From the IMG/VR virus record IMGVR_UViG_3300010885_063646, positions 1 through 62,448 of that record: a stretch of DNA of 62,448 nucleotides; one strand, written 5' to 3'. Position 1 is the stretch's first letter; each line of letters starts with the position of its first letter. Made by a program: the position numbers and the translations under genes. The notes beneath the pieces are model-generated. The model had not been told where the DNA came from. It did not search any database and worked only from the letters and a program-made list of their open reading frames with translations. Shown here piece after piece: positions 1-62,448 of this stretch. This DNA is from a virus.

Positions 1-1
1 C

Positions 2-1297
2 CTCAAGCAGCAGGCCCAGATAGCACTCATCAAGGCCGAAACTGCGTTGCCGTGGCTGGAGACCAACAAGCCGACGAGCACCAAGGCCATCGCCGAGGAG
101 TGTCGCAAGCACGGGATTCCCTGCCCTCCTATCAAGTCGAACAGTGACGACGGCGAGGAGCTTTTCGAGGAGTGGCAGGCGACCTTCGCGCCGCGGTTCC
201 CGTGGGTCCAAGCAGTCACCGCGTGGCGCCGCTTGAACAAGTTCGTGGGCTTCCTTGAAAAAATCGAGGAGCGGCTTCGCCCGGATGGAAGCATGGGGTT
301 TGAATTGCGCTACGTTGGAGCGCACACCGGGCGTTGGTCGGGTGGCGGCGGACTCAACATGCTCAACCTGCGGAAGATTCCGCTGCTGCTTGATTCGGAG
401 TGGAAACTGAATCTGGACGACGACCGCGACGTCATGGCGGCCCAACAGTACGAGGACGCGGGAGCGTGGCCCGAGTGGGTATCCCACGTCCTCGACGTCC
501 GCGGCGTTTTCATCCCCAAGCCGGGCATGAAGTTCGTGATTTCGGACCTCAGCCAGATTGAGCCCCGGGTACTCAACTGGCTCGTGGGCAACACCGATTT
601 CTTGGAGATGCTCAAGGGCGGTATGGCGCTCTACGAGGCCCATGCCCGCGCGACGATGGGTTGGACCGGCGGCGTCCTCAAGAAGGAGAGCAAGGACAAG
701 TACGCGATGGCCAAGGCTCGGGTGCTTGCCCTCGGATATGGAGCAGGCTGGGAGAAGTTCATCGGGATGGCGTTCACCTACGCCGGCGTCAAACTCGACG
801 AAGCGACCAGCCGGTCGCAAGTCACGCAGTTCCGGGAAGACAATCCGCTCATCGTCAAGGGCTGGAACAAACTCGACGACCAGTTCCGCGCCGCGGTCGG
901 GGGAGACTTCCACATCGAGTTGCCCAACGGGCGCAAGCTGAACTACCACGACGTGAAACGGTCCGTCCGCACCCGGCAGGACAAGAAGACCAAAGAAATC
1001 ACCAAGAGCTTCGAGTACACCGCCCAGACCGGCGACAAGCGGGCTTCCTTCTACGGAGGCAAGCTCATGGAGAACGCCACGCAGGCCGCCGCACGCGACG
1101 TTTTCTGCGAGGGCCTGCTCCGGCTTGAAGACGCAGGCATCCACAGCGTCTGGACGATTTATGACGAGACCGTGACGCAGGTCCCGCTTGACACCGACCC
1201 CGAGGACGTGCGAGGATTGATGGCTCAGACACCCGACTGGTTGTCGGGATGCCCGATTGACGCCACCGCTGAAAACGCTGACCGATACAAGAAGTGA
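2..1297 (+). CDS. Family A DNA polymerase, C-terminal part (cut by window edge)
   Basis: Replicative DNA polymerase of the Pol I type. The reading frame is open to the left edge, so the start and any 3'-5' exonuclease domain lie outside the window. The polymerase palm and fingers are visible: a template-binding stretch GAHTGRWSG, motif A DLSQIEPR (the family norm is DYSQIELR), a motif B helix ending in LGYGAGWEKF, and motif C IYDE in place of the usual VHDE. The carboxylates needed for two-metal catalysis are present in motifs A and C. It ends 83 bp before the primase-helicase gene, which appears to have its own promoter. Family assignment is firm. Completeness cannot be judged. Confidence 0.93.
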   Translation, partial: LKQQAQIALIKAETALPWLETNKPTSTKAIAEECRKHGIPCPPIKSNSDDGEELFEEWQATFAPRFPWVQAVTAWRRLNKFVGFLEKIEERLRPDGSMGFELRYVGAHTGRWSGGGGLNMLNLRKIPLLLDSEWKLNLDDDRDVMAAQQYEDAGAWPEWVSHVLDVRGVFIPKPGMKFVISDLSQIEPRVLNWLVGNTDFLEMLKGGMALYEAHARATMGWTGGVLKKESKDKYAMAKARVLALGYGAGWEKFIGMAFTYAGVKLDEATSRSQVTQFREDNPLIVKGWNKLDDQFRAAVGGDFHIELPNGRKLNYHDVKRSVRTRQDKKTKEITKSFEYTAQTGDKRASFYGGKLMENATQAAARDVFCEGLLRLEDAGIHSVWTIYDETVTQVPLDTDPEDVRGLMAQTPDWLSGCPIDATAENADRYKK

Positions 1298-1342
1298 GCA
1301 AGCCCAAACGCTGGAGCATGACGAATCCCCGAAGTCGCGTGC

Positions 1343-1371
1343 TTGACAGCAACCCCGGCCGCACATAGCCT
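1343..1371 (+). promoter_or_regulatory. Promoter candidate for primase-helicase
   Basis: TTGACA (1343-1348), a 17-bp spacer and TAGCCT (1366-1371) lie only 9 bp before the GTG start at 1381. The -35 is perfect and the -10 is weak. If used, the transcript would start almost at the start codon. There is no Shine-Dalgarno sequence. Confidence 0.45.
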
Positions 1372-1380
1372 CCCCGTCCC

Positions 1381-3609
1381 GTGCCCTACCTGACCCGCCT
1401 TAGCACTCTGTCGACATCGCCCGGGAATCCGTGGGAGTTTCAACCACTCCTGCCCATACCGGACAATGTCCGCGGGAAGTCGAACAAGAAGGAGCGCGAC
1501 CGCTGGATAAACGACCCCGGCACCGACCATAACGTGTACTCCCTCGTCGTGGGGGTCAACCCGGGGCAGCGTGTGTCCGCCCCGAGCAAACTCAGCGAGG
1601 GCAACCCCCCGCGTGAACTGCTCGGCTTCTGTGCGGACTACGATGCCCCGGTCAGCGAAGAGGCTCTGAAGGAGGGGTTGGCGAACCTCGGCCGGCACCA
1701 GCCGAACTATTTTGAGCGGACGCTGTCCGGCAATGCCCGGCTGCTCTGGTTGTTCGACAAACCGGTGAGTGTCCCCGGGTACCAGTTCACGAAGGAGTTT
1801 TTCGTCTTCGTGCAGGGGAAAATCCGGTTCGACCTCGTCGCACCGTGTCTGGACAAAGGCGCTTTCGAGGCCCCAGAGCGGTACTACACCAACGCGTGCG
1901 ATTGGTTTGTGGTACAGCCTACTCCAATGCCATCGGCGTTGGTAGTGGGCTGGCTCCAAGAGTTCAGCACCAAGTTCAAGTGGGCCGGCGCCGAGTTCAA
2001 CGAGGTCGGCATCCCGTTGCCGGACATCGCCGCCGAATTGGCTCAGAAGTTCCCTCGATTCTCTGAATGGACCGGGCCGTTCGAGGAAGGCGCTCAGGGG
2101 CCGACTTTCTGGGTGGACGGCTCAACTTCGCCCAAGTCCGCCATCGTGCGCGCCACGGGCATGCAGACGTTCGCAGACCACGCCGGCAAACCCTTCTTCC
2201 ACTGGGTCGACCTCTTGGGCACCCAGTTCTTGGACCGCACCAAGGCTGTCAACCTCGGAGCCGCGGTCGACAACATTTTTTTCGACGGTCGCAGCTACTT
2301 TCGCCAACTCCCGTCCGGCGTGTACCGCCCGTTCGACCGGTCCGACCTCAGCCAGCACCTCAAGGTCACCCGCAAACTCAGCCCCAAGCCCGACAAGGCC
2401 GGCACCAGCCAGATTGACAGCGCCCTCCAGTTCATCCAAGACCACGGAAACGTGGTTGGAGCCGCGCCGTTCGCTTTCCGGCCGCACGGACGGTTTTTCC
2501 TCAACGGCGAGCCGGTCCTGAATACCCACAGCCGGCGGGTGCTCACGCCCGCAGAAAAAGCGACCAAGTGGGGCGATGAAGGCGAGTTCCCATGGCTGTC
2601 GAAGTTCCTCACCGGCTTTTTCGACCCCACGGAGCAGCTTGAGTTCTTCCTTGCGTGGTTGGCCCGGTTCTACGCGACCAGCCACGCACTCGACCCGAGG
2701 TCCGGACACAACATCTTCATCGCCGGGGACCAGAACACCGGGAAAACCCTCCTCAGCCGGCGCATCATCGGCGGCCTGATGAACGGCTCTGTCGAGGCCA
2801 CCGATTTCTTGATGGGTGCCGACAAGTTCGGTAGCGAGCTGTTCGACTCCGCGGTCTGGACGATTGACGACGGCACCGCAGCAGCGGATAGGAGCGGCCA
2901 CAAACGCTTCAGCGACGCCGTGAAGCGGATGGCCGCCAACCCGACGCACCGGTACCACGCCAAGTTCCGGGTGCCCCTGATGGTGCAGTGGCAGGGACGG
3001 GTCATCGTGACGTGCAACCGGGACGAGGAGTCCATCCAGATGCTGCCGGACCTCAGCCTGACTCTGCTCGACAAAATCATGCTGTTTCGCGCTGCCGACA
3101 AGGCAGCCGTCCGGTTCCCCGAGCAGGCAGAGATGGACCGGATTCTGGAGCGGGAGCTGCCGTGGTTTGCACGGTTCCTGCTCGACTACGTCACCCCGGA
3201 ACACCTCGTCTCGCCCGACACCCGCTTTGGCGTGCGGTGCCACCACGATGAGTCGCTCGTCATCGTTGCCAACCAGTCGAGCCGGTCCGCGGTCCTGACC
3301 GAGGTCCTGATGGATTGGAAAGACGACTACTTCGAGGGCAACAAGGGTTGTCACAAGTGGGAAGGCACCGCGTACCAACTCCACAAGGCCATCCTGATGA
3401 ATCCGGCTTCGGCACAGGCCACTAAGTCGATGACCTCAGAGTCGCTTGCCAGAGGGCTGGTCACACTCAAGACTAAGGGCGACAAGACGATTGAGTGCCG
3501 GCAAGACGGGCCTGTCCGGGTGTTCACCATCCACCGGGAAAACAGCGAACAGCCCAAAGAAACTCCGGAGCCCGCCGTCAAGTCAGACAGCCGCTTTTCC
3601 AAGCCGTGA
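1381..3609 (+). CDS. Primase-helicase (AEP-like primase + SF3/D5-like helicase)
   Basis: Probable bifunctional replication protein of 742 residues. The N-terminal third has the pattern of an archaeo-eukaryotic-type primase, with the metal-binding ADYDAP motif near residue 87 and RLLWLFDKP further on. The C-terminal half is a phage/plasmid D5-like helicase: Walker A GDQNTGKT near residue 448, an acidic Walker B-like VWTIDD, and a sensor-like VIVTCNRDE. These would prime synthesis and unwind the template for the polymerase just upstream. The start is GTG at 1381, and the stop overlaps the next gene (GTGA). The primase part is less certain than the ATPase part. Confidence 0.85.
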   Translation: MPYLTRLSTLSTSPGNPWEFQPLLPIPDNVRGKSNKKERDRWINDPGTDHNVYSLVVGVNPGQRVSAPSKLSEGNPPRELLGFCADYDAPVSEEALKEGLANLGRHQPNYFERTLSGNARLLWLFDKPVSVPGYQFTKEFFVFVQGKIRFDLVAPCLDKGAFEAPERYYTNACDWFVVQPTPMPSALVVGWLQEFSTKFKWAGAEFNEVGIPLPDIAAELAQKFPRFSEWTGPFEEGAQGPTFWVDGSTSPKSAIVRATGMQTFADHAGKPFFHWVDLLGTQFLDRTKAVNLGAAVDNIFFDGRSYFRQLPSGVYRPFDRSDLSQHLKVTRKLSPKPDKAGTSQIDSALQFIQDHGNVVGAAPFAFRPHGRFFLNGEPVLNTHSRRVLTPAEKATKWGDEGEFPWLSKFLTGFFDPTEQLEFFLAWLARFYATSHALDPRSGHNIFIAGDQNTGKTLLSRRIIGGLMNGSVEATDFLMGADKFGSELFDSAVWTIDDGTAAADRSGHKRFSDAVKRMAANPTHRYHAKFRVPLMVQWQGRVIVTCNRDEESIQMLPDLSLTLLDKIMLFRAADKAAVRFPEQAEMDRILERELPWFARFLLDYVTPEHLVSPDTRFGVRCHHDESLVIVANQSSRSAVLTEVLMDWKDDYFEGNKGCHKWEGTAYQLHKAILMNPASAQATKSMTSESLARGLVTLKTKGDKTIECRQDGPVRVFTIHRENSEQPKETPEPAVKSDSRFSKP

Positions 3610-4289
3610 TTGAATACTACTCCAAGCAACAGTTCGAGGACCTCCATTTCAAGGAGCCGCTGAGTGCTGAAGAAGAACGTCGGCTACTCATCGCGTGGCA
3701 GGCGCAAGGCGACCTTGTCGCAAGGGAAAAGCTGGTCACGTCTTTCGCGCTCTACGTCAGCCGCCTCGCCCACAAGTTCGGTGGGTCGTTCGGCCGGCAC
3801 GACAACAACATCGGGGACTGCATCGGGGTCGCCAACACCGCCCTGCTTGCGGCCATCGACGGGTATGCGCTCGGACGTGCTGACGCACCGCGGTTGACGG
3901 GGCTCATCTACTTGCTGGTTCGCCGGGAGGTCATCAACTTTGTCAAGAAGCAAGAGGCGGGGCAACTGTGCTGGACCTCGGACGTGAGCAAAGCCATCAA
4001 CGAGCTTCCGGCTGAAGAACGCGCAAGCAAGGAAGGTTTGGAGACCCCGTTTGAGTACCCGGACGAAGATTTGTTGTCCCGGGGAGCCGAGGATGAACTC
4101 CTCAAGACACAGCTCACCGCACTCCTCAGCAAGCTGCCGGAAGACGAACAAACCGTCGTCCGCGCCAAGTTTTTTGAGGGTCTGAACTACAAGGACACCG
4201 GCCGCAAGTTCAACCCCGTCAAATCGACGTGGGAGGTGCGCAGGATTTGGAACCAAGCTGCCGCCACCCTGCGATGGGGGCTCACCTGA
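3606..4289 (+). CDS. Sigma-70-like RNA polymerase factor
   Basis: 227 residues with the layout of a small sigma factor. An N-terminal region-2-like helix (AREKLVTSFALYVSRLAH) would bind RNA polymerase and the -10 element. A C-terminal region-4-like helix-turn-helix begins LSKLPEDEQTVVRAKFFEG. GTG at 3606 overlaps the stop of the primase-helicase gene, which fixes the start. The next gene overlaps by TGATG, so translation is probably coupled. It could redirect host RNA polymerase to phage promoters. No phage RNA polymerase is seen in the window. Divergence from known sigma factors is high, so a sigma-derived regulator is also possible. Confidence 0.72.
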   Translation: MIEYYSKQQFEDLHFKEPLSAEEERRLLIAWQAQGDLVAREKLVTSFALYVSRLAHKFGGSFGRHDNNIGDCIGVANTALLAAIDGYALGRADAPRLTGLIYLLVRREVINFVKKQEAGQLCWTSDVSKAINELPAEERASKEGLETPFEYPDEDLLSRGAEDELLKTQLTALLSKLPEDEQTVVRAKFFEGLNYKDTGRKFNPVKSTWEVRRIWNQAAATLRWGLT

Positions 4290-4801
4290 TGGGACCCATT
4301 TTTGGCCTCGACCTCGGAACGAAAACAGGGTGGAGCGTGCGGCACACCAACGGCCAAATTGATGGTGGGACATGGCGGCTGGCGACCGAAAAACAGCTTC
4401 GTGAAGCTCGCAAAGTGGGCAAGGACCGTTCGGGTGACATCCGTGTGTTCGAGCTTGAGGAAACCCTTCGCGACAACGCCGCCTTCCATAAGGCGCAAGC
4501 TCTTGGCGGTACCGTGACGTGGGCTTTCGAGGACGTCCAGTTCCTCAGCAGCCAAGCGCAGAGCCAGCTCTGGGCGAGCTTCCGGACCGTGGTGTGGATT
4601 GTCGCCCACGAACACGGATTCCGGGTATTGCCCGTGCCTGTCGGGACCCTCAAAAAGTTTGCGACGGGTCACGGCAACGCGACCAAGGAAATGATGCTCG
4701 CAGCACTCCGCAAGACCGATGAGATTTTTCCTGTTGACGCGGACGACAATGAAGTGGACGCTCGGTGGCTGAGACGGTTTGCGGCCCAGAAAGGCCAGTG
4801 A
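4289..4801 (+). CDS. RuvC-like Holliday junction resolvase/nuclease
   Basis: 170-residue RNase H-fold nuclease of the RuvC type found in phage replication modules, where it resolves branched DNA before packaging. Expected acidic residues are visible: D8 in FGLDLGTKTGW, E81 in AFEDVQF, and the C-terminal pair in DDNEVDA (about D153 and D157). The ATG at 4289 overlaps the stop of the sigma-like gene as TGATG. An upstream in-frame start exists but would overlap the previous gene for no reason. Length fits the family. Confidence 0.85.
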   Translation: MGPIFGLDLGTKTGWSVRHTNGQIDGGTWRLATEKQLREARKVGKDRSGDIRVFELEETLRDNAAFHKAQALGGTVTWAFEDVQFLSSQAQSQLWASFRTVVWIVAHEHGFRVLPVPVGTLKKFATGHGNATKEMMLAALRKTDEIFPVDADDNEVDARWLRRFAAQKGQ

Positions 4802-4822
4802 CCCGGACTCGCTATCAAAAAT

Positions 4823-5146
4823 ATGAGACCATACCGCTTGAAACAAGGTGCCGCAACGGGAGAACCCGGCTTCGACGGAACTATCCGCAAGGGAGTCAAC
4901 TTCGAGGACTTCAAACAATCGACATTCGCGCAGCGTCGGAAGACGTGGATAAATGCCCCCATCGGAGCCAAGTCTTCCTTGGCGACAATCCGTCGGTCTG
5001 TCCGGTGTTCCGAGGCACACCTCCGCCAGCATCGCCCCGATGGCGGGCCTCGGGTCCTGTTCTCCGACATCGCGTCCATGGACCGGTCGGAGTTGCTTCA
5101 AGCCGGCAAGTTTTTGCAAGAGGAGGCCCGAAAACTCAAGGTATGA
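4823..5146 (+). CDS. Hypothetical protein, 107 aa
   Basis: Not recognised. It starts 21 bp after the RuvC-like gene, and its stop overlaps the ATG of the next gene (ATGA), the same coupling seen through this cluster. The product is rich in basic residues (about 20 Arg/Lys) with a C-terminal acidic/basic helix ending EEARKLKV. No signal peptide or membrane segment is seen. The overlap arrangement is the main reason for calling it a gene. Confidence 0.6.
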   Translation: MRPYRLKQGAATGEPGFDGTIRKGVNFEDFKQSTFAQRRKTWINAPIGAKSSLATIRRSVRCSEAHLRQHRPDGGPRVLFSDIASMDRSELLQAGKFLQEEARKLKV

Positions 5147-5697
5147 GCGACGTTCAACAAGTCCAACATACAGTCAGTCTCCGGGACGGGCTTGACCGGA
5201 CCACCATCCAAGTTGGGATTTGCCTCAACACCATCAAGACTCTGGAGGGTCTGCTGGTCCGTGAGGACTACTACGAGGACGCGGAGACCATCCCGGGACA
5301 AGAAGCGGAGCTTGAAGGCGGTTGCCCCTCTGCGGCAGCGGTGGCGTTCATCGCGACCTGCGACCGCTTGACGCGCCTCATGCAGGACGATACCCGTTTA
5401 ACCAAGATGCCCGAGCCGGGAGGAGCCCTCGCCGTGTACACGGAAGAGTCCAAGGCCCGTACACGCGCTGCAAAAGCAGCGGAAGACGCAAGCCAAGAGA
5501 CCAGACAGGCGGCGGTGGCCTCACGGACTCCGCACGCAAACCTTCGGCCGTCACTGCGGCGCACTCCAGACGGCTGGGCAGCTCTGTACGGAGACGCCAG
5601 CGACGTTGACACCTGTGTCATCGGCACGGGAGCCACTCCGATGGAAGCTCTCCTTGATTTCGACAGAGCCTGCAACATTCCGACCAAAAAACCATGA
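5143..5697 (+). CDS. Hypothetical protein, 184 aa
   Basis: Not recognised. ATG at 5143 overlaps the previous stop, and the stop overlaps the start of the phosphoesterase gene, so it is embedded in the replication operon. The middle (about residues 85-125) is Ala/Lys/Glu-rich and likely helical. The C-terminal part holds DGWAALYGDASDVDTCVIGTG and EALLDFDRA, which resembles small phage proteins that evaluate a query sequence-like beta-alpha unit, but no function can be assigned. The frame extends upstream of 5143, but that portion overlaps the 107-aa gene. Confidence 0.65.
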   Translation: MSDVQQVQHTVSLRDGLDRTTIQVGICLNTIKTLEGLLVREDYYEDAETIPGQEAELEGGCPSAAAVAFIATCDRLTRLMQDDTRLTKMPEPGGALAVYTEESKARTRAAKAAEDASQETRQAAVASRTPHANLRPSLRRTPDGWAALYGDASDVDTCVIGTGATPMEALLDFDRACNIPTKKP

Positions 5698-6848
5698 CGG
5701 CAGAAACCGCACAAATCATCCAAAACCACCTCAAAAATGGTCGCGGGATACAGGAGACCGCCGACATTTGCGGGGTCTCCCGCCACGCTGTTTTCCGGCT
5801 GTCCAAGAAGCTCGCTTTGCCTGCCAAGGCTCTGGCGCAGCCGGAGAAGGTCGACGTCCTGACGGCAGTCCGGCGTGCTCTCCTGACGCCGATGAGCCTG
5901 TCAAAGCTCATCGGCGTCATCGGGGCACCCCCCGCCGCGGTGGATGAAGCACTCAAACAGCTTTCTGCCGAAGGTGTGCTTGGTCAACACGGCGACCTGC
6001 TTTCCATCGAGAAGCCTGCCTTCGGCCGGATTCCACTCAACTTCTTGGACCGCGGCGGCTGGGTCACTGTCGGGCTCGTCGCTGACACCCACCTCGCCTG
6101 CAAGGAGGAGCGTCTGGCCGAGTTGCACGTCATGTACGACCTGTTTGCCAAGGAGGGCATCAAAGAGGTCTTCCACGCCGGCAACATCGTGGATGGGTAC
6201 GTCCCGCGCATCAACGGGGCATCGGTCATCGTCTCCGGGATTGACGACCAAGCACTGTACGTGGTCGACAACTACCCGCAGCGCGCCGGCATCACCACCT
6301 TTTTCATCACCGGCGACGACCACGAGGGTTGGTGGCAGAAAGAGGGTTTCAACTACGGCTGGTACCAGCAACAGGTCGCGGAACGTGAAGGCCGGAAGGA
6401 CTTGAAGTACATCGGCCACGTTGAAGGCGACGTCGCCATCAAGGTGCGCGAGGGTGCCCGGGACGTCATGCTGAAAATCCAGCACCCCGGCGGCGGGAGC
6501 TGCTACGCCCGCAGCTACACCGGCCAGAAACAGGTCGAGGCGTTTCAAGGCGGCGAGAAGCCGGACATCTTGGTGCAAGGGCATTACCACGTCGCCAACT
6601 ACATGCCCGAACGCAACGTGCATGTCATCGGGATGCCGGGCTTCCAGAACCAGACGGTGTTTGCCCGCAAAAAGCGTCTGCGCATGGAGGTCGGTGGCGC
6701 CATCCTCCGATTCAAGACGACCGAGCAGGGCGCCGTGTCCCGGTGCCAAGTCGAGTTCACGATGTTCTACGACCGGGGCTTCTACACGCCCTTCCTGCGC
6801 TCGGACAGTCGCCTCATTCAAGGCAAACTAGCCATCAACAAAGCGTGA
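5694..6848 (+). CDS. HTH-fused calcineurin-like metallophosphoesterase
   Basis: 384 residues. Residues 1-40 resemble a helix-turn-helix (IQETADICGVSRHAVFRLSK), followed by a second winged-helix-like stretch to about 105. The rest is a calcineurin-like phosphoesterase with metal-binding motifs in order: DTH (VADTHLACK), GN (HAGNIVDG), GDDHE (a variant of GNHD), and GHYH near the end (VQGHYHVANY). Such enzymes hydrolyse phosphodiesters, and in phages they are often nucleases or nucleotidases. The DNA-binding-like N-terminus suggests action on DNA. Its start overlaps the preceding gene (ATGA). A terminator candidate follows 114 bp downstream. Confidence 0.82.
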   Translation: MTAETAQIIQNHLKNGRGIQETADICGVSRHAVFRLSKKLALPAKALAQPEKVDVLTAVRRALLTPMSLSKLIGVIGAPPAAVDEALKQLSAEGVLGQHGDLLSIEKPAFGRIPLNFLDRGGWVTVGLVADTHLACKEERLAELHVMYDLFAKEGIKEVFHAGNIVDGYVPRINGASVIVSGIDDQALYVVDNYPQRAGITTFFITGDDHEGWWQKEGFNYGWYQQQVAEREGRKDLKYIGHVEGDVAIKVREGARDVMLKIQHPGGGSCYARSYTGQKQVEAFQGGEKPDILVQGHYHVANYMPERNVHVIGMPGFQNQTVFARKKRLRMEVGGAILRFKTTEQGAVSRCQVEFTMFYDRGFYTPFLRSDSRLIQGKLAINKA

Positions 6849-6962
6849 TTTTTAGCGGGACGGTGCCGTCTGCGAAGTCGGCTGTCTGATGGGGACATAG
6901 TGTATAGTAGCACCCCTGCCGCAAGGTGTCCCGGCGACAAGTTCAGGTAACCCATCCGTCTA

Positions 6963-6990
6963 GCCCACGTCACGGGCCTTTTTTTTTTTT
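6963..6990 (+). terminator. Rho-independent terminator candidate with T12 run
   Basis: A short stem GCCC/GGGC (6963-6966 with 6974-6977, 7-nt loop) is followed by CC and twelve T residues (6979-6990). The stem is short but the U-tract is excellent. It lies after the phosphoesterase gene, and its T-run ends 4 bp before the ATG of the HNH gene. The rest of the gap (6849-6962) has an imperfect inverted repeat GGGACA/TGTCCC but no gene. Confidence 0.5.
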
Positions 6991-6994
6991 GAAC

Positions 6995-7402
6995 ATGGCT
7001 CGATGCACCACACCGCGGTGTCGGAAGGCGGTTCTGCCGAGCGGCAAAAGCCCTTACTGCAACCGGTGCAAGGCGCGCCGGTTCAAGGAGGCCCACCCGT
7101 TGAAGTACGCCTTCAACAAGCTCCGGGGCCGGGCACGCGAGCGGGGTCACCAGTTCAGCTTGTCGCTGTCCCAATTCATGGACCTTGCCCACAAGTCAGG
7201 ATGGGCCACCGGCCGGGGCAAGACGGCGGACAGCCTCAGTTTTGACCGGATTGACGAGACGCAGGGCTACCACGTCGACAATTTGCAGGTCCTGACGCTG
7301 TCCGAGAACTCCGCTAAGTCCAATCGGTTTCGGTATGTCAAGCTGCCGCCGGCCTTGCGCGCGGAACTAGAAGCAGCTCGGGCGACGCAGGAACCTTTTT
7401 GA
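6995..7402 (+). CDS. HNH-type endonuclease-like protein
   Basis: 135 residues. The N-terminus has a CxnC..CxxC zinc-ribbon (RCTTPRC, YCNRCKARR). The C-terminal half has the hallmark of phage HNH/His-Me finger proteins: SFDRIDETQGYHVDNLQVL followed by a conserved ENSAKSN. It probably cuts or binds DNA; free-standing HNH genes of this kind are often homing-type mobile genes. It sits alone between a terminator and a separate promoter-like element, as expected of an inserted gene. The start at 6995 is the first ATG after the T-run. No Shine-Dalgarno is present. Confidence 0.78.
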   Translation: MARCTTPRCRKAVLPSGKSPYCNRCKARRFKEAHPLKYAFNKLRGRARERGHQFSLSLSQFMDLAHKSGWATGRGKTADSLSFDRIDETQGYHVDNLQVLTLSENSAKSNRFRYVKLPPALRAELEAARATQEPF

Positions 7403-7411
7403 CGATTTTTG

Positions 7412-7440
7412 TGTACACGTCGCCCGGAGACGTGCTCTAC
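7412..7440 (+). promoter_or_regulatory. Promoter candidate, leaderless type
   Basis: TGTACA (7412-7417), 17-bp spacer, CTCTAC (7435-7440), then 7 bp to the ATG at 7448. Neither box is strong alone. It is listed because the geometry matches several other gene starts in the window. Confidence 0.25.
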
Positions 7441-7447
7441 TCAGCAC

Positions 7448-7957
7448 ATGAAAACGGACGAGCAAAATTTGGTTGGAAAACATGCGTTTGAAGTGGCCGG
7501 ACTCGGTCTCGCACCATTCCGATTCGTGGGGTTGTCTGAGAACAGCATCGCTCACCCGGATGGCAGCACCCAAGCGGGTGGGACTTGCGACTACTGCTCG
7601 ACAGGAATCCGGCACGAATGCCACATCGTGTCCTCAGACGGAAAACGGTCCAAGGTCGGGTGCAACTGCATCGAAAAAGTCGGAGACAAAGGGCTTTTTC
7701 ATGCGTACAAGAACTCGCCAGAGCTGCGGGCGCATAAGCGAAAGCTGGCCCAAACCAAGGCCCTCGCGGTCCATGGGGAGCTTTTGGCTTTGCTGACCAC
7801 ACAGGAGACAACGCTGCGGGCTAAACCGCACCCCCGGGGTTTTCTTGACCGGGCCACAGGGCTCCCGTTGACCGCATGGGACGACGTGCAGTGGTGCCTC
7901 AGCAACAACGGGGACTCGGGAAAAGCCGCTTGGCTTCGGGTGCTCAAGAAAGCATGA
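7448..7957 (+). CDS. Zinc-ribbon protein, 169 aa
   Basis: A CxxC...GC..C arrangement (TCDYCSTGIRHECHIV, then VGCNCIEKV) suggests a bound zinc. The same arrangement occurs in the 399-residue protein at 49307, so the two appear to be paralogues. The rest is Lys/Arg-rich, helical and includes a hydrophobic Leu-rich segment (GELLALLTTQET). Related phage and plasmid proteins are known but have no clear function; a nucleic-acid-binding role is inferred only from the zinc ribbon and charge. The start at 7448 follows the promoter-like element by 7 bp. The stop overlaps the next ATG (ATGA). Confidence 0.7.
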   Translation: MKTDEQNLVGKHAFEVAGLGLAPFRFVGLSENSIAHPDGSTQAGGTCDYCSTGIRHECHIVSSDGKRSKVGCNCIEKVGDKGLFHAYKNSPELRAHKRKLAQTKALAVHGELLALLTTQETTLRAKPHPRGFLDRATGLPLTAWDDVQWCLSNNGDSGKAAWLRVLKKA

Positions 7958-8223
7958 GAAAACGTGGCGATAGCAGACCCGACGGCTTCCGCTTCTGGGG
8001 GTACAAGAAAAAGCTCCGTGCAGACGGCAGCGTCTACTTCAAGGAGCACTGGCGGTCGCCGGAATCCTACGCTCGGCTGGTCGAGCAGACCCGGCGACTC
8101 AGCCGGGAGTGGAAGGCGCGTTGGACAATATCCGCTGGACTTCCACGGATACCTCGGGGCGCGGAGCCTCGCCGGTCTTCAACGCGGTTTTCACCGCATC
8201 CCGAGTCTCGGGGTCCCGCTTGA
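7954..8223 (+). CDS. Small basic hypothetical protein, overlaps convergent gene
   Basis: 89 residues, ATGA-coupled to the previous gene. The first 55 residues (GFRFWGYKKKL, YFKEHWRSPESYARL) look like a conserved small phage protein. The last 30 are Arg/Pro/Ser-rich and lie opposite the 3' end of the minus-strand lipoprotein gene, overlapping it by 125 bp. Either the C-terminus is non-conserved read-through or a frame error hides an earlier stop near 8100. This is where the plus-strand replication block meets the minus-strand late block. Confidence 0.5.
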   Translation: MRKRGDSRPDGFRFWGYKKKLRADGSVYFKEHWRSPESYARLVEQTRRLSREWKARWTISAGLPRIPRGAEPRRSSTRFSPHPESRGPA

Positions 8224-8959
8224 GGGCCTCGATTTTCAAGACCGCAAACTGAGCGACCTCGTTGGTCAGGTCGTTTGCCTCTCGCAGCACTACGCCGGCT
8301 TTTTCTGCGACTCCCGGCACTTTCTGGACGAAATGGGAGACCTGATGGCTCAGGAAAGTCGACACCCACGAACCGATGATGCCGGTACCGCCCATGGCGA
8401 TGCTGGCCACGCGGATGATTTTCGGGAGCATCCAGAGGCCGACCAGACCGGACACCACCCACCAAAAAGTGTGCTTGTACGTGGTGTACGTCTGGGCGAT
8501 GGACGCGGTCGATAGCAGCAACTGGTCCTTGGCGGCCTCGCTACGGGTTTCCTGCTTGTCCAGCCGTTGCTGGGTGGCCTGAAGAGCTACGGCACCGCCG
8601 GTGAACTTTTCAAGCCGCGCAGCCGCGTCGGCCCTTTGTGCAGGTACTTCCGACAAAGTGCCGACAACCACCTTGTCGAGAGTGACGGCGTCGGCAACGT
8701 CAGGAGCGCCAAGGACGACCGCTGCTTGTCGATTCAGCGTCCGGGCCAGCTCCGTTGGCGGGTTGGTAGGAGCCTTGTCCAAAGCAACCTCGGTAGCGTA
8801 GACCAGCGCCCGGCCCTTGGCGTCGAGCTTGTCGTGTACAACCGCCTGTTCCATGCGGATGCGCTCGGTTTTGGCGACCGCGTTTTTGGCCTGCCGACTG
8901 GGTGAAAAACAGCCGGTCAAAAGCAGCGCCGCGACGAAAAGGGGCGAGAGGACCTTCAT
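8099..8959 (-). CDS. Lipoprotein with internal membrane segment (spanin candidate)
   Basis: 286 residues. The N-terminus is a typical lipoprotein signal: MKVLSPLFVAALLLTGC with lipobox LTGC, giving lipidation at C17. A long helical, charged region follows (about 30-160), then a hydrophobic segment (WWVVSGLVGLWMLPKIIRV, about 165-190), and a helical C-terminus. It is the last gene of the late block. An outer-membrane lipoprotein with a second membrane anchor and coiled-coil potential would suit a spanin, the protein that breaks the outer membrane at lysis, but spanins are usually smaller. The start overlaps the preceding stop. Confidence 0.62.
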   Translation of the reverse strand: MKVLSPLFVAALLLTGCFSPSRQAKNAVAKTERIRMEQAVVHDKLDAKGRALVYATEVALDKAPTNPPTELARTLNRQAAVVLGAPDVADAVTLDKVVVGTLSEVPAQRADAAARLEKFTGGAVALQATQQRLDKQETRSEAAKDQLLLSTASIAQTYTTYKHTFWWVVSGLVGLWMLPKIIRVASIAMGGTGIIGSWVSTFLSHQVSHFVQKVPGVAEKAGVVLREANDLTNEVAQFAVLKIEALKRDPETRDAVKTALKTGEAPRPEVSVEVQRILSNAPSTPG

Positions 8960-9531
8960 CGAGACTGCACTTCGAGCGTTTGAAGGAGGCTGCCGCTACC
9001 CGGTTGGGGCCGCTTGGTCGCCTGCCGTTGGGCAACACCGTAGGATTTGGCGTTCACTTCAGCCATTGGGCGTTGTGCGGCGCTCGGCGTGGGTCTCGGG
9101 AGCGGCTGCGAAGGTGGAGGGCCGCCGGCCGCCGGGACTTCACCCTCAGGCTTGGGGCCTGCCCCGAGGAACTGGCTGATGGGCACGAAAAAATCTCCGA
9201 GCTTGCCGTGCTTGTCCAAGTTTTCAACTTCCCCGGGCTTCAGGACGCCCGGGTTGAACATCGAAATGGCGTCGTCCTTGCTACGATACAGGCCCACGCC
9301 AAAATCCAGAAGCTGCTTCTGGTTCTGGCCGAGAAACTTGACTTCAGGACGGCCGAAGTCGGCCCGGGTCATAGTAACCCCCGGCACATCGGCGTTGAGC
9401 ACCGCGGCGACGACCGGATTGGACATCAACGGGTCTTGGTCAGCCATTGCCGGTGAAACCTCCTGTGGAGGCTCCTCCGGGGTAGAGGCCGAGTCGGGGA
9501 CACCAAGGTCAGTCAGCAGATTTTTTGCCAT
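8956..9531 (-). CDS. Late-block protein, 191 aa, Pro-rich tail
   Basis: No function assigned. The central part (about residues 40-125) is well composed: TRADFGRPEVKFLGQNQKQLLDFGVGLY and KLGDFFVPISQFLGAG read like a conserved folded domain. Residues 130-175 are Pro/Gly/Gln-rich and probably disordered. It overlaps the 44-residue gene at its start and the lipoprotein gene at its end, so it is part of the coupled end of the late operon. It may be virion-associated, given its position next to the polyvalent ejection protein. Confidence 0.65.
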   Translation of the reverse strand: MAKNLLTDLGVPDSASTPEEPPQEVSPAMADQDPLMSNPVVAAVLNADVPGVTMTRADFGRPEVKFLGQNQKQLLDFGVGLYRSKDDAISMFNPGVLKPGEVENLDKHGKLGDFFVPISQFLGAGPKPEGEVPAAGGPPPSQPLPRPTPSAAQRPMAEVNAKSYGVAQRQATKRPQPGSGSLLQTLEVQSR

Positions 9532-9643
9532 TGGGCTTGAGCAGTTTTCGGGACATGTTGACGAGCCGCTCCAGTTGTTCCGGAGTCAGCTTGAAGTCTT
9601 CGACCTTCAGCGGTTTGTGCAATTTCTGGTCACTTTTTGCCAT
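9509..9643 (-). CDS. 44-residue hypothetical protein
   Basis: A very small gene visible by overlap with both neighbours: its ATG lies inside the last codons of the giant gene (stop 9630) and its TGA lies inside the 191-residue gene (ATG 9531). The product begins MAKSDQKLHKPLKVEDFKL and continues TPEQLERLVNMSRKLL, which is highly charged and amphipathic, likely one or two helices. A GACATTAC element occurs 25 bp upstream of the start. Function unknown. Confidence 0.5.
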   Translation of the reverse strand: MAKSDQKLHKPLKVEDFKLTPEQLERLVNMSRKLLKPNGKKSAD

Positions 9644-12600
9644 ACGCTGAGGATACTCGGGCCTTCGGTGTAATGTCAACCTCGGGCTTGCTCGTCTGGA
9701 GCTGGCCCGCCTCGGTCATTTTGGTCCGGTCCAAGAAGCTCTTGTAGTCGGACTTCTCGGCACCCCGACCGCCTCGGGACCACCCCTTTTCATCCCACAG
9801 GTCCTTCTCCAAGAACCACATGAGAGCCTGAAGAGAGTCCGGCTTGATGCCTATCCGGTCCGCAGCCTTGCGGAACGCTTTCTGGCCGAAAGCAAAGTCA
9901 TGGTCCTGTACGCTCGACTCGTGGTCAGGCGTCAGGCGCCAAGGCTTTCCGGAGTCTTCACTACCAATACGGTGCAGGATGCGGGTCGCCCAGACGTCAA
10001 TTGTGGCCTCGAACGTGGTGCCCGCAAGGTTGCCGGCGAAGTTCGGGGTCTTGGGGCCGGTCACCGTGTCCGCCCAGATGCCGGCGAGCACGTTGAGGAC
10101 TTGACGTCCGTTTTGGCCGAAGTTCTTCCCGTTCTCCTTCAGCGGGACCAAACCGTGCTTTTTCACCCACCAGTTACGCAACCGGGGGACCGGCGTGTCG
10201 GCAAGGTCAGCATCGTCGATGGACACCTTGCCCTTGCTGTCCGCAGCATACTCGGCGAGTAACTCCGGGTCCCGGGCCGCGATGCGGTCGATTCCTTCCT
10301 TGAACTTGGCTAGCTGCGCGTCGTAATCCCCGGCCTTAAACTTGTTGAAGGCTTCGACCGTGTACTTGAAGTTTTCGGCGACCGGCGTTTGGGCCGAGGT
10401 GGCGGCGAGAAGCTGCGTGAAAAACAGGGTGGCATCACCAAGCAGCGGTTGAAGCCGGTCCCGCACGTCGGAGTACCAAGTCTCCGCGGCCTTGATTTCG
10501 GGGCGGTGCGACTCCTGTTTGTGGAGCTGCACAATTTTGTCCGCAAACGCCTCCGCGGCTGCTTCTTCACGGGCATCCCCGCGCAGACCCTTGGCCGCCT
10601 CCTTGTAGAGCGGCGTCGACTCAAAGTCGTATGGCACCTTGATGGGCACGAGGTCTCCATCGGAGTCGAGCTTGAACTGCCCGGTCGCGTCCTTGCGGAA
10701 CTCCAGCGGGATGGCCTCAGGGAACTTCGACTTGACCATCTTGGACCGCTTCGACGCCTGTTGCGCGGGAGTCTCGTCGAGGTCATCAAAGCCGGCCTTG
10801 GCGCGGGCCTTGGGCGAAAAACTGGCGTCGCTCGGGATGACGCTGACGGTGTCGATTGCGTTGCCCCGGCGCCGCTGGATGTCGAAGGACGGACCGAAGA
10901 CCTTCTCACGGAGTCGGACGACGTTTTCGCCGCCGACGATGGTGCCCTTGAGTTCGGTCACACCGGCAGCATTGAGCCGGGTGCCCAGCTCGCGGTACAG
11001 CGCCTCGCCGATGCCCTTTCGTTGATGTGCCTCGTCGACCGAGACGAGCCCGACCATAGCCGAGTCCGGCGAAGTCTGGTTCGCGCTGATGTACCCGATG
11101 GGGCGCTCCTCGCTGTCGAAAACGCGCAGCGTGAACATGCCCGTGCTCGGGATGCTCTCGTCCTTGAAGGCGTAGCCGAGTTCTTCCACCGCGCGGCCGG
11201 AGCCGGTCTTGGGGGAGAAACTCGCCTGTCCAGACATGACGGCCTCCTTGATGGCAGGCGTGATGTCGAGGGAGTGTACTGTCTCACCTCCCGAAATACG
11301 TTGCGCCGCCGCAACAGCATCTGCCTCAGTTTTGAAAGAGGTGGTATCAGCGTGGATATTTCCGTTCTTATCAATGACAACCCACTTGTCACGAGATTTA
11401 TCGAAATACGCTTTGACACCTTGCACGGGACTGACCTTGTCCGTACCCACTTTCTGCCCGCTCTTCTTCACCGCCGGCAGGCCGTTGACGACGTTCTGGA
11501 AGTCAACATTGTACAACTTTCTCAACCCTTCTCCGCCAACATTCAACCCGTCGCCTGTAAACTCCGCACTCTCGTATTCTGGTTTGGCGCTCGCTGAAAT
11601 CTTTGTCACCGCTTGCTCTGCGATTTCCTTTCCGAGAGTGTCTGCAAGCTGTTTCGCGTCCATGTCGCCACCGCGCGGCACGCCGATGCTGCCGCCCTTG
11701 TCGGTCACATGTGCCTGATACTTTCCGTCCTTCGTTCCATTCACGAGGATTCGGTCTACCTGCTTGCTAAGCTGGTATCTTCCTGACTGTTGTTCACCAG
11801 TCGTCCAACCCAGTTTGTCGGCACCCATTTCAACCGCTTTTCGCAGAGCCCACTTGAGTCCGATGTCGCGCCACTTGTCTTGAAACAACTTGGGCATCTT
11901 CTCGAACTGTTCCGGCTGCGGGGCCTGCACTTCTTCAAGGAACAGCATCTTTTTGCCATCCGAGGTGGTGCGCTCGTTGTACCGAAGCCGGGTTACGGGG
12001 TTCTTGACATCGTTGTAGGCCGCGTGGCCATCTTTCCAACCCGACTCGGGTTGCTTCCTTTCAAGAACGTACTTGAGCGCCGCGTCAGACGAAGGGTGCT
12101 TGGCCTTTGGAATCTGGAAGGTCTGTCCCGGGGCGTCGATGACCCAGTACCGCCCACCATCACGAGACGCACTCTCGGCCTCGTTCAGCTTCAGGTTCTC
12201 CTTGGTATAAACGGGCTTGGCCGGGGGCACCGTGAGCAGCACCTCGCGGTAGCTGCCTTCCTTGCCGCCGTGAATTTGGTACGAATCGAACTTTGTTCCA
12301 ATCTCGCGACGATGGGCAGCGTCCGCGTCACCCTCGCGGAGGTGGACAAATTTCTCGACGCCGTCCCGGAAAGTGCCGTTGTCAAACGTGACCAAGGTCG
12401 TTTGATTCGGGTTGTTCTTCGGGACTCCGTACACCTTTCCGCCCGATGCAAGGATTGCCTTCGCCCGCTCCACACTTAGGTTTGGGTCGCCACCCAACGT
12501 CACGTCCTTGACAACAATCTGGTTGGCCTTGAGGTAGTCGAGCACCTCCGACTTGGTATAAACCTTGCCGTCTTCCAAGTCGCCGACGCCGACCAAGTCG

Positions 12601-15600
12601 TACTCGCCACGAGACGTGCCGAGTTTCGAGTTCTGGATGAGCGACTTCCACTGCGCGCCGGTGGCCTTGCCTTGCTGCGACTCTTCGACTGTCCGGTTGA
12701 GGCGAGAGTAGAACGCGGGGCGCTCTTCTGTGGGTGCCGGCTGTTCGCCTGCCTTGGGGGAAAAACTGGCCGCATCCTTCGGCACCGTCGCTTTCTTCAG
12801 GGGCTTCGGGGAAATCCCCAGTGCCGTTGGTGCCGTCTTCTCGAACAACGCCACCACATCGCGACCGCTAGACTTGACGCGGAGGCCCGTGTAGCCGGCA
12901 TCGCGCAGTTTCTGGTCGGCCTTCTCGCGGTTGACCTCGCCCAGCCAATTGAGGGGGTCGCTGTTGCGGGTCAGGTCATAAATGCCGCCGCCATGCGCCC
13001 GGACACCGTAGGACGGCCGAACCGTCAAGTTGGCGTCCGCACCGGTGCCGCTGCCCTCGACGAAGTAGTAGGTCTTTGGCAGGCCGCGCCGGTCCGTCGC
13101 CGTGGCTGCCGCGGTGCCGAACTTCTTCGGGTCGAGCACGTCCAGATTGCCGCCGTGGCCCGAGTAATGCAGCAGGCGCAGGTCCTTGTCGCCGACGGAG
13201 TCGGGCAACGGCGGCCTGCGGACGAGCTGCGGGGTGCCGGGCTCGGGCTTGATGGTGTCACGCTCTTCCTGACGGGCCGGCTCGGCTTTGCGGGCAGCCT
13301 TGCGCGCCTCATACTCCGCCATTGTGGGCATGAAGCTGGTAGCCTCAGCAACGAGCTTGGGCGGCAGCAGGGCGGCCTTTTGTTCCGCGTAGGGACGTTC
13401 GGTGACGGGGAGGTAGTCGGCGTCGCCCTTGACCGGCAGAGAGCCGTCCTTGCGCCGAAGGTGCTCCCCGTAGTTCACCCAACTGTTCTGGCCCAAGGTC
13501 TCCGCAGCGAGTGCTTGGACTGCATCCTCCGAAAACATCCGAGCGTGCGCGAGGTACGCATTGTACTCGCCCCGCGGACCGAACTCGTAGCCTTCCTTGG
13601 CGTGACCGAAAAAGTCATGCACTGCCCGGAAGATGTCGTTGACCGGAACATTTTTGCCGCCAACGGATACCCCCGAAGGAGTAAGCATCGGGTGGTCAAC
13701 TACGGCACCCCCTTGACCATACCCTTGCTCGGTCGGGAAATACCACAGGTGCTTGTTGTCCGCGACGTCGACCCGCATGTCCGCGGAGTTGCGATACGGT
13801 TGCCCCGACTGCTCCCAAGGCTCCATCGTGTACCCGGCCGCCTTGATGGCTTCCCACTGCGCCTTGGTCTCCGCTGCGAGCGCCGAGTATGCCTTCCGCA
13901 CCGCGGGGTCGTTCGGGGCGTCCTTTGCCGCTTGGTACGCGTCCGCCAACCGCTTCGCCCGGGATTCGTCGACAGTCGCGTAGCCACGGAATGCGGACTT
14001 CGTGATGCCGCTCCCGCGGATGTACTCGTCCGCGATTCCCCGGACCTTGTCTGAGCCCTTGGGCTGGCTCACGTCGGGCATGAACCCGGCGCGAATCAGG
14101 TCCGTGCTCGGCGCGCGGAATCCGGACTCCGGGCGGCCAGTCACTTTCTTGATGTTCTCAAGGTTCAGCTCCTCCGTCACCTTGAAGAGTCCGGCCTCCG
14201 TAACATCCACCCCCCGCGCAGCGAGCCGGTCCCGCAGCGGGTTGGTCTCCGCAATGGGGAGGTTGTTGCGCGTGTAAACGTCTTTGCCCGGTTCCGCGGT
14301 CCGGGAAGGCACCACCGGGCGCTGGTTTGCCTCGGCGAGCCTGCGTGCCTCGATGTTCGGCACCACCGGCTTGGTTTTGCTGCCCTTCGTGGTCTTGGGC
14401 GGGGCAAGGCCCATGACCAAGTTCACGTAGTCGGCGCGTTCCTTCGGAAGAGTGACTGGACGAAAAGTGGGGTTCTCGTCGGGGATGATGCCTTGGTAAT
14501 CGGCTGGCCGTGCAACGCGGGAGCCGTCTCCACCGTAACCGTTCGCTTGGTTGCGCGTGTAGACCTCAAGGTCCGTCACGAACTGCCGAGACGCCTCCGG
14601 GGTAAACCCGCCATCGGGCCGCAGCGCGTAGGGGACCTCACCCTCCGCGCCTTTGCCGACGATGCGCTTGTTGATGACGTCCGAGTTCGCCAGCACCTTG
14701 TCGAGCGACATCGCCAACAGGTTGACGTTCGACCCGCGGGTCTGCCACCGGTACGGGACCGCGACCTTGTCGACCAAGATGCGCACGTCTGCGGGCAGCT
14801 TTCCGAGTGCTTCTTGGATGTACGCTGCGTCCTGTTCCACTTTCCGGGCTCGGGCATCAGTGCCGCTGTTGCCGGTCGGCGTGACCGACTCATAGTCGAT
14901 GGTCAGCGGTGCGACGTCTCCTTGGCTCCGCGATAGTGACCGGTTGACCTGCTCAAAAATTGCAACTTCTTTTTTGCCGTACTTCGGGTTCGACATCAAC
15001 CCGATGGCCGCGTCTTCGATGCCGGCGCCCTTGGCCACCTTGTCGAGTTCTGCCTGCCGCGCCGGGTCGACGCGGATGTTGCGGCGCGGCGCGATGGACT
15101 CCGGGGCTGCGGCCGGCGTCTCGATGACCGGAGCGGGGGCTTCCAATCCAATCTCCTTGATGCCACGCGACGCGACCTCGGCGGCCTTGAAGCCGGGCTC
15201 GACACCGAGAGCACTCGCGGTAGGCGAAGTGCCGGGCTCGCGGATTTCCGGGGTCCGGACACCGAGTTTTTCAAGCCCCCGGCCGACAAGGTCTGCCACC
15301 GTTCGGAGAATCGTCGGCTTGACCGTGCCAAGACCGTCGGCATTGATGACCTTGCTGAGGACTTCCGCAGCGACCTCGTGCAGCACCCAGTCCGGGTTGC
15401 TCGCCGCGGCTGGGTTTTCGGCACCTTTGAGGGCTGCGGTGTACATTTCCCCGAACTGCCCAAGCTGCTCGGGGGTGTAGCTGTCGCGCAAAGTTTGCAG
15501 GAACTCCGCTCGGGCCTCGGGTGCGAGCAACTGGAAAACCGCGTGGCCGACCTCATGGCCAAGCGCGGTCGTGTCCCCGTTCAGGAAAATCTTGTCCCCG

Positions 15601-17306
15601 CTGACGTACCCGTTGGTGTTGTACTCCGACAGCGGCGTCCGCCCGGCCGCGGCTTCCGCTTCGCCAACCTGCTTGTCGTAGACGTCCTTCGGGAGCAGGT
15701 AGACCTCGATTCCCTTCTTGCGGACCACCTCACGGATATGGTTGAGCTGGTTCGCGTCCTTCTCATCCACCACCTTGATTTGCCGGTCGTGGGCGACATC
15801 GAGCGCCGGAATGGTCCCGAAGCCCTCGCTGGTTTGCTTGACGGCGTCGAACTGCTTGAAGCGTGCGCGGACTGCCTGAAGCGCAGCCTCGCGCGGTACG
15901 TCCTTGAGCCCCGCCGCCGTGCCGCCAAGAGCGCCAAAGACGGCACCGCCTGCAACGATACCGGACGCTTCGTCAGGAGTTTCTGCGCCAGCGAGGAACG
16001 GGACTGACGCTGTGGCACCGTGGAGCGCACCCTCGACCACCGGGAAAACGGTGCGTGCGGCCGAACCCGCAACGGTCGGGGAGGACAACACAGTGTCGAG
16101 AGCGTTGACCATCCGGCCGTTGCCAATCGCGGACGCGGCTTTGCCGGCCAGCTTGGTGCCCTTCTCGACGGCCTTGAGAGTGAGCGACGGACCAGCTCCT
16201 GCCAGAACGCTGGCTTCCTCCTTGATGAACTTGTTCACCACGCCGGTGCCTTTGCTCGTCATGGTCAGGCCGCGACCCGCCATGGTGGCGGATGCGTCAC
16301 CAAGCCGGGTGAGCTTCTGCAACAACGTCTGCGCTGCCTCCTTGCCGGATGCGACCGCAAGTGTCTTGCCGGCAGCTTCGACGGCAAAAAATCCTCGCGC
16401 CATCGGAACCAAGTTGACCGGGTCCAGCAGCAACTGCCAGCTCGCGATGTTTGCCGGATTGAGCGTGACGCCGTCCTTGGCCAACGATTCTGGGTCGAGC
16501 CCGGTCCACGCGGGGAGGGCCTCGCCCTTGGCGGCAGCGAGCAACGTGGACTTGATGGCCGCATCCTCTTGGAGGTGCGCCTCAAGCTCGTCGTCCGTCA
16601 GTTGCTTCGGGTCACCGACAAGTTTCTTCAGGACCTTCTGCGGGTCGAGCGGCCCGAGCGATTTCAGGGGGTTGATGTCCGTCAGCGTTGGGTTGTTCGC
16701 GATATTGCGAACCCCCGTCCGGACAAGGTTGGCCATGCTTCCCGCTGCGGAAGTCGCCCCCGAGACGGCTTCACCTACGAACGTCTGAGCCTCTTTTTCG
16801 TCAGGCGTGAGGGGCTCGTCGGGGTTGCCCCAGTTCTTCTTGATGGCCAACCGCGCCAGCGAAAACGGAGGTAGCTTGTCGTAAGCGACCAAGGTCTTAC
16901 CGACCCCGACGACGCTATCCCAAACGTGCCCCGCATCGGCTGCAACCCCCGCCGCCGTGGGCATCTTGAAGCCAGACTGGAGCTGCTTCCGGTACGCGTC
17001 CAGATACCGCTTTCGCAGCACCGGGTCGCCTTGGATGAGTTCTTGGTGCTCTGCCCAAGTCGACGCGATGTCGCTATCCTGAAGCTCCTCGGCTGAGACC
17101 GGTTTGACCGTGGAGACGTCGTAGCCAGCGTCGGCGGACGGCCCGACGGGAGTCACGGTCGAGGCGTCATACCCTTCATCCGCCGCCGGCCCGACGGGAG
17201 TCAATGTCGAGACGTCGTAACCTTCATCCGCCGCCGGCTGCGGGCGGGAAAGGATGGCCTTGATAGCGGTCGGGGACCACGGAGCGTGCGGAGCTTGGGT
17301 TGCCAT
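9630..17306 (-). CDS. Giant polyvalent protein (metallopeptidase, ART-like, GNAT), 2558 aa
   Basis: Probable ejected multi-domain protein. ATG 17306 overlaps the previous stop (TGATG). In order: three 15-17-residue repeats around GYDVST (29-71); Ala/Gly-rich helical part; metallopeptidase with HEVGH near 584; phage domain with FRAVHDFFGHA and a later ETLGQNSWVN (1104-1290) that could bind metal; ADP-ribosyltransferase-like domain (LRLLHYSGHGG ... DVVALFE, 1370-1490); a large phage domain ending in a WTTGEQQSGRYQLSK signature (1530-1960); GNAT acetyltransferase (VDEAHQRKGIGEALY, about 2090); a C-terminal domain with LLAATSAQTP (2170-2556). SFSPK linkers occur near 1513, 2029 and 2160. This matches the phage polyvalent protein class, thought to be injected to act on host targets. 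The whole-protein call is firm, and individual domain functions are inferred. Confidence 0.88.
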   Translation of the reverse strand: MATQAPHAPWSPTAIKAILSRPQPAADEGYDVSTLTPVGPAADEGYDASTVTPVGPSADAGYDVSTVKPVSAEELQDSDIASTWAEHQELIQGDPVLRKRYLDAYRKQLQSGFKMPTAAGVAADAGHVWDSVVGVGKTLVAYDKLPPFSLARLAIKKNWGNPDEPLTPDEKEAQTFVGEAVSGATSAAGSMANLVRTGVRNIANNPTLTDINPLKSLGPLDPQKVLKKLVGDPKQLTDDELEAHLQEDAAIKSTLLAAAKGEALPAWTGLDPESLAKDGVTLNPANIASWQLLLDPVNLVPMARGFFAVEAAGKTLAVASGKEAAQTLLQKLTRLGDASATMAGRGLTMTSKGTGVVNKFIKEEASVLAGAGPSLTLKAVEKGTKLAGKAASAIGNGRMVNALDTVLSSPTVAGSAARTVFPVVEGALHGATASVPFLAGAETPDEASGIVAGGAVFGALGGTAAGLKDVPREAALQAVRARFKQFDAVKQTSEGFGTIPALDVAHDRQIKVVDEKDANQLNHIREVVRKKGIEVYLLPKDVYDKQVGEAEAAAGRTPLSEYNTNGYVSGDKIFLNGDTTALGHEVGHAVFQLLAPEARAEFLQTLRDSYTPEQLGQFGEMYTAALKGAENPAAASNPDWVLHEVAAEVLSKVINADGLGTVKPTILRTVADLVGRGLEKLGVRTPEIREPGTSPTASALGVEPGFKAAEVASRGIKEIGLEAPAPVIETPAAAPESIAPRRNIRVDPARQAELDKVAKGAGIEDAAIGLMSNPKYGKKEVAIFEQVNRSLSRSQGDVAPLTIDYESVTPTGNSGTDARARKVEQDAAYIQEALGKLPADVRILVDKVAVPYRWQTRGSNVNLLAMSLDKVLANSDVINKRIVGKGAEGEVPYALRPDGGFTPEASRQFVTDLEVYTRNQANGYGGDGSRVARPADYQGIIPDENPTFRPVTLPKERADYVNLVMGLAPPKTTKGSKTKPVVPNIEARRLAEANQRPVVPSRTAEPGKDVYTRNNLPIAETNPLRDRLAARGVDVTEAGLFKVTEELNLENIKKVTGRPESGFRAPSTDLIRAGFMPDVSQPKGSDKVRGIADEYIRGSGITKSAFRGYATVDESRAKRLADAYQAAKDAPNDPAVRKAYSALAAETKAQWEAIKAAGYTMEPWEQSGQPYRNSADMRVDVADNKHLWYFPTEQGYGQGGAVVDHPMLTPSGVSVGGKNVPVNDIFRAVHDFFGHAKEGYEFGPRGEYNAYLAHARMFSEDAVQALAAETLGQNSWVNYGEHLRRKDGSLPVKGDADYLPVTERPYAEQKAALLPPKLVAEATSFMPTMAEYEARKAARKAEPARQEERDTIKPEPGTPQLVRRPPLPDSVGDKDLRLLHYSGHGGNLDVLDPKKFGTAAATATDRRGLPKTYYFVEGSGTGADANLTVRPSYGVRAHGGGIYDLTRNSDPLNWLGEVNREKADQKLRDAGYTGLRVKSSGRDVVALFEKTAPTALGISPKPLKKATVPKDAASFSPKAGEQPAPTEERPAFYSRLNRTVEESQQGKATGAQWKSLIQNSKLGTSRGEYDLVGVGDLEDGKVYTKSEVLDYLKANQIVVKDVTLGGDPNLSVERAKAILASGGKVYGVPKNNPNQTTLVTFDNGTFRDGVEKFVHLREGDADAAHRREIGTKFDSYQIHGGKEGSYREVLLTVPPAKPVYTKENLKLNEAESASRDGGRYWVIDAPGQTFQIPKAKHPSSDAALKYVLERKQPESGWKDGHAAYNDVKNPVTRLRYNERTTSDGKKMLFLEEVQAPQPEQFEKMPKLFQDKWRDIGLKWALRKAVEMGADKLGWTTGEQQSGRYQLSKQVDRILVNGTKDGKYQAHVTDKGGSIGVPRGGDMDAKQLADTLGKEIAEQAVTKISASAKPEYESAEFTGDGLNVGGEGLRKLYNVDFQNVVNGLPAVKKSGQKVGTDKVSPVQGVKAYFDKSRDKWVVIDKNGNIHADTTSFKTEADAVAAAQRISGGETVHSLDITPAIKEAVMSGQASFSPKTGSGRAVEELGYAFKDESIPSTGMFTLRVFDSEERPIGYISANQTSPDSAMVGLVSVDEAHQRKGIGEALYRELGTRLNAAGVTELKGTIVGGENVVRLREKVFGPSFDIQRRRGNAIDTVSVIPSDASFSPKARAKAGFDDLDETPAQQASKRSKMVKSKFPEAIPLEFRKDATGQFKLDSDGDLVPIKVPYDFESTPLYKEAAKGLRGDAREEAAAEAFADKIVQLHKQESHRPEIKAAETWYSDVRDRLQPLLGDATLFFTQLLAATSAQTPVAENFKYTVEAFNKFKAGDYDAQLAKFKEGIDRIAARDPELLAEYAADSKGKVSIDDADLADTPVPRLRNWWVKKHGLVPLKENGKNFGQNGRQVLNVLAGIWADTVTGPKTPNFAGNLAGTTFEATIDVWATRILHRIGSEDSGKPWRLTPDHESSVQDHDFAFGQKAFRKAADRIGIKPDSLQALMWFLEKDLWDEKGWSRGGRGAEKSDYKSFLDRTKMTEAGQLQTSKPEVDITPKARVSSAYGKK

Positions 17307-18646
17307 CAGGGTACGTCGTTGACCGGAATAATCTTGTCTGGGTTCGCCGGATTTCTCCGACCAAATCCGCGGAATGCGGGCCGACCGTTCAAGGCCGGGA
17401 AGTTCCACTCTTCAAGGCCGGCTGAGGCCTTCTTCGAGGGTGCCGCCGGCTTTGCGTCCGAGAGGTACTGAAGGTCGTCTGGAGTGAAGACATGCGCAAG
17501 CGGGACATCGTGATACCGAGCCAACAATGCCTGCCGTTCTGCAAGGTTCGCAAACGTCTTTTTCTGCCCGTCGAAAGCCTGCCGCCCTGCCGCGAGAATC
17601 TCTGCTCGTTGTTCCGGAGCCAATATGTTGCCGGCCTTAGCCTTTTCAAAGTACGTCGTGAATTGGTCCTTCCATCCCGCCGTTTTTTTGATTGTGTCGT
17701 AGTCGTTGTCCGTGACCCTCGCACCCGGGTCCAAGATTTTCATGTACGAGAATATCATGGAGACGTCGTCCGAGGCACTCGGCTTCGCGTTGTCTCCTGC
17801 ATTTTTCAGTTTGTTGAACGACGCTTGGACTGTCCGGAAGTTTTTGACTTCAGGGGAGTCATCGAACTCCTTGCGTATTCCGGACGCGACGTCCATGGGG
17901 TCCTTCTGCTTGCCCAACTGCATGAGTTGGAGCGCCTGTGCGTGCTCCCGCTTCCGCAGTTCTGCAACCTTCTGCGCAAGCTGCGGCAAGGTAAGTGTGC
18001 CAGCGGGGACGTCGAGTTCTCCCGCCGTGCTGAGGACACCCTCGTAGAGCGCCTTGGTGCCCGCGGGGTCGTTCGCTCTCCGGTGCAACTCATCCGAGAA
18101 AATGGTCCATTTGTCCTCGTCGGCCTTGAGTATGCCTTGAACCCGGCCCAGATTCGCTTTGGCCTGCGCCCTTTCCACGTCGTTGTTTGCCTTGGCAATC
18201 TCGCCTTGACCTTCGAGAAGAGACGCCTCGTTCTTGAGTTTGACGACCTTATTGGTGCGTTCTATCCCAGAGAGGCCGAACTCGTCCATCTGGTCCCGCA
18301 GGGAGGCGCGCTTCACCGCCGTTGCCTCGCCGAGGAGGCCGCTGTTCGCGCCAGCGGTATCGGCACCAAGCGTGTCCTCGGCAATCTTTCGCCGGGTGTT
18401 CGCCGGGCGTGCTTCAATGTTTGCCGCGGACTGGCTGATGGTGTCCTCGTTCGTGGCCACCGCTGCCCTCCGTTTGGACGGCTGGACGGTGATGTTGTCG
18501 ATGATGTCGCTGGTGTCGAGGAATCCCGACTTGAACGCGGCATGCAATTTGCCGATGGCGTCCAGCGAGTCGGTCTGCTGCGGCGCCGGGACGGCCATGA
18601 TGTCACCGCCCGAGATTCGACCGCCTTGGTCTGCGTAGGTAGGCAT
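17306..18646 (-). CDS. Internal virion (DNA-ejection) protein, 446 aa
   Basis: Likely inner-core or ejection protein of a podovirus-type particle. The first 200 residues are helical and charged. The middle contains a segment typical of this class (SMIFSYMKILDPGARV, then TDNDYDTIKKTAGW) followed by a helical LxPEQRAEIL stretch. The C-terminal 50 residues are basic and Pro/Gly-rich. It lies between the 322-residue membrane-active candidate and the giant polyvalent protein, the same order as internal proteins in other podoviruses. Starts are tightly packed (2-bp gap upstream, TGATG overlap downstream). Confidence 0.7.
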   Translation of the reverse strand: MPTYADQGGRISGGDIMAVPAPQQTDSLDAIGKLHAAFKSGFLDTSDIIDNITVQPSKRRAAVATNEDTISQSAANIEARPANTRRKIAEDTLGADTAGANSGLLGEATAVKRASLRDQMDEFGLSGIERTNKVVKLKNEASLLEGQGEIAKANNDVERAQAKANLGRVQGILKADEDKWTIFSDELHRRANDPAGTKALYEGVLSTAGELDVPAGTLTLPQLAQKVAELRKREHAQALQLMQLGKQKDPMDVASGIRKEFDDSPEVKNFRTVQASFNKLKNAGDNAKPSASDDVSMIFSYMKILDPGARVTDNDYDTIKKTAGWKDQFTTYFEKAKAGNILAPEQRAEILAAGRQAFDGQKKTFANLAERQALLARYHDVPLAHVFTPDDLQYLSDAKPAAPSKKASAGLEEWNFPALNGRPAFRGFGRRNPANPDKIIPVNDVP

Positions 18647-18648
18647 AT

Positions 18649-19617
18649 TCAGAACATTCCCTTGCCGGTGCCGTAGCCGTTCGCTGCGCCGCCGGTTTTA
18701 GCTGCGCCGGAGGCGGCTCCTCCTGCGTTGTACGCACCGAGACCCGCGCCGAGTCCGCTGCCGACAGCTCCGATTGCAGACGAGTAGAAAGAAGCGTCGG
18801 CCAGCGACTTTTGAGCTTGTGCGTCCCCGAGCCCGGCCAGTTTCTGATTCTCGTTCTTGATGCGGTCAAGTTCAAGCCCGGCCGTCTGGATGCCGCTGAG
18901 TCCGTAGTTCGGCAGGGCCTCCTGCGCGGTCTGGAATCCGGCTTGAGCACGCGCCATCCGGGCCGCGGGGATGTTGTTGAGGGTCGGAATCAGATTCTGG
19001 AGAATGGCCGCACGCGAGGACGCAAGGGTCGAGGCTCCTCCTGCTTCCGCAAGCGCCGATTGTACCCGCTGCTGCTTGAGCGCCTGCCCGGCAGCTCCGA
19101 GGACTTGCCGGGTGCTGCGGCCGGCGGCTCCGTTGGGGTTCGAGCTGACGCCGGTGGCTCCTGCGCGTTCAAGCCCGGTCCGCACCAATTCCGCCTGAAA
19201 ATCTGCCGGGAGGGTAGAGCCGGCATCGAGCTGCGCTTGCGCGTCGGCAAGCAGTTTCTGCTTCAGAGCCTTGGTGCCCGCGTCATCAATGTTCTCGTTG
19301 TAGAGCTGGCCGGAAATGGAGTCGACCAATCCGTCGGTTGCCTGCGGGCCGGATAAATCCGCGAGCCTCTGGGCCGAGTTCTCTCGCAACTTGGCGAGGG
19401 CCGGGTCGACTTGCCGCTGAAGGTCAAGAGTGCCCTTGTATTTCTCGGTGTCCGCGGTCCGGGCCATCTGCTGGATTTCCGGGACGTTGATAGACGTCAT
19501 CTTATTGATGGCGTCTGCCCGCGCGTTCGCAGCCGACTTCGCGCCTTGCGCGCCCATGTACGCGGACCCAATGGTGGCTGCGGTGCCTACTGCGACTGCG
19601 GTGATGGCGAGACTCAT
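18649..19617 (-). CDS. Internal virion protein with N-terminal hydrophobic segment, 322 aa
   Basis: The N-terminus (ITAVAVGTAATIGSAYMGAQ) is a Gly/Ala-rich hydrophobic helix. It is followed by a long Ala/Gln-rich helical region with MTSINVPEIQQMA and LQRQVDPALAKL, and by a Gly/Ala-rich C-terminus (residues 280-322). This composition and order are usual for the small ejection protein that helps form the trans-envelope channel in podoviruses. ATGA overlap with the cupin-like gene upstream. Not the tail nozzle, which is encoded at 21464. Confidence 0.68.
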   Translation of the reverse strand: MSLAITAVAVGTAATIGSAYMGAQGAKSAANARADAINKMTSINVPEIQQMARTADTEKYKGTLDLQRQVDPALAKLRENSAQRLADLSGPQATDGLVDSISGQLYNENIDDAGTKALKQKLLADAQAQLDAGSTLPADFQAELVRTGLERAGATGVSSNPNGAAGRSTRQVLGAAGQALKQQRVQSALAEAGGASTLASSRAAILQNLIPTLNNIPAARMARAQAGFQTAQEALPNYGLSGIQTAGLELDRIKNENQKLAGLGDAQAQKSLADASFYSSAIGAVGSGLGAGLGAYNAGGAASGAAKTGGAANGYGTGKGMF

Positions 19618-20075
19618 TCGGTTTTTCCTTCTGTGAGCAGGCCCTTCAATTCGGCCGCTTGCAGCTCGGTGATTTTCAACAGCGGTTCAACCAACATGTC
19701 CTCTAGTTTAGCTGGGTCCTGCTCATCTGTCGGGTTCGCGTGGACCGTCCCCCAGACCATTTCCTCGTGGACAATGGCCACTTTGTTCACTCCGACGCCC
19801 GACGGGATGACCGCCGGAGCCGTGAGGTGCCGGACGACCCCTTCGACCAAGACCGTGACCTTCCCACGCAGCAAAAAATTCAGGAAAGCCGTCTTGTGGC
19901 AACGCCCGATGACGAAGGTGCCACTAGGCACAGTGAACTCCCGGTAGTACACGCCGGGGGCAAAAAGGTGTCGTACCGGACACGGGACCTGTTCCTCCTC
20001 CAGACAGCGATGCGCAAAAGTTTCGATTTCCTCGCGGGAAATCAAACGCTTTGCGAGTTCGTAGCTGTCGCTCAT
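19614..20075 (-). CDS. Cupin-fold phage protein, 153 aa
   Basis: The central part reads as a small beta-barrel cupin: a string of short strands (GVYYREFTVPSGTFVIG, TAFLNFLLRGKVTVLVEGVV) with glycines at the turns, and an ending helix (ITELQAAELKGLL). Cupin-like proteins of this size occur in phage late operons, often as virion or tail-associated proteins without enzyme activity. The metal-binding HxH of enzymatic cupins is not obvious. The start at 20075 follows a GACATTACC element by 7 bp. Overlaps the ejection gene downstream. Confidence 0.65.
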   Translation of the reverse strand: MSDSYELAKRLISREEIETFAHRCLEEEQVPCPVRHLFAPGVYYREFTVPSGTFVIGRCHKTAFLNFLLRGKVTVLVEGVVRHLTAPAVIPSGVGVNKVAIVHEEMVWGTVHANPTDEQDPAKLEDMLVEPLLKITELQAAELKGLLTEGKTE

Positions 20076-20082
20076 GTCAACT

Positions 20083-20091
20083 GGTAATGTC
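20083..20091 (-). promoter_or_regulatory. GACATTACC element before cupin gene
   Basis: On the minus strand GACATTACC ends 7 nt before the ATG at 20075. The same nonamer precedes two other late genes (25526, 42042) by 5 and 7 nt. It has no Shine-Dalgarno character. It could be a -10-type promoter box for a leaderless message or a translation signal. Confidence 0.4.
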
Positions 20092-20154
20092 CGTACCCCT
20101 ACCTCGCCGTTGGTCCGACGCGTCGTCGATGACTAGAAACGTGCGCCTCATGGG

Positions 20155-21108
20155 TCAGGCGATTTCGGCCCAAGCAGCCACTTTCCATTTGGCTGGTGTC
20201 AGGAAGGCTCCGGGATATGGGGAGAAGTAAAAGGTATGGTCCAAGTTTCCGGGACGGGCAACATATACCTTTTGTGAGTCCCAATACACACCATAGACTA
20301 GCGCGCCATCATCACTACCCGCATTCATCATACATGACCAGTCTAGGACTTGGTCTTTGATAAACGGGGGGTCATCTATGGTGCAAATCATCCGGGCACC
20401 AGCACGAAATGGAATGCCACCTAGATTATGGGTAAACGATTGTTGTGTGCCTGCGTCCGGCACCGCTTTATAGTCAGATACACTTGTATTGTATCGCGGG
20501 TTCGCCGTCCAGCGGGACTTCAAACCCCCGTCATCAACCGTGGAAATTACTTGCCCGAGGGTTCCGGGAGCGATTGAGGCCACCGGGAGCTTCCCGGCCA
20601 CCGGGAGCCCTGTCGAAGGGTCCGCAAACACCGTCTGGCCCGGCGTGACCGTCGTGAACGTGATTGTGCCAGCCGCGTTGATGCTGACGAAAGATTTCGG
20701 GGTCCCGAAAGCATCGACAAATTTCGCCGCGGTGATGATTTTGTCAGAGAGCTGGGCCGTCGCATTGATTCGATTCGCCAAGAGGTACTTGGTCGTCGGG
20801 TCGAAATTGGCGAGGATGATGTCGACCAGCGTGTCGAACGGGTAGCTAAGACTGTCGTCGATGTCGAGCGGGATGTACGTGCTCGTCGACTCGTCCCAGA
20901 CATACGGCTTGGTCCCGAACTTGAGCCAGAGCCCTTGGTTGCTCGTGGGCGCGACATCGCTGACGACGACCCGCAGGAGCTTGAAGGGGCTGACAATCCG
21001 GAGGCGCTCCACCAAGACGTCGAACGCCTCCTGCAAGGTGCCGCTGAAAGCCGGCGGCATGGGCGACGACTCAATCGTCAGGTCGGTTACACGATGGGTG
21101 GGGTCCAT
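20155..21108 (-). CDS. Fibre-like late protein, 317 aa
   Basis: Contains the short beta-repeat style of phage fibre or tail-associated proteins: FVSINAAGTITFTTVTPG, GTLGQVISTVDDGG (a 'quality tag' loop common in tail fibre shafts), and a C-terminal beta domain with THNLGGIPFRAGARMICT. N-terminal 80 residues are helical (LQEAFDVLVERLRIVSPFKLL) and may attach to the tail. Lies between the Ig-domain gene and the cupin gene, downstream of the tail nozzle. Not closely recognised. Confidence 0.55.
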   Translation of the reverse strand: MDPTHRVTDLTIESSPMPPAFSGTLQEAFDVLVERLRIVSPFKLLRVVVSDVAPTSNQGLWLKFGTKPYVWDESTSTYIPLDIDDSLSYPFDTLVDIILANFDPTTKYLLANRINATAQLSDKIITAAKFVDAFGTPKSFVSINAAGTITFTTVTPGQTVFADPSTGLPVAGKLPVASIAPGTLGQVISTVDDGGLKSRWTANPRYNTSVSDYKAVPDAGTQQSFTHNLGGIPFRAGARMICTIDDPPFIKDQVLDWSCMMNAGSDDGALVYGVYWDSQKVYVARPGNLDHTFYFSPYPGAFLTPAKWKVAAWAEIA

Positions 21109-21113
21109 AAAAA

Positions 21114-21467
21114 TCAGGTTCCGACGGTCAAGGTGGCTTCAGCACTTTGGATGCTGCCGACGATGTTCGTCACCACTACGGTGAACGTCCCGGCATCGGC
21201 CGCGCTCACGTTTGCCAACACCAAGGGGATGTTGGTAGCCCCGATGATGGCGGTGTTGTTCTTGCGCCACTGGAACGTGATGGGCAACGTACCGGACGCG
21301 GCCACGGAGAACGTCGCGGTGGCGCCGGGTGCCGCGGTCTGGCTCTGCGGTTGGGTGACGATGGTGAGTGTCGGCGGCGTTACCTCGCCCGCGGGACGCA
21401 GCACCGGCATCGTGTAAACGCCCGGGACCGCGACCAGCCCAGAACTCAGAAGGACGTCAGGTTTCAA
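21114..21467 (-). CDS. Ig-like domain virion protein, 117 aa
   Basis: Residues 35-115 form one bacterial Ig-like domain: TIVTQPQSQTAAPGATATF, then TFQWRKNNTAIIGATN, VSAADAGTFTVVVTN and a closing ATLTV strand. The conserved Trp, DAGTF and final strand are intact. Ig-like domains decorate phage capsids and tails and promote weak binding to carbohydrates. The exact sequence style is that of the abundant Ig repeats in Verrucomicrobiota proteins, which is a clue to the host. ATGA-type overlap with the nozzle gene at 21464 fixes its place in the tail cluster. Confidence 0.78.
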   Translation of the reverse strand: MKPDVLLSSGLVAVPGVYTMPVLRPAGEVTPPTLTIVTQPQSQTAAPGATATFSVAASGTLPITFQWRKNNTAIIGATNIPLVLANVSAADAGTFTVVVTNIVGSIQSAEATLTVGT

Positions 21468-23422
21468 CTGATGCCTCCATAGACCTTGGGGGCCAATTCC
21501 GCAAGCTCGTGGTCCACTTGGGCTGCCGCGGCCTGCTTCGCCTGCTTGAGCGCCGCCTCAGGGCTCACGGCACTCACCGCATGTCCTGCTGCGGTCCGAG
21601 TCATACCCCGAGCCGTTCCGGTGTAGGCTGCGTCTGCCGAGTACGTGCCCGAGGACGACTCAGACAGGACTTCCGGGTTGCGTGAGGTCGAACCGTTCCT
21701 CCGGGCGTAGCTCGTGACCTCTGGTGCGCTGAAGGCATCGCCGGTGTTCGACTCCGGCTCTTGTGCCTCGGTGAAGAACCGGGCCTGACGGACGCCGGCT
21801 TGCCCGCTCCATCGGATGAGGTGCTGAAACGAAAAATCGAGCTGCTCCGAGCGCGGTTCCTCAATGCCGTCCGAAGACAACGGGTCGGTCTCCGCGGCGT
21901 TCTCCAGCTCTTGGGTCCTCAGCACTCGGGACTGGACGCCGCCTTCAGCCAGCAACGTGGTCGGGGTAACCGTCATGCCCATGCTGACCACCGGGCAGCC
22001 CCCGGTCGAGAACGTCCGAAGCTGGCTGCGTTTGTACCTCCCGCGGTTGGTGCCGCGCCAGTACATGGCCACGTTCACGTCGTGTGCGACGTCCACAAAC
22101 GACGCCTCCAGAAACCGGTTGCGCTTGAGCTGGCTCGTACCACCGGAGTATCCGCGCAGCTCCAACGCAGCCTCGATGTCCTGCCCGTTGTCCGTCCGAC
22201 CTTGGAAGCCTTCCCAGACTGAATTGTTCCCTTCCGCGTCGGACATGAGCCCGTAGATGCGGTCTGCGCCCTCCACGTTGACCGCCGCCCAGTCCGACAC
22301 GTTGAAACCTGTCCAAATGCTGGACCAGACCGGGTTCGTGGTCTGCACCAACGTGCTGAGGACAGAATTGTCGAGCACCCAAGTGTGGACGTTGTCGTTG
22401 CCACCGAAGGGCACGCTGACCAACAGAAAATTTTCAAAACTCCCGATGACGACCTTGTTCAGCGCCGAGTCGACCCGGGCCTTGTCGTCCGCCATTTCGT
22501 TATCCGCCGAGCGCATCGAGGACGAGACGAAGGTCTGTGCGGCGTAGTTCAAGTTCGTCAGTCCGCGCCCGGACATCCACCACAAGATGCCGAATTGTTC
22601 CCGCACGGACCGAGAGCTGACGCATCCGACATCTGGGAAAATCTTCGATTGAAAATTTGCGGTATTGGCCCACAAGTCGCGGTTGCGGTTGCTGGTCGCA
22701 AACGCGGACGCGGACCGGGCCGTGAACGCAATCATCTGCGAGCTGCCGGTGAGCGCCGACGTCTCCGTCATCGCCGTGACGTTATCTTCCAGATAGAACG
22801 CGTCACTTCCGCCGAGGTAGTACTGCTCGGTAAAGTTGAACGGGTCCAGAATGTTGCTGGCCAGAATCCGGTTCCGGTTCGCCACCCAGAGCCGGCTACC
22901 GGTCCATATCATCGGGCCGCCTTGCGGAGTTTTGTCCAACCCGGTGATGTGCCCGTTCTTGGAGCCGTCGTAGTACGCCGGCGGGGCGTCCCCGTCCTGC
23001 ATGAACAACACCCGGCGCGGGTTCACGAACGAGTTCGAGTTGTCGGAATTAAGGGTCACCGCCTGCTCGGTGAGTGCGAAGAAGACGGTCTCCTTGTACG
23101 GGTCGAACTTGATGTTCGGGAGCTGGACAAAACTGTTGTAGGGGTATGACGAAACGTGGACGTACCCGGCGATGACCGCGACGAGCTGCGGCATCCCGAT
23201 GAGCGGCAAGAACACCGTGAAGCCCTGCCGGCGCCCCGCAGGCAAATCAGCGCGCCAACGGAACCCGGGGCGCGTAGAAACGACCCCGCGCCGGTTGATG
23301 GTGTTCCACGCGCGGCAGTACGTGCCCGGCTGAAGCATGGTCGGGTCGACCGAGGAGTTCATACCCCCCGGGAACGCCACGTCGCCGTCGAGCGGCGGGA
23401 AAACGATGTCGGAGCGACTCAT
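21464..23422 (-). CDS. Tail nozzle (tubular protein B-like), 652 aa
   Basis: The N-terminus has the pattern typical of podovirus nozzle proteins: FPGGMNSSVDPTMLQPGTYC, then RAWNTINRRGVVSTRPGF. The body is beta-rich with many Asn/Trp/Tyr and typical propeller-like stretches (VYFHVN-type, GSRLWVANRNRILASNI). The C-terminal 90 residues are polar and Ala-rich. It is directly downstream of the adaptor-like gene and upstream of the internal proteins, as in T7-like and related phages (gp11-gp12-internal proteins). Length is also right for the family. Confidence 0.72.
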   Translation of the reverse strand: MSRSDIVFPPLDGDVAFPGGMNSSVDPTMLQPGTYCRAWNTINRRGVVSTRPGFRWRADLPAGRRQGFTVFLPLIGMPQLVAVIAGYVHVSSYPYNSFVQLPNIKFDPYKETVFFALTEQAVTLNSDNSNSFVNPRRVLFMQDGDAPPAYYDGSKNGHITGLDKTPQGGPMIWTGSRLWVANRNRILASNILDPFNFTEQYYLGGSDAFYLEDNVTAMTETSALTGSSQMIAFTARSASAFATSNRNRDLWANTANFQSKIFPDVGCVSSRSVREQFGILWWMSGRGLTNLNYAAQTFVSSSMRSADNEMADDKARVDSALNKVVIGSFENFLLVSVPFGGNDNVHTWVLDNSVLSTLVQTTNPVWSSIWTGFNVSDWAAVNVEGADRIYGLMSDAEGNNSVWEGFQGRTDNGQDIEAALELRGYSGGTSQLKRNRFLEASFVDVAHDVNVAMYWRGTNRGRYKRSQLRTFSTGGCPVVSMGMTVTPTTLLAEGGVQSRVLRTQELENAAETDPLSSDGIEEPRSEQLDFSFQHLIRWSGQAGVRQARFFTEAQEPESNTGDAFSAPEVTSYARRNGSTSRNPEVLSESSSGTYSADAAYTGTARGMTRTAAGHAVSAVSPEAALKQAKQAAAAQVDHELAELAPKVYGGIS

Positions 23423-24375
23423 TCAAGGAAGTCTTGACCCAACATGGTGGCTGCGTCGAACTGCATCGGAGACCCAATCGGCGGGGCCGTCGAGACCAAG
23501 TCGTTCGACAACATCCGGATGGCGTTTGCCTCCATCGCGTTGCCGCTGCCCGGGTCCCGGTCGATGTAGTGCTTGACCGCCTGCATCCCGACCATGAGCG
23601 CCAACCGGCTGCCGAGGAAAATCATGTCGTCCTGTGTGGACAGGATAGGGGACTTCCGCCGGAACAGGATTCGGACCCAGTCCGCGGAGCAGGACAGCTC
23701 AATCCGCCGGAAGCGCGGTTCGACATCGTTCCACTGGTAGACCCCGAGGAGATTGCCTTGGTTGTACGGGTCGCCGGAAAAATCCCGTGTCGCCAGTCGT
23801 GACCGGCCGACCATTGGAGCCTTGCGGACGCGGGTGATTCGACGCACCAACGGGGCGGTCGGGTCCGGCATCGGGTAGCCATAGATGGTCGGTACCAGAA
23901 TCCCATCGACCCAGCTCCCGTCGGGTTTCTTGGTCCGCAGCTCGACGCCCTTGTCGTCCTGCCCGTAGACCCACAGCTCCTTGCCGGCGTCTTCCTCTTT
24001 GTCGAGGTACGCGACCAACTGGGACGGCTTGGTGATGTCCTTGAACGTCGGGTTGAGACCGCCGTCCATCCAAGACCATTTGCAGCTCTTCCACCGGTCG
24101 CCGGGGCCGTTGACGTGGAACTCAAAGAGCGCGTCACGTCCGACGACTGGTACACCGTTGATGTTGACCTGAAGCGGAGTCTCCACCTCGGTCGGCAACG
24201 ACACGCAACGGCCCGTTGCGCAAACGTCGACGTACCCGTTCATCGGTGTCCATGTACCGGCATCCGCCAAGAGCTTGACGGTGTCGTTCAGGTACCGAAA
24301 AACGGTTGACGCGTCACTCGTCCCAAAGATTCGGAGCGCATCCGGCCACAGGTCTTTGACGAGTACGACGGGCAT
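23419..24375 (-). CDS. Tail adaptor (tubular protein A-like), 318 aa
   Basis: The first 70 residues are helical with the pattern of head-tail adaptors (LWPDALRIFG, STVFRYLNDTVKLLADAG). A beta-rich middle (NGYVDVCATGRCVSLPTEV) and a helical C-terminus (GSRLALMVGMQAVKHYID) follow. It sits before the nozzle gene, with ATGA overlap, matching the T7 gp11-gp12 order. It would form the ring between portal and nozzle. Assignment is from position and general pattern, not from a close match. Confidence 0.62.
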   Translation of the reverse strand: MPVVLVKDLWPDALRIFGTSDASTVFRYLNDTVKLLADAGTWTPMNGYVDVCATGRCVSLPTEVETPLQVNINGVPVVGRDALFEFHVNGPGDRWKSCKWSWMDGGLNPTFKDITKPSQLVAYLDKEEDAGKELWVYGQDDKGVELRTKKPDGSWVDGILVPTIYGYPMPDPTAPLVRRITRVRKAPMVGRSRLATRDFSGDPYNQGNLLGVYQWNDVEPRFRRIELSCSADWVRILFRRKSPILSTQDDMIFLGSRLALMVGMQAVKHYIDRDPGSGNAMEANAIRMLSNDLVSTAPPIGSPMQFDAATMLGQDFLE

Positions 24376-24707
24376 CAGAGCTTGTCTTTCGGAACCGACT
24401 TCTCAAAGGCTTGGTCCGCCGTCTCAAGCGCCGGTTCATCCTCCGGAACGCCGCCGTCGAGCAGTGTGATGTTCTTCAGGATGAGCCCGCGCATTTCGCC
24501 ATCGACGGAGGCCGGGTCAATTTCGTACTCAACGGTGAGCGTACCCTTCGGAGGGAGGTCGGCCGGCAGGGCTTCCGCGGGGATAGAGACGTTCGTGCCT
24601 CCCATGGTTTCGACTTCGACCATGTCACCTTCCTCTGGCGCACCGGCTTTGGTGACCAACGGAGCGGGAGGAGGCATCGGGGGAGCTGCGGGAGGTTTCG
24701 GGGGCAT
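24375..24707 (-). CDS. Pro-rich small late protein, 110 aa
   Basis: Starts with a Pro/Ala-rich stretch (MPPKPPAAPPMPPPAPL). It continues with a beta-type domain (VEVETMGGTNVSIPAEAL, LTVEYEIDPASVDG) and ends in an acidic/basic helix. No signal peptide. Overlaps the adaptor gene by one base. Perhaps a minor virion protein; no family recognised. Confidence 0.55.
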   Translation of the reverse strand: MPPKPPAAPPMPPPAPLVTKAGAPEEGDMVEVETMGGTNVSIPAEALPADLPPKGTLTVEYEIDPASVDGEMRGLILKNITLLDGGVPEDEPALETADQAFEKSVPKDKL

Positions 24708-24710
24708 AGT

Positions 24711-25526
24711 TCAGGGGATGGGGGCGGTGGGGACGGCCTTGGCACCGGCAAGAACCGGGCTGGCGGGGACACTGACGGCTTGCTTGAACACCGCGACCAC
24801 GGAATTCGTGGAGACACTGGTGATTTGGTAGTACCCCGAGGTCTCAATGAAGACCCAGAGCCCGGTCGCAAACGACGCAACCGAACGGAGCGGGATATTG
24901 ATGCTGCCAGCAATCGCAGGCGGCGTGAAATTGGACGACGTGGTCGTGTACCCGTTCAGGCCCGAAGGCCCGCGGGGGCCGGAGGGAGTGACGAGTGCCC
25001 CGACCAGCACGGAAACGGCCGGCGAATCCACGGTCTGAAGCAGCGTCGCCGAAACGGACTGCGTGGCCGTGGCGAACACTTGAAGCCAGCCAAGAGTGGC
25101 GACGAAATAGATGGACCCGACCGCGATTCCAGACGCGTCCTGCACCGCGAAGGTGACGTCCGGATTACTCAACGTAGGGGACGCAAAAAGCGTCTTTACC
25201 GTAGTAAACGCGTTGATTCCGGCCGCCCCGTTGGTGCCCGCGGCGCCTGCCGGTCCCTGCATACCAACGACGCCGGCCAAGAACAGTCGCTTGAAGTAGC
25301 AAGCCAGCCCCTCGTCCGGGAGTCGGGGGTTCTCCGGGACGCCCGTGTCGAGGTCGCACGGGAGCACCCAGACAATCTCGCCGTTGACGACCTCCTTGGT
25401 GACGGTCCCGAAAAACTGGAGAACGAAGTTGTCGATGACCGACGTCAACGGTTCCTTGGACGCGTCAACCACGACCGGTTGATTGCCGCAAGGGCCACAC
25501 CCACAATCGCTATTGGTCGAACTCAT
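24711..25526 (-). CDS. Collagen-like fibre protein, 271 aa
   Basis: Begins with a Cys-rich motif (CGCGPCGN), has an N-terminal helical part, and then two short collagen-like Gly-X-Y tracts (GMQGPAGAAGTNGAAG near residue 88 and GPRGPSGLNG near 185) linked by beta-rich domains. Phage fibres use such tracts to form trimeric shafts. The start chosen, ATG 25526, follows a GACATTACC element by 5 nt with an upstream AGGAGG sequence, one of the few Shine-Dalgarno-like sites seen. It is in the fibre/tail gene cluster and is a receptor-binding or appendage candidate. Confidence 0.68.
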   Translation of the reverse strand: MSSTNSDCGCGPCGNQPVVVDASKEPLTSVIDNFVLQFFGTVTKEVVNGEIVWVLPCDLDTGVPENPRLPDEGLACYFKRLFLAGVVGMQGPAGAAGTNGAAGINAFTTVKTLFASPTLSNPDVTFAVQDASGIAVGSIYFVATLGWLQVFATATQSVSATLLQTVDSPAVSVLVGALVTPSGPRGPSGLNGYTTTSSNFTPPAIAGSINIPLRSVASFATGLWVFIETSGYYQITSVSTNSVVAVFKQAVSVPASPVLAGAKAVPTAPIP

Positions 25527-25717
25527 CTGTTGGTAATGTCCTCCTTGCGCCTCGCCCGCATGATTGCAATTTGGTTCAGGATACCCAGAATGCCGACCAG
25601 CAACCCGATAAGGGTTCCGAGGAACCGGAAAACTGGTTCCCCTACTTGGAACCACGACAGCGTCGCGGCTGTGACGGGGGCCGCTACGGAAGCCGCCAGT
25701 ATCGGGATGCTTTTCAT
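25523..25717 (-). CDS. Holin candidate, 64 aa, two membrane segments
   Basis: Short protein with two hydrophobic segments (PILAASVAAPVTAATLSWF and FRFLGTLIGLLVGILGIL) separated by a short polar turn, and a positively charged C-terminus (RARRKEDITNR). This is the layout of class II holins, which form the lysis hole in the inner membrane. ATG 25717 is chosen; an in-frame ATG at 25735 would add 6 residues. The stop overlaps the start of the fibre gene at 25526. No endolysin is adjacent, so the call rests on topology only. Confidence 0.55.
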   Translation of the reverse strand: MKSIPILAASVAAPVTAATLSWFQVGEPVFRFLGTLIGLLVGILGILNQIAIMRARRKEDITNR

Positions 25718-25791
25718 GGAATTCAGAGGGTGCATCACGCCAGCAAGGCTACGTTGTGCTGGATGAATCCGCAAACGTGGGTTTCCATATA

Positions 25792-26598
25792 TCAAGGCTC
25801 TATAATAACGTAAGCTACAATTCTGGTGTCATTTGAGTTGCTTGAATTGATTATAAATGATGTACCGGGCACCCTTGTTCCCACTGTAAGAGACCCGTGC
25901 GAGGATGGTCCGCCGGAGTCAGTTTGCCCGGTCAGCAAGATGTTTGAGGCAGCCGTGACATAGGTATCAACCACGGTCACGGTGCCTGCGACGAGAGTAG
26001 CGCGGCCATGGCGAATCCGAGTAAATAGAGAACCATTTGCGCCAAGCATCCACTGACCCGAAGCGTTTATACTACCATAGGTCGTGGACGTGACTGCATT
26101 GGCGGAGGTGGCCGTTGCAAACCGGAGGGTGGTTGCAGCTTTGTAACCACCAGACGCCGCACCAACAACAAGGGTATTCGCGGTAGACGTTGGAGACATC
26201 CGGAAGAAGCCAACACCGACACCATTCGCGTAGTCCGCCGCGACTATGTTCAGGTCCTTGTTCGTGTTGGCAGTTCGGGCGCGGGAAGTTGATGCGCCGT
26301 CGTCCGCGCCGAAGCTGATGAGATTGACCCAGAAATCCATTGGCGCGACGGTTGCGGCACCTCCGAATCCGATTTTGGAAGTCGCTGGGGCGATATATAG
26401 CGGTCCAGTGGTATCGACTTCGGATGCGACGACCAGTGCCCCAACGAGTTTATCCCTCAGGGTCTGGTCAGAGTCACCCGGGGTCGGTGTCAACGCCGTG
26501 ATTTCCGCGCTCGGAGTCAATGGAGCCAACACTCGCCGAATGCGGTCTTCCCATCGTTGCCGAAAACTATGCCAGATTGGAACTCGTTCGGTAGCCAT
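25792..26598 (-). CDS. Tail fibre-like protein, 268 aa (shares both ends with other fibres)
   Basis: The N-terminal 55 residues closely match those of the 347-residue fibre at 32119: both have RIRRVLxPLTPS and DSDQTLRDKL. The C-terminal 75 residues match the 1130-residue fibre at 26979: both have RIRHG, GTVTV, an ILLT/IMLT strand, a GTSF strand and an IEP end. The middle is a repetitive beta shaft. It is therefore a short composite of the two. The start codon directly abuts the T-run of a strong hairpin, and no ribosome-binding site is seen. The attachment domain is probably N-terminal and the C-terminal module may be a folding or receptor tip. Confidence 0.72.
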   Translation of the reverse strand: MATERVPIWHSFRQRWEDRIRRVLAPLTPSAEITALTPTPGDSDQTLRDKLVGALVVASEVDTTGPLYIAPATSKIGFGGAATVAPMDFWVNLISFGADDGASTSRARTANTNKDLNIVAADYANGVGVGFFRMSPTSTANTLVVGAASGGYKAATTLRFATATSANAVTSTTYGSINASGQWMLGANGSLFTRIRHGRATLVAGTVTVVDTYVTAASNILLTGQTDSGGPSSHGSLTVGTRVPGTSFIINSSNSNDTRIVAYVIIEP

Positions 26599-26633
26599 AA
26601 AAAAGCGGTCACGAGTAATGTCGTGACCGCTTT
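26595..26633 (-). terminator. Perfect 13-bp hairpin with T-run fused to start codon (copy 1)
   Basis: In minus-strand sense, AAAGCGGTCACGA / TCGTGACCGCTTT (26621-26633 with 26602-26614) encloses the loop CATTAC, followed by a T-run that runs straight into ATG 26598. It is a good intrinsic terminator or attenuator. All 39 bp are identical to the copy at 33159-33197. The loop region contains the GACATTAC sequence seen before other late genes. Confidence 0.8.
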
Positions 26634-26642
26634 GGAGTTTTT

Positions 26643-26654
26643 GGGGGGGGGGGG
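26643..26654. repeat. G12/C12 homopolymer tract
   Basis: Twelve G residues on the plus strand between the stop of the 75-residue gene and the hairpin. Non-coding. It may be prone to slippage or to sequencing error. Confidence 0.7.
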
Positions 26655-26659
26655 CTCGC

Positions 26660-26887
26660 TTAGATGGAGCCGCCAGTTTGGCCGGCTGCGATTCGGCCCT
26701 CCAACGCCTCGACGTGGCGCAGGACGTTTTGGAGGTGCTGGATAGCGGTCTGATGCTCGTTTCGGGTCAGCGGGGCCTTCTGGAGGAAGCCATCCAACTG
26801 GCTGACCGCCTCGAAAACCGCGGGGGTGACCTGAGGAAGCCTCGGAGTCTGCTGTTGTGGTTGGGGGGTTGCATTGTTTTCGCTCAT
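26660..26887 (-). CDS. Hypothetical small late protein, 75 aa
   Basis: Gln/Pro-rich N-terminus (PQPQQQTPRLPQVTP) and a helical amphipathic C-terminus (LQNVLRHVEALEGRIAAG). Its last residues and the DNA after them match the end of the capsid gene (GGSI, then 19 identical bases), so its 3' end looks like part of a duplicated cassette. No function recognised. It is followed by the G12 tract and hairpin copy 1. Confidence 0.6.
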   Translation of the reverse strand: MSENNATPQPQQQTPRLPQVTPAVFEAVSQLDGFLQKAPLTRNEHQTAIQHLQNVLRHVEALEGRIAAGQTGGSI

Positions 26888-26978
26888 CGGGTTTTTATGG
26901 TAGCTGCAAACATGTGGTTGGCAAGGCTAAAGTAAGGCGGCCAAAAGCTCACGCCTCATGCGCTCTTTGGTGAAATGG

Positions 26979-29900
26979 TTAAGGTTCAATCATTACCCAA
27001 GCGACTTTGGCGGTGTCTGTCGCATTTGAAGAGGTGATAGTGAAGGAAGTCCCGGAGACGCGGGCGCTGACGCGCAGAAATCCCGGTGTAGTTCCGCCTT
27101 CTTGGGCTGTAAGCATGATGCGAGTGGTAGCGTACACGTAGCCATCAGACACAGTAACGGTGCCCGCCGCAAGCTGGGCAAAGCCATGGCGGATTCGGTT
27201 GATTTTGATGCCGTTGCTGTCTACTTTGAGCGCGGAGATGGAAAGTCCGTTGACGGCGTCGTCTACCTGCACGTCGCCGCTCTTATCAGGAAGCACTTGC
27301 GTACGAGGGCCCCCGACCGAGCTGGGCGGTTGTAACGAAATGTTGTTTGTCGCAGGGTTTTGGCCAGTTACATAAAACTGGATTGATGTCGCAAACCCTG
27401 AAACACTTGGTGCAGCCCAAGTAGGCACGCCACCTGAGACTGTCAACACTTGACCCGCTGAACCGATAGCGCGTTTTGCTAACACGTTGCCCACGCTGGC
27501 GTATAAAATATCTCCGAGTGTATATGTTCCAAGCCCGGTGCCTCCTTGCGTTGTAGCCACCGTCCCCGATAGGACGCTGGCAGGAATTGTCGCGGAAGCG
27601 GTGACTGCTGAAGTGCCGTTCCCGAAGAGATACCCGGAGAGCGTGTTTGCCCCGGTGCCACCGGTGCTGACCGTCATGGTCCCGGTGATGTTGGTCGCCG
27701 GGATGCTGGTCGAAGCGGTGAAGGCTCCAGTGCCGTTGCCGGTGACGTAGCCGGTAAGCGTGGTTGCTCCAGTACCTCCTTGGCTGACCGGCAACGTGGT
27801 GATAGTGGCTTGCTTGCCGTTCAACTGCGTCTGAATCGCGCTGGTGACGCCGCTGAGATAGCCAAGCTCCGTCGACGTGACCGAGGAGTAGGTCAGGATG
27901 CCTCCGGCGCTGAAAATCGCAGCCTTTGACTGACTTGACCCAACATACACCGGAGCAACCCAGTTACCTGCGACATCCCAAAGGTACACGCCGTTTGCGA
28001 CGTTCCATGAAGGTGACGAGTTGTTCGACGCATACCAACTAACACCAGCACCCGGACTAAGCGCAAGCAACTGGTTGTTTGCATTTGCTGCTGCCGAGGC
28101 GTGTACCCAAGCGGACCCGTTGTAGTATACATTAGCCCCGAGGAACAAAATGTTGCTTATCGGAGTCAGGCTACCGTTGGTGCCATCAGACCCGACTGCG
28201 CGCACAGGGCTGATGCTGGACGTAGCGACGATGGCGGCTGCGCTGACCGTTCCTGTAAACGTAGGAGAAGCTGTCCCAGCAGGTCCACCAGTGCCGCTCG
28301 ACGTACCTGCGAGCAGCGCCGTTACACCGGTCCCAAGACCAGACAAGTTTGTCGTAGGTATGCTCGTCGATGCAGTAAACGCCCCGGTGCCGCTGCCGAT
28401 GACGTAGCCAGTGAGGACAGTTGCTCCCGTTCCACCTTGGCTAACGGCGACGGTGTTCAACGCAGCGGATAGTATCTTACCGGACGCATCTGTGAGCGTG
28501 GTGACGCCAGAACCGGCCTTGAGCAAACCGTTCACGGTGAGCCCTGTGCTGTTCAGGGACATCGCATTTGCTCCGGCGATGTAGAACGCTTGAGCTGCCC
28601 ATGTCGCGCTGGCTCCATGCATGAGGGTCGTCCCAAAAGATGAAAGCGTGGTATCTGCTCCTTCACCTATCGCGCCGTTGTACGAGATGCGCCCGGCGAC
28701 ATCGAGCAGGTATGCCGGGTTGTTTTTGTTGATGCCGACCCGGTGGTTCACCGCATCGACATAGAAGGTAGTTCCGTCGATGTTAGTGGTTCCGGTGACT
28801 GAGCCTCCGGTCAGCGGGAGGGCGTAGCTGGAGTAATTGTGGTCCCCAAGCAATGTCCGCCACGGGCTGTAAGACCCAACGCCTCCGACGTTGCTCGGGT
28901 TGCCGCTGCGGGTGTAGAGGGTGCCAGCGGTGTAGTCTCCGTAGATTTGAGTAATTGTGTCCGCTCCCCCTTGGATTACCAACAACTGACCCCATTGAAG
29001 AGAGCTGGGTCGGTTCGCTTCGGTGTTTTGGATGCGATAGACCCCGGAGGTCGTCAGCGTGTTGAGGTCGACACCGGGAATACCGCCGACCTTCATGGCG
29101 TCGGTGAGCCCGTATCCGGCAAGCGTCGTCGGGTTGGTGCCTGCGATGACCCGGCCCTTCGCGTCAGTGGTCACCGAACGGTACGTGCTCGCAGTGCCTA
29201 CCGAGGCTAGAGTCGTCGCAACAGCTCCGGCAGACGTTGTGATGTCGCCTGTCAACGCAGGCATCCGAGCGGCAAGGAGCGTGCCTGCGTTCAAGTTGCC
29301 GGCGTCTTGGTAGAAGCTGCCGAGCTGCCCATTCAGATACTGGACGTTGAGATTCGAGACGAGCGTTGTCGAGGCAACTACCAGCGGAGCCGTACCGGTA
29401 GCTACCGACGAATAGAACTGGTCCGTTGTTCCAATCCCACGCTCCACCGATAGAGTTTTCGTGGTGCCTGTACCGACAACAGCGCCGACAACAATCGGAG
29501 CTGTGAAGGCCGGACAATCAGGGCCGTAAGCGTAGAGCGAGATAGGCACGACGCTGGTGACATCGGACACGTAGATGTCCAGATACCCTGCGCCATCGCC
29601 GGAGTTACCAGTGACTCGCACCTGCGAGACGATGTAACCAACGTACATCCCGCCCTTGACGATGCTTATCTGGCCGGTTTGGCCCCAGCCGTTGGAGTTC
29701 CACACCAACTCCAGAGCGTCCTTCTTGTTGTTGTACGAGGCGTAAATGCGAAGGACGCCTCCGCCTGTAACATTAGTAGTGAACACCCTGTACCAACCCA
29801 CGGTGGTCGGAGTGAAGGTAGTGTATTTCTCAACGAACAGAGAGCCGTTGACCTGACTAGAGAAGGTGCCAGTAGTCCCTGTGATACCGCTGGATGCTGT

Positions 29901-30371
29901 GATGGCTCCCAGCACGTCCAAAGCGACAGTCGGGGTCTTGCCGATACCGACCCGCCCATAGCTACTGAGCCTCATCAACATTCCGCTGTACGTACCAAAC
30001 TCAAGACCGTAGGGGTCAAAGCTCGGACCAAACGCAATGTAACCCACGTCGGTCGAGTCAATCTTTCTACCCAATTTCCAAGTGGCACTATACCAATCGC
30101 TGCCGCTGTAGCTCCGGATGAGGGTTGTCTGCAGACTATCGTTGTTGCCGGTGGTCGCTGAATGCACCAACCCCGGAAGAGTGTTGCCTGCGGTTCCTCC
30201 TAGAGACCCGAGAGGTTGGGATATGCCGCTTGAGACGGTCAAGCCAGCCAACGTACCGACCCCGGTGATGCCGGAATAAGCGCCCGTAAGCCCTGCGGGG
30301 TCAACGGCATCTCCCGAAGGCAGCGTTTGAAGCTGCCCGGCTATGCTAACAAGAGGAATTCGATTAGCCAT
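26979..30371 (-). CDS. Long tail fibre, 1130 aa
   Basis: A typical long phage fibre: many short repeats of the type TTQGGTGATTLTGYV and GTGAFTASTSIPATN (several copies in residues 640-960), NPAYLLDVAGRI-like shaft units, and a pyocin-knob-like segment near residue 460 (SGVYRIQNTEANRPS, QIYGDYTAGTLYTRSG). The C-terminal 75 residues are shared with the 268-residue fibre. The N-terminus differs from the other two fibres, so it may attach elsewhere. It is separated from the 579-residue fibre by 1 bp. It probably carries receptor specificity. Confidence 0.85.
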   Translation of the reverse strand: MANRIPLVSIAGQLQTLPSGDAVDPAGLTGAYSGITGVGTLAGLTVSSGISQPLGSLGGTAGNTLPGLVHSATTGNNDSLQTTLIRSYSGSDWYSATWKLGRKIDSTDVGYIAFGPSFDPYGLEFGTYSGMLMRLSSYGRVGIGKTPTVALDVLGAITASSGITGTTGTFSSQVNGSLFVEKYTTFTPTTVGWYRVFTTNVTGGGVLRIYASYNNKKDALELVWNSNGWGQTGQISIVKGGMYVGYIVSQVRVTGNSGDGAGYLDIYVSDVTSVVPISLYAYGPDCPAFTAPIVVGAVVGTGTTKTLSVERGIGTTDQFYSSVATGTAPLVVASTTLVSNLNVQYLNGQLGSFYQDAGNLNAGTLLAARMPALTGDITTSAGAVATTLASVGTASTYRSVTTDAKGRVIAGTNPTTLAGYGLTDAMKVGGIPGVDLNTLTTSGVYRIQNTEANRPSSLQWGQLLVIQGGADTITQIYGDYTAGTLYTRSGNPSNVGGVGSYSPWRTLLGDHNYSSYALPLTGGSVTGTTNIDGTTFYVDAVNHRVGINKNNPAYLLDVAGRISYNGAIGEGADTTLSSFGTTLMHGASATWAAQAFYIAGANAMSLNSTGLTVNGLLKAGSGVTTLTDASGKILSAALNTVAVSQGGTGATVLTGYVIGSGTGAFTASTSIPTTNLSGLGTGVTALLAGTSSGTGGPAGTASPTFTGTVSAAAIVATSSISPVRAVGSDGTNGSLTPISNILFLGANVYYNGSAWVHASAAANANNQLLALSPGAGVSWYASNNSSPSWNVANGVYLWDVAGNWVAPVYVGSSQSKAAIFSAGGILTYSSVTSTELGYLSGVTSAIQTQLNGKQATITTLPVSQGGTGATTLTGYVTGNGTGAFTASTSIPATNITGTMTVSTGGTGANTLSGYLFGNGTSAVTASATIPASVLSGTVATTQGGTGLGTYTLGDILYASVGNVLAKRAIGSAGQVLTVSGGVPTWAAPSVSGFATSIQFYVTGQNPATNNISLQPPSSVGGPRTQVLPDKSGDVQVDDAVNGLSISALKVDSNGIKINRIRHGFAQLAAGTVTVSDGYVYATTRIMLTAQEGGTTPGFLRVSARVSGTSFTITSSNATDTAKVAWVMIEP

Positions 30372-30372
30372 A

Positions 30373-32112
30373 TCAGGTCAATTTAACGGTCGCATCAAAG
30401 CGCAGAGCCATCTTGGTCGTGCTCATGGCGCGTCCGACAACAGAGAGATAATTTGTTGAAGGCGCGGTGGTGGTCAAAGCGCCGGGAGTTACACTAGACA
30501 GGTAATAAGGCGCGCCCGGTGTTAATCCGCCTGATTGACCGGTCACAGCATCCCACTGAGTTGTAGTTGCTGCCATGACTCCCGCAAAGGCGATGGCCCC
30601 AGAAGCACTCGCCGAAATGGAAGTGGAGCTAACCAAACCGATGACTTGCGCTGGAGGCGACGACGTTGCAATTGCCAGCTTAACTTGGTCTGTCGTGGTA
30701 TGAGCGTAGACTGCGCGACAAATAGCAATGGCAACTGTTTCGGCATTAGTAAAAGTGTCTTCTAACACCGTAGTAGAAGACACCGTACCAGAAGTCACAC
30801 GACCGTAGGTATCTACTGTGACCGCTTGGTACGTGCCGGGAGTAGCTACGCCCGAAGCCAAGTCGATTACCGGAGCTCCTGCAACACCGTCTCCGTTTGT
30901 GACAACAGTGCGACCTGACGTGCCTGCAATACTGCGAAGAATAAACGCATCGGTAGCGGTCGCGTAAAGTCCACCGCCACCGGTCAACGCGGCGATACTG
31001 GTCAAACCCGCATCCACCGGTTGAGCACCGATGTCCGAGGGAACCGCTGTCGCGCCCACTGTTGCCCGGCCATAGGTATCGACAGTGACCTTGGTGTAAG
31101 TGCCGGGAGTGACGATGCCTGAAACAAGGTCGATGCTGTCTACGTTAGCTACAATTCGACCCGCCGTGCCGACTACGTCAAGCGTATTGCCTGACTTGGT
31201 CAAACCATTACCTGCGACAACCTGACCCAAAGCCGAAGATTGCGTGAACACCAACACAGTGGTGCCAACAACAATCGGGTCGTTAGTGGTCAACGTCCAA
31301 CCCGTGTCTGCCCAAAGAGTGCCTTCATTGACCCAGAAGGTTGCGCCACCGGTGACTTCACCTGATGCGCTGTCAAAATCAGTTGCGCGAGTCCAAGTAC
31401 TAGTCGAGGCGATGTAGACGCCATTCTCTGCACCAGCCGTCTGGTCTGTGAGCAACACGCGATTGCCCGAGGCAGTAACGACGCCGTCAACAGTCAGTAG
31501 CGTGCCGGTGCTGATGTTGATGTTGGCGGTCGATTTGACCCGGACGGAATCGCGGACACGTTGACCGGCTGCGACTGCATCAACGTACTGCTTGGTTGCA
31601 GCTTGCAACGCAGACGCAGGGTCCGCGGCTAGCGTAGTGGTCCCAGTGAACACCGCATTGTTGATGGGCGCGTAGATGGCGTTCACCAACGCGGTGATGT
31701 CGCCAGCGACCACAGCCGTCGTTCCGCTCACGCGACCATAAGTATCGCGTGCAAGTTTTGCGAACGTGCCAGTACCCGAATCCGCCAATGTGTTCAGGTC
31801 GAGCGTGATGTCGCCGGCCGTTCCCGCCGGGTTCGTAACCGTCAGCCGCGTTTGAACCGCGACCTGCCTCATCGTGAAGACGTTAGCGGCAGTACGACAA
31901 GCAAGGCCCAAGGTGCCGCTCAAGGAATGCAGAGACGCAGCATCGGCAGAATACGCCTGCACGTCTGACCCGATGGCAACACCTAGATTCGTCCGCGCCG
32001 CACCAGAAGTAGTGGCTCCAGTGCCGCCCAAGTTAAGGTCGAGGAAATCGCCAGCTTGGAAATTGGCGAGTTGTCCAGTGGAAAGGACTTGAATAGGTAT
32101 TGCAGCAGCCAT
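30373..32112 (-). CDS. Tail fibre protein, 579 aa
   Basis: Beta-rich shaft protein with repeated units of the form TPGTYTKVTVDTYGRAT found in many phage fibres (at least three copies, spaced about 80-100 residues), a stretch rich in GTTTLAADPASALQAATKQY, and a small C-terminal domain (YYLSSVTPGALTT). The N-terminus MAAAIPIQVLSTGQLANFQAG resembles that of the 1130-residue fibre, so both may attach by the same kind of domain. Neighbouring genes are other fibres. The gap downstream is a single base pair. Confidence 0.8.
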   Translation of the reverse strand: MAAAIPIQVLSTGQLANFQAGDFLDLNLGGTGATTSGAARTNLGVAIGSDVQAYSADAASLHSLSGTLGLACRTAANVFTMRQVAVQTRLTVTNPAGTAGDITLDLNTLADSGTGTFAKLARDTYGRVSGTTAVVAGDITALVNAIYAPINNAVFTGTTTLAADPASALQAATKQYVDAVAAGQRVRDSVRVKSTANINISTGTLLTVDGVVTASGNRVLLTDQTAGAENGVYIASTSTWTRATDFDSASGEVTGGATFWVNEGTLWADTGWTLTTNDPIVVGTTVLVFTQSSALGQVVAGNGLTKSGNTLDVVGTAGRIVANVDSIDLVSGIVTPGTYTKVTVDTYGRATVGATAVPSDIGAQPVDAGLTSIAALTGGGGLYATATDAFILRSIAGTSGRTVVTNGDGVAGAPVIDLASGVATPGTYQAVTVDTYGRVTSGTVSSTTVLEDTFTNAETVAIAICRAVYAHTTTDQVKLAIATSSPPAQVIGLVSSTSISASASGAIAFAGVMAATTTQWDAVTGQSGGLTPGAPYYLSSVTPGALTTTAPSTNYLSVVGRAMSTTKMALRFDATVKLT

Positions 32113-32118
32113 AATGTT

Positions 32119-33162
32119 TTATCGTAAAATGTTTGAATTGAAACCAATTCTAAACGTAGTTGAGCTTAGTGCAACACCTACGGGAACAACGTAATCAGTG
32201 CTGGGAGCATACGGAGTCATTGCACCTGATGGGCCTAGAAAGTACGTTTGATTTTGAGCAAGTCCGCCAACCATTCCTGTTGCAGCATCCCAAGCCAGTG
32301 TGGTCGTGGTGAGATTCAAATCGGTTTGAACCCTGCCTGAGACACCTTGAGCAAGCGTGTCTTCGTACAGGAGGCCGATAGGAACATTGTACGGAGAAAC
32401 ATTGGTCGCTCTTTTTAGCAGACCTCCAACTAAACAAACTACCATTCCCTTTGAAAGAGTTCCAACATGGCCCGAGACATAGCTCGGAAGCACATCACCC
32501 GGACCGCTTTGGGCAAACGTAAGGCGTCCGTCTGAACCAACTGTGATGTTTGCAGAAGTGTAAGTTCCGGGCGTGACAGCCGTGGGCGTGATGGTTGTTG
32601 CGAAGGTTCCAGTGCCGGTGCCTGTGACAGGCCCTGTAAGAGTGATGGTTTGGTCGCCTGTATTGGTGCCAGAGCTGGCTCCAGAAAATGTGCCCGACTG
32701 AGTGGCCAACGTGCCGAGTCCGAGGTTGGTGCGCGCGTTCGAGGCGCTCGCAAGGTCGCCTAGATTGGCCGCCTTCGTTGCAAACCCCGACAAATCTTGG
32801 TCGCCGGTGTTTGTACCGGACACGTTGCTTCCAGTGACCGTTCCGGTGGCTGCTACCGACGTGGGCGTGATGGCCCCCAGCGTCAATGAAATGACCGGCG
32901 TGGTCGTGGGCGTGGCCACCGTTCCAGTCACCCCGTTTGCAGGGGCTACCGAGACGCTGTTCACTGTACCCGTGCCGGTGGTGGTCGCACTAACGACTAA
33001 CGCCCTAACGAGTTTGTCCCTTAACGTCTGGTCAGAGTCGCTCGGAGCCGGCTCCAACTCAGCGGTTTCCGGGCTGGGGGTCAGGGGGGTCAGGACGCGC
33101 CGGATGCGTTCGCTCTCCTGTTTCTGAAAACTCTGCCATGCTGGAAATCGCTCGGTATCCAT
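32119..33162 (-). CDS. Tail fibre protein, 347 aa
   Basis: Paralogue of the 268-residue fibre over the first 55 residues (RIRRVLTPLTPS, DSDQTLRDKL). The rest is a shaft with GTGTVNSVSVAP, SGTNTGDQ repeats and a C-terminal domain (GGLAQNQTYFLGPSGAMT) resembling the end of the 579-residue fibre. The ATG directly follows hairpin copy 2 with no ribosome-binding site, just as in the paralogue. It follows the capsid gene. Likely one of several alternative or co-assembled fibres. Confidence 0.78.
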   Translation of the reverse strand: MDTERFPAWQSFQKQESERIRRVLTPLTPSPETAELEPAPSDSDQTLRDKLVRALVVSATTTGTGTVNSVSVAPANGVTGTVATPTTTPVISLTLGAITPTSVAATGTVTGSNVSGTNTGDQDLSGFATKAANLGDLASASNARTNLGLGTLATQSGTFSGASSGTNTGDQTITLTGPVTGTGTGTFATTITPTAVTPGTYTSANITVGSDGRLTFAQSGPGDVLPSYVSGHVGTLSKGMVVCLVGGLLKRATNVSPYNVPIGLLYEDTLAQGVSGRVQTDLNLTTTTLAWDAATGMVGGLAQNQTYFLGPSGAMTPYAPSTDYVVPVGVALSSTTFRIGFNSNILR

Positions 33163-33197
33163 AAAAAAGCGGTCACGAGTAATGTCGTGACCGCTTT
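33159..33197 (-). terminator. Perfect 13-bp hairpin with T-run fused to start codon (copy 2)
   Basis: Same 39 bp as 26595-26633. Stem 33185-33197 with 33166-33178, loop CATTAC, T-run into ATG 33162. It lies 22 bp after the capsid gene stop. As a terminator it would limit read-through from the strongly expressed capsid gene into the fibre genes. Confidence 0.82.
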
Positions 33198-33219
33198 CTG
33201 AATCTGGAGGGGCTGTCGC

Positions 33220-34464
33220 TTAGATGGAGCCGCCGGTGTACGGCAACGGCGCGGTGTGCTCGCACGCGACGAGGCCGAGGTCGGCGTCGCAGCGAGCGTA
33301 GACGATGGGCACGACGTGCTGCGGGCGGATGGGGCGGTACGCGCGGGTGATTTGGAACTTGTGGAAGCCGAAGTCCCCGTACACGTTGCAGTCGTTGTCC
33401 ACCTGATAGTGCCAGTCGAGTTCACCCATGTGGAGCTGCGGGGCGAACTTGAAACTGCCCTCGCCAACGTACTTCTCGGGCACCAGACGCTCGAAGGTGT
33501 TTTCGGCAATGAGGAAGCCCATCTCGTAGGCCGCCGCCAACCAGACCGGGTTGCGCTTCCGGGAACCCTTGTGGGTGACGACGTCGATGGTCGTGGTGTC
33601 GGGCTCGATGAAGTTCGGGACACCATTGGTCATGGTGTTGAACCGCAGCGGGGTCTGGTCGATGCCGAGCGAAATGCCGCGGTACGCCGGGGCGCTGGCA
33701 AACGAGTACGCAGACAGCGAGACCTCGCCCAATTTGTACCCACCAGTCGTCAGACCGACGAGCACGTCCTTGACGCCGACCTCATCCCGGAACGCCTCGA
33801 CGATGTCCGCGGAACCGATAAAACGGAAACTCGCATCGAGACCGGTGCCGCCGAACATGTCGGCGAACAAGGCTTCTTTGAGATGCCGGGCGACCTTGTG
33901 AAGGGCCGCGAACGTGAGCCGGGCGGAAGGAAGGACGTGCGCAAACGGAATACCGACGTTGTTCTGCTCACCACCGGTGAACATGTCGGAGAACTTGTAG
34001 CCGGCCGCGGCGTTGTACTTCGACGCCGACTTGGCGTAGAGCTGGTACTTGATGTCGGAGTTGATGTACTGGGTGATGAGCTTGGTCAGCGCATCCTCCG
34101 CCATCGTGTAACTCGACTTGAACGCGGCGCGGCCGTCCTTGACGCACACCCGGGGGCCGAAGCCACGCAGGGTCTGGAGACGGAACAGATACTCGACCGT
34201 GTCGGTGAGGTTCTGGCTGCCGTACTGGCCGCAGACGTCGGTATCGTTGGTGAACTCCGGCGCGACGAGCGAGTCACCCGCGGCAGCCGGAAGCTGCACG
34301 ACGGAGCGGACTTGGTCGGAGATACCGTTCGCGAAGGTGCCACCTTTGAGCACGTTCATAAACGGAGAGTTGGCTGCGAGAGCCTTCGCGATGGTACCAA
34401 TGACACGGTTGGTGTCCTTGGTCGCGAAATTGGAAGCATCGGCCTGCGTGAAACAATCGCCCAT
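33220..34464 (-). CDS. Major capsid protein (probable), 414 aa
   Basis: The best capsid candidate by size, composition and place: it follows portal and scaffold genes, has a long 140-bp leader of its own, and is followed at once by a terminator hairpin. The sequence has a flexible N-terminal arm, a helical spine-like segment (DIKYQLYAKSASKYNAAAG, LTFAALHKVARHLKEALFA) and a beta-rich C-terminus (VGEGSFKFAPQLHMGELDW). Several phage HK97-fold proteins share this plan. No protease cleavage site is obvious. The gene ends in GGSI, matching the 75-residue protein. Confidence 0.72.
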   Translation of the reverse strand: MGDCFTQADASNFATKDTNRVIGTIAKALAANSPFMNVLKGGTFANGISDQVRSVVQLPAAAGDSLVAPEFTNDTDVCGQYGSQNLTDTVEYLFRLQTLRGFGPRVCVKDGRAAFKSSYTMAEDALTKLITQYINSDIKYQLYAKSASKYNAAAGYKFSDMFTGGEQNNVGIPFAHVLPSARLTFAALHKVARHLKEALFADMFGGTGLDASFRFIGSADIVEAFRDEVGVKDVLVGLTTGGYKLGEVSLSAYSFASAPAYRGISLGIDQTPLRFNTMTNGVPNFIEPDTTTIDVVTHKGSRKRNPVWLAAAYEMGFLIAENTFERLVPEKYVGEGSFKFAPQLHMGELDWHYQVDNDCNVYGDFGFHKFQITRAYRPIRPQHVVPIVYARCDADLGLVACEHTAPLPYTGGSI

Positions 34465-34604
34465 ATTGGGTAAACGGAAAGAGTTGACGGAATCTCAGAA
34501 CAACCCCTGAGCGGGTTCGTCTCTCCGGGCCAATGGATAGACACTCTTAGGCCGTTTCTCGGTCGAGGCGCCCCGAGCAAGTTTTTGCCTCAAATGTAAT
34601 ATCC

Positions 34605-36314
34605 TCAGTGCAGGCTGTTCATCAAAACCCCGTGCGGAATCTTAAAAATTCCGCATCGCGAGTCGTTGATACCCGCGCTGATTGTCCAGATTCCGTCCTC
34701 GAAAATAGCCCCCGCGGGGAAGATGACGATGGGTTCCCATCCTCGTGAACCGTCCCGCCACGAAAACCCATCCATGGTCGACGCCGTGAGCAGCGGCTTC
34801 TTCGTCACCCGGAGCGGGCGATGCTTGTTCCCTACGGAAAAGACATACGCCCCCATGTGGTACCGGCGAAGACGGCTGGTGTGTGGGACCGACGAATGGA
34901 AAAAGGAGACCCAGAGATTGCCGTGTCGGACTGGCGACGAACCGCCCCGAGGGTTGCCGTACCGCGACTTCCATCCCGCCAACGGGTGGACAAAGCTCTT
35001 TTCCACCTTCCCCGTGTCGATGTTGACAACCTCGTGCGGGTCAGATTCGTACACGAAGAACTTTTCTTGCCCTTCTTGGAAGAACACCCAGTTTTTTTCG
35101 TGGTTTCCGAATTCCCCGGTGTTGGCTCGGTAGTTCAACGGCACCGGTTCTCCGACGCTGGCCCGCCCACTTTCGTCCACAGTCACCGGCGCGAGGCACT
35201 GTTTCCATCCGGGGCTGGCTCCATGACGGTACCGACTGTGGATGAACGAAAGGTGAGGGACCCCACCAAGTTCCACAAACCGTGGGTCCTCATAGTGACT
35301 GGGCAGCCCGTCCAGCCATTTAGGAAGCCCGGAAACAAGGGTGTCGAACGTGATGCTCTTCAGGTCCTTTGACAGAAGCGCCCATCGGATTCTGCTCCAC
35401 CCACCACCCGCTTGGGTGCGGTAAAAAATTCCCGTGTGGTCCCCGATGCGGGCCAGCGAGGGGTTGAAATTCAGCGCCTGCGGGTTGTCAAAAGTGTTTG
35501 GGTCTACAAGGTGGCCTTCCAACCCCTGCTTCAGCACCGACGGAAAGGAGTCGTCGTACCGGAAAAGCAAATCATCGACGGAGCCTCCCTCTTCAACTGT
35601 GGGCCGCTCTTTTTTCAACACCACCTTCGACACCGCGTACTGGTACGCGGACTCATCTTTGCAGCCGTGGTGCCACACCACTCCACGGAAAGCGAGCCGG
35701 TCAAGGTAGTTCGCATCGAGCCTCTGTGAACGGAAGTCCGATTGGATGATTGGGGTGTCATGCACCCCAAAAGCGGCCCAAACGGGGTATCCAAAGAGGT
35801 CCCAAGCTGCTGAATCGTTCGGTATCGACCAGTTTTGGATGGCCTGAGCGACGGCGGTACGGCACGAAAACACGGCGTTGCCGTTGATGTGGCAGCCAAA
35901 ACCGTTGTGCGGAGGCTGCATATCGCCCATCACACCGACGTTTGGCTGTGTTTTCCACGCTTCCCAGATTTTTTTGGCCCAATCTGCGGTCAAAGGAACG
36001 CTGTCGCTCTCGATTGTCATCACCGCTTCGTACTCTGACCCCTGCGCAATGGCCCAATCGTAGCACCCACGCCATGTCGACCACGGTCCAGCCGGATAAC
36101 CGACCTTTTTGATGGTCGAGAACGACGTGTACACGTTGAACTTGCTCTGGCAGTACCGGAGGACGTCTTCATCAACCGTTGTGTCCCATCGTGGGAGGAT
36201 GAGGAGGTCAAAAACGTCTGTGAACGTAGGTTCAACGTCCGCAAGCAGCCGCGCAAGCCGATGCGCTTGGTCACGGTCCCCAGAATAGAAAGACAGGGCG
36301 ACGAGGAGCTTCAT
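34605..36314 (-). CDS. Glycosyltransferase + GH130-like propeller fusion, 569 aa
   Basis: Residues 1-220 look like a GT-A glycosyltransferase: an alternating fold starting MKLLVALSFYSGDRDQAHRL, and an acidic ESDSVPLTADW motif where the DxD metal site would be. Residues 280-569 look like a five-bladed propeller of the GH130 kind: PSLARIGDHTGIFYRTQ, HYEDPRFVELGGVPHLSFIH, NHEKNWVFF, GGSSPVRHGNLWVSFFHSS and FPAGAIFEDGIW. GH130 enzymes are phosphorylases or hydrolases for mannosides. It probably makes or trims a sugar on a phage or host surface. The TGA of the 335-residue glycosyltransferase overlaps its ATG. Confidence 0.66.
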   Translation of the reverse strand: MKLLVALSFYSGDRDQAHRLARLLADVEPTFTDVFDLLILPRWDTTVDEDVLRYCQSKFNVYTSFSTIKKVGYPAGPWSTWRGCYDWAIAQGSEYEAVMTIESDSVPLTADWAKKIWEAWKTQPNVGVMGDMQPPHNGFGCHINGNAVFSCRTAVAQAIQNWSIPNDSAAWDLFGYPVWAAFGVHDTPIIQSDFRSQRLDANYLDRLAFRGVVWHHGCKDESAYQYAVSKVVLKKERPTVEEGGSVDDLLFRYDDSFPSVLKQGLEGHLVDPNTFDNPQALNFNPSLARIGDHTGIFYRTQAGGGWSRIRWALLSKDLKSITFDTLVSGLPKWLDGLPSHYEDPRFVELGGVPHLSFIHSRYRHGASPGWKQCLAPVTVDESGRASVGEPVPLNYRANTGEFGNHEKNWVFFQEGQEKFFVYESDPHEVVNIDTGKVEKSFVHPLAGWKSRYGNPRGGSSPVRHGNLWVSFFHSSVPHTSRLRRYHMGAYVFSVGNKHRPLRVTKKPLLTASTMDGFSWRDGSRGWEPIVIFPAGAIFEDGIWTISAGINDSRCGIFKIPHGVLMNSLH

Positions 36315-37318
36315 GTAATGGTGTTCGTGGGACCGTAACAGGCTGCACCAAGGTGCCCGACGACCAAACCGAGGTCGACATACGGTTGGTGTCCCGCGGC
36401 AAACGCCCGGCGCGAAAAAATGACGTCTTCCCCGGTCCCCGGGTGGTATTCGCGTGCATGTCGGACCAAATCCGCGGCAGCCGCCTTGATTTCCTCCGGT
36501 TCTGTGAGTTTTTCGAGACTTTCCGCGGCCCGAAAGAGCACATCTTGACTCGGCGAGAAAAACTGCCAGACATCACCGGCGCTCGGCGGTGCCAATTCAG
36601 GGAATTTCCGCTGGATAGCCTCGAAAACGCTCCTGTGGATGAGTACACAGCCGGTTCCGACCCATGCGGTGGCCCGGACCTCGTCCCGGGGGGCTTTACG
36701 GACCTCCGCTGCGACTTTTTTGTTGCCCACCGCCTCGGCAAACATGGGCCTTCCGGTCTTGTTGCGTCCAAAATAGGTCGCACCCACGAACGTCTTGCCT
36801 GAGGCCCGAATCCGGTCGACCGTGTTGCGGCCGGCGGTCACGTCATCCATGCCGCGGAAATCCGTGACGTCCCGAAACCAGCCCGGGTTGCCAGTGGGGA
36901 GGACCATGTCGTCATCGACCCAGAGCGACCATTCGTGTTTCGACTTCAGGAACCAATCCGCGATGATGTTCCGTGAGTGGACAATCATGGCGTCCCCGAC
37001 CTGCATCTTCAGGCCCATCTGTGTCTTGTCAAAGAGCGACAGGAGCGAGAAAACCGTGTGCGGGTTGGTGGTTTTGTACCACGGCAAGCAGAACGCGATG
37101 TCCCGTTTGTCTGCGACCACCGGGAGAGGACGGGACACGGGCACCGCAGCGACCGGACGCGGCGCCACGAGGGTGCCGGGCGGGTTGAGTGCCTTTGGCT
37201 GCGCCGATAACGGACCCTCGGCTGCCTTGCGCGGTACCGGCGGCCCCGTGATGGGTTTCGACGGGTCCACCATCATTTCGTCGACCAAGCCGGCGACTCC
37301 GGGAGGGTTGTCGCTCAA
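36311..37318 (-). CDS. Glycosyltransferase-like protein, 335 aa
   Basis: Pro/Ala-rich N-terminal tail (about residues 1-70), then a GT-A-type domain with VHSRNIIADWFLKSKHEW and a clear DxD (WVDDDMVLPTG). Further conserved features are GTGCVLIHRSVFEAI and a late GEDVIFSRRAFAAG. It probably transfers a sugar from an NDP-sugar. The likely start is TTG 37318, overlapping the scaffold stop (TTGA). An in-frame ATG downstream would remove about 14 residues. It sits between scaffold and capsid genes, an unusual place for a glycosyltransferase, and may act on a head protein. Confidence 0.78.
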   Translation of the reverse strand: MSDNPPGVAGLVDEMMVDPSKPITGPPVPRKAAEGPLSAQPKALNPPGTLVAPRPVAAVPVSRPLPVVADKRDIAFCLPWYKTTNPHTVFSLLSLFDKTQMGLKMQVGDAMIVHSRNIIADWFLKSKHEWSLWVDDDMVLPTGNPGWFRDVTDFRGMDDVTAGRNTVDRIRASGKTFVGATYFGRNKTGRPMFAEAVGNKKVAAEVRKAPRDEVRATAWVGTGCVLIHRSVFEAIQRKFPELAPPSAGDVWQFFSPSQDVLFRAAESLEKLTEPEEIKAAAADLVRHAREYHPGTGEDVIFSRRAFAAGHQPYVDLGLVVGHLGAACYGPTNTIT

Positions 37319-38505
37319 GCCTTGGCCTCCGCCGCCTTCATGTGGGCGTCAAACGCTTGGTCCGCGCTCGTGTGGAAGAGGTCTGCGGCTTTGGCCGGCG
37401 TCGGACGCGCTGTGACGGACTCGCCCGGCTTGGTCGAACGGCCCGACGCTTCGAGCTTGGTCAACCGGTCGTTGGCCGCCGACAACTTCGCCGAGAGGTC
37501 CTTCGTGAGCGCACGCTCCGAAATGGCTTCCGCCCGGAAAATGCGCGCCAGACCAAAAGCGGCGATGGCCTGCGCGTAGCTCTCCGGAGTCATTTCCTTG
37601 GCGAAGGTCGCGACCTCGTTGCGCACGGTGCCGATGAAGGCGTTGTGCTTGTCGATGGCGGCCTTCTGCTCGGCACTTGCGCCCGCCGGCACCTCTTTGA
37701 GCTGGAACGCCGGGGTGCGGCCCACCAACGAATTGGTGGTGGTCTGCACGGTCTCCAGCTTCTTGAACTCGGTCTGCTCGGAATCCTTTCGGCGCTCCTC
37801 GTGGAATTTGCCGGAGTTGTTCTTGGCCTCCTTGATTGCCTCGTCACGGGACTCCTTGAGGTCCTCACGCTGGATGCGTTTCGCCTCGACCACCAACTTG
37901 AGTCGCGTCGCGTCGAGCCCGGCCGCCTCCATCTTGCTGTACAAATCGGCGTAGTCGAGTTCGTCGAGGCCGACGGCCTTGATGCCGTCAATCACCTTGT
38001 CACCCAGCCCGGCTTCCCGGAACTTGGAAAAAATCGACTCGTCGAGCTTTTTCAACGGCTCCCCGAATTTCTTCTCAAAAACGGGGTCGCCCTCGACCGA
38101 CAACGATTCGCGGAAAGCGCGCAGCTCGGCCAGTTCATCCGCGACTTCTTTTGGCAGTTTGTCGACGCTGACGGGCTGCGTGGACGCCTCCTCCAGCTCC
38201 TTGATGCGGGCATCCCGTTTGGACAGCTCGGTGCGGGCCAACTCCTTGACCTTGTCAAACGCCGCGGTCGTGGCCGGCTTGGCATACGGGGGTAGACTGA
38301 CCCCGTCCAAAGTATCCGCGGCAGGGGCGGCCGGCGCTGTATCCTGAGGCTCGACCACGGGGGCCGCGGAGATTACCGGCGCGGCCGGTGTGCTTTCGAC
38401 CGGCGGAGTTGCGGAGACAGTCGGCGCAACGGGGGGAGTGACCTCCGCGGGTCCGGTAGGTAGGACTTCCGCGAGGGTGGCAAACGTATTGTCAATGTCG
38501 GGCAT
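37315..38505 (-). CDS. Scaffold protein (probable), 396 aa
   Basis: Residues 1-75 are Pro/Ala/Val-rich, the rest is highly charged and helical with coiled-coil stretches (RTELSKRDARIKELEEAST, AKRIQREDLKESRDEAIKE). It ends in a helical tail. It lies between portal and capsid genes, as scaffolds do, and is of typical acidic, low-complexity composition. ATG 38505 is chosen, since the longer frame upstream overlaps the 111-residue gene and has no supporting features. Confidence 0.72.
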   Translation of the reverse strand: MPDIDNTFATLAEVLPTGPAEVTPPVAPTVSATPPVESTPAAPVISAAPVVEPQDTAPAAPAADTLDGVSLPPYAKPATTAAFDKVKELARTELSKRDARIKELEEASTQPVSVDKLPKEVADELAELRAFRESLSVEGDPVFEKKFGEPLKKLDESIFSKFREAGLGDKVIDGIKAVGLDELDYADLYSKMEAAGLDATRLKLVVEAKRIQREDLKESRDEAIKEAKNNSGKFHEERRKDSEQTEFKKLETVQTTTNSLVGRTPAFQLKEVPAGASAEQKAAIDKHNAFIGTVRNEVATFAKEMTPESYAQAIAAFGLARIFRAEAISERALTKDLSAKLSAANDRLTKLEASGRSTKPGESVTARPTPAKAADLFHTSADQAFDAHMKAAEAKA

Positions 38506-38510
38506 AAAAA

Positions 38511-38846
38511 TCAGGGGTTGCTTGCAAGCGTGACACGGCCGGTGACCGCGTCTTGTACCCACGCGCTGTCATCTTCAAGCGCGGGCAGACTTTGGGTCGT
38601 GGCCGACTCTTCTTTGGGGGTTTCCGGAGGTACTGCAAGAAGTTCGATGAGTGCTTCGACCTCGTCAAAACCCATGGTCCTACCGAGAGCAATCGAAGCC
38701 CGGGAAAAAGACACGTTGCGCGGGTACGCCCGGCGCTTCATGTCCATGGCGCGAAGGAACTTTCCCCCGGTCGGGGTGCGGAGAAAACCCCTCAGGTTCT
38801 CCGCATCCTCGCTGCCCCAGTCCGGAATCTTCTCGATGGTCACCAC
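38511..38846 (-). CDS. Small protein between portal and scaffold, 111 aa
   Basis: Not recognised. It begins with VVTIEKIPDWGSEDAENL at one of two adjacent GTG codons (38846 or 38843), 10 bp after the portal stop. A helical segment (FLRTPTGGKFLRAMDMKRRA) and an acidic helical part (FDEVEALIELLAVPPETP) follow. No signal or membrane segment. A role in head assembly is suggested only by place. Confidence 0.55.
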   Translation of the reverse strand: MVTIEKIPDWGSEDAENLRGFLRTPTGGKFLRAMDMKRRAYPRNVSFSRASIALGRTMGFDEVEALIELLAVPPETPKEESATTQSLPALEDDSAWVQDAVTGRVTLASNP

Positions 38847-38856
38847 GCAGTCTGTC

Positions 38857-40899
38857 TTAGCCTGCGGGTGCCGGAGCCGCAAGCGCGGCCTGCGGGTTTG
38901 CCGGCGGTTGCTGCGCCGGCGGTTGCTGTGCCGCCAACTGCTTGAGCTGTTGAAGGGCGGCTGCCGCTTGCTTCACCGCGGCTTCGTAGGGGGCGAGCTG
39001 TTCCGGCGCCGCGCCTTGCTGCTTGGCCGTGTTGACGTGGGCCGCCATGTGCGTGACATACGCCTCCAAGATGGGCTCGGCCTGCGGGGACTTCATGGCT
39101 TCCTCGGCGACGGGCTGGAGCGCCGGGGCAAGCACTTCCAGATGGACAAGGTGGTTGTCTCGCGCCGAGACCGGAATCATCTGGCCGTCGGTGAGCAGCG
39201 AGTTTTCCATCATCTGCAACCGGCTCTGCTCCGCGGTCTCGGTCGGGTCGTCCTGCGGCAGCAACATCTGTTCCGCGGTGTCGGCATCAAGCAAGGCGGT
39301 GACGTACTGCTTTTCGACCTCGTGGGAATTGTACTGCGGGTTTCCGCGCGCCGCCGTGCAGACCGTGATGATGTTCTGACGCTCGACCTCTGTGAGTTCC
39401 CGGACCACGCCGATGGCCGGCACCGTCCCGAAGTAGTCGACTTCGCGGTCCGAGAACCGCTCCTCCTCGATGAGCTTTCGACGAAACTCGATTGCGTCTT
39501 TATCCCGCGAATCCGGCAGACACAACCGCCGCTGGATTTCGGTGTCGATGTCCATGAACTGGAAGAGCCACCGCTCTTGAAAAGTGTCGGCGCGCTCGTC
39601 CTCACGGCCTGCCATGAAGTCGACTTGGGCCGCCGTCACACGGTCGCCCGAGAGCTGCTTGGGGCTCGTGCTGCCGCCAATCTGGTCGAGCAGGCCGGTC
39701 AGGTACGTATCGAGCGTGAAAAACGGCTCGACCGCGGGGTCGATTTTCCGTTCCAACACCTCGAACCCCTCCTCAATCATAATCGCGTTCCCATGGACGT
39801 GCATCCGGAACTGGTTGAGTTTGCGGGGGTCGCACTGGATGACCAGCTTGCCGGCGAGCTGGAGCCGGTCAATCACCTCGTTGCGGGACCGGTCGAGCGC
39901 CCGAGCGATGTTGTACACCTCGCGCCCGAGCCCTTTGCTGCCGTGCATCGTTCCATCGGCCTGTTGGTGGCTGAGGAAGGCGGACGCATGGGTCATCTTC
40001 AAGAACCGCTCCGGGTGGTAGAACAACAGGCGGTATTCGCGGTCGCAGATGATGTGGGTCACCCGGCCCGTTGGTTCGGTCGCGAGGAGGTGGTAGAACC
40101 GGACGACTTCGGCGCCGGTGTACGAGGTGCCTAAGCTGACGCCGCGGATGAGGTCCTCGTAGACGCGGAGGTAGTCGGACGACTGGCTCCGCAACTGCTC
40201 CGGCATCGCGCTATTGATGGCGTTGACGAGATTCGGCAGGTCCCACCGTTTGTCTTCCGCCGACGAAGCCTCCTCAAGTTTTTCCGCGGCTTCGTGGATG
40301 GGGTTGTCCTTGACGAGGACGATGAGCGGGCACGAAGCGGCGGATTGCTTGGTGCCGACGGGAATGAAGAACGCGTCCTGCCGGAAAAAGGAAGGCATCC
40401 AACCCTCCTCGTCGAGCCACATGGCGGCTGCGTAGCCGAACATCGTGTTCTCCTGCGCCAGCTCGGCGACGAAGTTCTTCCAGAGAGGGTTCGCCCGGAC
40501 GGTCTCGGTGAACACCCGACGGAATTTTTCGGTCTTGATGCGCGCGTCGGGGTAGCTGTCGGGAAGCGACGCCGAGGTCAGGTACCGGGCGGAGTGGATG
40601 GATTTCGGGAAACGGGACGACGCCTTGTCGATGAGGACCGGCAACGGCTTGGTGGAAAAATTGGACTTCCACGAGAGGCCCTCGCTGCGCAGCAAAGCGG
40701 GGCTGACCGGCTGCTCCGCATTGTACGCCGCCATGATGCGGGCGTTCTTGGTGTTGCGTTCGCGGTTCTCTTGGATGAGGCGCTTGATGACGTCGCCGGC
40801 CTGCTGGATGGTCTGGATAGACCGGCGGACCACCTTGCCCTCGTCGGAGATACGAGGGTCACCAGAGGTCGTGCAATTTGTGGAGGGGAGCGGGTCCAT
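38857..40899 (-). CDS. Portal protein, 680 aa
   Basis: Size, helical composition and place directly upstream of the scaffold support a portal. Visible features: a basic N-terminal region (NRERNTKNARIMAAYNAE), a long central stem-wing region (FFTLDTYLTGLLDQIGGST), several GDRVTAAQVDFMAGR-type helices that resemble portal crown segments of podoviruses, and an Ala/Gln/Pro-rich C-terminal tail (AAQQPPAQQPP) probably at the crown. It forms the dodecameric vertex through which DNA is packaged and ejected. The ATG overlaps the stop of the Cys-rich gene before it (TGATG). Confidence 0.8.
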   Translation of the reverse strand: MDPLPSTNCTTSGDPRISDEGKVVRRSIQTIQQAGDVIKRLIQENRERNTKNARIMAAYNAEQPVSPALLRSEGLSWKSNFSTKPLPVLIDKASSRFPKSIHSARYLTSASLPDSYPDARIKTEKFRRVFTETVRANPLWKNFVAELAQENTMFGYAAAMWLDEEGWMPSFFRQDAFFIPVGTKQSAASCPLIVLVKDNPIHEAAEKLEEASSAEDKRWDLPNLVNAINSAMPEQLRSQSSDYLRVYEDLIRGVSLGTSYTGAEVVRFYHLLATEPTGRVTHIICDREYRLLFYHPERFLKMTHASAFLSHQQADGTMHGSKGLGREVYNIARALDRSRNEVIDRLQLAGKLVIQCDPRKLNQFRMHVHGNAIMIEEGFEVLERKIDPAVEPFFTLDTYLTGLLDQIGGSTSPKQLSGDRVTAAQVDFMAGREDERADTFQERWLFQFMDIDTEIQRRLCLPDSRDKDAIEFRRKLIEEERFSDREVDYFGTVPAIGVVRELTEVERQNIITVCTAARGNPQYNSHEVEKQYVTALLDADTAEQMLLPQDDPTETAEQSRLQMMENSLLTDGQMIPVSARDNHLVHLEVLAPALQPVAEEAMKSPQAEPILEAYVTHMAAHVNTAKQQGAAPEQLAPYEAAVKQAAAALQQLKQLAAQQPPAQQPPANPQAALAAPAPAG

Positions 40900-41132
40900 C
40901 AGAGATTTTTCCAGCGGTCAGGGACGTCGGGACAGGTTTCGGTGGAGAGTCGGGCCTTCAAAGGCGCGATGCAGCCACAGAGATTGCAGACCTGTGCAGA
41001 AAAATGGGGGCACATAGTGCAGACGGCGTCCCGGGCTTGTGCGGTCTCTTCGCTGACGAGAGGGCTCGTCCCGGCCCACAGAGACACGACGATGCGTCGG
41101 AGCGCGAAGAAAGCGTTCCGGGCTCGCCTCAC
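40899..41132 (-). CDS. Cys-rich protein, 77 aa
   Basis: Starts at GTG 41132 overlapping the previous stop (GTGA). An N-terminal basic helix is followed by eight residues of cysteine-rich sequence and a final Cys: CTMCPHF...CNLCGCIAPLK...CPDVPDRW. The spacing suggests one or two zinc ions. The protein just upstream (196 residues) ends in a similar pattern, so the two may be related or act together. Place between terminase and portal hints at a packaging or head role. Confidence 0.6.
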   Translation of the reverse strand: MRRARNAFFALRRIVVSLWAGTSPLVSEETAQARDAVCTMCPHFSAQVCNLCGCIAPLKARLSTETCPDVPDRWKNL

Positions 41133-41719
41133 TGTTTTGCCCTCCAGCAGGCGTCCGGGACATCTTCCCGCGGCGCGGCCGGGTCGAGCTTCAGGCGGCA
41201 AGCAGTCTCGTTGTGGTGCCCAAAAAGGGCGCATCCGTGCAGCCCCTCAGCGTTGAATTCCGGACCGTTGCGGCGGATTTCCGCGACGATGGTTTTTCCC
41301 GCGGCGTCGCACGATTTACACGACACCTTCCAGCCGTGGTTCTTGGGGCAGGCCCGGCAAATGGACGCCCTCTTGGACGCCTCTTCGCTTGAGACCCGCT
41401 CCAGCGTGTTGCGAGCGTCCCTGATGCGGACTTCGACAAGCCACAGCCCGATGTCGATGCCGAGCTTGACGCTCGGGTCCTGCGGGAAAGAGGAGGCGAC
41501 GTTGGTTGTGTTGCAGAGCGTCGGTTGCGCCGCACATGCCTGTTCAAAGACCTCGGATTGCGGGTCGCCGGCAGGCTGGTTGGTAAGCGCGCGGTACTGC
41601 TTGACCTTTTGGATGAGTGAACTCCACCCGTCGTCCGACCGAACCTCGACGCCATTCGACTCCCGGAACAGGAAACCCCGTGTCGGGTACAGATTGGGGT
41701 TCGGCTGTTGCAACGTCAT
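41129..41719 (-). CDS. Cys-rich protein, 196 aa
   Basis: Residues 1-110 are helical with acidic patches (VKLGIDIGLWLVEVRIRDA). Residues 120-190 hold a metal-binding pattern: CRACPKNHGWKVSCKSCDA, then GCALFGHHNE, and a late Cys in VPDACWRAKQ. It may be a treble-clef or zinc-ribbon domain. Similar Cys-rich proteins near the terminase or portal genes are found in some podovirus-like phages, without function. Overlap (GTGA) with the small Cys-rich gene. Confidence 0.62.
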   Translation of the reverse strand: MTLQQPNPNLYPTRGFLFRESNGVEVRSDDGWSSLIQKVKQYRALTNQPAGDPQSEVFEQACAAQPTLCNTTNVASSFPQDPSVKLGIDIGLWLVEVRIRDARNTLERVSSEEASKRASICRACPKNHGWKVSCKSCDAAGKTIVAEIRRNGPEFNAEGLHGCALFGHHNETACRLKLDPAAPREDVPDACWRAKQ

Positions 41720-41763
41720 GTGGGAGAAACCCTACGGTTGGTGGGTTATCGCGGCAAGCGACG

Positions 41764-42042
41764 TCACGCGAAGGAGTACCGAACGTCGTTGGTGCCGGTC
41801 GCGGCGACTGCCGAGAATCCGGAGGCCGGACCAAAAAATTTGCGTTCGGCCTTGATGGTCGCCCCCGCGGCAAGCGGGATGCCGTTCGTGGTGGACACGA
41901 CTGCATCATCGTTTGTCCACTTGAGGTACACCGTGTTCGAGCCGAGGTTCGTGATGGTGCCGGACACCCATCGGAGCGTCGGACCGAACGCCACGGCTGG
42001 AGTTGTGCCGACAGAAAGGGCTCCCGCAGTTTTTTGTGCCAT
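41764..42042 (-). CDS. Small beta-rich late protein (decoration candidate), 92 aa
   Basis: The sequence is almost all short beta-strands: SVGTTPAVAFGPTLRWVS, TVYLKWTNDDAVVST, IPLAAGATIKAERKFFGPA and a closing VRYSFA. It resembles small decoration or head-fibre proteins of phages, but is not a close match to a named family. The start at 42042 is preceded by GACATTACC (7-nt gap) and an upstream terminator hairpin, so it has its own expression unit. Confidence 0.58.
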   Translation of the reverse strand: MAQKTAGALSVGTTPAVAFGPTLRWVSGTITNLGSNTVYLKWTNDDAVVSTTNGIPLAAGATIKAERKFFGPASGFSAVAATGTNDVRYSFA

Positions 42043-42049
42043 ACCTATC

Positions 42050-42058
42050 GGTAATGTC
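42050..42058 (-). promoter_or_regulatory. GACATTACC element before 92-aa gene
   Basis: Minus-strand GACATTACC, 7 nt before ATG 42042 and directly downstream of a terminator hairpin. The position after a terminator favours a transcription start signal over coupling to upstream genes. Confidence 0.42.
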
Positions 42059-42065
42059 GGGACAC

Positions 42066-42096
42066 GAAAAGGCCGCCCTCGGGAAAGAGAGCGGCC
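42066..42096 (-). terminator. Terminator after tRNA region
   Basis: Minus-strand stem GGCCGCTCTC / GAGGGCGGCC (42087-42096 with 42071-42080, one wobble pair) with loop TTTCCC, followed by TTTT. Separates the tRNA region from the 92-residue gene. Confidence 0.68.
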
Positions 42097-42300
42097 GGGT
42101 CGGACTTGGAGCCTATCTATGGGAGTTACCCTTGTCCGACTTTGCTGCGGGGTTTGTTGGGGTGCCCGCTTTGGGCGTCAACACGCAAACTGGCGAGTGC
42201 TTCGGGTGCTCCGCAGGCAGGTCTTGCGTGACCCGTTCGGAGAGGGACCAAGGTGTCACTGGCCGGACCCTTTCGGTCACGCCGGCCACACTCATTGAAA
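42097..42300. other. Gap downstream of tRNA-Met with strong inverted repeat
   Basis: Mostly non-coding by appearance. GGCCGG (42261-42266) pairs with CCGGCC (42282-42287) around CTTTC, forming a strong hairpin just after the tRNA 3' end, which may be a processing or transcription-stop signal. A 60-residue minus-strand frame (42113-42295, Pro/Thr/Ser-rich) overlaps the hairpin and has low coding appearance. Confidence 0.4.
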
Positions 42301-42375
42301 TGGGAGCAGGGGACGGAATCGAACCGCCGACGGTGTGGTTATGGGCCACATGAACTACCACTGTTCTACCCTGCT
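42301..42375 (-). tRNA. tRNA-Met (CAU), CCA encoded
   Basis: All arms fold: acceptor AGCAGGG/CCCTGCT, D-stem GAAC/GTTC, anticodon stem TGTGG/CCACA with loop CCCATAA (anticodon CAT), T-stem GGCGG/CCGTC with loop TTCGATT, and encoded discriminator plus CCA. It may be elongator Met, or an Ile-type CAU if lysidine-modified. It cannot be an initiator on present evidence. It lies in the gap between the 46-residue gene and the 92-residue gene. Confidence 0.9.
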
Positions 42376-42470
42376 AGAAGAGGCGCCGCGCGCATGTTTC
42401 ATGTGGTAATACACAAACCCGACCCCGGTTCTCCCGTGGTACCATGTGCGGCGGCAAGATGTCAAAAAAC

Positions 42471-42543
42471 TGGAGGCGCCGCAGGGAAACGAGCCCTGTC
42501 TTCCGCCGCTACGCAGCGGTGTCCTACCATAGACGACGGTGCC
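42471..42543 (-). tRNA. tRNA-like gene, degenerate (GTA-type anticodon?)
   Basis: An acceptor stem GGCACCG/CGGCGCC with one A-C mismatch, D-stem GTCT/GGAC, anticodon stem CCGCT/GGCGG with loop GCGTAGC, T-stem CAGGG/CCCTG with loop CTCGTTT, and TCCA at the end. Position 33 would be C, not the universal U, and the T-loop lacks the usual TTCRA. If a tRNA, the anticodon would be GTA (Tyr). It may be an unusual tRNA, a decaying copy, or a tRNA-shaped structural RNA. Confidence 0.5.
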
Positions 42544-42544
42544 A

Positions 42545-42580
42545 AAAATAGGAGGATGGGCGGTTCAAATCCACCCATCC
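42545..42580 (-). terminator. Hairpin with T-run upstream of tRNA-like gene
   Basis: Minus-strand GGATGGGTGG / CCGCCCATCC (42571-42580 with 42554-42563, one wobble) with loop ATTTGAA, followed by TCCTATTTTT. It works as a terminator for the small gene above. On the plus strand the same bases look like a T-arm (TTCAAAT loop), so it may be a tRNA remnant. Confidence 0.5.
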
Positions 42581-42587
42581 AAGACCC

Positions 42588-42728
42588 TTAGTTTCCGCTG
42601 CCACGCTTCGGAAGCGAGGCGGCCACCGTGGCGGCCCGAGCGGCGCGCGTGGCCTTCAGAGCCTTCTGAGCCTTCTGCTTGCGGCAGAACTCTTCGTTGA
42701 TGGAGCGGATGGAAGCGAGGTCGTTCAT
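42588..42728 (-). CDS. Small basic hypothetical protein, 46 aa
   Basis: Starts at ATG 42728 in the context ATACCATG typical of this genome. A longer in-frame start at 42848 would add 40 residues and overlap the terminase gene. The product is strongly basic and helical (FCRKQKAQKALKATRAARAA), perhaps a nucleic-acid-binding peptide. It lies between the large terminase and the tRNA region. A GACATTAC element occurs 27 nt before this start. Confidence 0.45.
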   Translation of the reverse strand: MNDLASIRSINEEFCRKQKAQKALKATRAARAATVAASLPKRGSGN

Positions 42729-42813
42729 GGTATTTTTGGTATGTGTTTCTGCGGTTGTAATGTCTCCGACACCGAGAAACTGGCAGATGTCCCGGAGGAG
42801 GGCAACACCTTTT

Positions 42814-44724
42814 TCAAAAATCTTCGCTGTCGGCTCCGCCTTCGTCATTCAGGCCGGAAAAACGGTCGGTGATACCGACGATTGCGCCACCTTCGCGGTA
42901 CGCTGCAAACCGTTGGCCGCGATTGACTTCGACGAAGGTCGAGACCTCGTCTTGGGTGACGGCCGGAATCTCGCCGCTCGCCATGCGGGCCGAGTGCAAC
43001 ATCAGCGTGGTGGCGTCCGCTTCGTCGGGCGACGGGTTGTTTCGGTCTGTGAAATCCTTCTTCGACTCGACGGCGTCGACTTTTCCGAGCGAAATCTGCC
43101 GGCCGACCAACTGAGGTCCTAGCTTATCTAAGGAAACTTCGGGTAGGATGAAGAAGCGCCCATAGTCCATCCACTTCCGCAGGGCGACCCACAGTTCGGA
43201 CACCATCCGGTTGACCGATTCGTGCGCCGTGGTCTTGTCCTCGGCGACGATTTTCTTGTCCGACGCGGCTTGGTAATAGTTCACGCCGCGAACGGCAGAT
43301 GACCAGAGCGTCTTGACGATGTCATGCACGCCGGCGCCGTTTCCCGTGCGGTCCATCGTGACCCAATCAGGGTCGACGTTGAGCAGTCGGCAGACGCGGA
43401 CCACCTCTTGGGCCATCACCCAAGTGTCGCCCTTGGGGAGCGGCATGAGGGCGCAGAGCTGGACGAGGTACTTTTCTCCCGGCCGTCCCTGCGGCCCCTG
43501 AAAAACGACGGTCTCGCCTTGGGGAAACTGGATGGTCGGCTGCCGCGTGACGCCGGTGGCGACGCCAGCTTTGCCCCACGCCAGCTTGGCGGTGTCGCCA
43601 CCTTCAAGGGCGATGTCGATTCCGACCACGATGCGCGGGGTCTCCCGCCACGTCACGGTCGCGACGCTCCGGTCGAGCATCAACTGCGGGATGACGGACA
43701 CCGCGTTGCCCGACATCGGGAAGCAGGCGCGGCAGAACGTGAAGTAGCCGGCCGACTCGGTGCCGCCGGACCCGCGGATGATGGCTTGGTATCCCTCGTA
43801 TGTCTGGAGACCATGAAAAATGGTCTCGCGCTGCATCACGTTCTCGCACTTGGCCGCATCAAGGCGCACGACCTTCCAACCGCGCTTGGACTTCCACTCC
43901 TCGTCCGTCTCCATGTTGAACGAGCCCCAGCCGTTGAGGGGCTCGGCCCTCACGCCGGCGGGGCCGCCGATGTTGGTCGGGTTGTACGCCGCGCCGATGA
44001 ACAACGTGCCGGCGTCCTCCGTGCCGTTGTAGTTGGCCATCACGTTCTCGATGTCCTTGATGACGCCGGGCGGCACGTTCTCGAACTCGTCGATGAAAAT
44101 CTTGAGGCGGCTCATGCGCCCGAAGACTGGGTGGACCGCGCCGTTGCGGGGGAAACGCTTGGAACCTTGAAGCCGGCCGGACTTTTTCCCGATGGGGATG
44201 ACGATGCCGGAGATGGCGGACCGACGCTGACGGGGGTCGAGCCCGATGAAAAGTTTGCCGACGTGCCCCGGCAACGGAATTGCCGAGTCTTGGTGCATCT
44301 TGATGATGTGGGAGAACAGGTTGTCCTCCAGATGCTGCTCGGACGGGCCGACGAGCTTGATGGTCGTGTACTCAGGGTCCCGCAGCCAGTCGAGCAGCAG
44401 GTATGCGCCGCCCCCGTAGGACTTGGACATCGACGCGGCTCCTTGGAGCAGGACGAAAGGCTCTGCGCGGAAGTTCCGCCAGACCATTTGGGTGCAGCGG
44501 GGTTGACAGGAAAAGACTGCGCTGCCCCACAGAAGCTCGGCCGCCTCCTCGTACTTATCAGCTTCAAGAAAATACCTTAGCACTTGCCTGAGATAGACTA
44601 CGGCGTCTGCGTCAGTTCGCGGAACGGCCACCTTGGCGCTTGCTGCGAACAAGCGGGCCGCGGATAGCCTGTCCCCCTCACGGAGGTGGGCGCACATGGC
44701 CGCGAAGAGGCCGGCGTTAATCAT
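42814..44724 (-). CDS. Terminase large subunit, 636 aa
   Basis: DNA-packaging motor and nuclease. The ATPase part has a Walker A-like loop near residue 94 (LLQGAASMSKSYGGG; the usual GKS/GKT glycine is replaced by S) and Walker B IFIDEFE near residue 208. The nuclease part has IVVGIDIALEGGDTA near 366, a later WVTMDRTGNGAG, and a final DEADATTLML. These are the expected acidic residues of an RNase H-fold terminase nuclease. ATG 44724 overlaps the preceding stop (ATGA); longer frames upstream lack similarity in style. It leads the head genes in transcription order. Confidence 0.9.
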   Translation of the reverse strand: MINAGLFAAMCAHLREGDRLSAARLFAASAKVAVPRTDADAVVYLRQVLRYFLEADKYEEAAELLWGSAVFSCQPRCTQMVWRNFRAEPFVLLQGAASMSKSYGGGAYLLLDWLRDPEYTTIKLVGPSEQHLEDNLFSHIIKMHQDSAIPLPGHVGKLFIGLDPRQRRSAISGIVIPIGKKSGRLQGSKRFPRNGAVHPVFGRMSRLKIFIDEFENVPPGVIKDIENVMANYNGTEDAGTLFIGAAYNPTNIGGPAGVRAEPLNGWGSFNMETDEEWKSKRGWKVVRLDAAKCENVMQRETIFHGLQTYEGYQAIIRGSGGTESAGYFTFCRACFPMSGNAVSVIPQLMLDRSVATVTWRETPRIVVGIDIALEGGDTAKLAWGKAGVATGVTRQPTIQFPQGETVVFQGPQGRPGEKYLVQLCALMPLPKGDTWVMAQEVVRVCRLLNVDPDWVTMDRTGNGAGVHDIVKTLWSSAVRGVNYYQAASDKKIVAEDKTTAHESVNRMVSELWVALRKWMDYGRFFILPEVSLDKLGPQLVGRQISLGKVDAVESKKDFTDRNNPSPDEADATTLMLHSARMASGEIPAVTQDEVSTFVEVNRGQRFAAYREGGAIVGITDRFSGLNDEGGADSEDF

Positions 44725-45326
44725 GTGATGCTTTTCATCACGGTCACCTTGTCCAGCCCGATGACACGGGTGCGTTCCGACGCACAGTGGACGAGCGGGA
44801 GGCCGTTGACTCGGGGGTCGCCGAACTCGGAACAAGCCGGGTCGACCGGGAAGGACGAGAAGCGGGCGCACAGGTGCATGTCCGAGTAGTGCGGCTGCCC
44901 CAGCACGATGAAGGGTTCACCCGGCTTGCGCCACCATTCAAAGGTCGTCTCAAGTCCTGCCGGGGTGGCGTAGAAGGCGCACGGGACTTTGTCGAGGTGT
45001 AGATGAATGGCTGGCGCATTCGCGAGGAGGTGGTCGGGCCGGTAGCCGCGGTTGACGACGTCGTAGTCTGTCAGGAGCCCGCCACCCCGTTCGTGGAGCG
45101 CCAGCCAACGAAGGTAGCAGGCGTTCTCGTAGGCGTGGCCGTTGACGGTAGGGAGACTGTTTACACATTCAAACAGTTCGGGGAAAAGCGGCGACCTGTG
45201 GGCGTCACGCTCGGTCAGTACCACTGGGGACCACCCATGCCGGTGCCACGAGTCGGCCCAGACCTCGATTTCTGCCGGCCATTCCCGCGCTTCGTCGGCG
45301 TGGTGGTAAGTGTAGACGGTATTCAC
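44721..45326 (-). CDS. Glycosyltransferase-like protein (DXD), 201 aa
   Basis: Looks like a small glycosyltransferase of the DXD sugar-binding type: VYTYHHADEAREWPAEIE at the N-terminus, then YENACYLRWLALHERGGGLL and the acidic LTDYDVVNRGY. The start is taken as GTG 45326, since similar proteins begin near this Val-Tyr-Thr-Tyr; an upstream ATG at 45383 is possible. It sits directly before the terminase gene with ATGA overlap. Third glycosyltransferase-like gene of the late block. Substrate unknown. Confidence 0.66.
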   Translation of the reverse strand: MNTVYTYHHADEAREWPAEIEVWADSWHRHGWSPVVLTERDAHRSPLFPELFECVNSLPTVNGHAYENACYLRWLALHERGGGLLTDYDVVNRGYRPDHLLANAPAIHLHLDKVPCAFYATPAGLETTFEWWRKPGEPFIVLGQPHYSDMHLCARFSSFPVDPACSEFGDPRVNGLPLVHCASERTRVIGLDKVTVMKSIT

Positions 45327-45823
45327 GCGATGGCAGGAGCCTACCCGGCGCGTTTGTACGCGGCAAGCGGCCCCACGCACCATTTTTTCATGGCGCGCGG
45401 CAGGGTCTGAGCCAACCCACCCCGTCAGTTGGTCCCCCGTCGACTTTAACGGTAACGACCGAGGGCTGTGTGCCTCAGGGCCGTGTCGGAGTCGTCAAGA
45501 GTAGTGGGCGTGGCACACTGGTCCGAGGCGACTGGCTCTTTTTGCGCATTTGAGGGTTGGGAGACCCTCGAAAGCGACGCACTATAATGATTATATTCAA
45601 TCATAGACGTGAATCAAATAACTTCCCTTACGATTTGTAGGCAGCTACCCTAGTTGGCTCAGTGGCTGCCTAAGCACTACTACGGTAAGGTAGTTTTCTA
45701 GTTTGAGTACGTCCTTGAGTCACTTGTGGCGTGTTGAGGCCCGCACTTCCGCTCAACCCGCCGTTGGAGGCGTGTTGAATTCATGCCACGGCCTCCGCGG
45801 TTGCGCTTCGAGGACCTCCACGC
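45327..45823. other. 497-bp non-coding control region with hairpins
   Basis: No convincing gene on either strand. It holds a hairpin GAGGGT/ACCCTC (45552-45569), a TATAATGATTATA palindrome (45583-45595), a near-8-bp stem TAGGCAGC/GCTGCCTA (45638-45645 with 45665-45672), and CTAC...GTAGTTTT (about 45677-45698). A late promoter for the minus strand is the most likely role. A structured RNA is possible. Confidence 0.5.
45590..45617 (-). promoter_or_regulatory. Strong sigma-70-type promoter for head genes
   Basis: Minus-strand TTGATT (45612-45617), 16-bp spacer, TATAAT (45590-45595). The -10 is perfect and the -35 is near consensus. It points into the terminase-portal-capsid genes. The -10 is half of a palindrome whose other arm forms a TATAAT on the plus strand. 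Confidence 0.6.
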
Positions 45824-46198
45824 TCAACTCCCCGCCAGCTTTGGCAACACTGCATTGCGGTATCCCATGCGGCGCAGCCTCTCCGGAGACACCTTGGTGC
45901 TGTCGCGGTTGGAGGTCCGGGGAATGGCGAGCCGAAGAAACGTCGGCTGGTCGAGAGACGACACAAACCCAATCTCCCGCAGAGCGGCCTCTATCCGACT
46001 GAGGTGGTGGCACTTGGCCCAAGGGCGCTCCGACCGAAAAGCCACGCCCGTCGTCATCAGGCAAGCCCCCGAACGCTCCGATACCCGACTGATGTAGCCT
46101 TCTCCGAAGTACGCCTTGGCGAAGTCCCGAAGCTCCTGCTGTCGAAAACGGAGGAGGGCCTCAAGCGTCGCCGGCTTTGGGAGGGATGACAGGGACAT
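45824..46198 (-). CDS. Hypothetical protein, 124 aa
   Basis: Minus-strand frame chosen over the plus-strand frame in the same place because it overlaps the preceding late gene (stop 46161, start 46198) and has ordinary composition. It contains a helical N-terminus (LEALLRFRQQELRDFAKAYFG), an internal HLSRIEAALREIGFVS helix and a basic C-terminus. Not recognised. A plain small helical protein, possibly DNA-binding. Confidence 0.5.
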   Translation of the reverse strand: MSLSSLPKPATLEALLRFRQQELRDFAKAYFGEGYISRVSERSGACLMTTGVAFRSERPWAKCHHLSRIEAALREIGFVSSLDQPTFLRLAIPRTSNRDSTKVSPERLRRMGYRNAVLPKLAGS

Positions 46199-46712
46199 GT
46201 GCCTTATCCGTCAGGGCGAAGGTTTGCTTCACAGCGGCTGCCAGAGCGTCGACATCGGCCGGGGGTGCGTCTTTGGTGCCTCCAGAGTCTCCAAGCGCCC
46301 TGTAGGTCATGTCCTGCGCGGTGGCGAGGGCCTTGGCGAGGTCGACCAACGGTTTGACCGTCCGCTTCATGCCGGTCTTGGTCGGTTCGGACGTGAACTC
46401 CTCCAAAGCGCCGTCCACGCTCTCGATTTCGTCCATCACCCGGGAAAGGATGGCGGACAGCCGGCGAGCGTGGACGAGGTTGACGCCGCGGTTGGTCGTG
46501 ACGACGTCCCGGTCTTCCTTGCCAAGGCCGCCTTCCTCAGCGAGGCGCCGAGCCCACTGGCCGACGTTGGCCAGCTCCAGCACCTCGACCAGCGTGATGC
46601 CGTGATGCGCTGCAACCCGTGCGGGGTTACCGAACGCCTGACGGTACGACTCCCAGATGCTGACTGGGTCGTTCCGCACTAGGTGCGCTGTCTTTTCGAC
46701 TGGAAGCTCCAT
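46161..46712 (-). CDS. Terminase small subunit candidate, 183 aa
   Basis: N-terminal part has a possible HTH (FGNPARVAAHHGITLVEVLE), the centre a helical, coiled-coil-like stretch (LSAILSRVMDEIESVDGAL), and the C-terminus is Ala-rich and disordered. Size, layout and a position upstream of the large terminase, in the same direction, suit a small terminase, which recognises the phage DNA for packaging. No close match is recognised, and the 45-46 kb control region lies between it and the large subunit. Confidence 0.42.
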   Translation of the reverse strand: MELPVEKTAHLVRNDPVSIWESYRQAFGNPARVAAHHGITLVEVLELANVGQWARRLAEEGGLGKEDRDVVTTNRGVNLVHARRLSAILSRVMDEIESVDGALEEFTSEPTKTGMKRTVKPLVDLAKALATAQDMTYRALGDSGGTKDAPPADVDALAAAVKQTFALTDKAHVPVIPPKAGDA

Positions 46713-46887
46713 TGGCTGACCACCACTTTGCCCGCTCTTTGTCCCGGCGCAAGCGGTCGCTCTCCTTCAACAGCTTCTTTGCCTCGGCCGGAGCACCTGA
46801 AAAAAGGTCGTTCACCCCATTAACGTCAGGGCAGGAAAAGGGGTGGCCCCGCCACAATCGCCTTTTCAAGACTTGCCTAGAGACCAT
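46627..46887 (-). CDS. First late-block gene: basic protein, 86 aa
   Basis: ATG 46887 opens the minus-strand late block. The product starts MVSRQVLKRRLWRGHPF, then contains a helical DLFSGAPAEAKKLLKESDRLRR and a basic C-terminus. Its ATG lies inside a 10-bp inverted repeat mirrored at the start of the plus-strand gene at 46999. Stop overlaps the next gene start. Function unknown. Confidence 0.52.
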   Translation of the reverse strand: MVSRQVLKRRLWRGHPFSCPDVNGVNDLFSGAPAEAKKLLKESDRLRRDKERAKWWSANGASSRKDSAPSAERPSQHLGVVPSGVR

Positions 46888-47004
46888 AAACGGTCTATCA
46901 TTTCTATTACTATATAGAATTATACTAGTAATATATATTTTTTGATGTATATATAGAATAATAATAGGCATCTATAGTAATGATAAATCATACAGTTTAT
47001 GGTC
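46882..47004. promoter_or_regulatory. AT-rich divergent control region flanked by inverted repeats
   Basis: GACCATAAAC (46882-46891) and its inverse GTTTATGGTC (46995-47004) flank about 100 bp of nearly pure A/T with many TATA-type boxes. Each repeat arm includes the start codon of the gene it faces, in the form GTTTATGGTC. It may be an operator pair, an origin of replication, or both. No Shine-Dalgarno is present at either start. Confidence 0.55.
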
Positions 47005-47244
47005 CTACAGGACTTTTGGAAACAGGACAAAACCCATTTGCAACGACTTACGCAAGCTGCGAAGCCGTATATAGCGCCTATATCACCAGCAACCGTCTAT
47101 CAGCACGACTATGACAATAACGACATACGTGGGATAATTGCCAGTTTGGCCCTCTATAGCCATCACACCCGTTTTATTGTCATGGACAAATCAAATCCTG
47201 TTTACGCCTCTCCGGGGTGGTCAAAAAGAACCATCACGCCGTGA
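46999..47244 (+). CDS. Hypothetical protein, 81 aa, first gene of the plus-strand block
   Basis: Starts within the inverted repeat described above, mirror to the 86-residue gene. The sequence is mixed, with an N-terminal basic helix (DFWKQDKTHLQRLTQAAKPY) and a hydrophobic ALYSHHTRFIVMDKS part. Base content is less GC-rich than its neighbours, and no family is recognised. The symmetrical start is the main support. Confidence 0.4.
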   Translation: MVLQDFWKQDKTHLQRLTQAAKPYIAPISPATVYQHDYDNNDIRGIIASLALYSHHTRFIVMDKSNPVYASPGWSKRTITP

Positions 47245-47279
47245 CGGCAGTCCGCCCTCTAAATCAAATTATTTCCCTC

Positions 47280-47308
47280 TTGACGCCGTTCCGCCACTCT
47301 GGCATACC
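47280..47308 (+). promoter_or_regulatory. Promoter candidate, leaderless type
   Basis: TTGACG (47280-47285), 17-bp spacer, CATACC (47303-47308), then 7 bp to ATG 47316. A transcript starting 6-8 bp after the -10 would begin at or next to the start codon. Confidence 0.45.
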
Positions 47309-47315
47309 TCTCCCC

Positions 47316-47573
47316 ATGAAACATCGCAAGACCCTCCACATCGAAATCATCCGCACCCGCGCCAACGCTTTCTTGGCCAACAGCACCAACGACCAGACCG
47401 AGCAACGCAAGGCGTACCACGACCTCGCAGCGGGCCTCCTGTCGGAAGCCAACGCCTACTGCGGTTTCCGGTACCTCACCGAGGCAGACGTCAAGTCGGG
47501 GCAGACCTTCGGCATCACTCACGGAAATCCGGCCCCCACTTTCCACGACGAGACCCGGACACAACTCCTGTGA
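47316..47573 (+). CDS. Conserved small phage protein, 85 aa
   Basis: Helical N-terminus with IEIIRTRANAFLANSTND and then QRKAYHDLAAGLL and a YCGFRYL motif. Small phage proteins with NAFL..S and GF.YL motifs are frequent in accessory clusters, of unknown function. ATG 47316 is chosen because a promoter-like element ends 7 bp before it. No upstream Shine-Dalgarno. Confidence 0.65.
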   Translation: MKHRKTLHIEIIRTRANAFLANSTNDQTEQRKAYHDLAAGLLSEANAYCGFRYLTEADVKSGQTFGITHGNPAPTFHDETRTQLL

Positions 47574-47582
47574 TTTTTGTTG

Positions 47583-47611
47583 TTGACGTGTAAACGCCGC
47601 TGCCCCATTCT
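47583..47611 (+). promoter_or_regulatory. Promoter candidate, leaderless type
   Basis: TTGACG (47583-47588), 17-bp spacer, CATTCT (47606-47611), then 6 bp to ATG 47618. Confidence 0.45.
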
Positions 47612-47617
47612 CCACCC

Positions 47618-47935
47618 ATGAAAACGAACGAGACCCGCACCGCCTCCCGCATCTACTACACCACCAAGCGCCAGAGCTTGTGGATTGCCGAGTTCCAGCC
47701 ACTCAGCCCGAAGACCGGCCAGCCGTGGCAGGCCAGCCGCTACATCAAGGGCCACAACGCCTACCAGCTCGCGTTCTGGTCCGAGGACGAACCGCGCATC
47801 ACGGAGGTCCTCTTCGGCGCGGTCCCGGCCTTTGAGGTCTGGTCCCTCAAGTACAACACCGTCATCACCGGTTTTTCGACCGAGGCCCTCGCATTGTCCG
47901 CCATCGCCGCCGAGAAAGCTCGCTCCGGCAAGTGA
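47618..47935 (+). CDS. Hypothetical protein, 105 aa
   Basis: Mixed alpha/beta with many aromatic residues (RIYYTTKRQSLWIAEFQPL, YQLAFWSEDEPRITEVLFG) and a helical Ala-rich end. Possibly a small DNA- or RNA-mimicking or binding protein; no motif is decisive. It is the first of a string of closely spaced small genes that runs to 49257. Confidence 0.6.
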   Translation: MKTNETRTASRIYYTTKRQSLWIAEFQPLSPKTGQPWQASRYIKGHNAYQLAFWSEDEPRITEVLFGAVPAFEVWSLKYNTVITGFSTEALALSAIAAEKARSGK

Positions 47936-47947
47936 CCCCTTTTCCCC

Positions 47948-48145
47948 ATGAACATCATCTCCATTTCCCGCAATCCGTTTGCACGCTCGAACACCGTCCG
48001 GCAGAAAGCCTCAGGGACCTGCGCTTGGTGCGGCCAGCCGGCGAAGTTCCGGTACGGCACCCACGCCGATGGCATCACAACCCGGGCCTGCTGGCAGAAG
48101 CAAGTATTCTGCGGCCGGTGCTGCGAACGCACCTTCAACTCCTGA
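47948..48145 (+). CDS. Zinc-finger protein, 65 aa
   Basis: Four cysteines in two pairs: GTCAWCGQ and VFCGRCCERTF, 30 residues apart, with conserved NPFARSNTVR and KFRYG between. This is a common small phage zinc-ribbon type with NPFAR, probably binding nucleic acid or a host protein. ATG 47948 follows CCCC with no ribosome site. Confidence 0.66.
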   Translation: MNIISISRNPFARSNTVRQKASGTCAWCGQPAKFRYGTHADGITTRACWQKQVFCGRCCERTFNS

Positions 48146-48152
48146 CCACACC

Positions 48153-48479
48153 ATGAAGCTCCTCGACAAGCTCCGCACCGACCTTGCCCTCATCGGCGCC
48201 ACGCTGGATGACTCAGCGGATGGCTCCATCAACCTCGATGCGCCCTCCGGCTACGTCTGGCGGGCCAACGGATGCACGGCGTACCACATTCAGTTCGCCA
48301 ACAGCCAAGGGCAGAGGTGGCTTGCCGAAGCTCTCCGTGTCGAGGCGCCGGCGCTCCGTCTTGGCCTCGACAAGGTGGCCGACCCGGAATCCTTGGCGGA
48401 CCACCGGCACGAGCTTGGCGACGACGGCTGGGGTGCCGCGCCGGACGCACCAAACCACATCGACTGGCCGGCGAATTGA
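48153..48479 (+). CDS. Hypothetical protein, 108 aa
   Basis: Starts at ATG 48153 in the context CACACCATG. A helical N-terminus (LLDKLRTDLALIGATLD) and a beta-rich centre (GYVWRANGCTAYHIQFAN) are followed by an acidic C-terminus with several Asp/His. Unknown. One of the plus-strand accessory genes without Shine-Dalgarno. Confidence 0.58.
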   Translation: MKLLDKLRTDLALIGATLDDSADGSINLDAPSGYVWRANGCTAYHIQFANSQGQRWLAEALRVEAPALRLGLDKVADPESLADHRHELGDDGWGAAPDAPNHIDWPAN

Positions 48480-48486
48480 TTTTCCC

Positions 48487-48657
48487 ATGAGACCATCCCC
48501 TATCCTCCTGCACGTTTTTCGCTACTGGCGCCAGACATCCGAGCGTTTTGTCGACACCCATGGTCGGGACTACGCGGACAACCTCGCCTACCGGATTGCC
48601 CGGCAGGCCCGTTTCCCAAGCTGCGCCTTCCCGAAGACCAAGCCGCGCCTGCCCTGA
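48487..48657 (+). CDS. Very small basic protein, 56 aa
   Basis: Starts MRPSPILLHVFRYWRQTSER, strongly aromatic and basic. It ends in a Pro/Lys/Arg-rich tail with one Cys. The gap to the previous gene is 7 bp. Not recognised. Confidence 0.5.
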   Translation: MRPSPILLHVFRYWRQTSERFVDTHGRDYADNLAYRIARQARFPSCAFPKTKPRLP

Positions 48658-48666
48658 ACCCACACC

Positions 48667-48915
48667 ATGAAAAACCTCATCACCCTCCAGAACATCGCCG
48701 TCGAGGCGATACTCGCCGCGCCCCAGAATGGCCCTCGCGCTGCGTCCTACCAGTTGTCCCTACTCAACCGACGTCCGAAGGTTGTCGGACGCGCCATGAG
48801 GCAATTTAAGCTCGCCTGCTGCGGACTCGGCTTTTCCCCGGAGCAGGCCGAACGGGCGTGGCAGGACGTCCGCGCCATGGCCTTGCTGGAAGACGGAGCC
48901 GAAGCCACCGCGTGA
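48667..48915 (+). CDS. Hypothetical helical protein, 82 aa
   Basis: Helical throughout: ITLQNIAVEAILAAPQ, RAMRQFKLACCGLG, PEQAERAWQDVRAMAL. Two adjacent Cys residues may bind metal or be structural. Context CACACCATG at the start. Unknown function, ordinary length for this cluster. Confidence 0.55.
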   Translation: MKNLITLQNIAVEAILAAPQNGPRAASYQLSLLNRRPKVVGRAMRQFKLACCGLGFSPEQAERAWQDVRAMALLEDGAEATA

Positions 48916-48939
48916 ACTGAAACCCGAACCGGACACACC

Positions 48940-49257
48940 ATGCTACGCAAACTCAACTACCAAGCGGCCGACCGTGCTTTTCGCGGCCTGACCGAGGTCA
49001 TCCCCACACTCCGGCAGAAACTCCTCCCGGACACCCTCCAAGGAGGTGCCGAGAACGCCCGGGAGCGGTTCGACGAGGCCACGGAGCGGTGGCAGGCGTC
49101 CGAGGCTGGCCAAGACGAGGGAGAACGCCTCGGGCACTTTGAGGACGCCGCCTTCGAGGTGGACGAGGCGCTCAAGAGCCTGACCAAGGCCCTTGCCTCT
49201 CTCACCAAGCTCCAAGAGTGTGCCCCCGAAGGTGCTTTTGAAGCCCTGCCAAAATAA
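48940..49257 (+). CDS. Hypothetical coiled-coil protein, 105 aa
   Basis: Charged and helical (QAADRAFRGLTEVIPTLRQKL, RERFDEATERWQASEAGQDEG, LKSLTKALASLTKLQ), likely a small coiled coil. Start in context CACACCATG. Last of the tightly spaced small genes before a promoter-like element at 49271. Confidence 0.55.
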   Translation: MLRKLNYQAADRAFRGLTEVIPTLRQKLLPDTLQGGAENARERFDEATERWQASEAGQDEGERLGHFEDAAFEVDEALKSLTKALASLTKLQECAPEGAFEALPK

Positions 49258-49270
49258 TTTGATTTAGGTC

Positions 49271-49299
49271 TCGACGGCAGTCCGGCAACCCGCCAATCT
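49271..49299 (+). promoter_or_regulatory. Promoter candidate, leaderless type
   Basis: TCGACG (49271-49276), 17-bp spacer, CAATCT (49294-49299), then 7 bp to ATG 49307. Closely matches the two elements at 47280 and 47583. Confidence 0.4.
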
Positions 49300-49306
49300 C
49301 TCCCAC

Positions 49307-50506
49307 ATGGAAACCAAGTCCTTCGTCATCGCCACCGACCGCCTCTCCGCTCTGGAGAACAAAGTCGCAGTCCTCAACCGCCGCGCCAACAAGCTCGGCC
49401 TCACCCCGGTCAACTTCATCAAGTCGGCCCCGCGCCTCGTGGAGCTGTCCATCAAGCGCGGCCTCCGCAAGCCTGAGCTGGTCTGGGTCGAGGTCGTCGA
49501 CGTGACGCTGTCCCTCGAAGTGCCCAAGCTCGCCGGCTGGCGTTTCGTCTGCACCATCCAACACACCCCCGAGGGCAACATCCTCCGGACGGTGCCCGGC
49601 GTTGAGGTCGACCTCACCGAGTACCGCCAAGGCCCGGCCCGGTGCGACCACTGCAACCTGTACCGGGACCGCAATGACAGTTACGTCGTCTGCAACGAGT
49701 CCGGAGGACTAAAGCAGGTCGGCAAGTCCTGCCTCGCGGCCTTCACCGGTGCCGGCACGACGCCTGAAGCCCTCGCCCAGACGGCAGAATGGCTCACCAC
49801 GGCTGCCGAGCTGTTCGACACGCCCGATGAGTCGAACCTCGATGCGGACGATGACCGCGCACCCAAGGAGTCTGGCTGCGCAATCGACACTTTTTTGGCC
49901 TACGTCGAGGTCGTCATCCGGAAGAAGGGGTTCGTCTCCCGCAAGCAGGCCCAAGAGAACTACGGCAGCTCGACTTCGGATATTGCCGAGAACGCCGTCC
50001 GCACGCCCAATCAATGCGCCCCGTGGTTGACCGAGGACGCGCTCACCCCCGAGGTCTGCGCCTTCGCCAAAGCCGCCCGTGCGTTCGCCGCGGCCATCGT
50101 GCCGGCCTCCGACTTCGACCATAACCTGCGCACCATCGCACTGTCCGATGGCGTGCTGTACCGCAACCTCGGCCTCGCGGCGTACATCGTGCAGCACTAC
50201 CGGAAGCACCTCACCGTGCAGGCTGAGGCCAAAGTCGCGGCGGCCCCGTCCGAACACTTCGGCCAACTCGGCGAGCGGTTGCGCAAGTTGTCCCTGACGT
50301 ACCTTGGCTCCGCTTCGTTCGACAGCCAGTACGGCACCACCTTCATCCACCGCTTCCAAGCGGAGGCCGGCATCGCCATCTGGAAGACCAGCAACGATGG
50401 TGGCTTCAACGTGGGAGATATCTTCACGGCCGATGCCACGGTGAAGGAGCACACCGTCTGGAACGACCGCAAGCAGACCGCCCTGACCCGGGTCAAGGTG
50501 CTGTGA
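49307..50506 (+). CDS. Zinc-ribbon protein, 399 aa (paralogue of 7448 protein)
   Basis: Residues 100-150 contain CDHCNLYRDRNDSYVV and KQVGKSCLAAFTG, the same CxxC..VG..C layout as the 169-residue protein at 7448. Residues 1-100 begin with a helical segment (DRLSALENKVAVLNRRANKL) and a beta-rich domain. The C-terminal part (250-399) is helical then beta (WKTSNDGGFNVGDIFTADA). Related proteins occur in phages and plasmids, with unknown function. It may be an ssDNA- or RNA-binding factor. It has its own promoter-like element. Confidence 0.68.
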   Translation: METKSFVIATDRLSALENKVAVLNRRANKLGLTPVNFIKSAPRLVELSIKRGLRKPELVWVEVVDVTLSLEVPKLAGWRFVCTIQHTPEGNILRTVPGVEVDLTEYRQGPARCDHCNLYRDRNDSYVVCNESGGLKQVGKSCLAAFTGAGTTPEALAQTAEWLTTAAELFDTPDESNLDADDDRAPKESGCAIDTFLAYVEVVIRKKGFVSRKQAQENYGSSTSDIAENAVRTPNQCAPWLTEDALTPEVCAFAKAARAFAAAIVPASDFDHNLRTIALSDGVLYRNLGLAAYIVQHYRKHLTVQAEAKVAAAPSEHFGQLGERLRKLSLTYLGSASFDSQYGTTFIHRFQAEAGIAIWKTSNDGGFNVGDIFTADATVKEHTVWNDRKQTALTRVKVL

Positions 50507-50516
50507 TTTCCCCCGC

Positions 50517-50544
50517 TTGCGGCTACCGCATATACCCGTAGAAT
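50517..50544 (+). promoter_or_regulatory. Promoter candidate, leaderless type
   Basis: TTGCGG (50517-50522), 16-bp spacer, TAGAAT (50539-50544), then 7 bp to ATG 50552. The -10 is good (5 of 6). Confidence 0.42.
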
Positions 50545-50551
50545 CAACACC

Positions 50552-50881
50552 ATGAAGACCATCAAAGTCCTCCTTTTCATGTGCGCTGGGCTGCCTCTTT
50601 TGGCGGCCACCGACAGCGACATCGCCGACGCGATATACCGCCTTGAAGGCGGGCCGAAGGCACGAGCGCCTTACGGAATCTTGTCCCTGAAGGTGTCCAG
50701 CCCGGCGCAGGCCCGGCGGATTTGCATGAACACAATCCGCAACTCGCGCACCCGCTGGCTTGCCGCCGGGCGGCCCGGTGACGAGCTGGACTACTTGGCG
50801 GACCGGTACTGTCCACCGAGCGCGGACAAGGTCGGGAACGCAAGGTGGAAGCGCAACATCCACAAACTAGTGAAGCCCTGA
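50552..50881 (+). CDS. Secreted protein with EGG motif (lysozyme-like candidate), 109 aa
   Basis: N-terminal signal peptide (MKTIKVLLFMCAGLPLLAA), then a 90-residue domain with AIYRLEGGPKARAPYGIL near residue 28, a conserved Cys-containing helix (RRICMNTIRNSRTRW) and a second Cys in YCPPSADK. The EGG at the start of the domain recalls the catalytic Glu of small transglycosylases. It may be a phage lysozyme-type endolysin exported by Sec. No holin or spanin is adjacent; the holin candidate is 25 kb away. Exported but unconfirmed enzyme. Confidence 0.5.
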   Translation: MKTIKVLLFMCAGLPLLAATDSDIADAIYRLEGGPKARAPYGILSLKVSSPAQARRICMNTIRNSRTRWLAAGRPGDELDYLADRYCPPSADKVGNARWKRNIHKLVKP

Positions 50882-50892
50882 CCCCCTTTTCC

Positions 50893-51474
50893 ATGAGCAC
50901 CCTCGAACCAAAACGCTTCATCACCAAGGTCGTCCTCGCCAAAGGCCGCACCGCGTGGCACGTCCAGCTCGGCATCCGCGGCCGGTGTGTCTACCTCGGC
51001 CGGTACGCCGAACTGGAGACCGCCTGCCTGTGCGCGGACTCCTCCTTCTACCATGCCGTCGTCGGCGGTTTCTACGACCGCATCAAGGCGGAGGACCTCC
51101 AGCAGGCCCACTTCAACGACTGGGAAACCGCGAAGAAGTGGTTGGACAACTCCGAGTCCGCGCCGCCGATTCTGGAGCGCATGTTGGACTTCCTGCGCAA
51201 ACTCCGGGACGGCCTGCCGCCGGGTGTCCAAGGTCGTCCGGCCATCAGGTCGGACTGCGCCTACAAGCGCCTGCCGCCCGAGGTCAAGCTCGAAATCGAC
51301 AACCTCCGTCGTGACGTCGAAGCACTCAAATCCGCTGTGGCGCGTCTCCAGACCGAGTCCAAACCAATCTCGGACTCGACTCCGGTTCGGCACCTCTTTT
51401 CCGCTGTTCCATCCTTGACCCCGTCCGCAGAATCTGCCACAAGTTCACCCATCACTGAAACCACAAACGTCTGA
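50893..51474 (+). CDS. AP2-like DNA-binding protein candidate, 193 aa
   Basis: N-terminal 60 residues show an AP2/integrase-like beta sheet with WHVQLGIRGRCVYLGRY and then an Ala-rich helix (ETACLCADSSFYHAV). The remainder is helical with a Ser/Thr-rich C-terminus. AP2-like domains bind DNA in several phage proteins and homing nucleases. No nuclease domain is present. Starts at ATG 50893, 11 bp after the previous stop. Confidence 0.5.
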   Translation: MSTLEPKRFITKVVLAKGRTAWHVQLGIRGRCVYLGRYAELETACLCADSSFYHAVVGGFYDRIKAEDLQQAHFNDWETAKKWLDNSESAPPILERMLDFLRKLRDGLPPGVQGRPAIRSDCAYKRLPPEVKLEIDNLRRDVEALKSAVARLQTESKPISDSTPVRHLFSAVPSLTPSAESATSSPITETTNV

Positions 51475-51481
51475 ACATACC

Positions 51482-53260
51482 ATGAGCGCAACTACCCACG
51501 GTCCGGTCCCTCCGGGCTACATCAAACTGCCCGAAGGGGCGGTCATCCCCAAAATCGGCGCGGTCTTCTGGTCAAGCCGCGACTCGAAGTGGATTCCCTC
51601 CTCTCGTGGGGGCCTCGTGCATCCCGTCCACCACGCGTGCGACAATATCCACGTCCCGAGCAGCATCCCCATCGAGTACCCTCGGCCGCCGGTCCCCGAG
51701 GGTTTCACCATCGTCCCCACCGAGCAGGTCAAGCAGGGGTCCAAGTACGTCTATTGGTACCCCCACCGGCAACCCGACAAGTGGTCCGCACCGGCCATTG
51801 CCGCCCACGATTTTGTCCCGAATGCGTTCACGGTCCCGTTGTACGCCATCGCCAAGGAGCCCGCGTTCCCCGGCGTGCCGACACTCGTGCCTACCGGCTA
51901 CCGCACTCTCCACTCGGATGAGAGTCACGAGGAGTTCGGCTTCAGGGTGTTCTCGGACGGCCAATGGAACAGCGAAGACCACTCGAAGTATTTGTCACAC
52001 ACCCACGACCGGGACCGCGTTGCGGTGCCCCTCGATTACAAAGCGCCGGCCAACTACCGTTTCGCCAAGCTCGGCGACCGCCTCGACGAACTCAGCCTGT
52101 ATTGGTCCGCGGAGTCGAGTTGCTGGAAGGGCGTCACCACCCCGCGAGCGGTCGAAAACCGCCACGTCAACCGGCGTTGTTACGCGGTCCTGAAGCAACC
52201 AATAGCGGTACCGTTTGGGTACCGGTTGCGCACCCCTGCGCACCCCTTGCCCGGTGCGTGGTTGGAACTTGCCCCCGGGACGAAACACCAGTGGACATCG
52301 GTCTTCGGGTCCCCCGGCGGGCGGTCCAATTACGTCGTGGCGGTGCCCAGCACCCCGTTGCCGCCGGGATACCGGATTTGCCTCCCGGGCGAAGTCCTCG
52401 GCCGACAAAGTCTCATCCTCAGGGGTGCGTTGTGGGAGCCCGCATCGGACCACGCGGGACAACAAAATCGCGTTTTCCCCAACTTTGCGGCTCCGGTCAC
52501 GGCTCCGGTCACGGCTCCGGAGTCCGCGCCGCCGATTTCGGATTGGTTTGACGCCGCCGGTGAGATAAACCCGAAATGGCTTGAGGCCAAGCTGGCGCCG
52601 GAGTCGCCAAAACCGCCCGCGGGTTACGTCAGCGTCAAGGTCGGCGAAGTCATCCCGGAGGGCGCCTTGTGGCGACACTCCGCGAAGTCGTGGCTCCCGG
52701 CTGCCGCCATCGGGTCGAGGGCCGATGGCGGCAGCTCGTGGTGCCGGCCGGAAGCCACTTTTCCGGCCCCGCCGAGCCGTCCATGGCGCGCGGCTGACGT
52801 GGTCATCGGAGCCCAAGTGTTCCGCAGGGCATTGCCCCACGGCGACAGCAACCCTACGACGATTCTGGCGGTCAAGGGCGACGGGGTCTTGTTCGAGGAC
52901 AACCTGACCGTCGCTAAGGGGGAAATCAAGTTGCCCCTCAAGGAGGTCGGACAAGGCGGCCTCTGGTACTCCTTCGAGGCGCTCGCCAACAACGGGTTCC
53001 TGCTGGCGGGCTCCGAGAAACCATGCCGCGTGGAAGAACAGTGGCACAACCCCAGCAACCTGACCGCGGAACAGGTCGGCCTCGCGGATGGGTGGCGGCT
53101 GCTGCTCAAGTCCGAGGTCGACGCCGGGAAGTTCGGTAGCAGCGACGAGTTCTGGCGAATCAGCACGGGCCGGTTTGAGCACGCCGGCTGCGCACCGGGA
53201 GGGTGTTATTGGTCGGGATTCGACACGGTGCGGACCAAGCAGCCGCTTCCCAAGCTCTGA
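51482..53260 (+). CDS. Tandem-repeat protein of GY...GE...W units, 592 aa
   Basis: Made of about eight degenerate units of 45-70 residues. Each starts with a Pro-Gly/Gly-Tyr turn (PPGYIKLPEGAVIPK, PEGFTIVPTEQ, PTGYRTLHSDE, PANYRFAKLGDRL, PFGYRLRTPAH, PPGYRICLPGEVL, PAGYVSVKVGEVI, ADGWRLLLKSEV) and has one or two Trp about 20-30 residues on. No signal peptide or membrane segment. The shape suggests a solenoid or beta-repeat scaffold, perhaps an anti-defence or binding protein. No family is recognised. The gene lies before the GDP-fucose genes. Confidence 0.7.
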   Translation: MSATTHGPVPPGYIKLPEGAVIPKIGAVFWSSRDSKWIPSSRGGLVHPVHHACDNIHVPSSIPIEYPRPPVPEGFTIVPTEQVKQGSKYVYWYPHRQPDKWSAPAIAAHDFVPNAFTVPLYAIAKEPAFPGVPTLVPTGYRTLHSDESHEEFGFRVFSDGQWNSEDHSKYLSHTHDRDRVAVPLDYKAPANYRFAKLGDRLDELSLYWSAESSCWKGVTTPRAVENRHVNRRCYAVLKQPIAVPFGYRLRTPAHPLPGAWLELAPGTKHQWTSVFGSPGGRSNYVVAVPSTPLPPGYRICLPGEVLGRQSLILRGALWEPASDHAGQQNRVFPNFAAPVTAPVTAPESAPPISDWFDAAGEINPKWLEAKLAPESPKPPAGYVSVKVGEVIPEGALWRHSAKSWLPAAAIGSRADGGSSWCRPEATFPAPPSRPWRAADVVIGAQVFRRALPHGDSNPTTILAVKGDGVLFEDNLTVAKGEIKLPLKEVGQGGLWYSFEALANNGFLLAGSEKPCRVEEQWHNPSNLTAEQVGLADGWRLLLKSEVDAGKFGSSDEFWRISTGRFEHAGCAPGGCYWSGFDTVRTKQPLPKL

Positions 53261-53314
53261 CCGACGCGCAACACCGAGAATCAGGCCGCCATGGGGAAAA
53301 CCTCGTGGCGGCCC

Positions 53315-53343
53315 TTCGAGGTGAAAGCACAACGCGTTTACAC
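53315..53343 (+). promoter_or_regulatory. Weak promoter candidate before GDP-fucose genes
   Basis: TTCGAG (53315-53320), 17-bp spacer, TTACAC (53338-53343), then 7 bp to ATG 53351. Same geometry as the other elements but poor boxes. Confidence 0.22.
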
Positions 53344-53350
53344 GATACAG

Positions 53351-54283
53351 ATGAAAGGAACTTCAAAGATATTCGTCGCGGGACACCGCGGGTTGGTGGG
53401 TAGTGCGGTATGCCGTGAGCTGCATCGGCAAGGGTTCACCAACGTCATCGTCCGGAGCCGCAGCGAGCTTGATTTGTTGCATGGACCGGACGTGCAGAAT
53501 TTTTTCGAGGCGACGCGGCCTGAGTATGTCGTCGTGGCCGCGGCCAAGGTCGGCGGCATCATGGCGAACAGTACGTATCCAGCGATGTTTCTGTGGGAAA
53601 ACCTGCAAATCCAGAACAACATCATCGAAGCCAGTTGGTTGACGGGAGCCAAGAAACTCCTTTTTTTGGGCAGCTCGTGCATCTACCCGAGGCTGGCTCC
53701 GCAGCCGCTCAAGGAAGAGTATCTTCTGACCGGTCCTTTGGAACCGACCAACGAATGGTACGCAGTCGCAAAGATTGCCGGCATCAAGTTGTGTCAGGCA
53801 CTTCGGCGGCAGTACGGCTGCGACTTCATCAGCGCGATGCCGACTAACCTCTACGGTCCCGGGGACAACTACGAACCGCAAGGTTCGCATGTCCTGCCAG
53901 CGTTGATTCGCAAGTTCCATGACGCCACCATCAAGAAGGAAAAGCAGGTCGTCTGCTGGGGGACGGGGGCTCCGTTGAGGGAGTTCTTGCACAGCGATGA
54001 TTTGGCGCGGGCCTTGGTGTGCTTGTTGGAGCACTATTCCGAGGAGCAGTTCATCAACGTCGGTTCCGGGACCGAGGTCAGCATCCGGGACCTCTCCAGC
54101 CTTGTGGCAGAGGTCGTCGGGTTCACCGGGGTCATCGAATGGGACACCACCAAGCCCGACGGCACCCCGCGCAAATTGATGGACAGTTCACGCATGTTCG
54201 CGCTCGGTTGGAAACCCACCGTCGGACTCCGCGAAGGGATTGCCTCGGCATACAAAGATTTCCAAAGTATCAACAGCCGATAA
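53351..54283 (+). CDS. fcl: GDP-L-fucose synthase
   Basis: SDR-type epimerase/reductase of 310 residues. It converts GDP-4-keto-6-deoxy-mannose to GDP-L-fucose with NADPH. The N-terminal nucleotide site [13 protein letters not shown], the catalytic Ser in FLGSSCIYP, and the Y-x3-K in [11 protein letters not shown] are all present, as is the family's [18 protein letters not shown]. Length is usual. ATG 53351 is chosen over an earlier start at 53291, which lies in the gap after the repeat-protein gene. Partner enzyme gmd follows 25 bp downstream. Phage-encoded, so probably an auxiliary sugar gene. Confidence 0.93.
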
Positions 54284-54308
54284 CTGTTTCAACCACGTTT
54301 TACACTAT

Positions 54309-55325
54309 ATGGCATTAAAAAAAGCTCTCATCACCGGAATCACCGGCCAAGATGGTTCCTATCTGGCTGAGTTGATGCTAAAAAAAGGGTACGAGGTACA
54401 CGGGATAATCCGGCGCGCATCCACTTTTAATACGTCGCGGCTCAAAGACATTTATTCCGACCTGCATTACCCGAAGCACAACCTGCAACTGCACTATGGA
54501 GACCTTTCCGATGCCAGCAACTTGTCGCGCTTGCTAGGCAAAATCCGGCCGGATGAGGTCTACAACCTTGCGGCCCAGAGCCACGTTCGGGTGAGTTTTG
54601 ACGTGCCGGAATACACCGCCGACATCACCGCAACCGGAACAGTCCGGCTTCTCGAATCAATCCGCGAAATAGGCATCCAACCCCGCTTTTACCAAGCAAG
54701 TTCTTCGGAGATGTTCGGGCTTGTGCAGGAAGTCCCGCAGAAGGAGACGACCCCCTTCTATCCCCGCAGCCCCTATGGCTGCGCCAAGGTATATGCGCAT
54801 TGGATTACGGTGAACTACCGCGAATCCTACGGTATGCACGCCAGCAACGGCATCCTCTTCAACCACGAGTCGCCCCGTCGCGGCGAAACCTTCGTCACCC
54901 GCAAGATTACCCGGGCCGCGGCGCACATAAAACTCGGTTTGCAGGACAAACTGTTCATGGGCAATCTGGACACCAAGCGCGACTGGGGTTATGCCAAGGA
55001 ATACGTCGAGGCCATGTGGCTGATGCTCCAGCAGCCCGAAGGAGACGACTACATCATTGCAACGAACAAGACCCACAGCATCCGGGAATGTTTAGAGGTT
55101 GCATTTGCGCGGGTCGGACTCGATTGGCGGAAGCATGTGGAGATTGACGCGCGGTACTATCGGCCTGCCGAGGTCGACCTTCTCATCGGCGATTACTCCA
55201 AGGCCAAGAAGAAGCTCGGCTGGGAACCCAAGACCAAGTTTGCGGACCTGATTGAGCTGATGGTCGATGCCGACTTGCGCCTGCTTCAGGACCAGATAGC
55301 CGGCAAAATCGCTCGTCAGGATTAG
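54309..55325 (+). CDS. gmd: GDP-mannose 4,6-dehydratase
   Basis: SDR-type dehydratase of 338 residues that makes GDP-4-keto-6-deoxy-mannose from GDP-mannose, the step before the gene upstream. It has [16 protein letters not shown], the [10 protein letters not shown] signature, the active site ASSSEMFG with [11 protein letters not shown], and [13 protein letters not shown]. All catalytic residues are intact. The 5' part is more A/T-rich than surrounding genes, which may indicate recent transfer from a bacterium. The order (synthase first, dehydratase second) is the reverse of many bacterial operons. Confidence 0.94.
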
Positions 55326-55395
55326 GGGTTGACAGGGTCAAAAAAACGTCCATCGTCACACACGCCGATTGGTACGCCGGCAAGAAAAAATCAAA

Positions 55396-56367
55396 ATGAA
55401 ACGAGACACGAATATCTTTGCCAAAGTCGTCGCGGACAGCATCTGCAATGGGCACCGCATCACCACGATGCACGTACGGGCGCCGCGGCCTATCCTTGCG
55501 GAGTTCAACACCCACCGCTGCTTCAGCCGGAACTCCGCCTCGTCCCGGGCCATCCCGACAGCCAAGTTCCGGGAGCGAGTCCGGCGGAGCCCCTACCTCC
55601 CGCAGGATTGGAAGAAGGCCGGCACCGGGATGTCTCCGGCGGGGCCGATGGACCGCGAGTCTGCTGCGTTCCAACAGTTCTCAGCGGAGAGTTTGCTGGA
55701 CCGCGTGTTGGACTGGCACGAGGGCTGTGAAGCGGCAAACGGGACCGCCAAGGAGCAGCTCAACCGCTATCTGGAACCGTGGCTCTACACCGACATCCTC
55801 GTCACGTCGACTGAGTGGCTGAATTTCTTCGGCCAGAGGTGCGACGGCGGGGCGGACGGAGCCATCCAGCTCGTAGCCGACGCCACGTTGGAGTGCTACG
55901 TGAATTCCACTCCTGTGCCGCTTGATGTGGGCGAGTGGCACCTTCCTTTTTGGGTCGAGCCCGACTCAGACCTCCCGGGCGGTATCGAGGACATTCTCAA
56001 GGTCTGCACGGCAAGGTGCGCGCGTGTCAGCTACTTCAACTTCGGCGAGAACGGGGTCGACCAAGCCAAAGACTTGAGCACCTTCGACAAGCTGCTCAAC
56101 CCTCCCGGCGGGGGCTTCAGCCACTGGTCGCCATTCGAGCACTGTGCTGAAGCGATGACCAAGGACCGGCTTTGGTGGGGTGATGATGATGACGTTGACG
56201 TGGAGTATTCCGACGGCAAGGGCAACTATTTCCACGAGGGCCGCTGTGCTAATTTCACCGGCTGGGTGCAGTACCGCCACCGCTTTGCCGACCGGATGCG
56301 GGCGCAGCTCGCCGGCCTCGACCTCAAGCAGCTCCTCGCCAAAAGGCAATCACTCTACACCACCTGA
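55396..56367 (+). CDS. thyX: Flavin-dependent thymidylate synthase
   Basis: 323 residues. Makes dTMP from dUMP using FAD and methylene-THF, supplying thymidine for phage DNA. The ThyX motif RHRxxSxNxxSxR appears as THRCFSRNSASSR (residues 39-51), with only the first Arg changed to Thr. Other supporting features are an acid-rich C-terminal stretch and FTGWVQYRHRF near residue 295, where a family R/Q-rich segment contacts the nucleotide. Longer than simple ThyX proteins by about 80 residues. A TTGACA box lies upstream (55329). Start ATG 55396. Confidence 0.85.
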   Translation: MKRDTNIFAKVVADSICNGHRITTMHVRAPRPILAEFNTHRCFSRNSASSRAIPTAKFRERVRRSPYLPQDWKKAGTGMSPAGPMDRESAAFQQFSAESLLDRVLDWHEGCEAANGTAKEQLNRYLEPWLYTDILVTSTEWLNFFGQRCDGGADGAIQLVADATLECYVNSTPVPLDVGEWHLPFWVEPDSDLPGGIEDILKVCTARCARVSYFNFGENGVDQAKDLSTFDKLLNPPGGGFSHWSPFEHCAEAMTKDRLWWGDDDDVDVEYSDGKGNYFHEGRCANFTGWVQYRHRFADRMRAQLAGLDLKQLLAKRQSLYTT

Positions 56368-56371
56368 CCAC

Positions 56372-56605
56372 ATGCCCACCGAAACCACCATGAAAGCCCG
56401 GTTTATCGCTCAGGCCCAACAACTGCTTGCCAAGTGCGAGGCCCCGCCTACGCGGTTCTACGCTTCTGAATTCTGGTTTGAAGGCGTTGTCAACGAGCTT
56501 CGGCCGCACCGTCTCCACCCCGGCGGCCCGTCCGTCATCACGGCTCTGGGGCGGGATTGGGAAATGAAACCGAGCCTGCCCAAGTGGGCGCTCGCGGTAG
56601 CTTGA
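56372..56605 (+). CDS. Hypothetical protein, 77 aa
   Basis: ATG 56372 follows ThyX by 4 bp; a second ATG at 56390, in the context ACCACCATG usual for this genome, would give 71 residues. The product is helical N-terminally (FIAQAQQLLAKCEAPP) and beta-like afterwards (RFYASEFWFEGVVNEL). Unknown. Confidence 0.5.
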   Translation: MPTETTMKARFIAQAQQLLAKCEAPPTRFYASEFWFEGVVNELRPHRLHPGGPSVITALGRDWEMKPSLPKWALAVA

Positions 56606-56610
56606 ACACC

Positions 56611-56853
56611 ATGACCATGCTGTTCAAATACGGAGGAAAACCGGAGGGATTGTTGCTCGTCTCCGGCCCCAAGGGCACGCTGACTTTCCGGCGTCGCGGC
56701 AAGCTGCCTGACCGCCTCAAGGCGAGCGTCTCGTTCCCGGGGGACATCGTCATCACCATCGGCAACCTCAAGGCCGCCCGCAACCTTGCGCTAGCCGCAA
56801 GCCTGCTCGTGAGGAAGCACGAGGAGATTCTCCGCAGACAAATCGCAAAGTGA
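56611..56853 (+). CDS. Hypothetical beta-rich protein, 80 aa
   Basis: ATG 56611 in context AACACCATG. Alternating strands (MLFKYGGKPEGLLLVSG, GTLTFRRRGKLPDRL, ASVSFPGDIVITI) precede a C-terminal helix (AARNLALAASLLVRKHEEIL). A compact small domain of unknown role. Stop overlaps the next GTG start. Confidence 0.55.
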   Translation: MTMLFKYGGKPEGLLLVSGPKGTLTFRRRGKLPDRLKASVSFPGDIVITIGNLKAARNLALAASLLVRKHEEILRRQIAK

Positions 56854-57209
56854 AACCCCGCCAGCCGGCCACCAAAACAAGTCTGCGTAGGGTGGCCGGC
56901 GGGTACCAGAAGACAAAACCAATGACTGCCGAAGACCAGACCAGACAGAGTTACAAACAGCTCGACGCGGTCCTCACGACCCTGCGCAACAACAGCGAGA
57001 AGGGGTTCAACAAGAACCGCAGCCCGGATGACGTCATCCGCACCACCCCTGAACGGGCGCAGGCCATCGCCAAAATCAAGGAGGCCCTTGACTGGCTCAC
57101 GAAGGACCTGAAGGCACTCGTCAAGCCGTCACCCGGCACAGCTCCGAACCCGAACAACTACTGCACGAGTAGCTGCTCCTCGGGTAGCTCGCAAAGCCTG
57201 AAGCTCTGA
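56850..57209 (+). CDS. Hypothetical protein, 119 aa, Ser/Cys-rich tail
   Basis: GTG 56850 overlaps the previous stop; an internal ATG at 56922 is possible. Basic N-terminus (TKTSLRRVAGGYQKT), a helical centre (SYKQLDAVLTTLRNNSEKG, IAKIKEALDWLTKDL), and a short Cys-containing tail (NNYCTSSCSSGSS). Unknown. It may be a small DNA-binding helix protein. Confidence 0.5.
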   Translation: MKPRQPATKTSLRRVAGGYQKTKPMTAEDQTRQSYKQLDAVLTTLRNNSEKGFNKNRSPDDVIRTTPERAQAIAKIKEALDWLTKDLKALVKPSPGTAPNPNNYCTSSCSSGSSQSLKL

Positions 57210-57252
57210 CGTGACGTCAGCGTCCGGCCCACGATACGGGCCACCAATTTCT

Positions 57253-57333
57253 CACCCTCTTACCTGTCGTTCGAGGGTGCCCGCCCGGTGTCTCTCAATG
57301 TGGAAAATGAGGGGTCGAAAAGCGCCGGGCGGG
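57253..57333 (+). repeat. Nested inverted repeats in 150-bp gap
   Basis: CACCCTC (57253-57259) pairs with GAGGGTG (57273-57279), and CCCGCCCGG (57280-57288) pairs with CCGGGCGGG (57325-57333). Together they could form two stacked stems before the small membrane-protein gene. They are not followed by a T-run. Confidence 0.5.
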
Positions 57334-57360
57334 GTTGATTTCCAACACGTTAGAAAAAAT

Positions 57361-57552
57361 ATGAGAAACTTTTTGGCAGTCATCGTCGTCGGACTTGGGC
57401 TCGTCCCTTGGGTCGAGCTGGCCTACACGTACCACACTATGGTTATCGGGCGCTACCCATGGTCCCAGCGCCGGCTGGATTACCTTAAGGTGCGCGCGGT
57501 GTTTGCCACAGCCACCGCGGTCAGCCTCATTTTGGTGTTGACCCTCTTCTGA
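57361..57552 (+). CDS. Small membrane protein, 63 aa, two TM segments
   Basis: Two hydrophobic segments (NFLAVIVVGLGLVPWVELA and VFATATAVSLILVLTLF) flank a basic loop (GRYPWSQRRLDYLKVR). Could be an inner-membrane protein such as a superinfection-exclusion factor or a second holin. Start ATG 57361 chosen over longer frames from 57211, which would run through the inverted repeats. Confidence 0.5.
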   Translation: MRNFLAVIVVGLGLVPWVELAYTYHTMVIGRYPWSQRRLDYLKVRAVFATATAVSLILVLTLF

Positions 57553-57576
57553 AAAACCCCCAGTTTCGCTCTCGAC

Positions 57577-58026
57577 ATGAAAACAACCAAATCGGTTCTT
57601 CCCCGCAACGTGGCCATCATCGGCCAACAGCCGGTCATCCCCCGCACCAAGACCGCGACCATCGCACCCGCTCCCGACAAGTTCGAGAAGCGGCGCAAGG
57701 TCAGCATCACCATCGGCGTCGGCAAGGACAAGGACGGCGCCGACATCACTGAGACGAAAGCCACCGAGAAACTGGCCACCGCCGGCAAGCTGATATTCGT
57801 CCGCGGCTTCGGCGGGTTTACCCTGACGACCAACGCGGGCGGTTGGGCGGCCCCTTCAGGCGAACTCATTGTGGAGAACTCGGTGACGGTGTCCATCGTG
57901 ACTGACTCGCTCAACATCGGGGTGTTCCGGCAGACCGTCGCAGCCCTTGCCGGCGAACTGCGGGACTTGTTCAACCAGTCCTGCGTGCTGGTCGAAATCT
58001 CAGAGGTTGATGCGGCCATCATCTGA
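57577..58026 (+). CDS. Small phage protein with GGF..T fold (DUF3574-like), 149 aa
   Basis: Contains KLIFVRGFGGFTLTTNAGGW, GELIVENSVTVSIVTDS and QTVAALAGELRDLFNQ. The order is that of small phage and bacterial proteins of the DUF3574 type (FGG.T, G.W, E.s.., then a helix ending with a Gln/Phe). N-terminal 55 residues are basic and Pro-rich. Enzyme activity is not known. Start in the plus-strand cluster style without Shine-Dalgarno. Confidence 0.5.
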   Translation: MKTTKSVLPRNVAIIGQQPVIPRTKTATIAPAPDKFEKRRKVSITIGVGKDKDGADITETKATEKLATAGKLIFVRGFGGFTLTTNAGGWAAPSGELIVENSVTVSIVTDSLNIGVFRQTVAALAGELRDLFNQSCVLVEISEVDAAII

Positions 58027-58030
58027 CACC

Positions 58031-58675
58031 ATGAGTGCTTTTCCTCCCATCAAGTTCGCATGCCCGGCCATCTTCTCGGCGCCCCCTCCGGGAAATCCCT
58101 TCACGTTGTTCTTCGCCCTGCAAAAACAGTTCCCGACAGGCTTTTTGCCGTTCTGCCACGGTCACTTCGGGTGGTTTGGCAACGGTCAGCAGAACAGCAC
58201 ATTCATCGCCACCGACGTCCGCCCAGACTGCGTCCAGTTCAACACCACCTCCCTCCGCGAGTTCGGCTCGCAAGCCCGCACGGGCGGTCCGGACTTTGAA
58301 GCAGCGTTGGTTTTCGATGCAGTGAATAGCTTGGGCCTTGTGGTGCGGTGCCGGGGTACATTCAAATTGGCGGCCTCCATCCGGGAGACTGTATGGGCCG
58401 CGCGCTCTGAGGAGGCCCGGCGCATGTATGTCACCTTGGAACGGTTTCGCAACTCCCGGACCCAGATTTTGCCGGAGGAACTCCGTGTCTTGGCGCAGTC
58501 ATCCAAAACCGACATCACCACTGCACCGTCATCTTTCTTCGTCGCGGAATACCACCCGACAGAGGTCGACTTTTTGTTCCTTGGCGGCGGAGACAGGTGC
58601 CATACCACGCTGCGGTACCAGCGTTCGCCGGCCTCCGGGTCCGTTTGGGTCACCAAGGGGTTCCACGCAGCCTGA
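58031..58675 (+). CDS. Hypothetical protein, 214 aa
   Basis: ATG 58031 in context GACACCATG, 4 bp after the DUF3574-like gene. Mixed alpha/beta with many aromatic residues (FTLFFALQKQFPTGFLPFC, HFGWFGNGQQNSTF). A central helical stretch (ETVWAARSEEARRMYV) and a Gly-rich beta end (EVDFLFLGGGDRC). Not recognised. Length and composition are normal for a structured enzyme or binding protein. Confidence 0.55.
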   Translation: MSAFPPIKFACPAIFSAPPPGNPFTLFFALQKQFPTGFLPFCHGHFGWFGNGQQNSTFIATDVRPDCVQFNTTSLREFGSQARTGGPDFEAALVFDAVNSLGLVVRCRGTFKLAASIRETVWAARSEEARRMYVTLERFRNSRTQILPEELRVLAQSSKTDITTAPSSFFVAEYHPTEVDFLFLGGGDRCHTTLRYQRSPASGSVWVTKGFHAA

Positions 58676-58683
58676 CACCAAAT

Positions 58684-59115
58684 ATGCTTAAAGTCAGCGA
58701 CGAACGAAAGAGGATGCGGTGCCGGGTCCGCACCGCCATGCACGTCGGCGACGTTGCCATCCGGGACGTCAAGGACCACAATAAGCCGTGGTTGGACACG
58801 GGCTGTGGAAAAAGCTCGAACCAAGTGGCCGCCGAACTCGGTATCACCCACCAAGCGGTCAGTCTGAACTGCCGGTCTGCGCTGCACAAAATCCAAGGCA
58901 CGTTACGAAAGCTGAACGAGTCCGAAGGCGGCGGCCTGCTTGAGGACGACCGTTTCCCCAAGCTGCTTTTCAAGGCCCTCGGTGACGCGCTCTATGAGCG
59001 ACGGCTCCGGGACCTCGACCGTGAAAAACGCATACTGACGAACGTGACAAAATTTTTGCAGGAACACTGCCCAAGCGCCCTCGAAATCGAAACCACTGAA
59101 CAACCGACGACATGA
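58684..59115 (+). CDS. Sigma region 4/HTH-like regulator, 143 aa
   Basis: Residues 38-70 form a clear HTH: SNQVAAELGITHQAVSLNCR followed by SALHKIQGTLRKL, which looks like region 4 of sigma factors. The region upstream has basic residues (ERKRMRCRVRTA). The C-terminal half is helical and charged, ending in a Thr-rich tail. It probably binds DNA as a phage regulator. It is separate from the sigma-like gene at 3606. Stop overlaps the kinase gene (ATGA). Confidence 0.6.
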   Translation: MLKVSDERKRMRCRVRTAMHVGDVAIRDVKDHNKPWLDTGCGKSSNQVAAELGITHQAVSLNCRSALHKIQGTLRKLNESEGGGLLEDDRFPKLLFKALGDALYERRLRDLDREKRILTNVTKFLQEHCPSALEIETTEQPTT

Positions 59116-59906
59116 CCACATACCCACACGAACGCAGTTGCACAGCAACCGATAGACCCGATACCCGGCTTTACGACCGGGTGCCGCTTACCGCCACCGA
59201 GGTGTTGGGCCACCGGGGGCCGGCCACCGGAATTGCCACCCCATTCGTCTTCCCCGCCCGCACCGCGTTCACCGGCGTGCTCGGCGTCGGCAAGGACTAC
59301 ATCGCCAAGAAGCACGGTTTCGAGATTCTGGGCTTCGCCGACCCGATTTACACGTTGGCCCGTCGGTACCTCGGGACTGACGACAAAGCCATCCCCGGCG
59401 TCCGGAAGTTCCAACAGGACGTCGGACAGTGGGGCCGCGGTCTTGTCACCGCAGAGCAGCCCCTGACGACCGAGCGCCACCGCATCACCACGGAAATCCG
59501 TGAAGAGGGGGTCAGCATCCCGGGCGAGGGTGTTTTTGATGCCAGTGACTACGGACTCAACCCGGAATTCTGGGTCAACATCATGCTTTCCCGAATCCGG
59601 CGCAGGTTCCGCAGCGCGTCCATCGCGGTGACGAACTGCCGATTTGCAAACGAACTGGCCGCGCTGACGTCCGTCGGCTTTCGCACGTACCACGTAACGT
59701 GCTCCCCCGAGACGTTGTCTGAGCGCCGCGAGGCTGCCGGCTACAAGGACCCCACCGTCTTCAACAATATCAGCGAGCAACTCGCATTGGAGTTTGACCG
59801 GCGGTTCCGGGCAGACGAGCTTGTCGCGCCCAGAGTCGACGTCATCTGGAACGACTACCGGCCCGTGCCGGCGGCCTTGAACAACCAAGTTTTGGTCAAC
59901 CCGTGA
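59112..59906 (+). CDS. Deoxynucleoside monophosphate kinase
   Basis: 264 residues. Phosphorylates dNMPs, supplying dNDPs for phage DNA synthesis. P-loop FTGVLGVGKDYIAK (GxxGxGK), a lid-type FADPIYTLARRYL segment, and TNCRFANELAA as in other phage dNMP kinases. An N-terminal extension of about 50 residues precedes the P-loop, longer than usual, so a start further in cannot be excluded. ATGA overlap with the regulator gene supports ATG 59112. Acts with the HD protein after it. Confidence 0.72.
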   Translation: MTTYPHERSCTATDRPDTRLYDRVPLTATEVLGHRGPATGIATPFVFPARTAFTGVLGVGKDYIAKKHGFEILGFADPIYTLARRYLGTDDKAIPGVRKFQQDVGQWGRGLVTAEQPLTTERHRITTEIREEGVSIPGEGVFDASDYGLNPEFWVNIMLSRIRRRFRSASIAVTNCRFANELAALTSVGFRTYHVTCSPETLSERREAAGYKDPTVFNNISEQLALEFDRRFRADELVAPRVDVIWNDYRPVPAALNNQVLVNP

Positions 59907-59951
59907 TGCCGCGGGAGACTTTCTAACAACAAGCATAAGCATTACCTGAAC

Positions 59952-60524
59952 ATGAAAATGACCACTGCCTCCGGGCGCTACATCGACCTCTCCGACATTG
60001 GTACCTCCTTTTCGGAGGCGGCCATCACCAAGGGGGACCTCGTCGAGGAAATCTCCCGGGGCCTCGCCAACACCCTCCGGTTCTCCGGGCAACTCGGCAA
60101 CCTGACGGTCGCCCAGCACAGCCTGCTGGTGGCACGCATCGCCAAGCACCGCAAGCAGTCGTCTCGGCAGCAGCTCATCGGCCTGCTCCACGACGCGTCC
60201 GAGGCGTACCTCGGCGACATCCCGACCCCGCTGAAGAGGCTGCTTCCCGACTACCGGGCGCTCGAATCCAAAGTCATGTGCGCCATCCACGCTCGGTTTT
60301 TGGATGCCTTCTGGCTTTCGAGGCCGGAGAAGGAACTCCTCGACGCTGCGGACGTGGCCGCGTTCGAGCTGGAGGTGACCCTGCATAGCCCGTTCCCGTT
60401 CCCCTGCTACGGCATGGAGCGCGGCATCCACGTCCCGGCAGAGTTCGAGACCGAGGAGGTGTTGCGGTCGCGGGAAGAGGCGGCAGAGGAGTTCAACGAA
60501 GCCCTCTGGGGGATTGTGCTCTGA
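59952..60524 (+). CDS. HD-domain 5'-nucleotidase, YfbR-like
   Basis: 190 residues of HD type. It has the YfbR-like features TVAQHSLLVARIAKH, LLHDASEAYLGDIPTPLK and LPDYRALESKV, the H..HD..D metal site. YfbR enzymes hydrolyse dNMPs to nucleosides; in phages it may tune pools together with ThyX and the kinase. The start ATG 59952 is preceded by ATTACC with a 5-nt gap. A small hypothetical gene follows. Confidence 0.83.
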   Translation: MKMTTASGRYIDLSDIGTSFSEAAITKGDLVEEISRGLANTLRFSGQLGNLTVAQHSLLVARIAKHRKQSSRQQLIGLLHDASEAYLGDIPTPLKRLLPDYRALESKVMCAIHARFLDAFWLSRPEKELLDAADVAAFELEVTLHSPFPFPCYGMERGIHVPAEFETEEVLRSREEAAEEFNEALWGIVL

Positions 60525-60526
60525 TT

Positions 60527-60829
60527 ATGGAGGCCCTTGAACAGGAGTTTGCTGCCGCGGTCGCCGGACTTCGTGCCCGGGTCGACGTGGTGCGGTTGCG
60601 GCTCATCCTCAAAACCGATTCCCGGGATTTGACCGTTGAAAAACTGTTCCGTGGGATACCCCTCCGGGAAGGCGACCAACCGAAAAAGTGGTTTCCTGCG
60701 GCCCGGGAATTGTGGTACGCAAAGGTCCACCTCGACACGGCTGTCAAGCTCGGGTTCGGCGGCACCACTTTCAACCGCGCCGTTCGGCACCTTGAGAAGG
60801 CTGAGAAACTGTCGCTCCAGACGCTATGA
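60527..60829 (+). CDS. Hypothetical protein, 100 aa
   Basis: Starts 3 bp after the HD gene. Helical and charged (LEQEFAAAVAGLRARVDVV, NRAVRHLEKAEKLSLQ) with a hydrophobic RLRLILKTDS part. Unknown. It probably shares the operon of the HD and helicase genes. Confidence 0.55.
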   Translation: MEALEQEFAAAVAGLRARVDVVRLRLILKTDSRDLTVEKLFRGIPLREGDQPKKWFPAARELWYAKVHLDTAVKLGFGGTTFNRAVRHLEKAEKLSLQTL

Positions 60830-60833
60830 CCCC

Positions 60834-62201
60834 ATGCAGACCAAGCTGTACGACTACCAAGAAGAAGCCGTCGAGCATAACGAAACCCTCCTTCGAGGGG
60901 GTTTGGCATGCGTGCTCGATGGTTCGGACATGGGCACGGGCAAAACTCCGACGACTGTGGAACTGCTTCGTCGTATCGACCTGCCAACCGTCGTTGTCTG
61001 TCCCAAGGTCAGCACCCAGTCGTGGCTCCGCTGGGGTGACGCTGGAGGAGCGTCGTTCGCCGCGACCGGATACGAGGCACTTCGTACCGGTAAATCGGGC
61101 TTCGGTACGTGGAAAACGCGGAAAGCGTGGTTGAAAAAGCCTGACGGCACGTCGGGTATGGTCGAAGAGCGGTTCGAGTTCGTGTGGGACGAATCGGTCG
61201 GCCGGGTGGTGTTCGACGAGGCCCACCGTTGCTCGGCGCCGGACAGCCAGAATTCCATGATGCTGCGGGACGCCCGGAAACAAGGGCTCCAGATTGTGCT
61301 CGTCACCGCCACGCCGGCCGAGAACCCGCTCCAGATGCGGGCGATGGGTTTTGCGCTCGACCTCCACGACTACAAGGCGTTTTACAAGGGCTGGATTCAA
61401 AAACTCGGCTACCACCCGGGTGTTTTTGCGGCGTTCGACTGGACCCGGGACGAGTACCGGCAGCGCATGTTCATGGACAAACTGCACGCCCAGATGTGGC
61501 CTGCCCACGGGGTGCGGGTGCGCAAGACCGACCCCCGGGTGAGCGCGAAGTTCCCGAACGGCATCATTTCTGTCGACCTCGTCGAGGTAGACGCCAAGCA
61601 CGAGCTGGCTCGGCTTGAAGGCGTCGCCATGGCCGCGTGGGAGGCCATCCAAGAGTGCAAACGGACGGGGGCCTCGGAGACGCACCCACAGGTCGTGTAC
61701 ACGCGCACGTTGCAAGAACTCGAAGTCTTGATGGTGCCGAGCATGGTTGAACTCATCAAGGAGGCCGTCTCCAAGGGCCGGCATTGCCCCGTCTTCGTGA
61801 ACTACTCCGGCACCATCCGGGCGCTCCAGCAAGCGTTCCCGAAGGCTCCTGTCATCGACGGCGAGCACAACGACCCGACGTACCGCCAGTGGGTCATGGA
61901 CACGTTCCAACAGGACGAACACCCAGTGTTGCTGGCGAACAGCAAGGCCGGCGGAGAATCAATTTCTCTGCATGACCTGCGAGGGCAGCATCCCCGGGAA
62001 GTTTTCATGCTGCCGGGCACCAGCGCCCGGGGCTTCAAACAGGTGACGGGCCGTGCGGACCGTGCGGGTGCCGTCAGCGACGTTTTGACTCGATGCCTTG
62101 TCGCCGCAGGGTCAAAACAAGAGAAACTGAAAAAGAGTCTTGACCAGAAACTCAGCAACATCCAGACTCTCGTCGACGGTGACCTTGCAATTTACAACTG
62201 A
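60834..62201 (+). CDS. SNF2-like DNA helicase
   Basis: 455 residues, SF2/SNF2 type. Walker A DMGTGKT near residue 34, DEAH box VVFDEAHRC near residue 127, motif III VTATPAEN near 157, and a C-terminal helicase lobe with the late QVTGRADRAG arginine motif near residue 401. It probably remodels or unwinds DNA during replication or recombination. ATG 60834 is chosen from the CCCCATG context. Earlier in-frame starts overlap the 100-residue gene. Length fits phage SNF2 helicases. Confidence 0.88.
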   Translation: MQTKLYDYQEEAVEHNETLLRGGLACVLDGSDMGTGKTPTTVELLRRIDLPTVVVCPKVSTQSWLRWGDAGGASFAATGYEALRTGKSGFGTWKTRKAWLKKPDGTSGMVEERFEFVWDESVGRVVFDEAHRCSAPDSQNSMMLRDARKQGLQIVLVTATPAENPLQMRAMGFALDLHDYKAFYKGWIQKLGYHPGVFAAFDWTRDEYRQRMFMDKLHAQMWPAHGVRVRKTDPRVSAKFPNGIISVDLVEVDAKHELARLEGVAMAAWEAIQECKRTGASETHPQVVYTRTLQELEVLMVPSMVELIKEAVSKGRHCPVFVNYSGTIRALQQAFPKAPVIDGEHNDPTYRQWVMDTFQQDEHPVLLANSKAGGESISLHDLRGQHPREVFMLPGTSARGFKQVTGRADRAGAVSDVLTRCLVAAGSKQEKLKKSLDQKLSNIQTLVDGDLAIYN

Positions 62202-62208
62202 AAACCGA

Positions 62209-62448
62209 ATGAGTACCGAACGCCTACATCACCCATTCTCACCCAGCACGCTCCAGACCCGCGAGGCGTCTCCGTGCTATCACCCCCGCGGTGGAACCAG
62301 CGAGGCCGCCGAAGCCGGCACGCGGCAGCACGACGCAACCGAGCACGAGGACCACGCCAACCCACTCCTCAGCGACGACCAGAGCCGGGCCGTTGCAGAG
62401 TGCGTCGCGCTGCTTGACTCCGCCGTGCGTGACATGGGCGAGGGTGCC
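62209..62448 (+). CDS. RecB/DUF2800-like nuclease, N-terminal 80 residues only
   Basis: Gene cut by the right window edge. Visible part: a Ser-Pro-x3-Leu-x4-Ser-Pro-Cys segment (PFSPSTLQTREASPCYHP) followed by GGTSEAAEAGTRQHDATEHE, the typical start of PD-(D/E)XK phage exonucleases and DUF2800-like proteins. The catalytic acids would lie downstream, outside the window. Such a nuclease next to a helicase suggests a recombination pair. Confidence 0.5.
   Translation, partial: MSTERLHHPFSPSTLQTREASPCYHPRGGTSEAAEAGTRQHDATEHEDHANPLLSDDQSRAVAECVALLDSAVRDMGEGA

Follow-up and report, generated by a model that had tools for sequence, protein, structure and literature searches.

Polyvalent proteins are very large polypeptides, encoded with virion genes, in which enzyme domains of unrelated activity follow one another in a single chain. 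Their MPTase (zincin-like HExxH), ADP-ribosyltransferase (ART) and GNAT domains, as well as the idea that they are processed by autoproteolysis, are already known (Iyer et al., 2017; PMC5512222). The peptidase section of that study predicts autoproteolysis and names no cleavage sites; the text searched contains neither the FGHA domain discussed below, nor linkers, nor crystallin-type names. The best studied polyvalent relative is the virion RNA polymerase of phage N4, a very large protein that is ejected and in which flexible linkers accompany an HExxH domain (PMC12633501). It is reported to be packaged uncut despite this domain (PMC5512222). P22-like phages provide another point of comparison. 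In P22, gp16 is injected and the scaffold recruits the ejection proteins (PMC8402733). Finally, the AXE motif of the SPN3US prohead protease gp245 offers a comparable case in which head proteins that are ejected carry short recognition motifs (PMC10052503).

The locus considered here lies in a viral record 62,448 bases long, the whole of which is hereafter called the window. The minus strand carries an open reading frame of 2,558 codons (9630..17306), with its ATG at 17306 and its stop at 9630; in that frame, the plus strand of the same interval is closed. All features located below within this gene lie on the minus strand. A previous reading of the sequence alone had given the frame of 2558 residues at 9630-17306 without naming its strand, and these coordinates are correct. 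The motifs that it quoted, HEVGH (residues 584-588) and FRAVHDFFGH (1226-1235), are found in the translation, as are a GNAT region with QRKGIG (at 2095) and an ART-like segment LLHYS...TYYF...DVVALF (1378-1488). Chance is ruled out by the length of the open frame and by the conserved homologues that dozens of viral contigs contain. As defined by Iyer et al. (2017), the product is polyvalent and so belongs to a known class. Its chain carries at least two domains of unrelated activity (Pfam GNAT, a glycosylase fold, FGHA), and its gene is accompanied, as in the definition by virion or conjugation genes, by a gp20-like neighbour and a tail fibre-like gene (19614-20075). Unlike in the N4 enzyme, no RNA polymerase domain was recognised. 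In Pfam, where the best E-values were obtained with 400-residue segments, only DUF7178 (E 9e-12) and GNAT (E 1.6e-6) exceeded the curated cut-offs. Thus, among the three families for which the sequence-only reading had proposed a Pfam search, GNAT (PF00583) was recovered, and neither a metallopeptidase nor an ART passed the cut-off. In PHROGs, residues 1120-1281 match phrog_3170 (E 2e-17), a family of unknown function. No match was returned when PDB sequences were searched with the whole protein.

The genomic setting points to the ejection genes of P22-like phages. The ATG of the giant gene overlaps the stop codon of the preceding gene, whose product of 446 residues (17306..18646, minus strand) has gp20, an ejection protein of the P22-like phage SEN22, as a relative (tblastn E 6e-4; profile-profile probability 96 percent, E 1e-9). 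The same protein matches an Mx8 virion protein (profile-profile probability 97 percent). It does not match gp20 of P22 itself, so that the relation to gp20 involves a part of the protein that is mosaic. Further upstream, a 322-residue gene (18649..19617, minus strand) takes the position of gp7 and is kept in relatives. The order of the window, with the 322-residue gene, the gp20-like gene and the giant, is therefore that of gp7, gp20 and gp16 in SEN22 and P22, and the giant gene stands where P22 has gene 16. Injection from the virion is thus the likely setting of the giant protein, judging from gene content and order, and the earlier designation as an ejection protein is supported. The block g317-g322-g446-giant recurs in relatives. 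Elsewhere, Mel-JY33 and ctQRb9 have FGHA-containing giants after their tail and lysozyme genes, and mycobacteriophage Sebata has an FGHA protein among its head genes. The resemblance to gp16 has limits: gp16 has 609-691 residues, far fewer than the giant, and shows no sequence match to its N-terminus. Labels such as tail tubular, portal and capsid, assigned by eye to neighbouring genes, were unconfirmed by searches and are not used as evidence.

Comparison with other viruses separates a core from a swappable cassette. A tblastn search of the giant protein against 50,697 phage records gave matches that lie mainly at the FRAVHDFFGHA region and come from cyanophages, mycobacteriophages and others. 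A scan of IMG/VR for relatives of this region found at least 588, of which 80 were kept. The HExxH region, a region called here mid, FGHA and the C-terminal domain C1 are common to at least seven other viral contigs. They occur in this order in L011-L013, L014, L015, L018-L019, L023, L025 and L031, where the upstream genes are mostly the same. The mid region (residues 760-1030; 14217..15029) is conserved in close relatives and has no known match. FGHA and C1 co-occur in about 25 distinct giants, with FGHA first in all except one. What lies between them is variable. In the window, the cassette consists of ART, FYS (a module described below) and GNAT. It comprises ART-PolyVal with a further ART in L014, a histidine phosphatase, an ART and DUF3293 in L025, and ART with FYS in L068; in L023, GNAT sits before FGHA. 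A giant of Microcystis phage Mel-JY33 (4,012 residues, annotated as lysin) has FGHA, ART and FYS in the order of the window, and its gene follows tail tubular and lysozyme genes. It differs in having no C1 match, a late HExxH and a linker tag, LFQ, identified by eye. Hence, the suggestion that the domain order may be new must be restricted: the core order is common to relatives and FGHA-ART-FYS recurs in Mel-JY33, while the complete order was not seen among the sequences examined.

In the HExxH region (15237..15794), an alignment of eight proteins shows both histidines (H584, H588) and two downstream glutamates (E644, E648) to be invariant, which is the pattern of HExxH plus Glu. The catalytic glutamate (E585) is replaced by aspartate in L011, giving HDxxH for HExxH. 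Neither Pfam nor PDB profiles gave the region a significant match to a zincin, and its weak profile matches are confined to the HExxH regions of further phage giants. A match to the virion RNA polymerase of a Rhizobium phage was dropped because it lay on the opposite strand of that gene. The metallopeptidase proposed from HEVGH is likely, on the strength of residues kept in a family of eight and of the weak profile matches.

The FGHA domain (residues 1072-1318; 13353..14093; phrog_3170) was aligned over 48 sequences, in which H1230, D1231, H1235, H1254, E1269 and Q1273 are invariant. This set of His, Asp, Glu and Gln suggests a metal site within a predicted helical fold. The domain had been described as enzyme-like from its His/Asp clusters. 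It proves to be a real and widespread domain with invariant His and Asp, and shows no fold match in the PDB to a known enzyme; since the model searched, that of L023, joined FGHA to C1, a known fold may have been missed. The spacing HDxxGH resembles that of aromatic amino acid hydroxylases or MATCAP-like proteins. No support was found for the hydroxylase. MATCAP-like matches were weak, below threshold, seen in a few relatives and limited to the N-terminal part.

Domain C1 (residues 2217-2522; 9741..10658) corresponds to Pfam DUF7178. A profile of 27 C1 sequences matches the 8-oxoguanine glycosylase of Thermotoga (3n0u, E 0.015). The AlphaFold2 model of FGHA plus C1 was obtained with the relative L023 (pLDDT 84.5), whose C1 shares 40 percent identity with the window's; five HhH-GPD glycosylases head its VIA list (Z 10.2, 9.6, 7.2, 6.5 and 6.5). 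K2419 and D2437, 18 residues apart, are invariant in the 27 sequences. A Lys-Asp pair with such spacing is expected for the HhH-GPD superfamily. Thus, the predicted fold of DUF7178 is that of an HhH-GPD DNA glycosylase, with Lys and Asp kept. The 8-oxoguanine DNA glycosylase-lyases of Methanocaldococcus and Thermotoga (3knt, 3n0u) share this fold and the invariant pair, whereas their identity to C1 is only about 12-16 percent.

Within the cassette, the ART-like domain (residues 1367-1499; 12810..13208) belongs to a family of nine in which H1380, the strand-1 His expected of the polyvalent H-Y-D type, is invariant, the strand-2 Tyr and final acidic positions being plausible but not invariant. 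Its match to the ART-PolyVal profile is weak, though specific (probability 28 percent, with controls at 0.1-0.2). The proposed ADP-ribosyltransferase is likely from the conserved family, its expected histidine and this weak match. The GNAT acetyltransferase announced in the sequence-only reading is confirmed by Pfam (residues 2040-2154; 10845..11189): Acetyltransf_1 reaches 28.8 bits for a cut-off of 20.7, and the Q/RxxGxG loop reads QRKGIG. The other domains, which that reading had called phage-specific, include a second one of predicted GNAT fold, and the glycosylase-fold domain at the C-terminus had escaped it. This second one is the FYS module (residues 1532-2025; 11232..12713), about 500 residues long and with at least 449 viral relatives. 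In a VIA search with the AlphaFold2 model of the window module (pLDDT 79), the top rows are all GNAT (Z 8.0-10.1 over 107-149 residues). The Foldseek E-values are weak, none being below 0.001, and Pfam recognises no GNAT in 46 members of the family. From the model and the alignment, FYS is predicted to be a GNAT fold with large insertions. FYS relatives carry QSDWHQxGR, which may be read as the acetyl-CoA binding loop. In the window, this stretch is lost and QAPQPEQF stands at the same place, so that the module may be inactive there.

Two short-motif features complete the description. The first is a triple tandem repeat of 16 residues, PAADEGYDVSTxTPVG (residues 24-71; 17094..17237), followed by an Ala/Gly-rich, poorly conserved region with one weakly hydrophobic segment at 447-468 (residues 72-500; 15807..17093). 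No other internal repeat of the protein scores as high (45, against 25 elsewhere), and the synonymous codons of its units are near random. A score of 33 or above was reached by the N-terminal repeat of 23 complete giants out of 60, by 5 of the 221 control genes and by no C-terminus among 60 (Fisher p 3e-13, too optimistic a value because related sequences are not fully independent). In the repeat units, Phe, Pro and Asp are abundant and Lys and Arg scarce, some of these residues being favoured by the scoring. SEN22 gp16 and Mx8 p57 also carry an N-terminal repeat; none was found in gp16 of P22 or of T7. By analogy with the recruitment of ejection proteins by the P22 scaffold, one might guess that the repeat is a scaffold docking motif.

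The second feature is a linker tag. The hexapeptide ASFSPK stands at three successive domain boundaries: ART/FYS (residues 1513-1518; 12753..12770), FYS/GNAT (2028-2033; 11208..11225) and GNAT/C1 (2161-2166; 10809..10826). An exact 6-mer in three copies was never obtained in 1000 local shuffles of the window protein. Unlike this exact-hexamer test, the 20-shuffle test of tag score was negative, the window's own score failing to beat all 20 shuffles. FMP also occurs on either edge of FGHA; the tags of the window cluster in the cassette half and are mostly absent from the N-terminal half. When repeated 6-mers were sought without bias, after removal of homologous duplications, relatives yielded other tags: FMPE (L014), QFKP (L031), QFxP (L025), QFQP (L015), DDIRRMPE (L044), TNLKP (L033), RYMPE (L052), NRLPEP (L074), YSP (L016) and LFMPA (L134). 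Of 85 giants, 22 had tag scores above those of all 20 shuffles, where 4.0 were expected, and about half of the tags in those 22 are of the Phi-x-P kind. In a pre-set test on 40 FYS-bearing giants, tag recurrence showed a modest excess (26 against 15.1, sd 4.0). On the whole, the tags are genuine in some of the giants but not general to them. Counting exact 4-mers had little power. None of 36 tag copies in 10 proteins falls within a mapped domain, against 14.1 expected, for a list compiled by hand from the search output and hence not blind. In a limited literature search, linker tags, FGHA and N-terminal repeats were nowhere mentioned.

Considering these features, it is rather probable that the giant is an injected polyvalent protein that replaces the gene 16 ejection protein of P22 and bears functional tags. 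The N-terminal part and its repeats would serve to carry it into the procapsid, or outward through the tail, together with the gp20- and gp7-like partners. Once in the host, the beads would act separately: ART and GNAT would modify host proteins, and the glycosylase-fold domain would act on damaged or modified DNA bases. The tags between beads would be recognition sites, for proteolytic separation somewhat more likely than for binding of a packaging or ejection partner. Taken alone, cleavage at the tags is plausible, albeit short of an even chance; the protease would be the giant's own HExxH domain or another. On the opposing side, L011 retains tags although it has HDxxH. Another possibility, somewhat unlikely in our view, is that the chain works uncut and that the Phi-x-P tags dock a packaging, unfolding or ejection partner which guides each bead. 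The N4 virion RNA polymerase, reported to be packaged uncut (PMC5512222) and endowed with linkers (PMC12633501), is a precedent; recruitment by the P22 scaffold (PMC8402733), as well as the confinement of protein-specific tags to linkers, would also fit. However, tags are mostly missing from the N-terminal half of the window protein, where a packaging signal would be expected. The bolder generalisation, by which phage polyvalent giants would be true polyproteins, each with its own punctuation tag (ASFSPK here; FMPE, QFKP, RYMPEK, TNLKP or DDIRRMPE elsewhere) paired with a protease or ejection factor of its own, and with the N-terminal repeat as signal for entry into or exit from the virion, is doubtful.

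Could the tags be joints left by recombination, where phages swap domains and the peptide itself has no role? The variable cassettes would agree with this, and codon usage bears on it in both directions. In the window, 12 of 18 tag codons are alike against 7.4 predicted from usage, so that recent duplication contributes; in L044, where the tag DNA is nearly identical, 19 of 21 are alike against 8.0. However, in 6 of 12 proteins (L014, L031, L025, L033, L015 and L074) tag codons are as mixed as usage predicts, which means that the peptide was kept and does not reflect a recent DNA copy. Moreover, different peptides stand at the same boundary across relatives. The recombination reading is thus improbable. 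Even less credit is given to a cytoplasmic late protein that merely adjoins virion genes. Most structural genes of the window phage have no recognisable relatives, which would leave room for such a protein, but the position after the gp20-like gene, the conserved block and the N-terminal repeats common to the slot proteins SEN22 gp16 and Mx8 p57 argue against it.

With respect to the polyvalent class, the setting of the giant is well supported, and the core of FGHA and glycosylase-fold domain and the predicted GNAT fold of FYS are added here; the giant thus offers two domain re-identifications and two short-motif features. Zincin processing of polyvalent proteins was predicted in 2017, and the tags supply exact candidate sites. 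The N-terminal repeats are a candidate packaging or ejection signal common to many giants. Predicted folds for DUF7178 (HhH-GPD) and for a very common uncharacterised phage module (GNAT) should aid the annotation of hundreds of viral proteins. As regards the former, "glycosylase" had already been written in the annotation of some mycobacteriophages.

Large genes of the leftward unit, on the minus strand of the window (38860-40899, 33223-34464, 21467-23422 and 42817-44871), have no match in PHROGs or among 50,697 phage records, and from their sequences the virion of this phage is predicted to be very divergent. The same strand carries a single tRNA gene, tRNA-Met (CAT), at 42301-42375.

At the left end, the plus strand encodes a 264-aa ORF (3495-4289) that matches sigma-70 region 4 (Pfam, E 2.7e-6) and may be a phage sigma factor. 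The DUF5906 match at 1381-3609 (E 3e-8) is possibly a replication gene of the primase/helicase type. Also on this strand, the gene at 5694-6848 encodes a calcineurin-like phosphoesterase whose N-terminal part matches an HTH. Further along this strand, an NAD-dependent epimerase gene adjoins that of a GDP-mannose 4,6-dehydratase (53291-55325), which suggests that the phage makes a GDP-sugar; a Thy1-type thymidylate synthase match lies at 55369-56367 (E 1.6e-10).

In the giant protein of Microcystis phage Mel-JY33 (L003:6944-18982), LFQ is seen by eye to precede domains at residues about 813, 1604 and 2724. Judged by eye, it is a linker tag of the same kind as ASFSPK in the window giant, with a different peptide.
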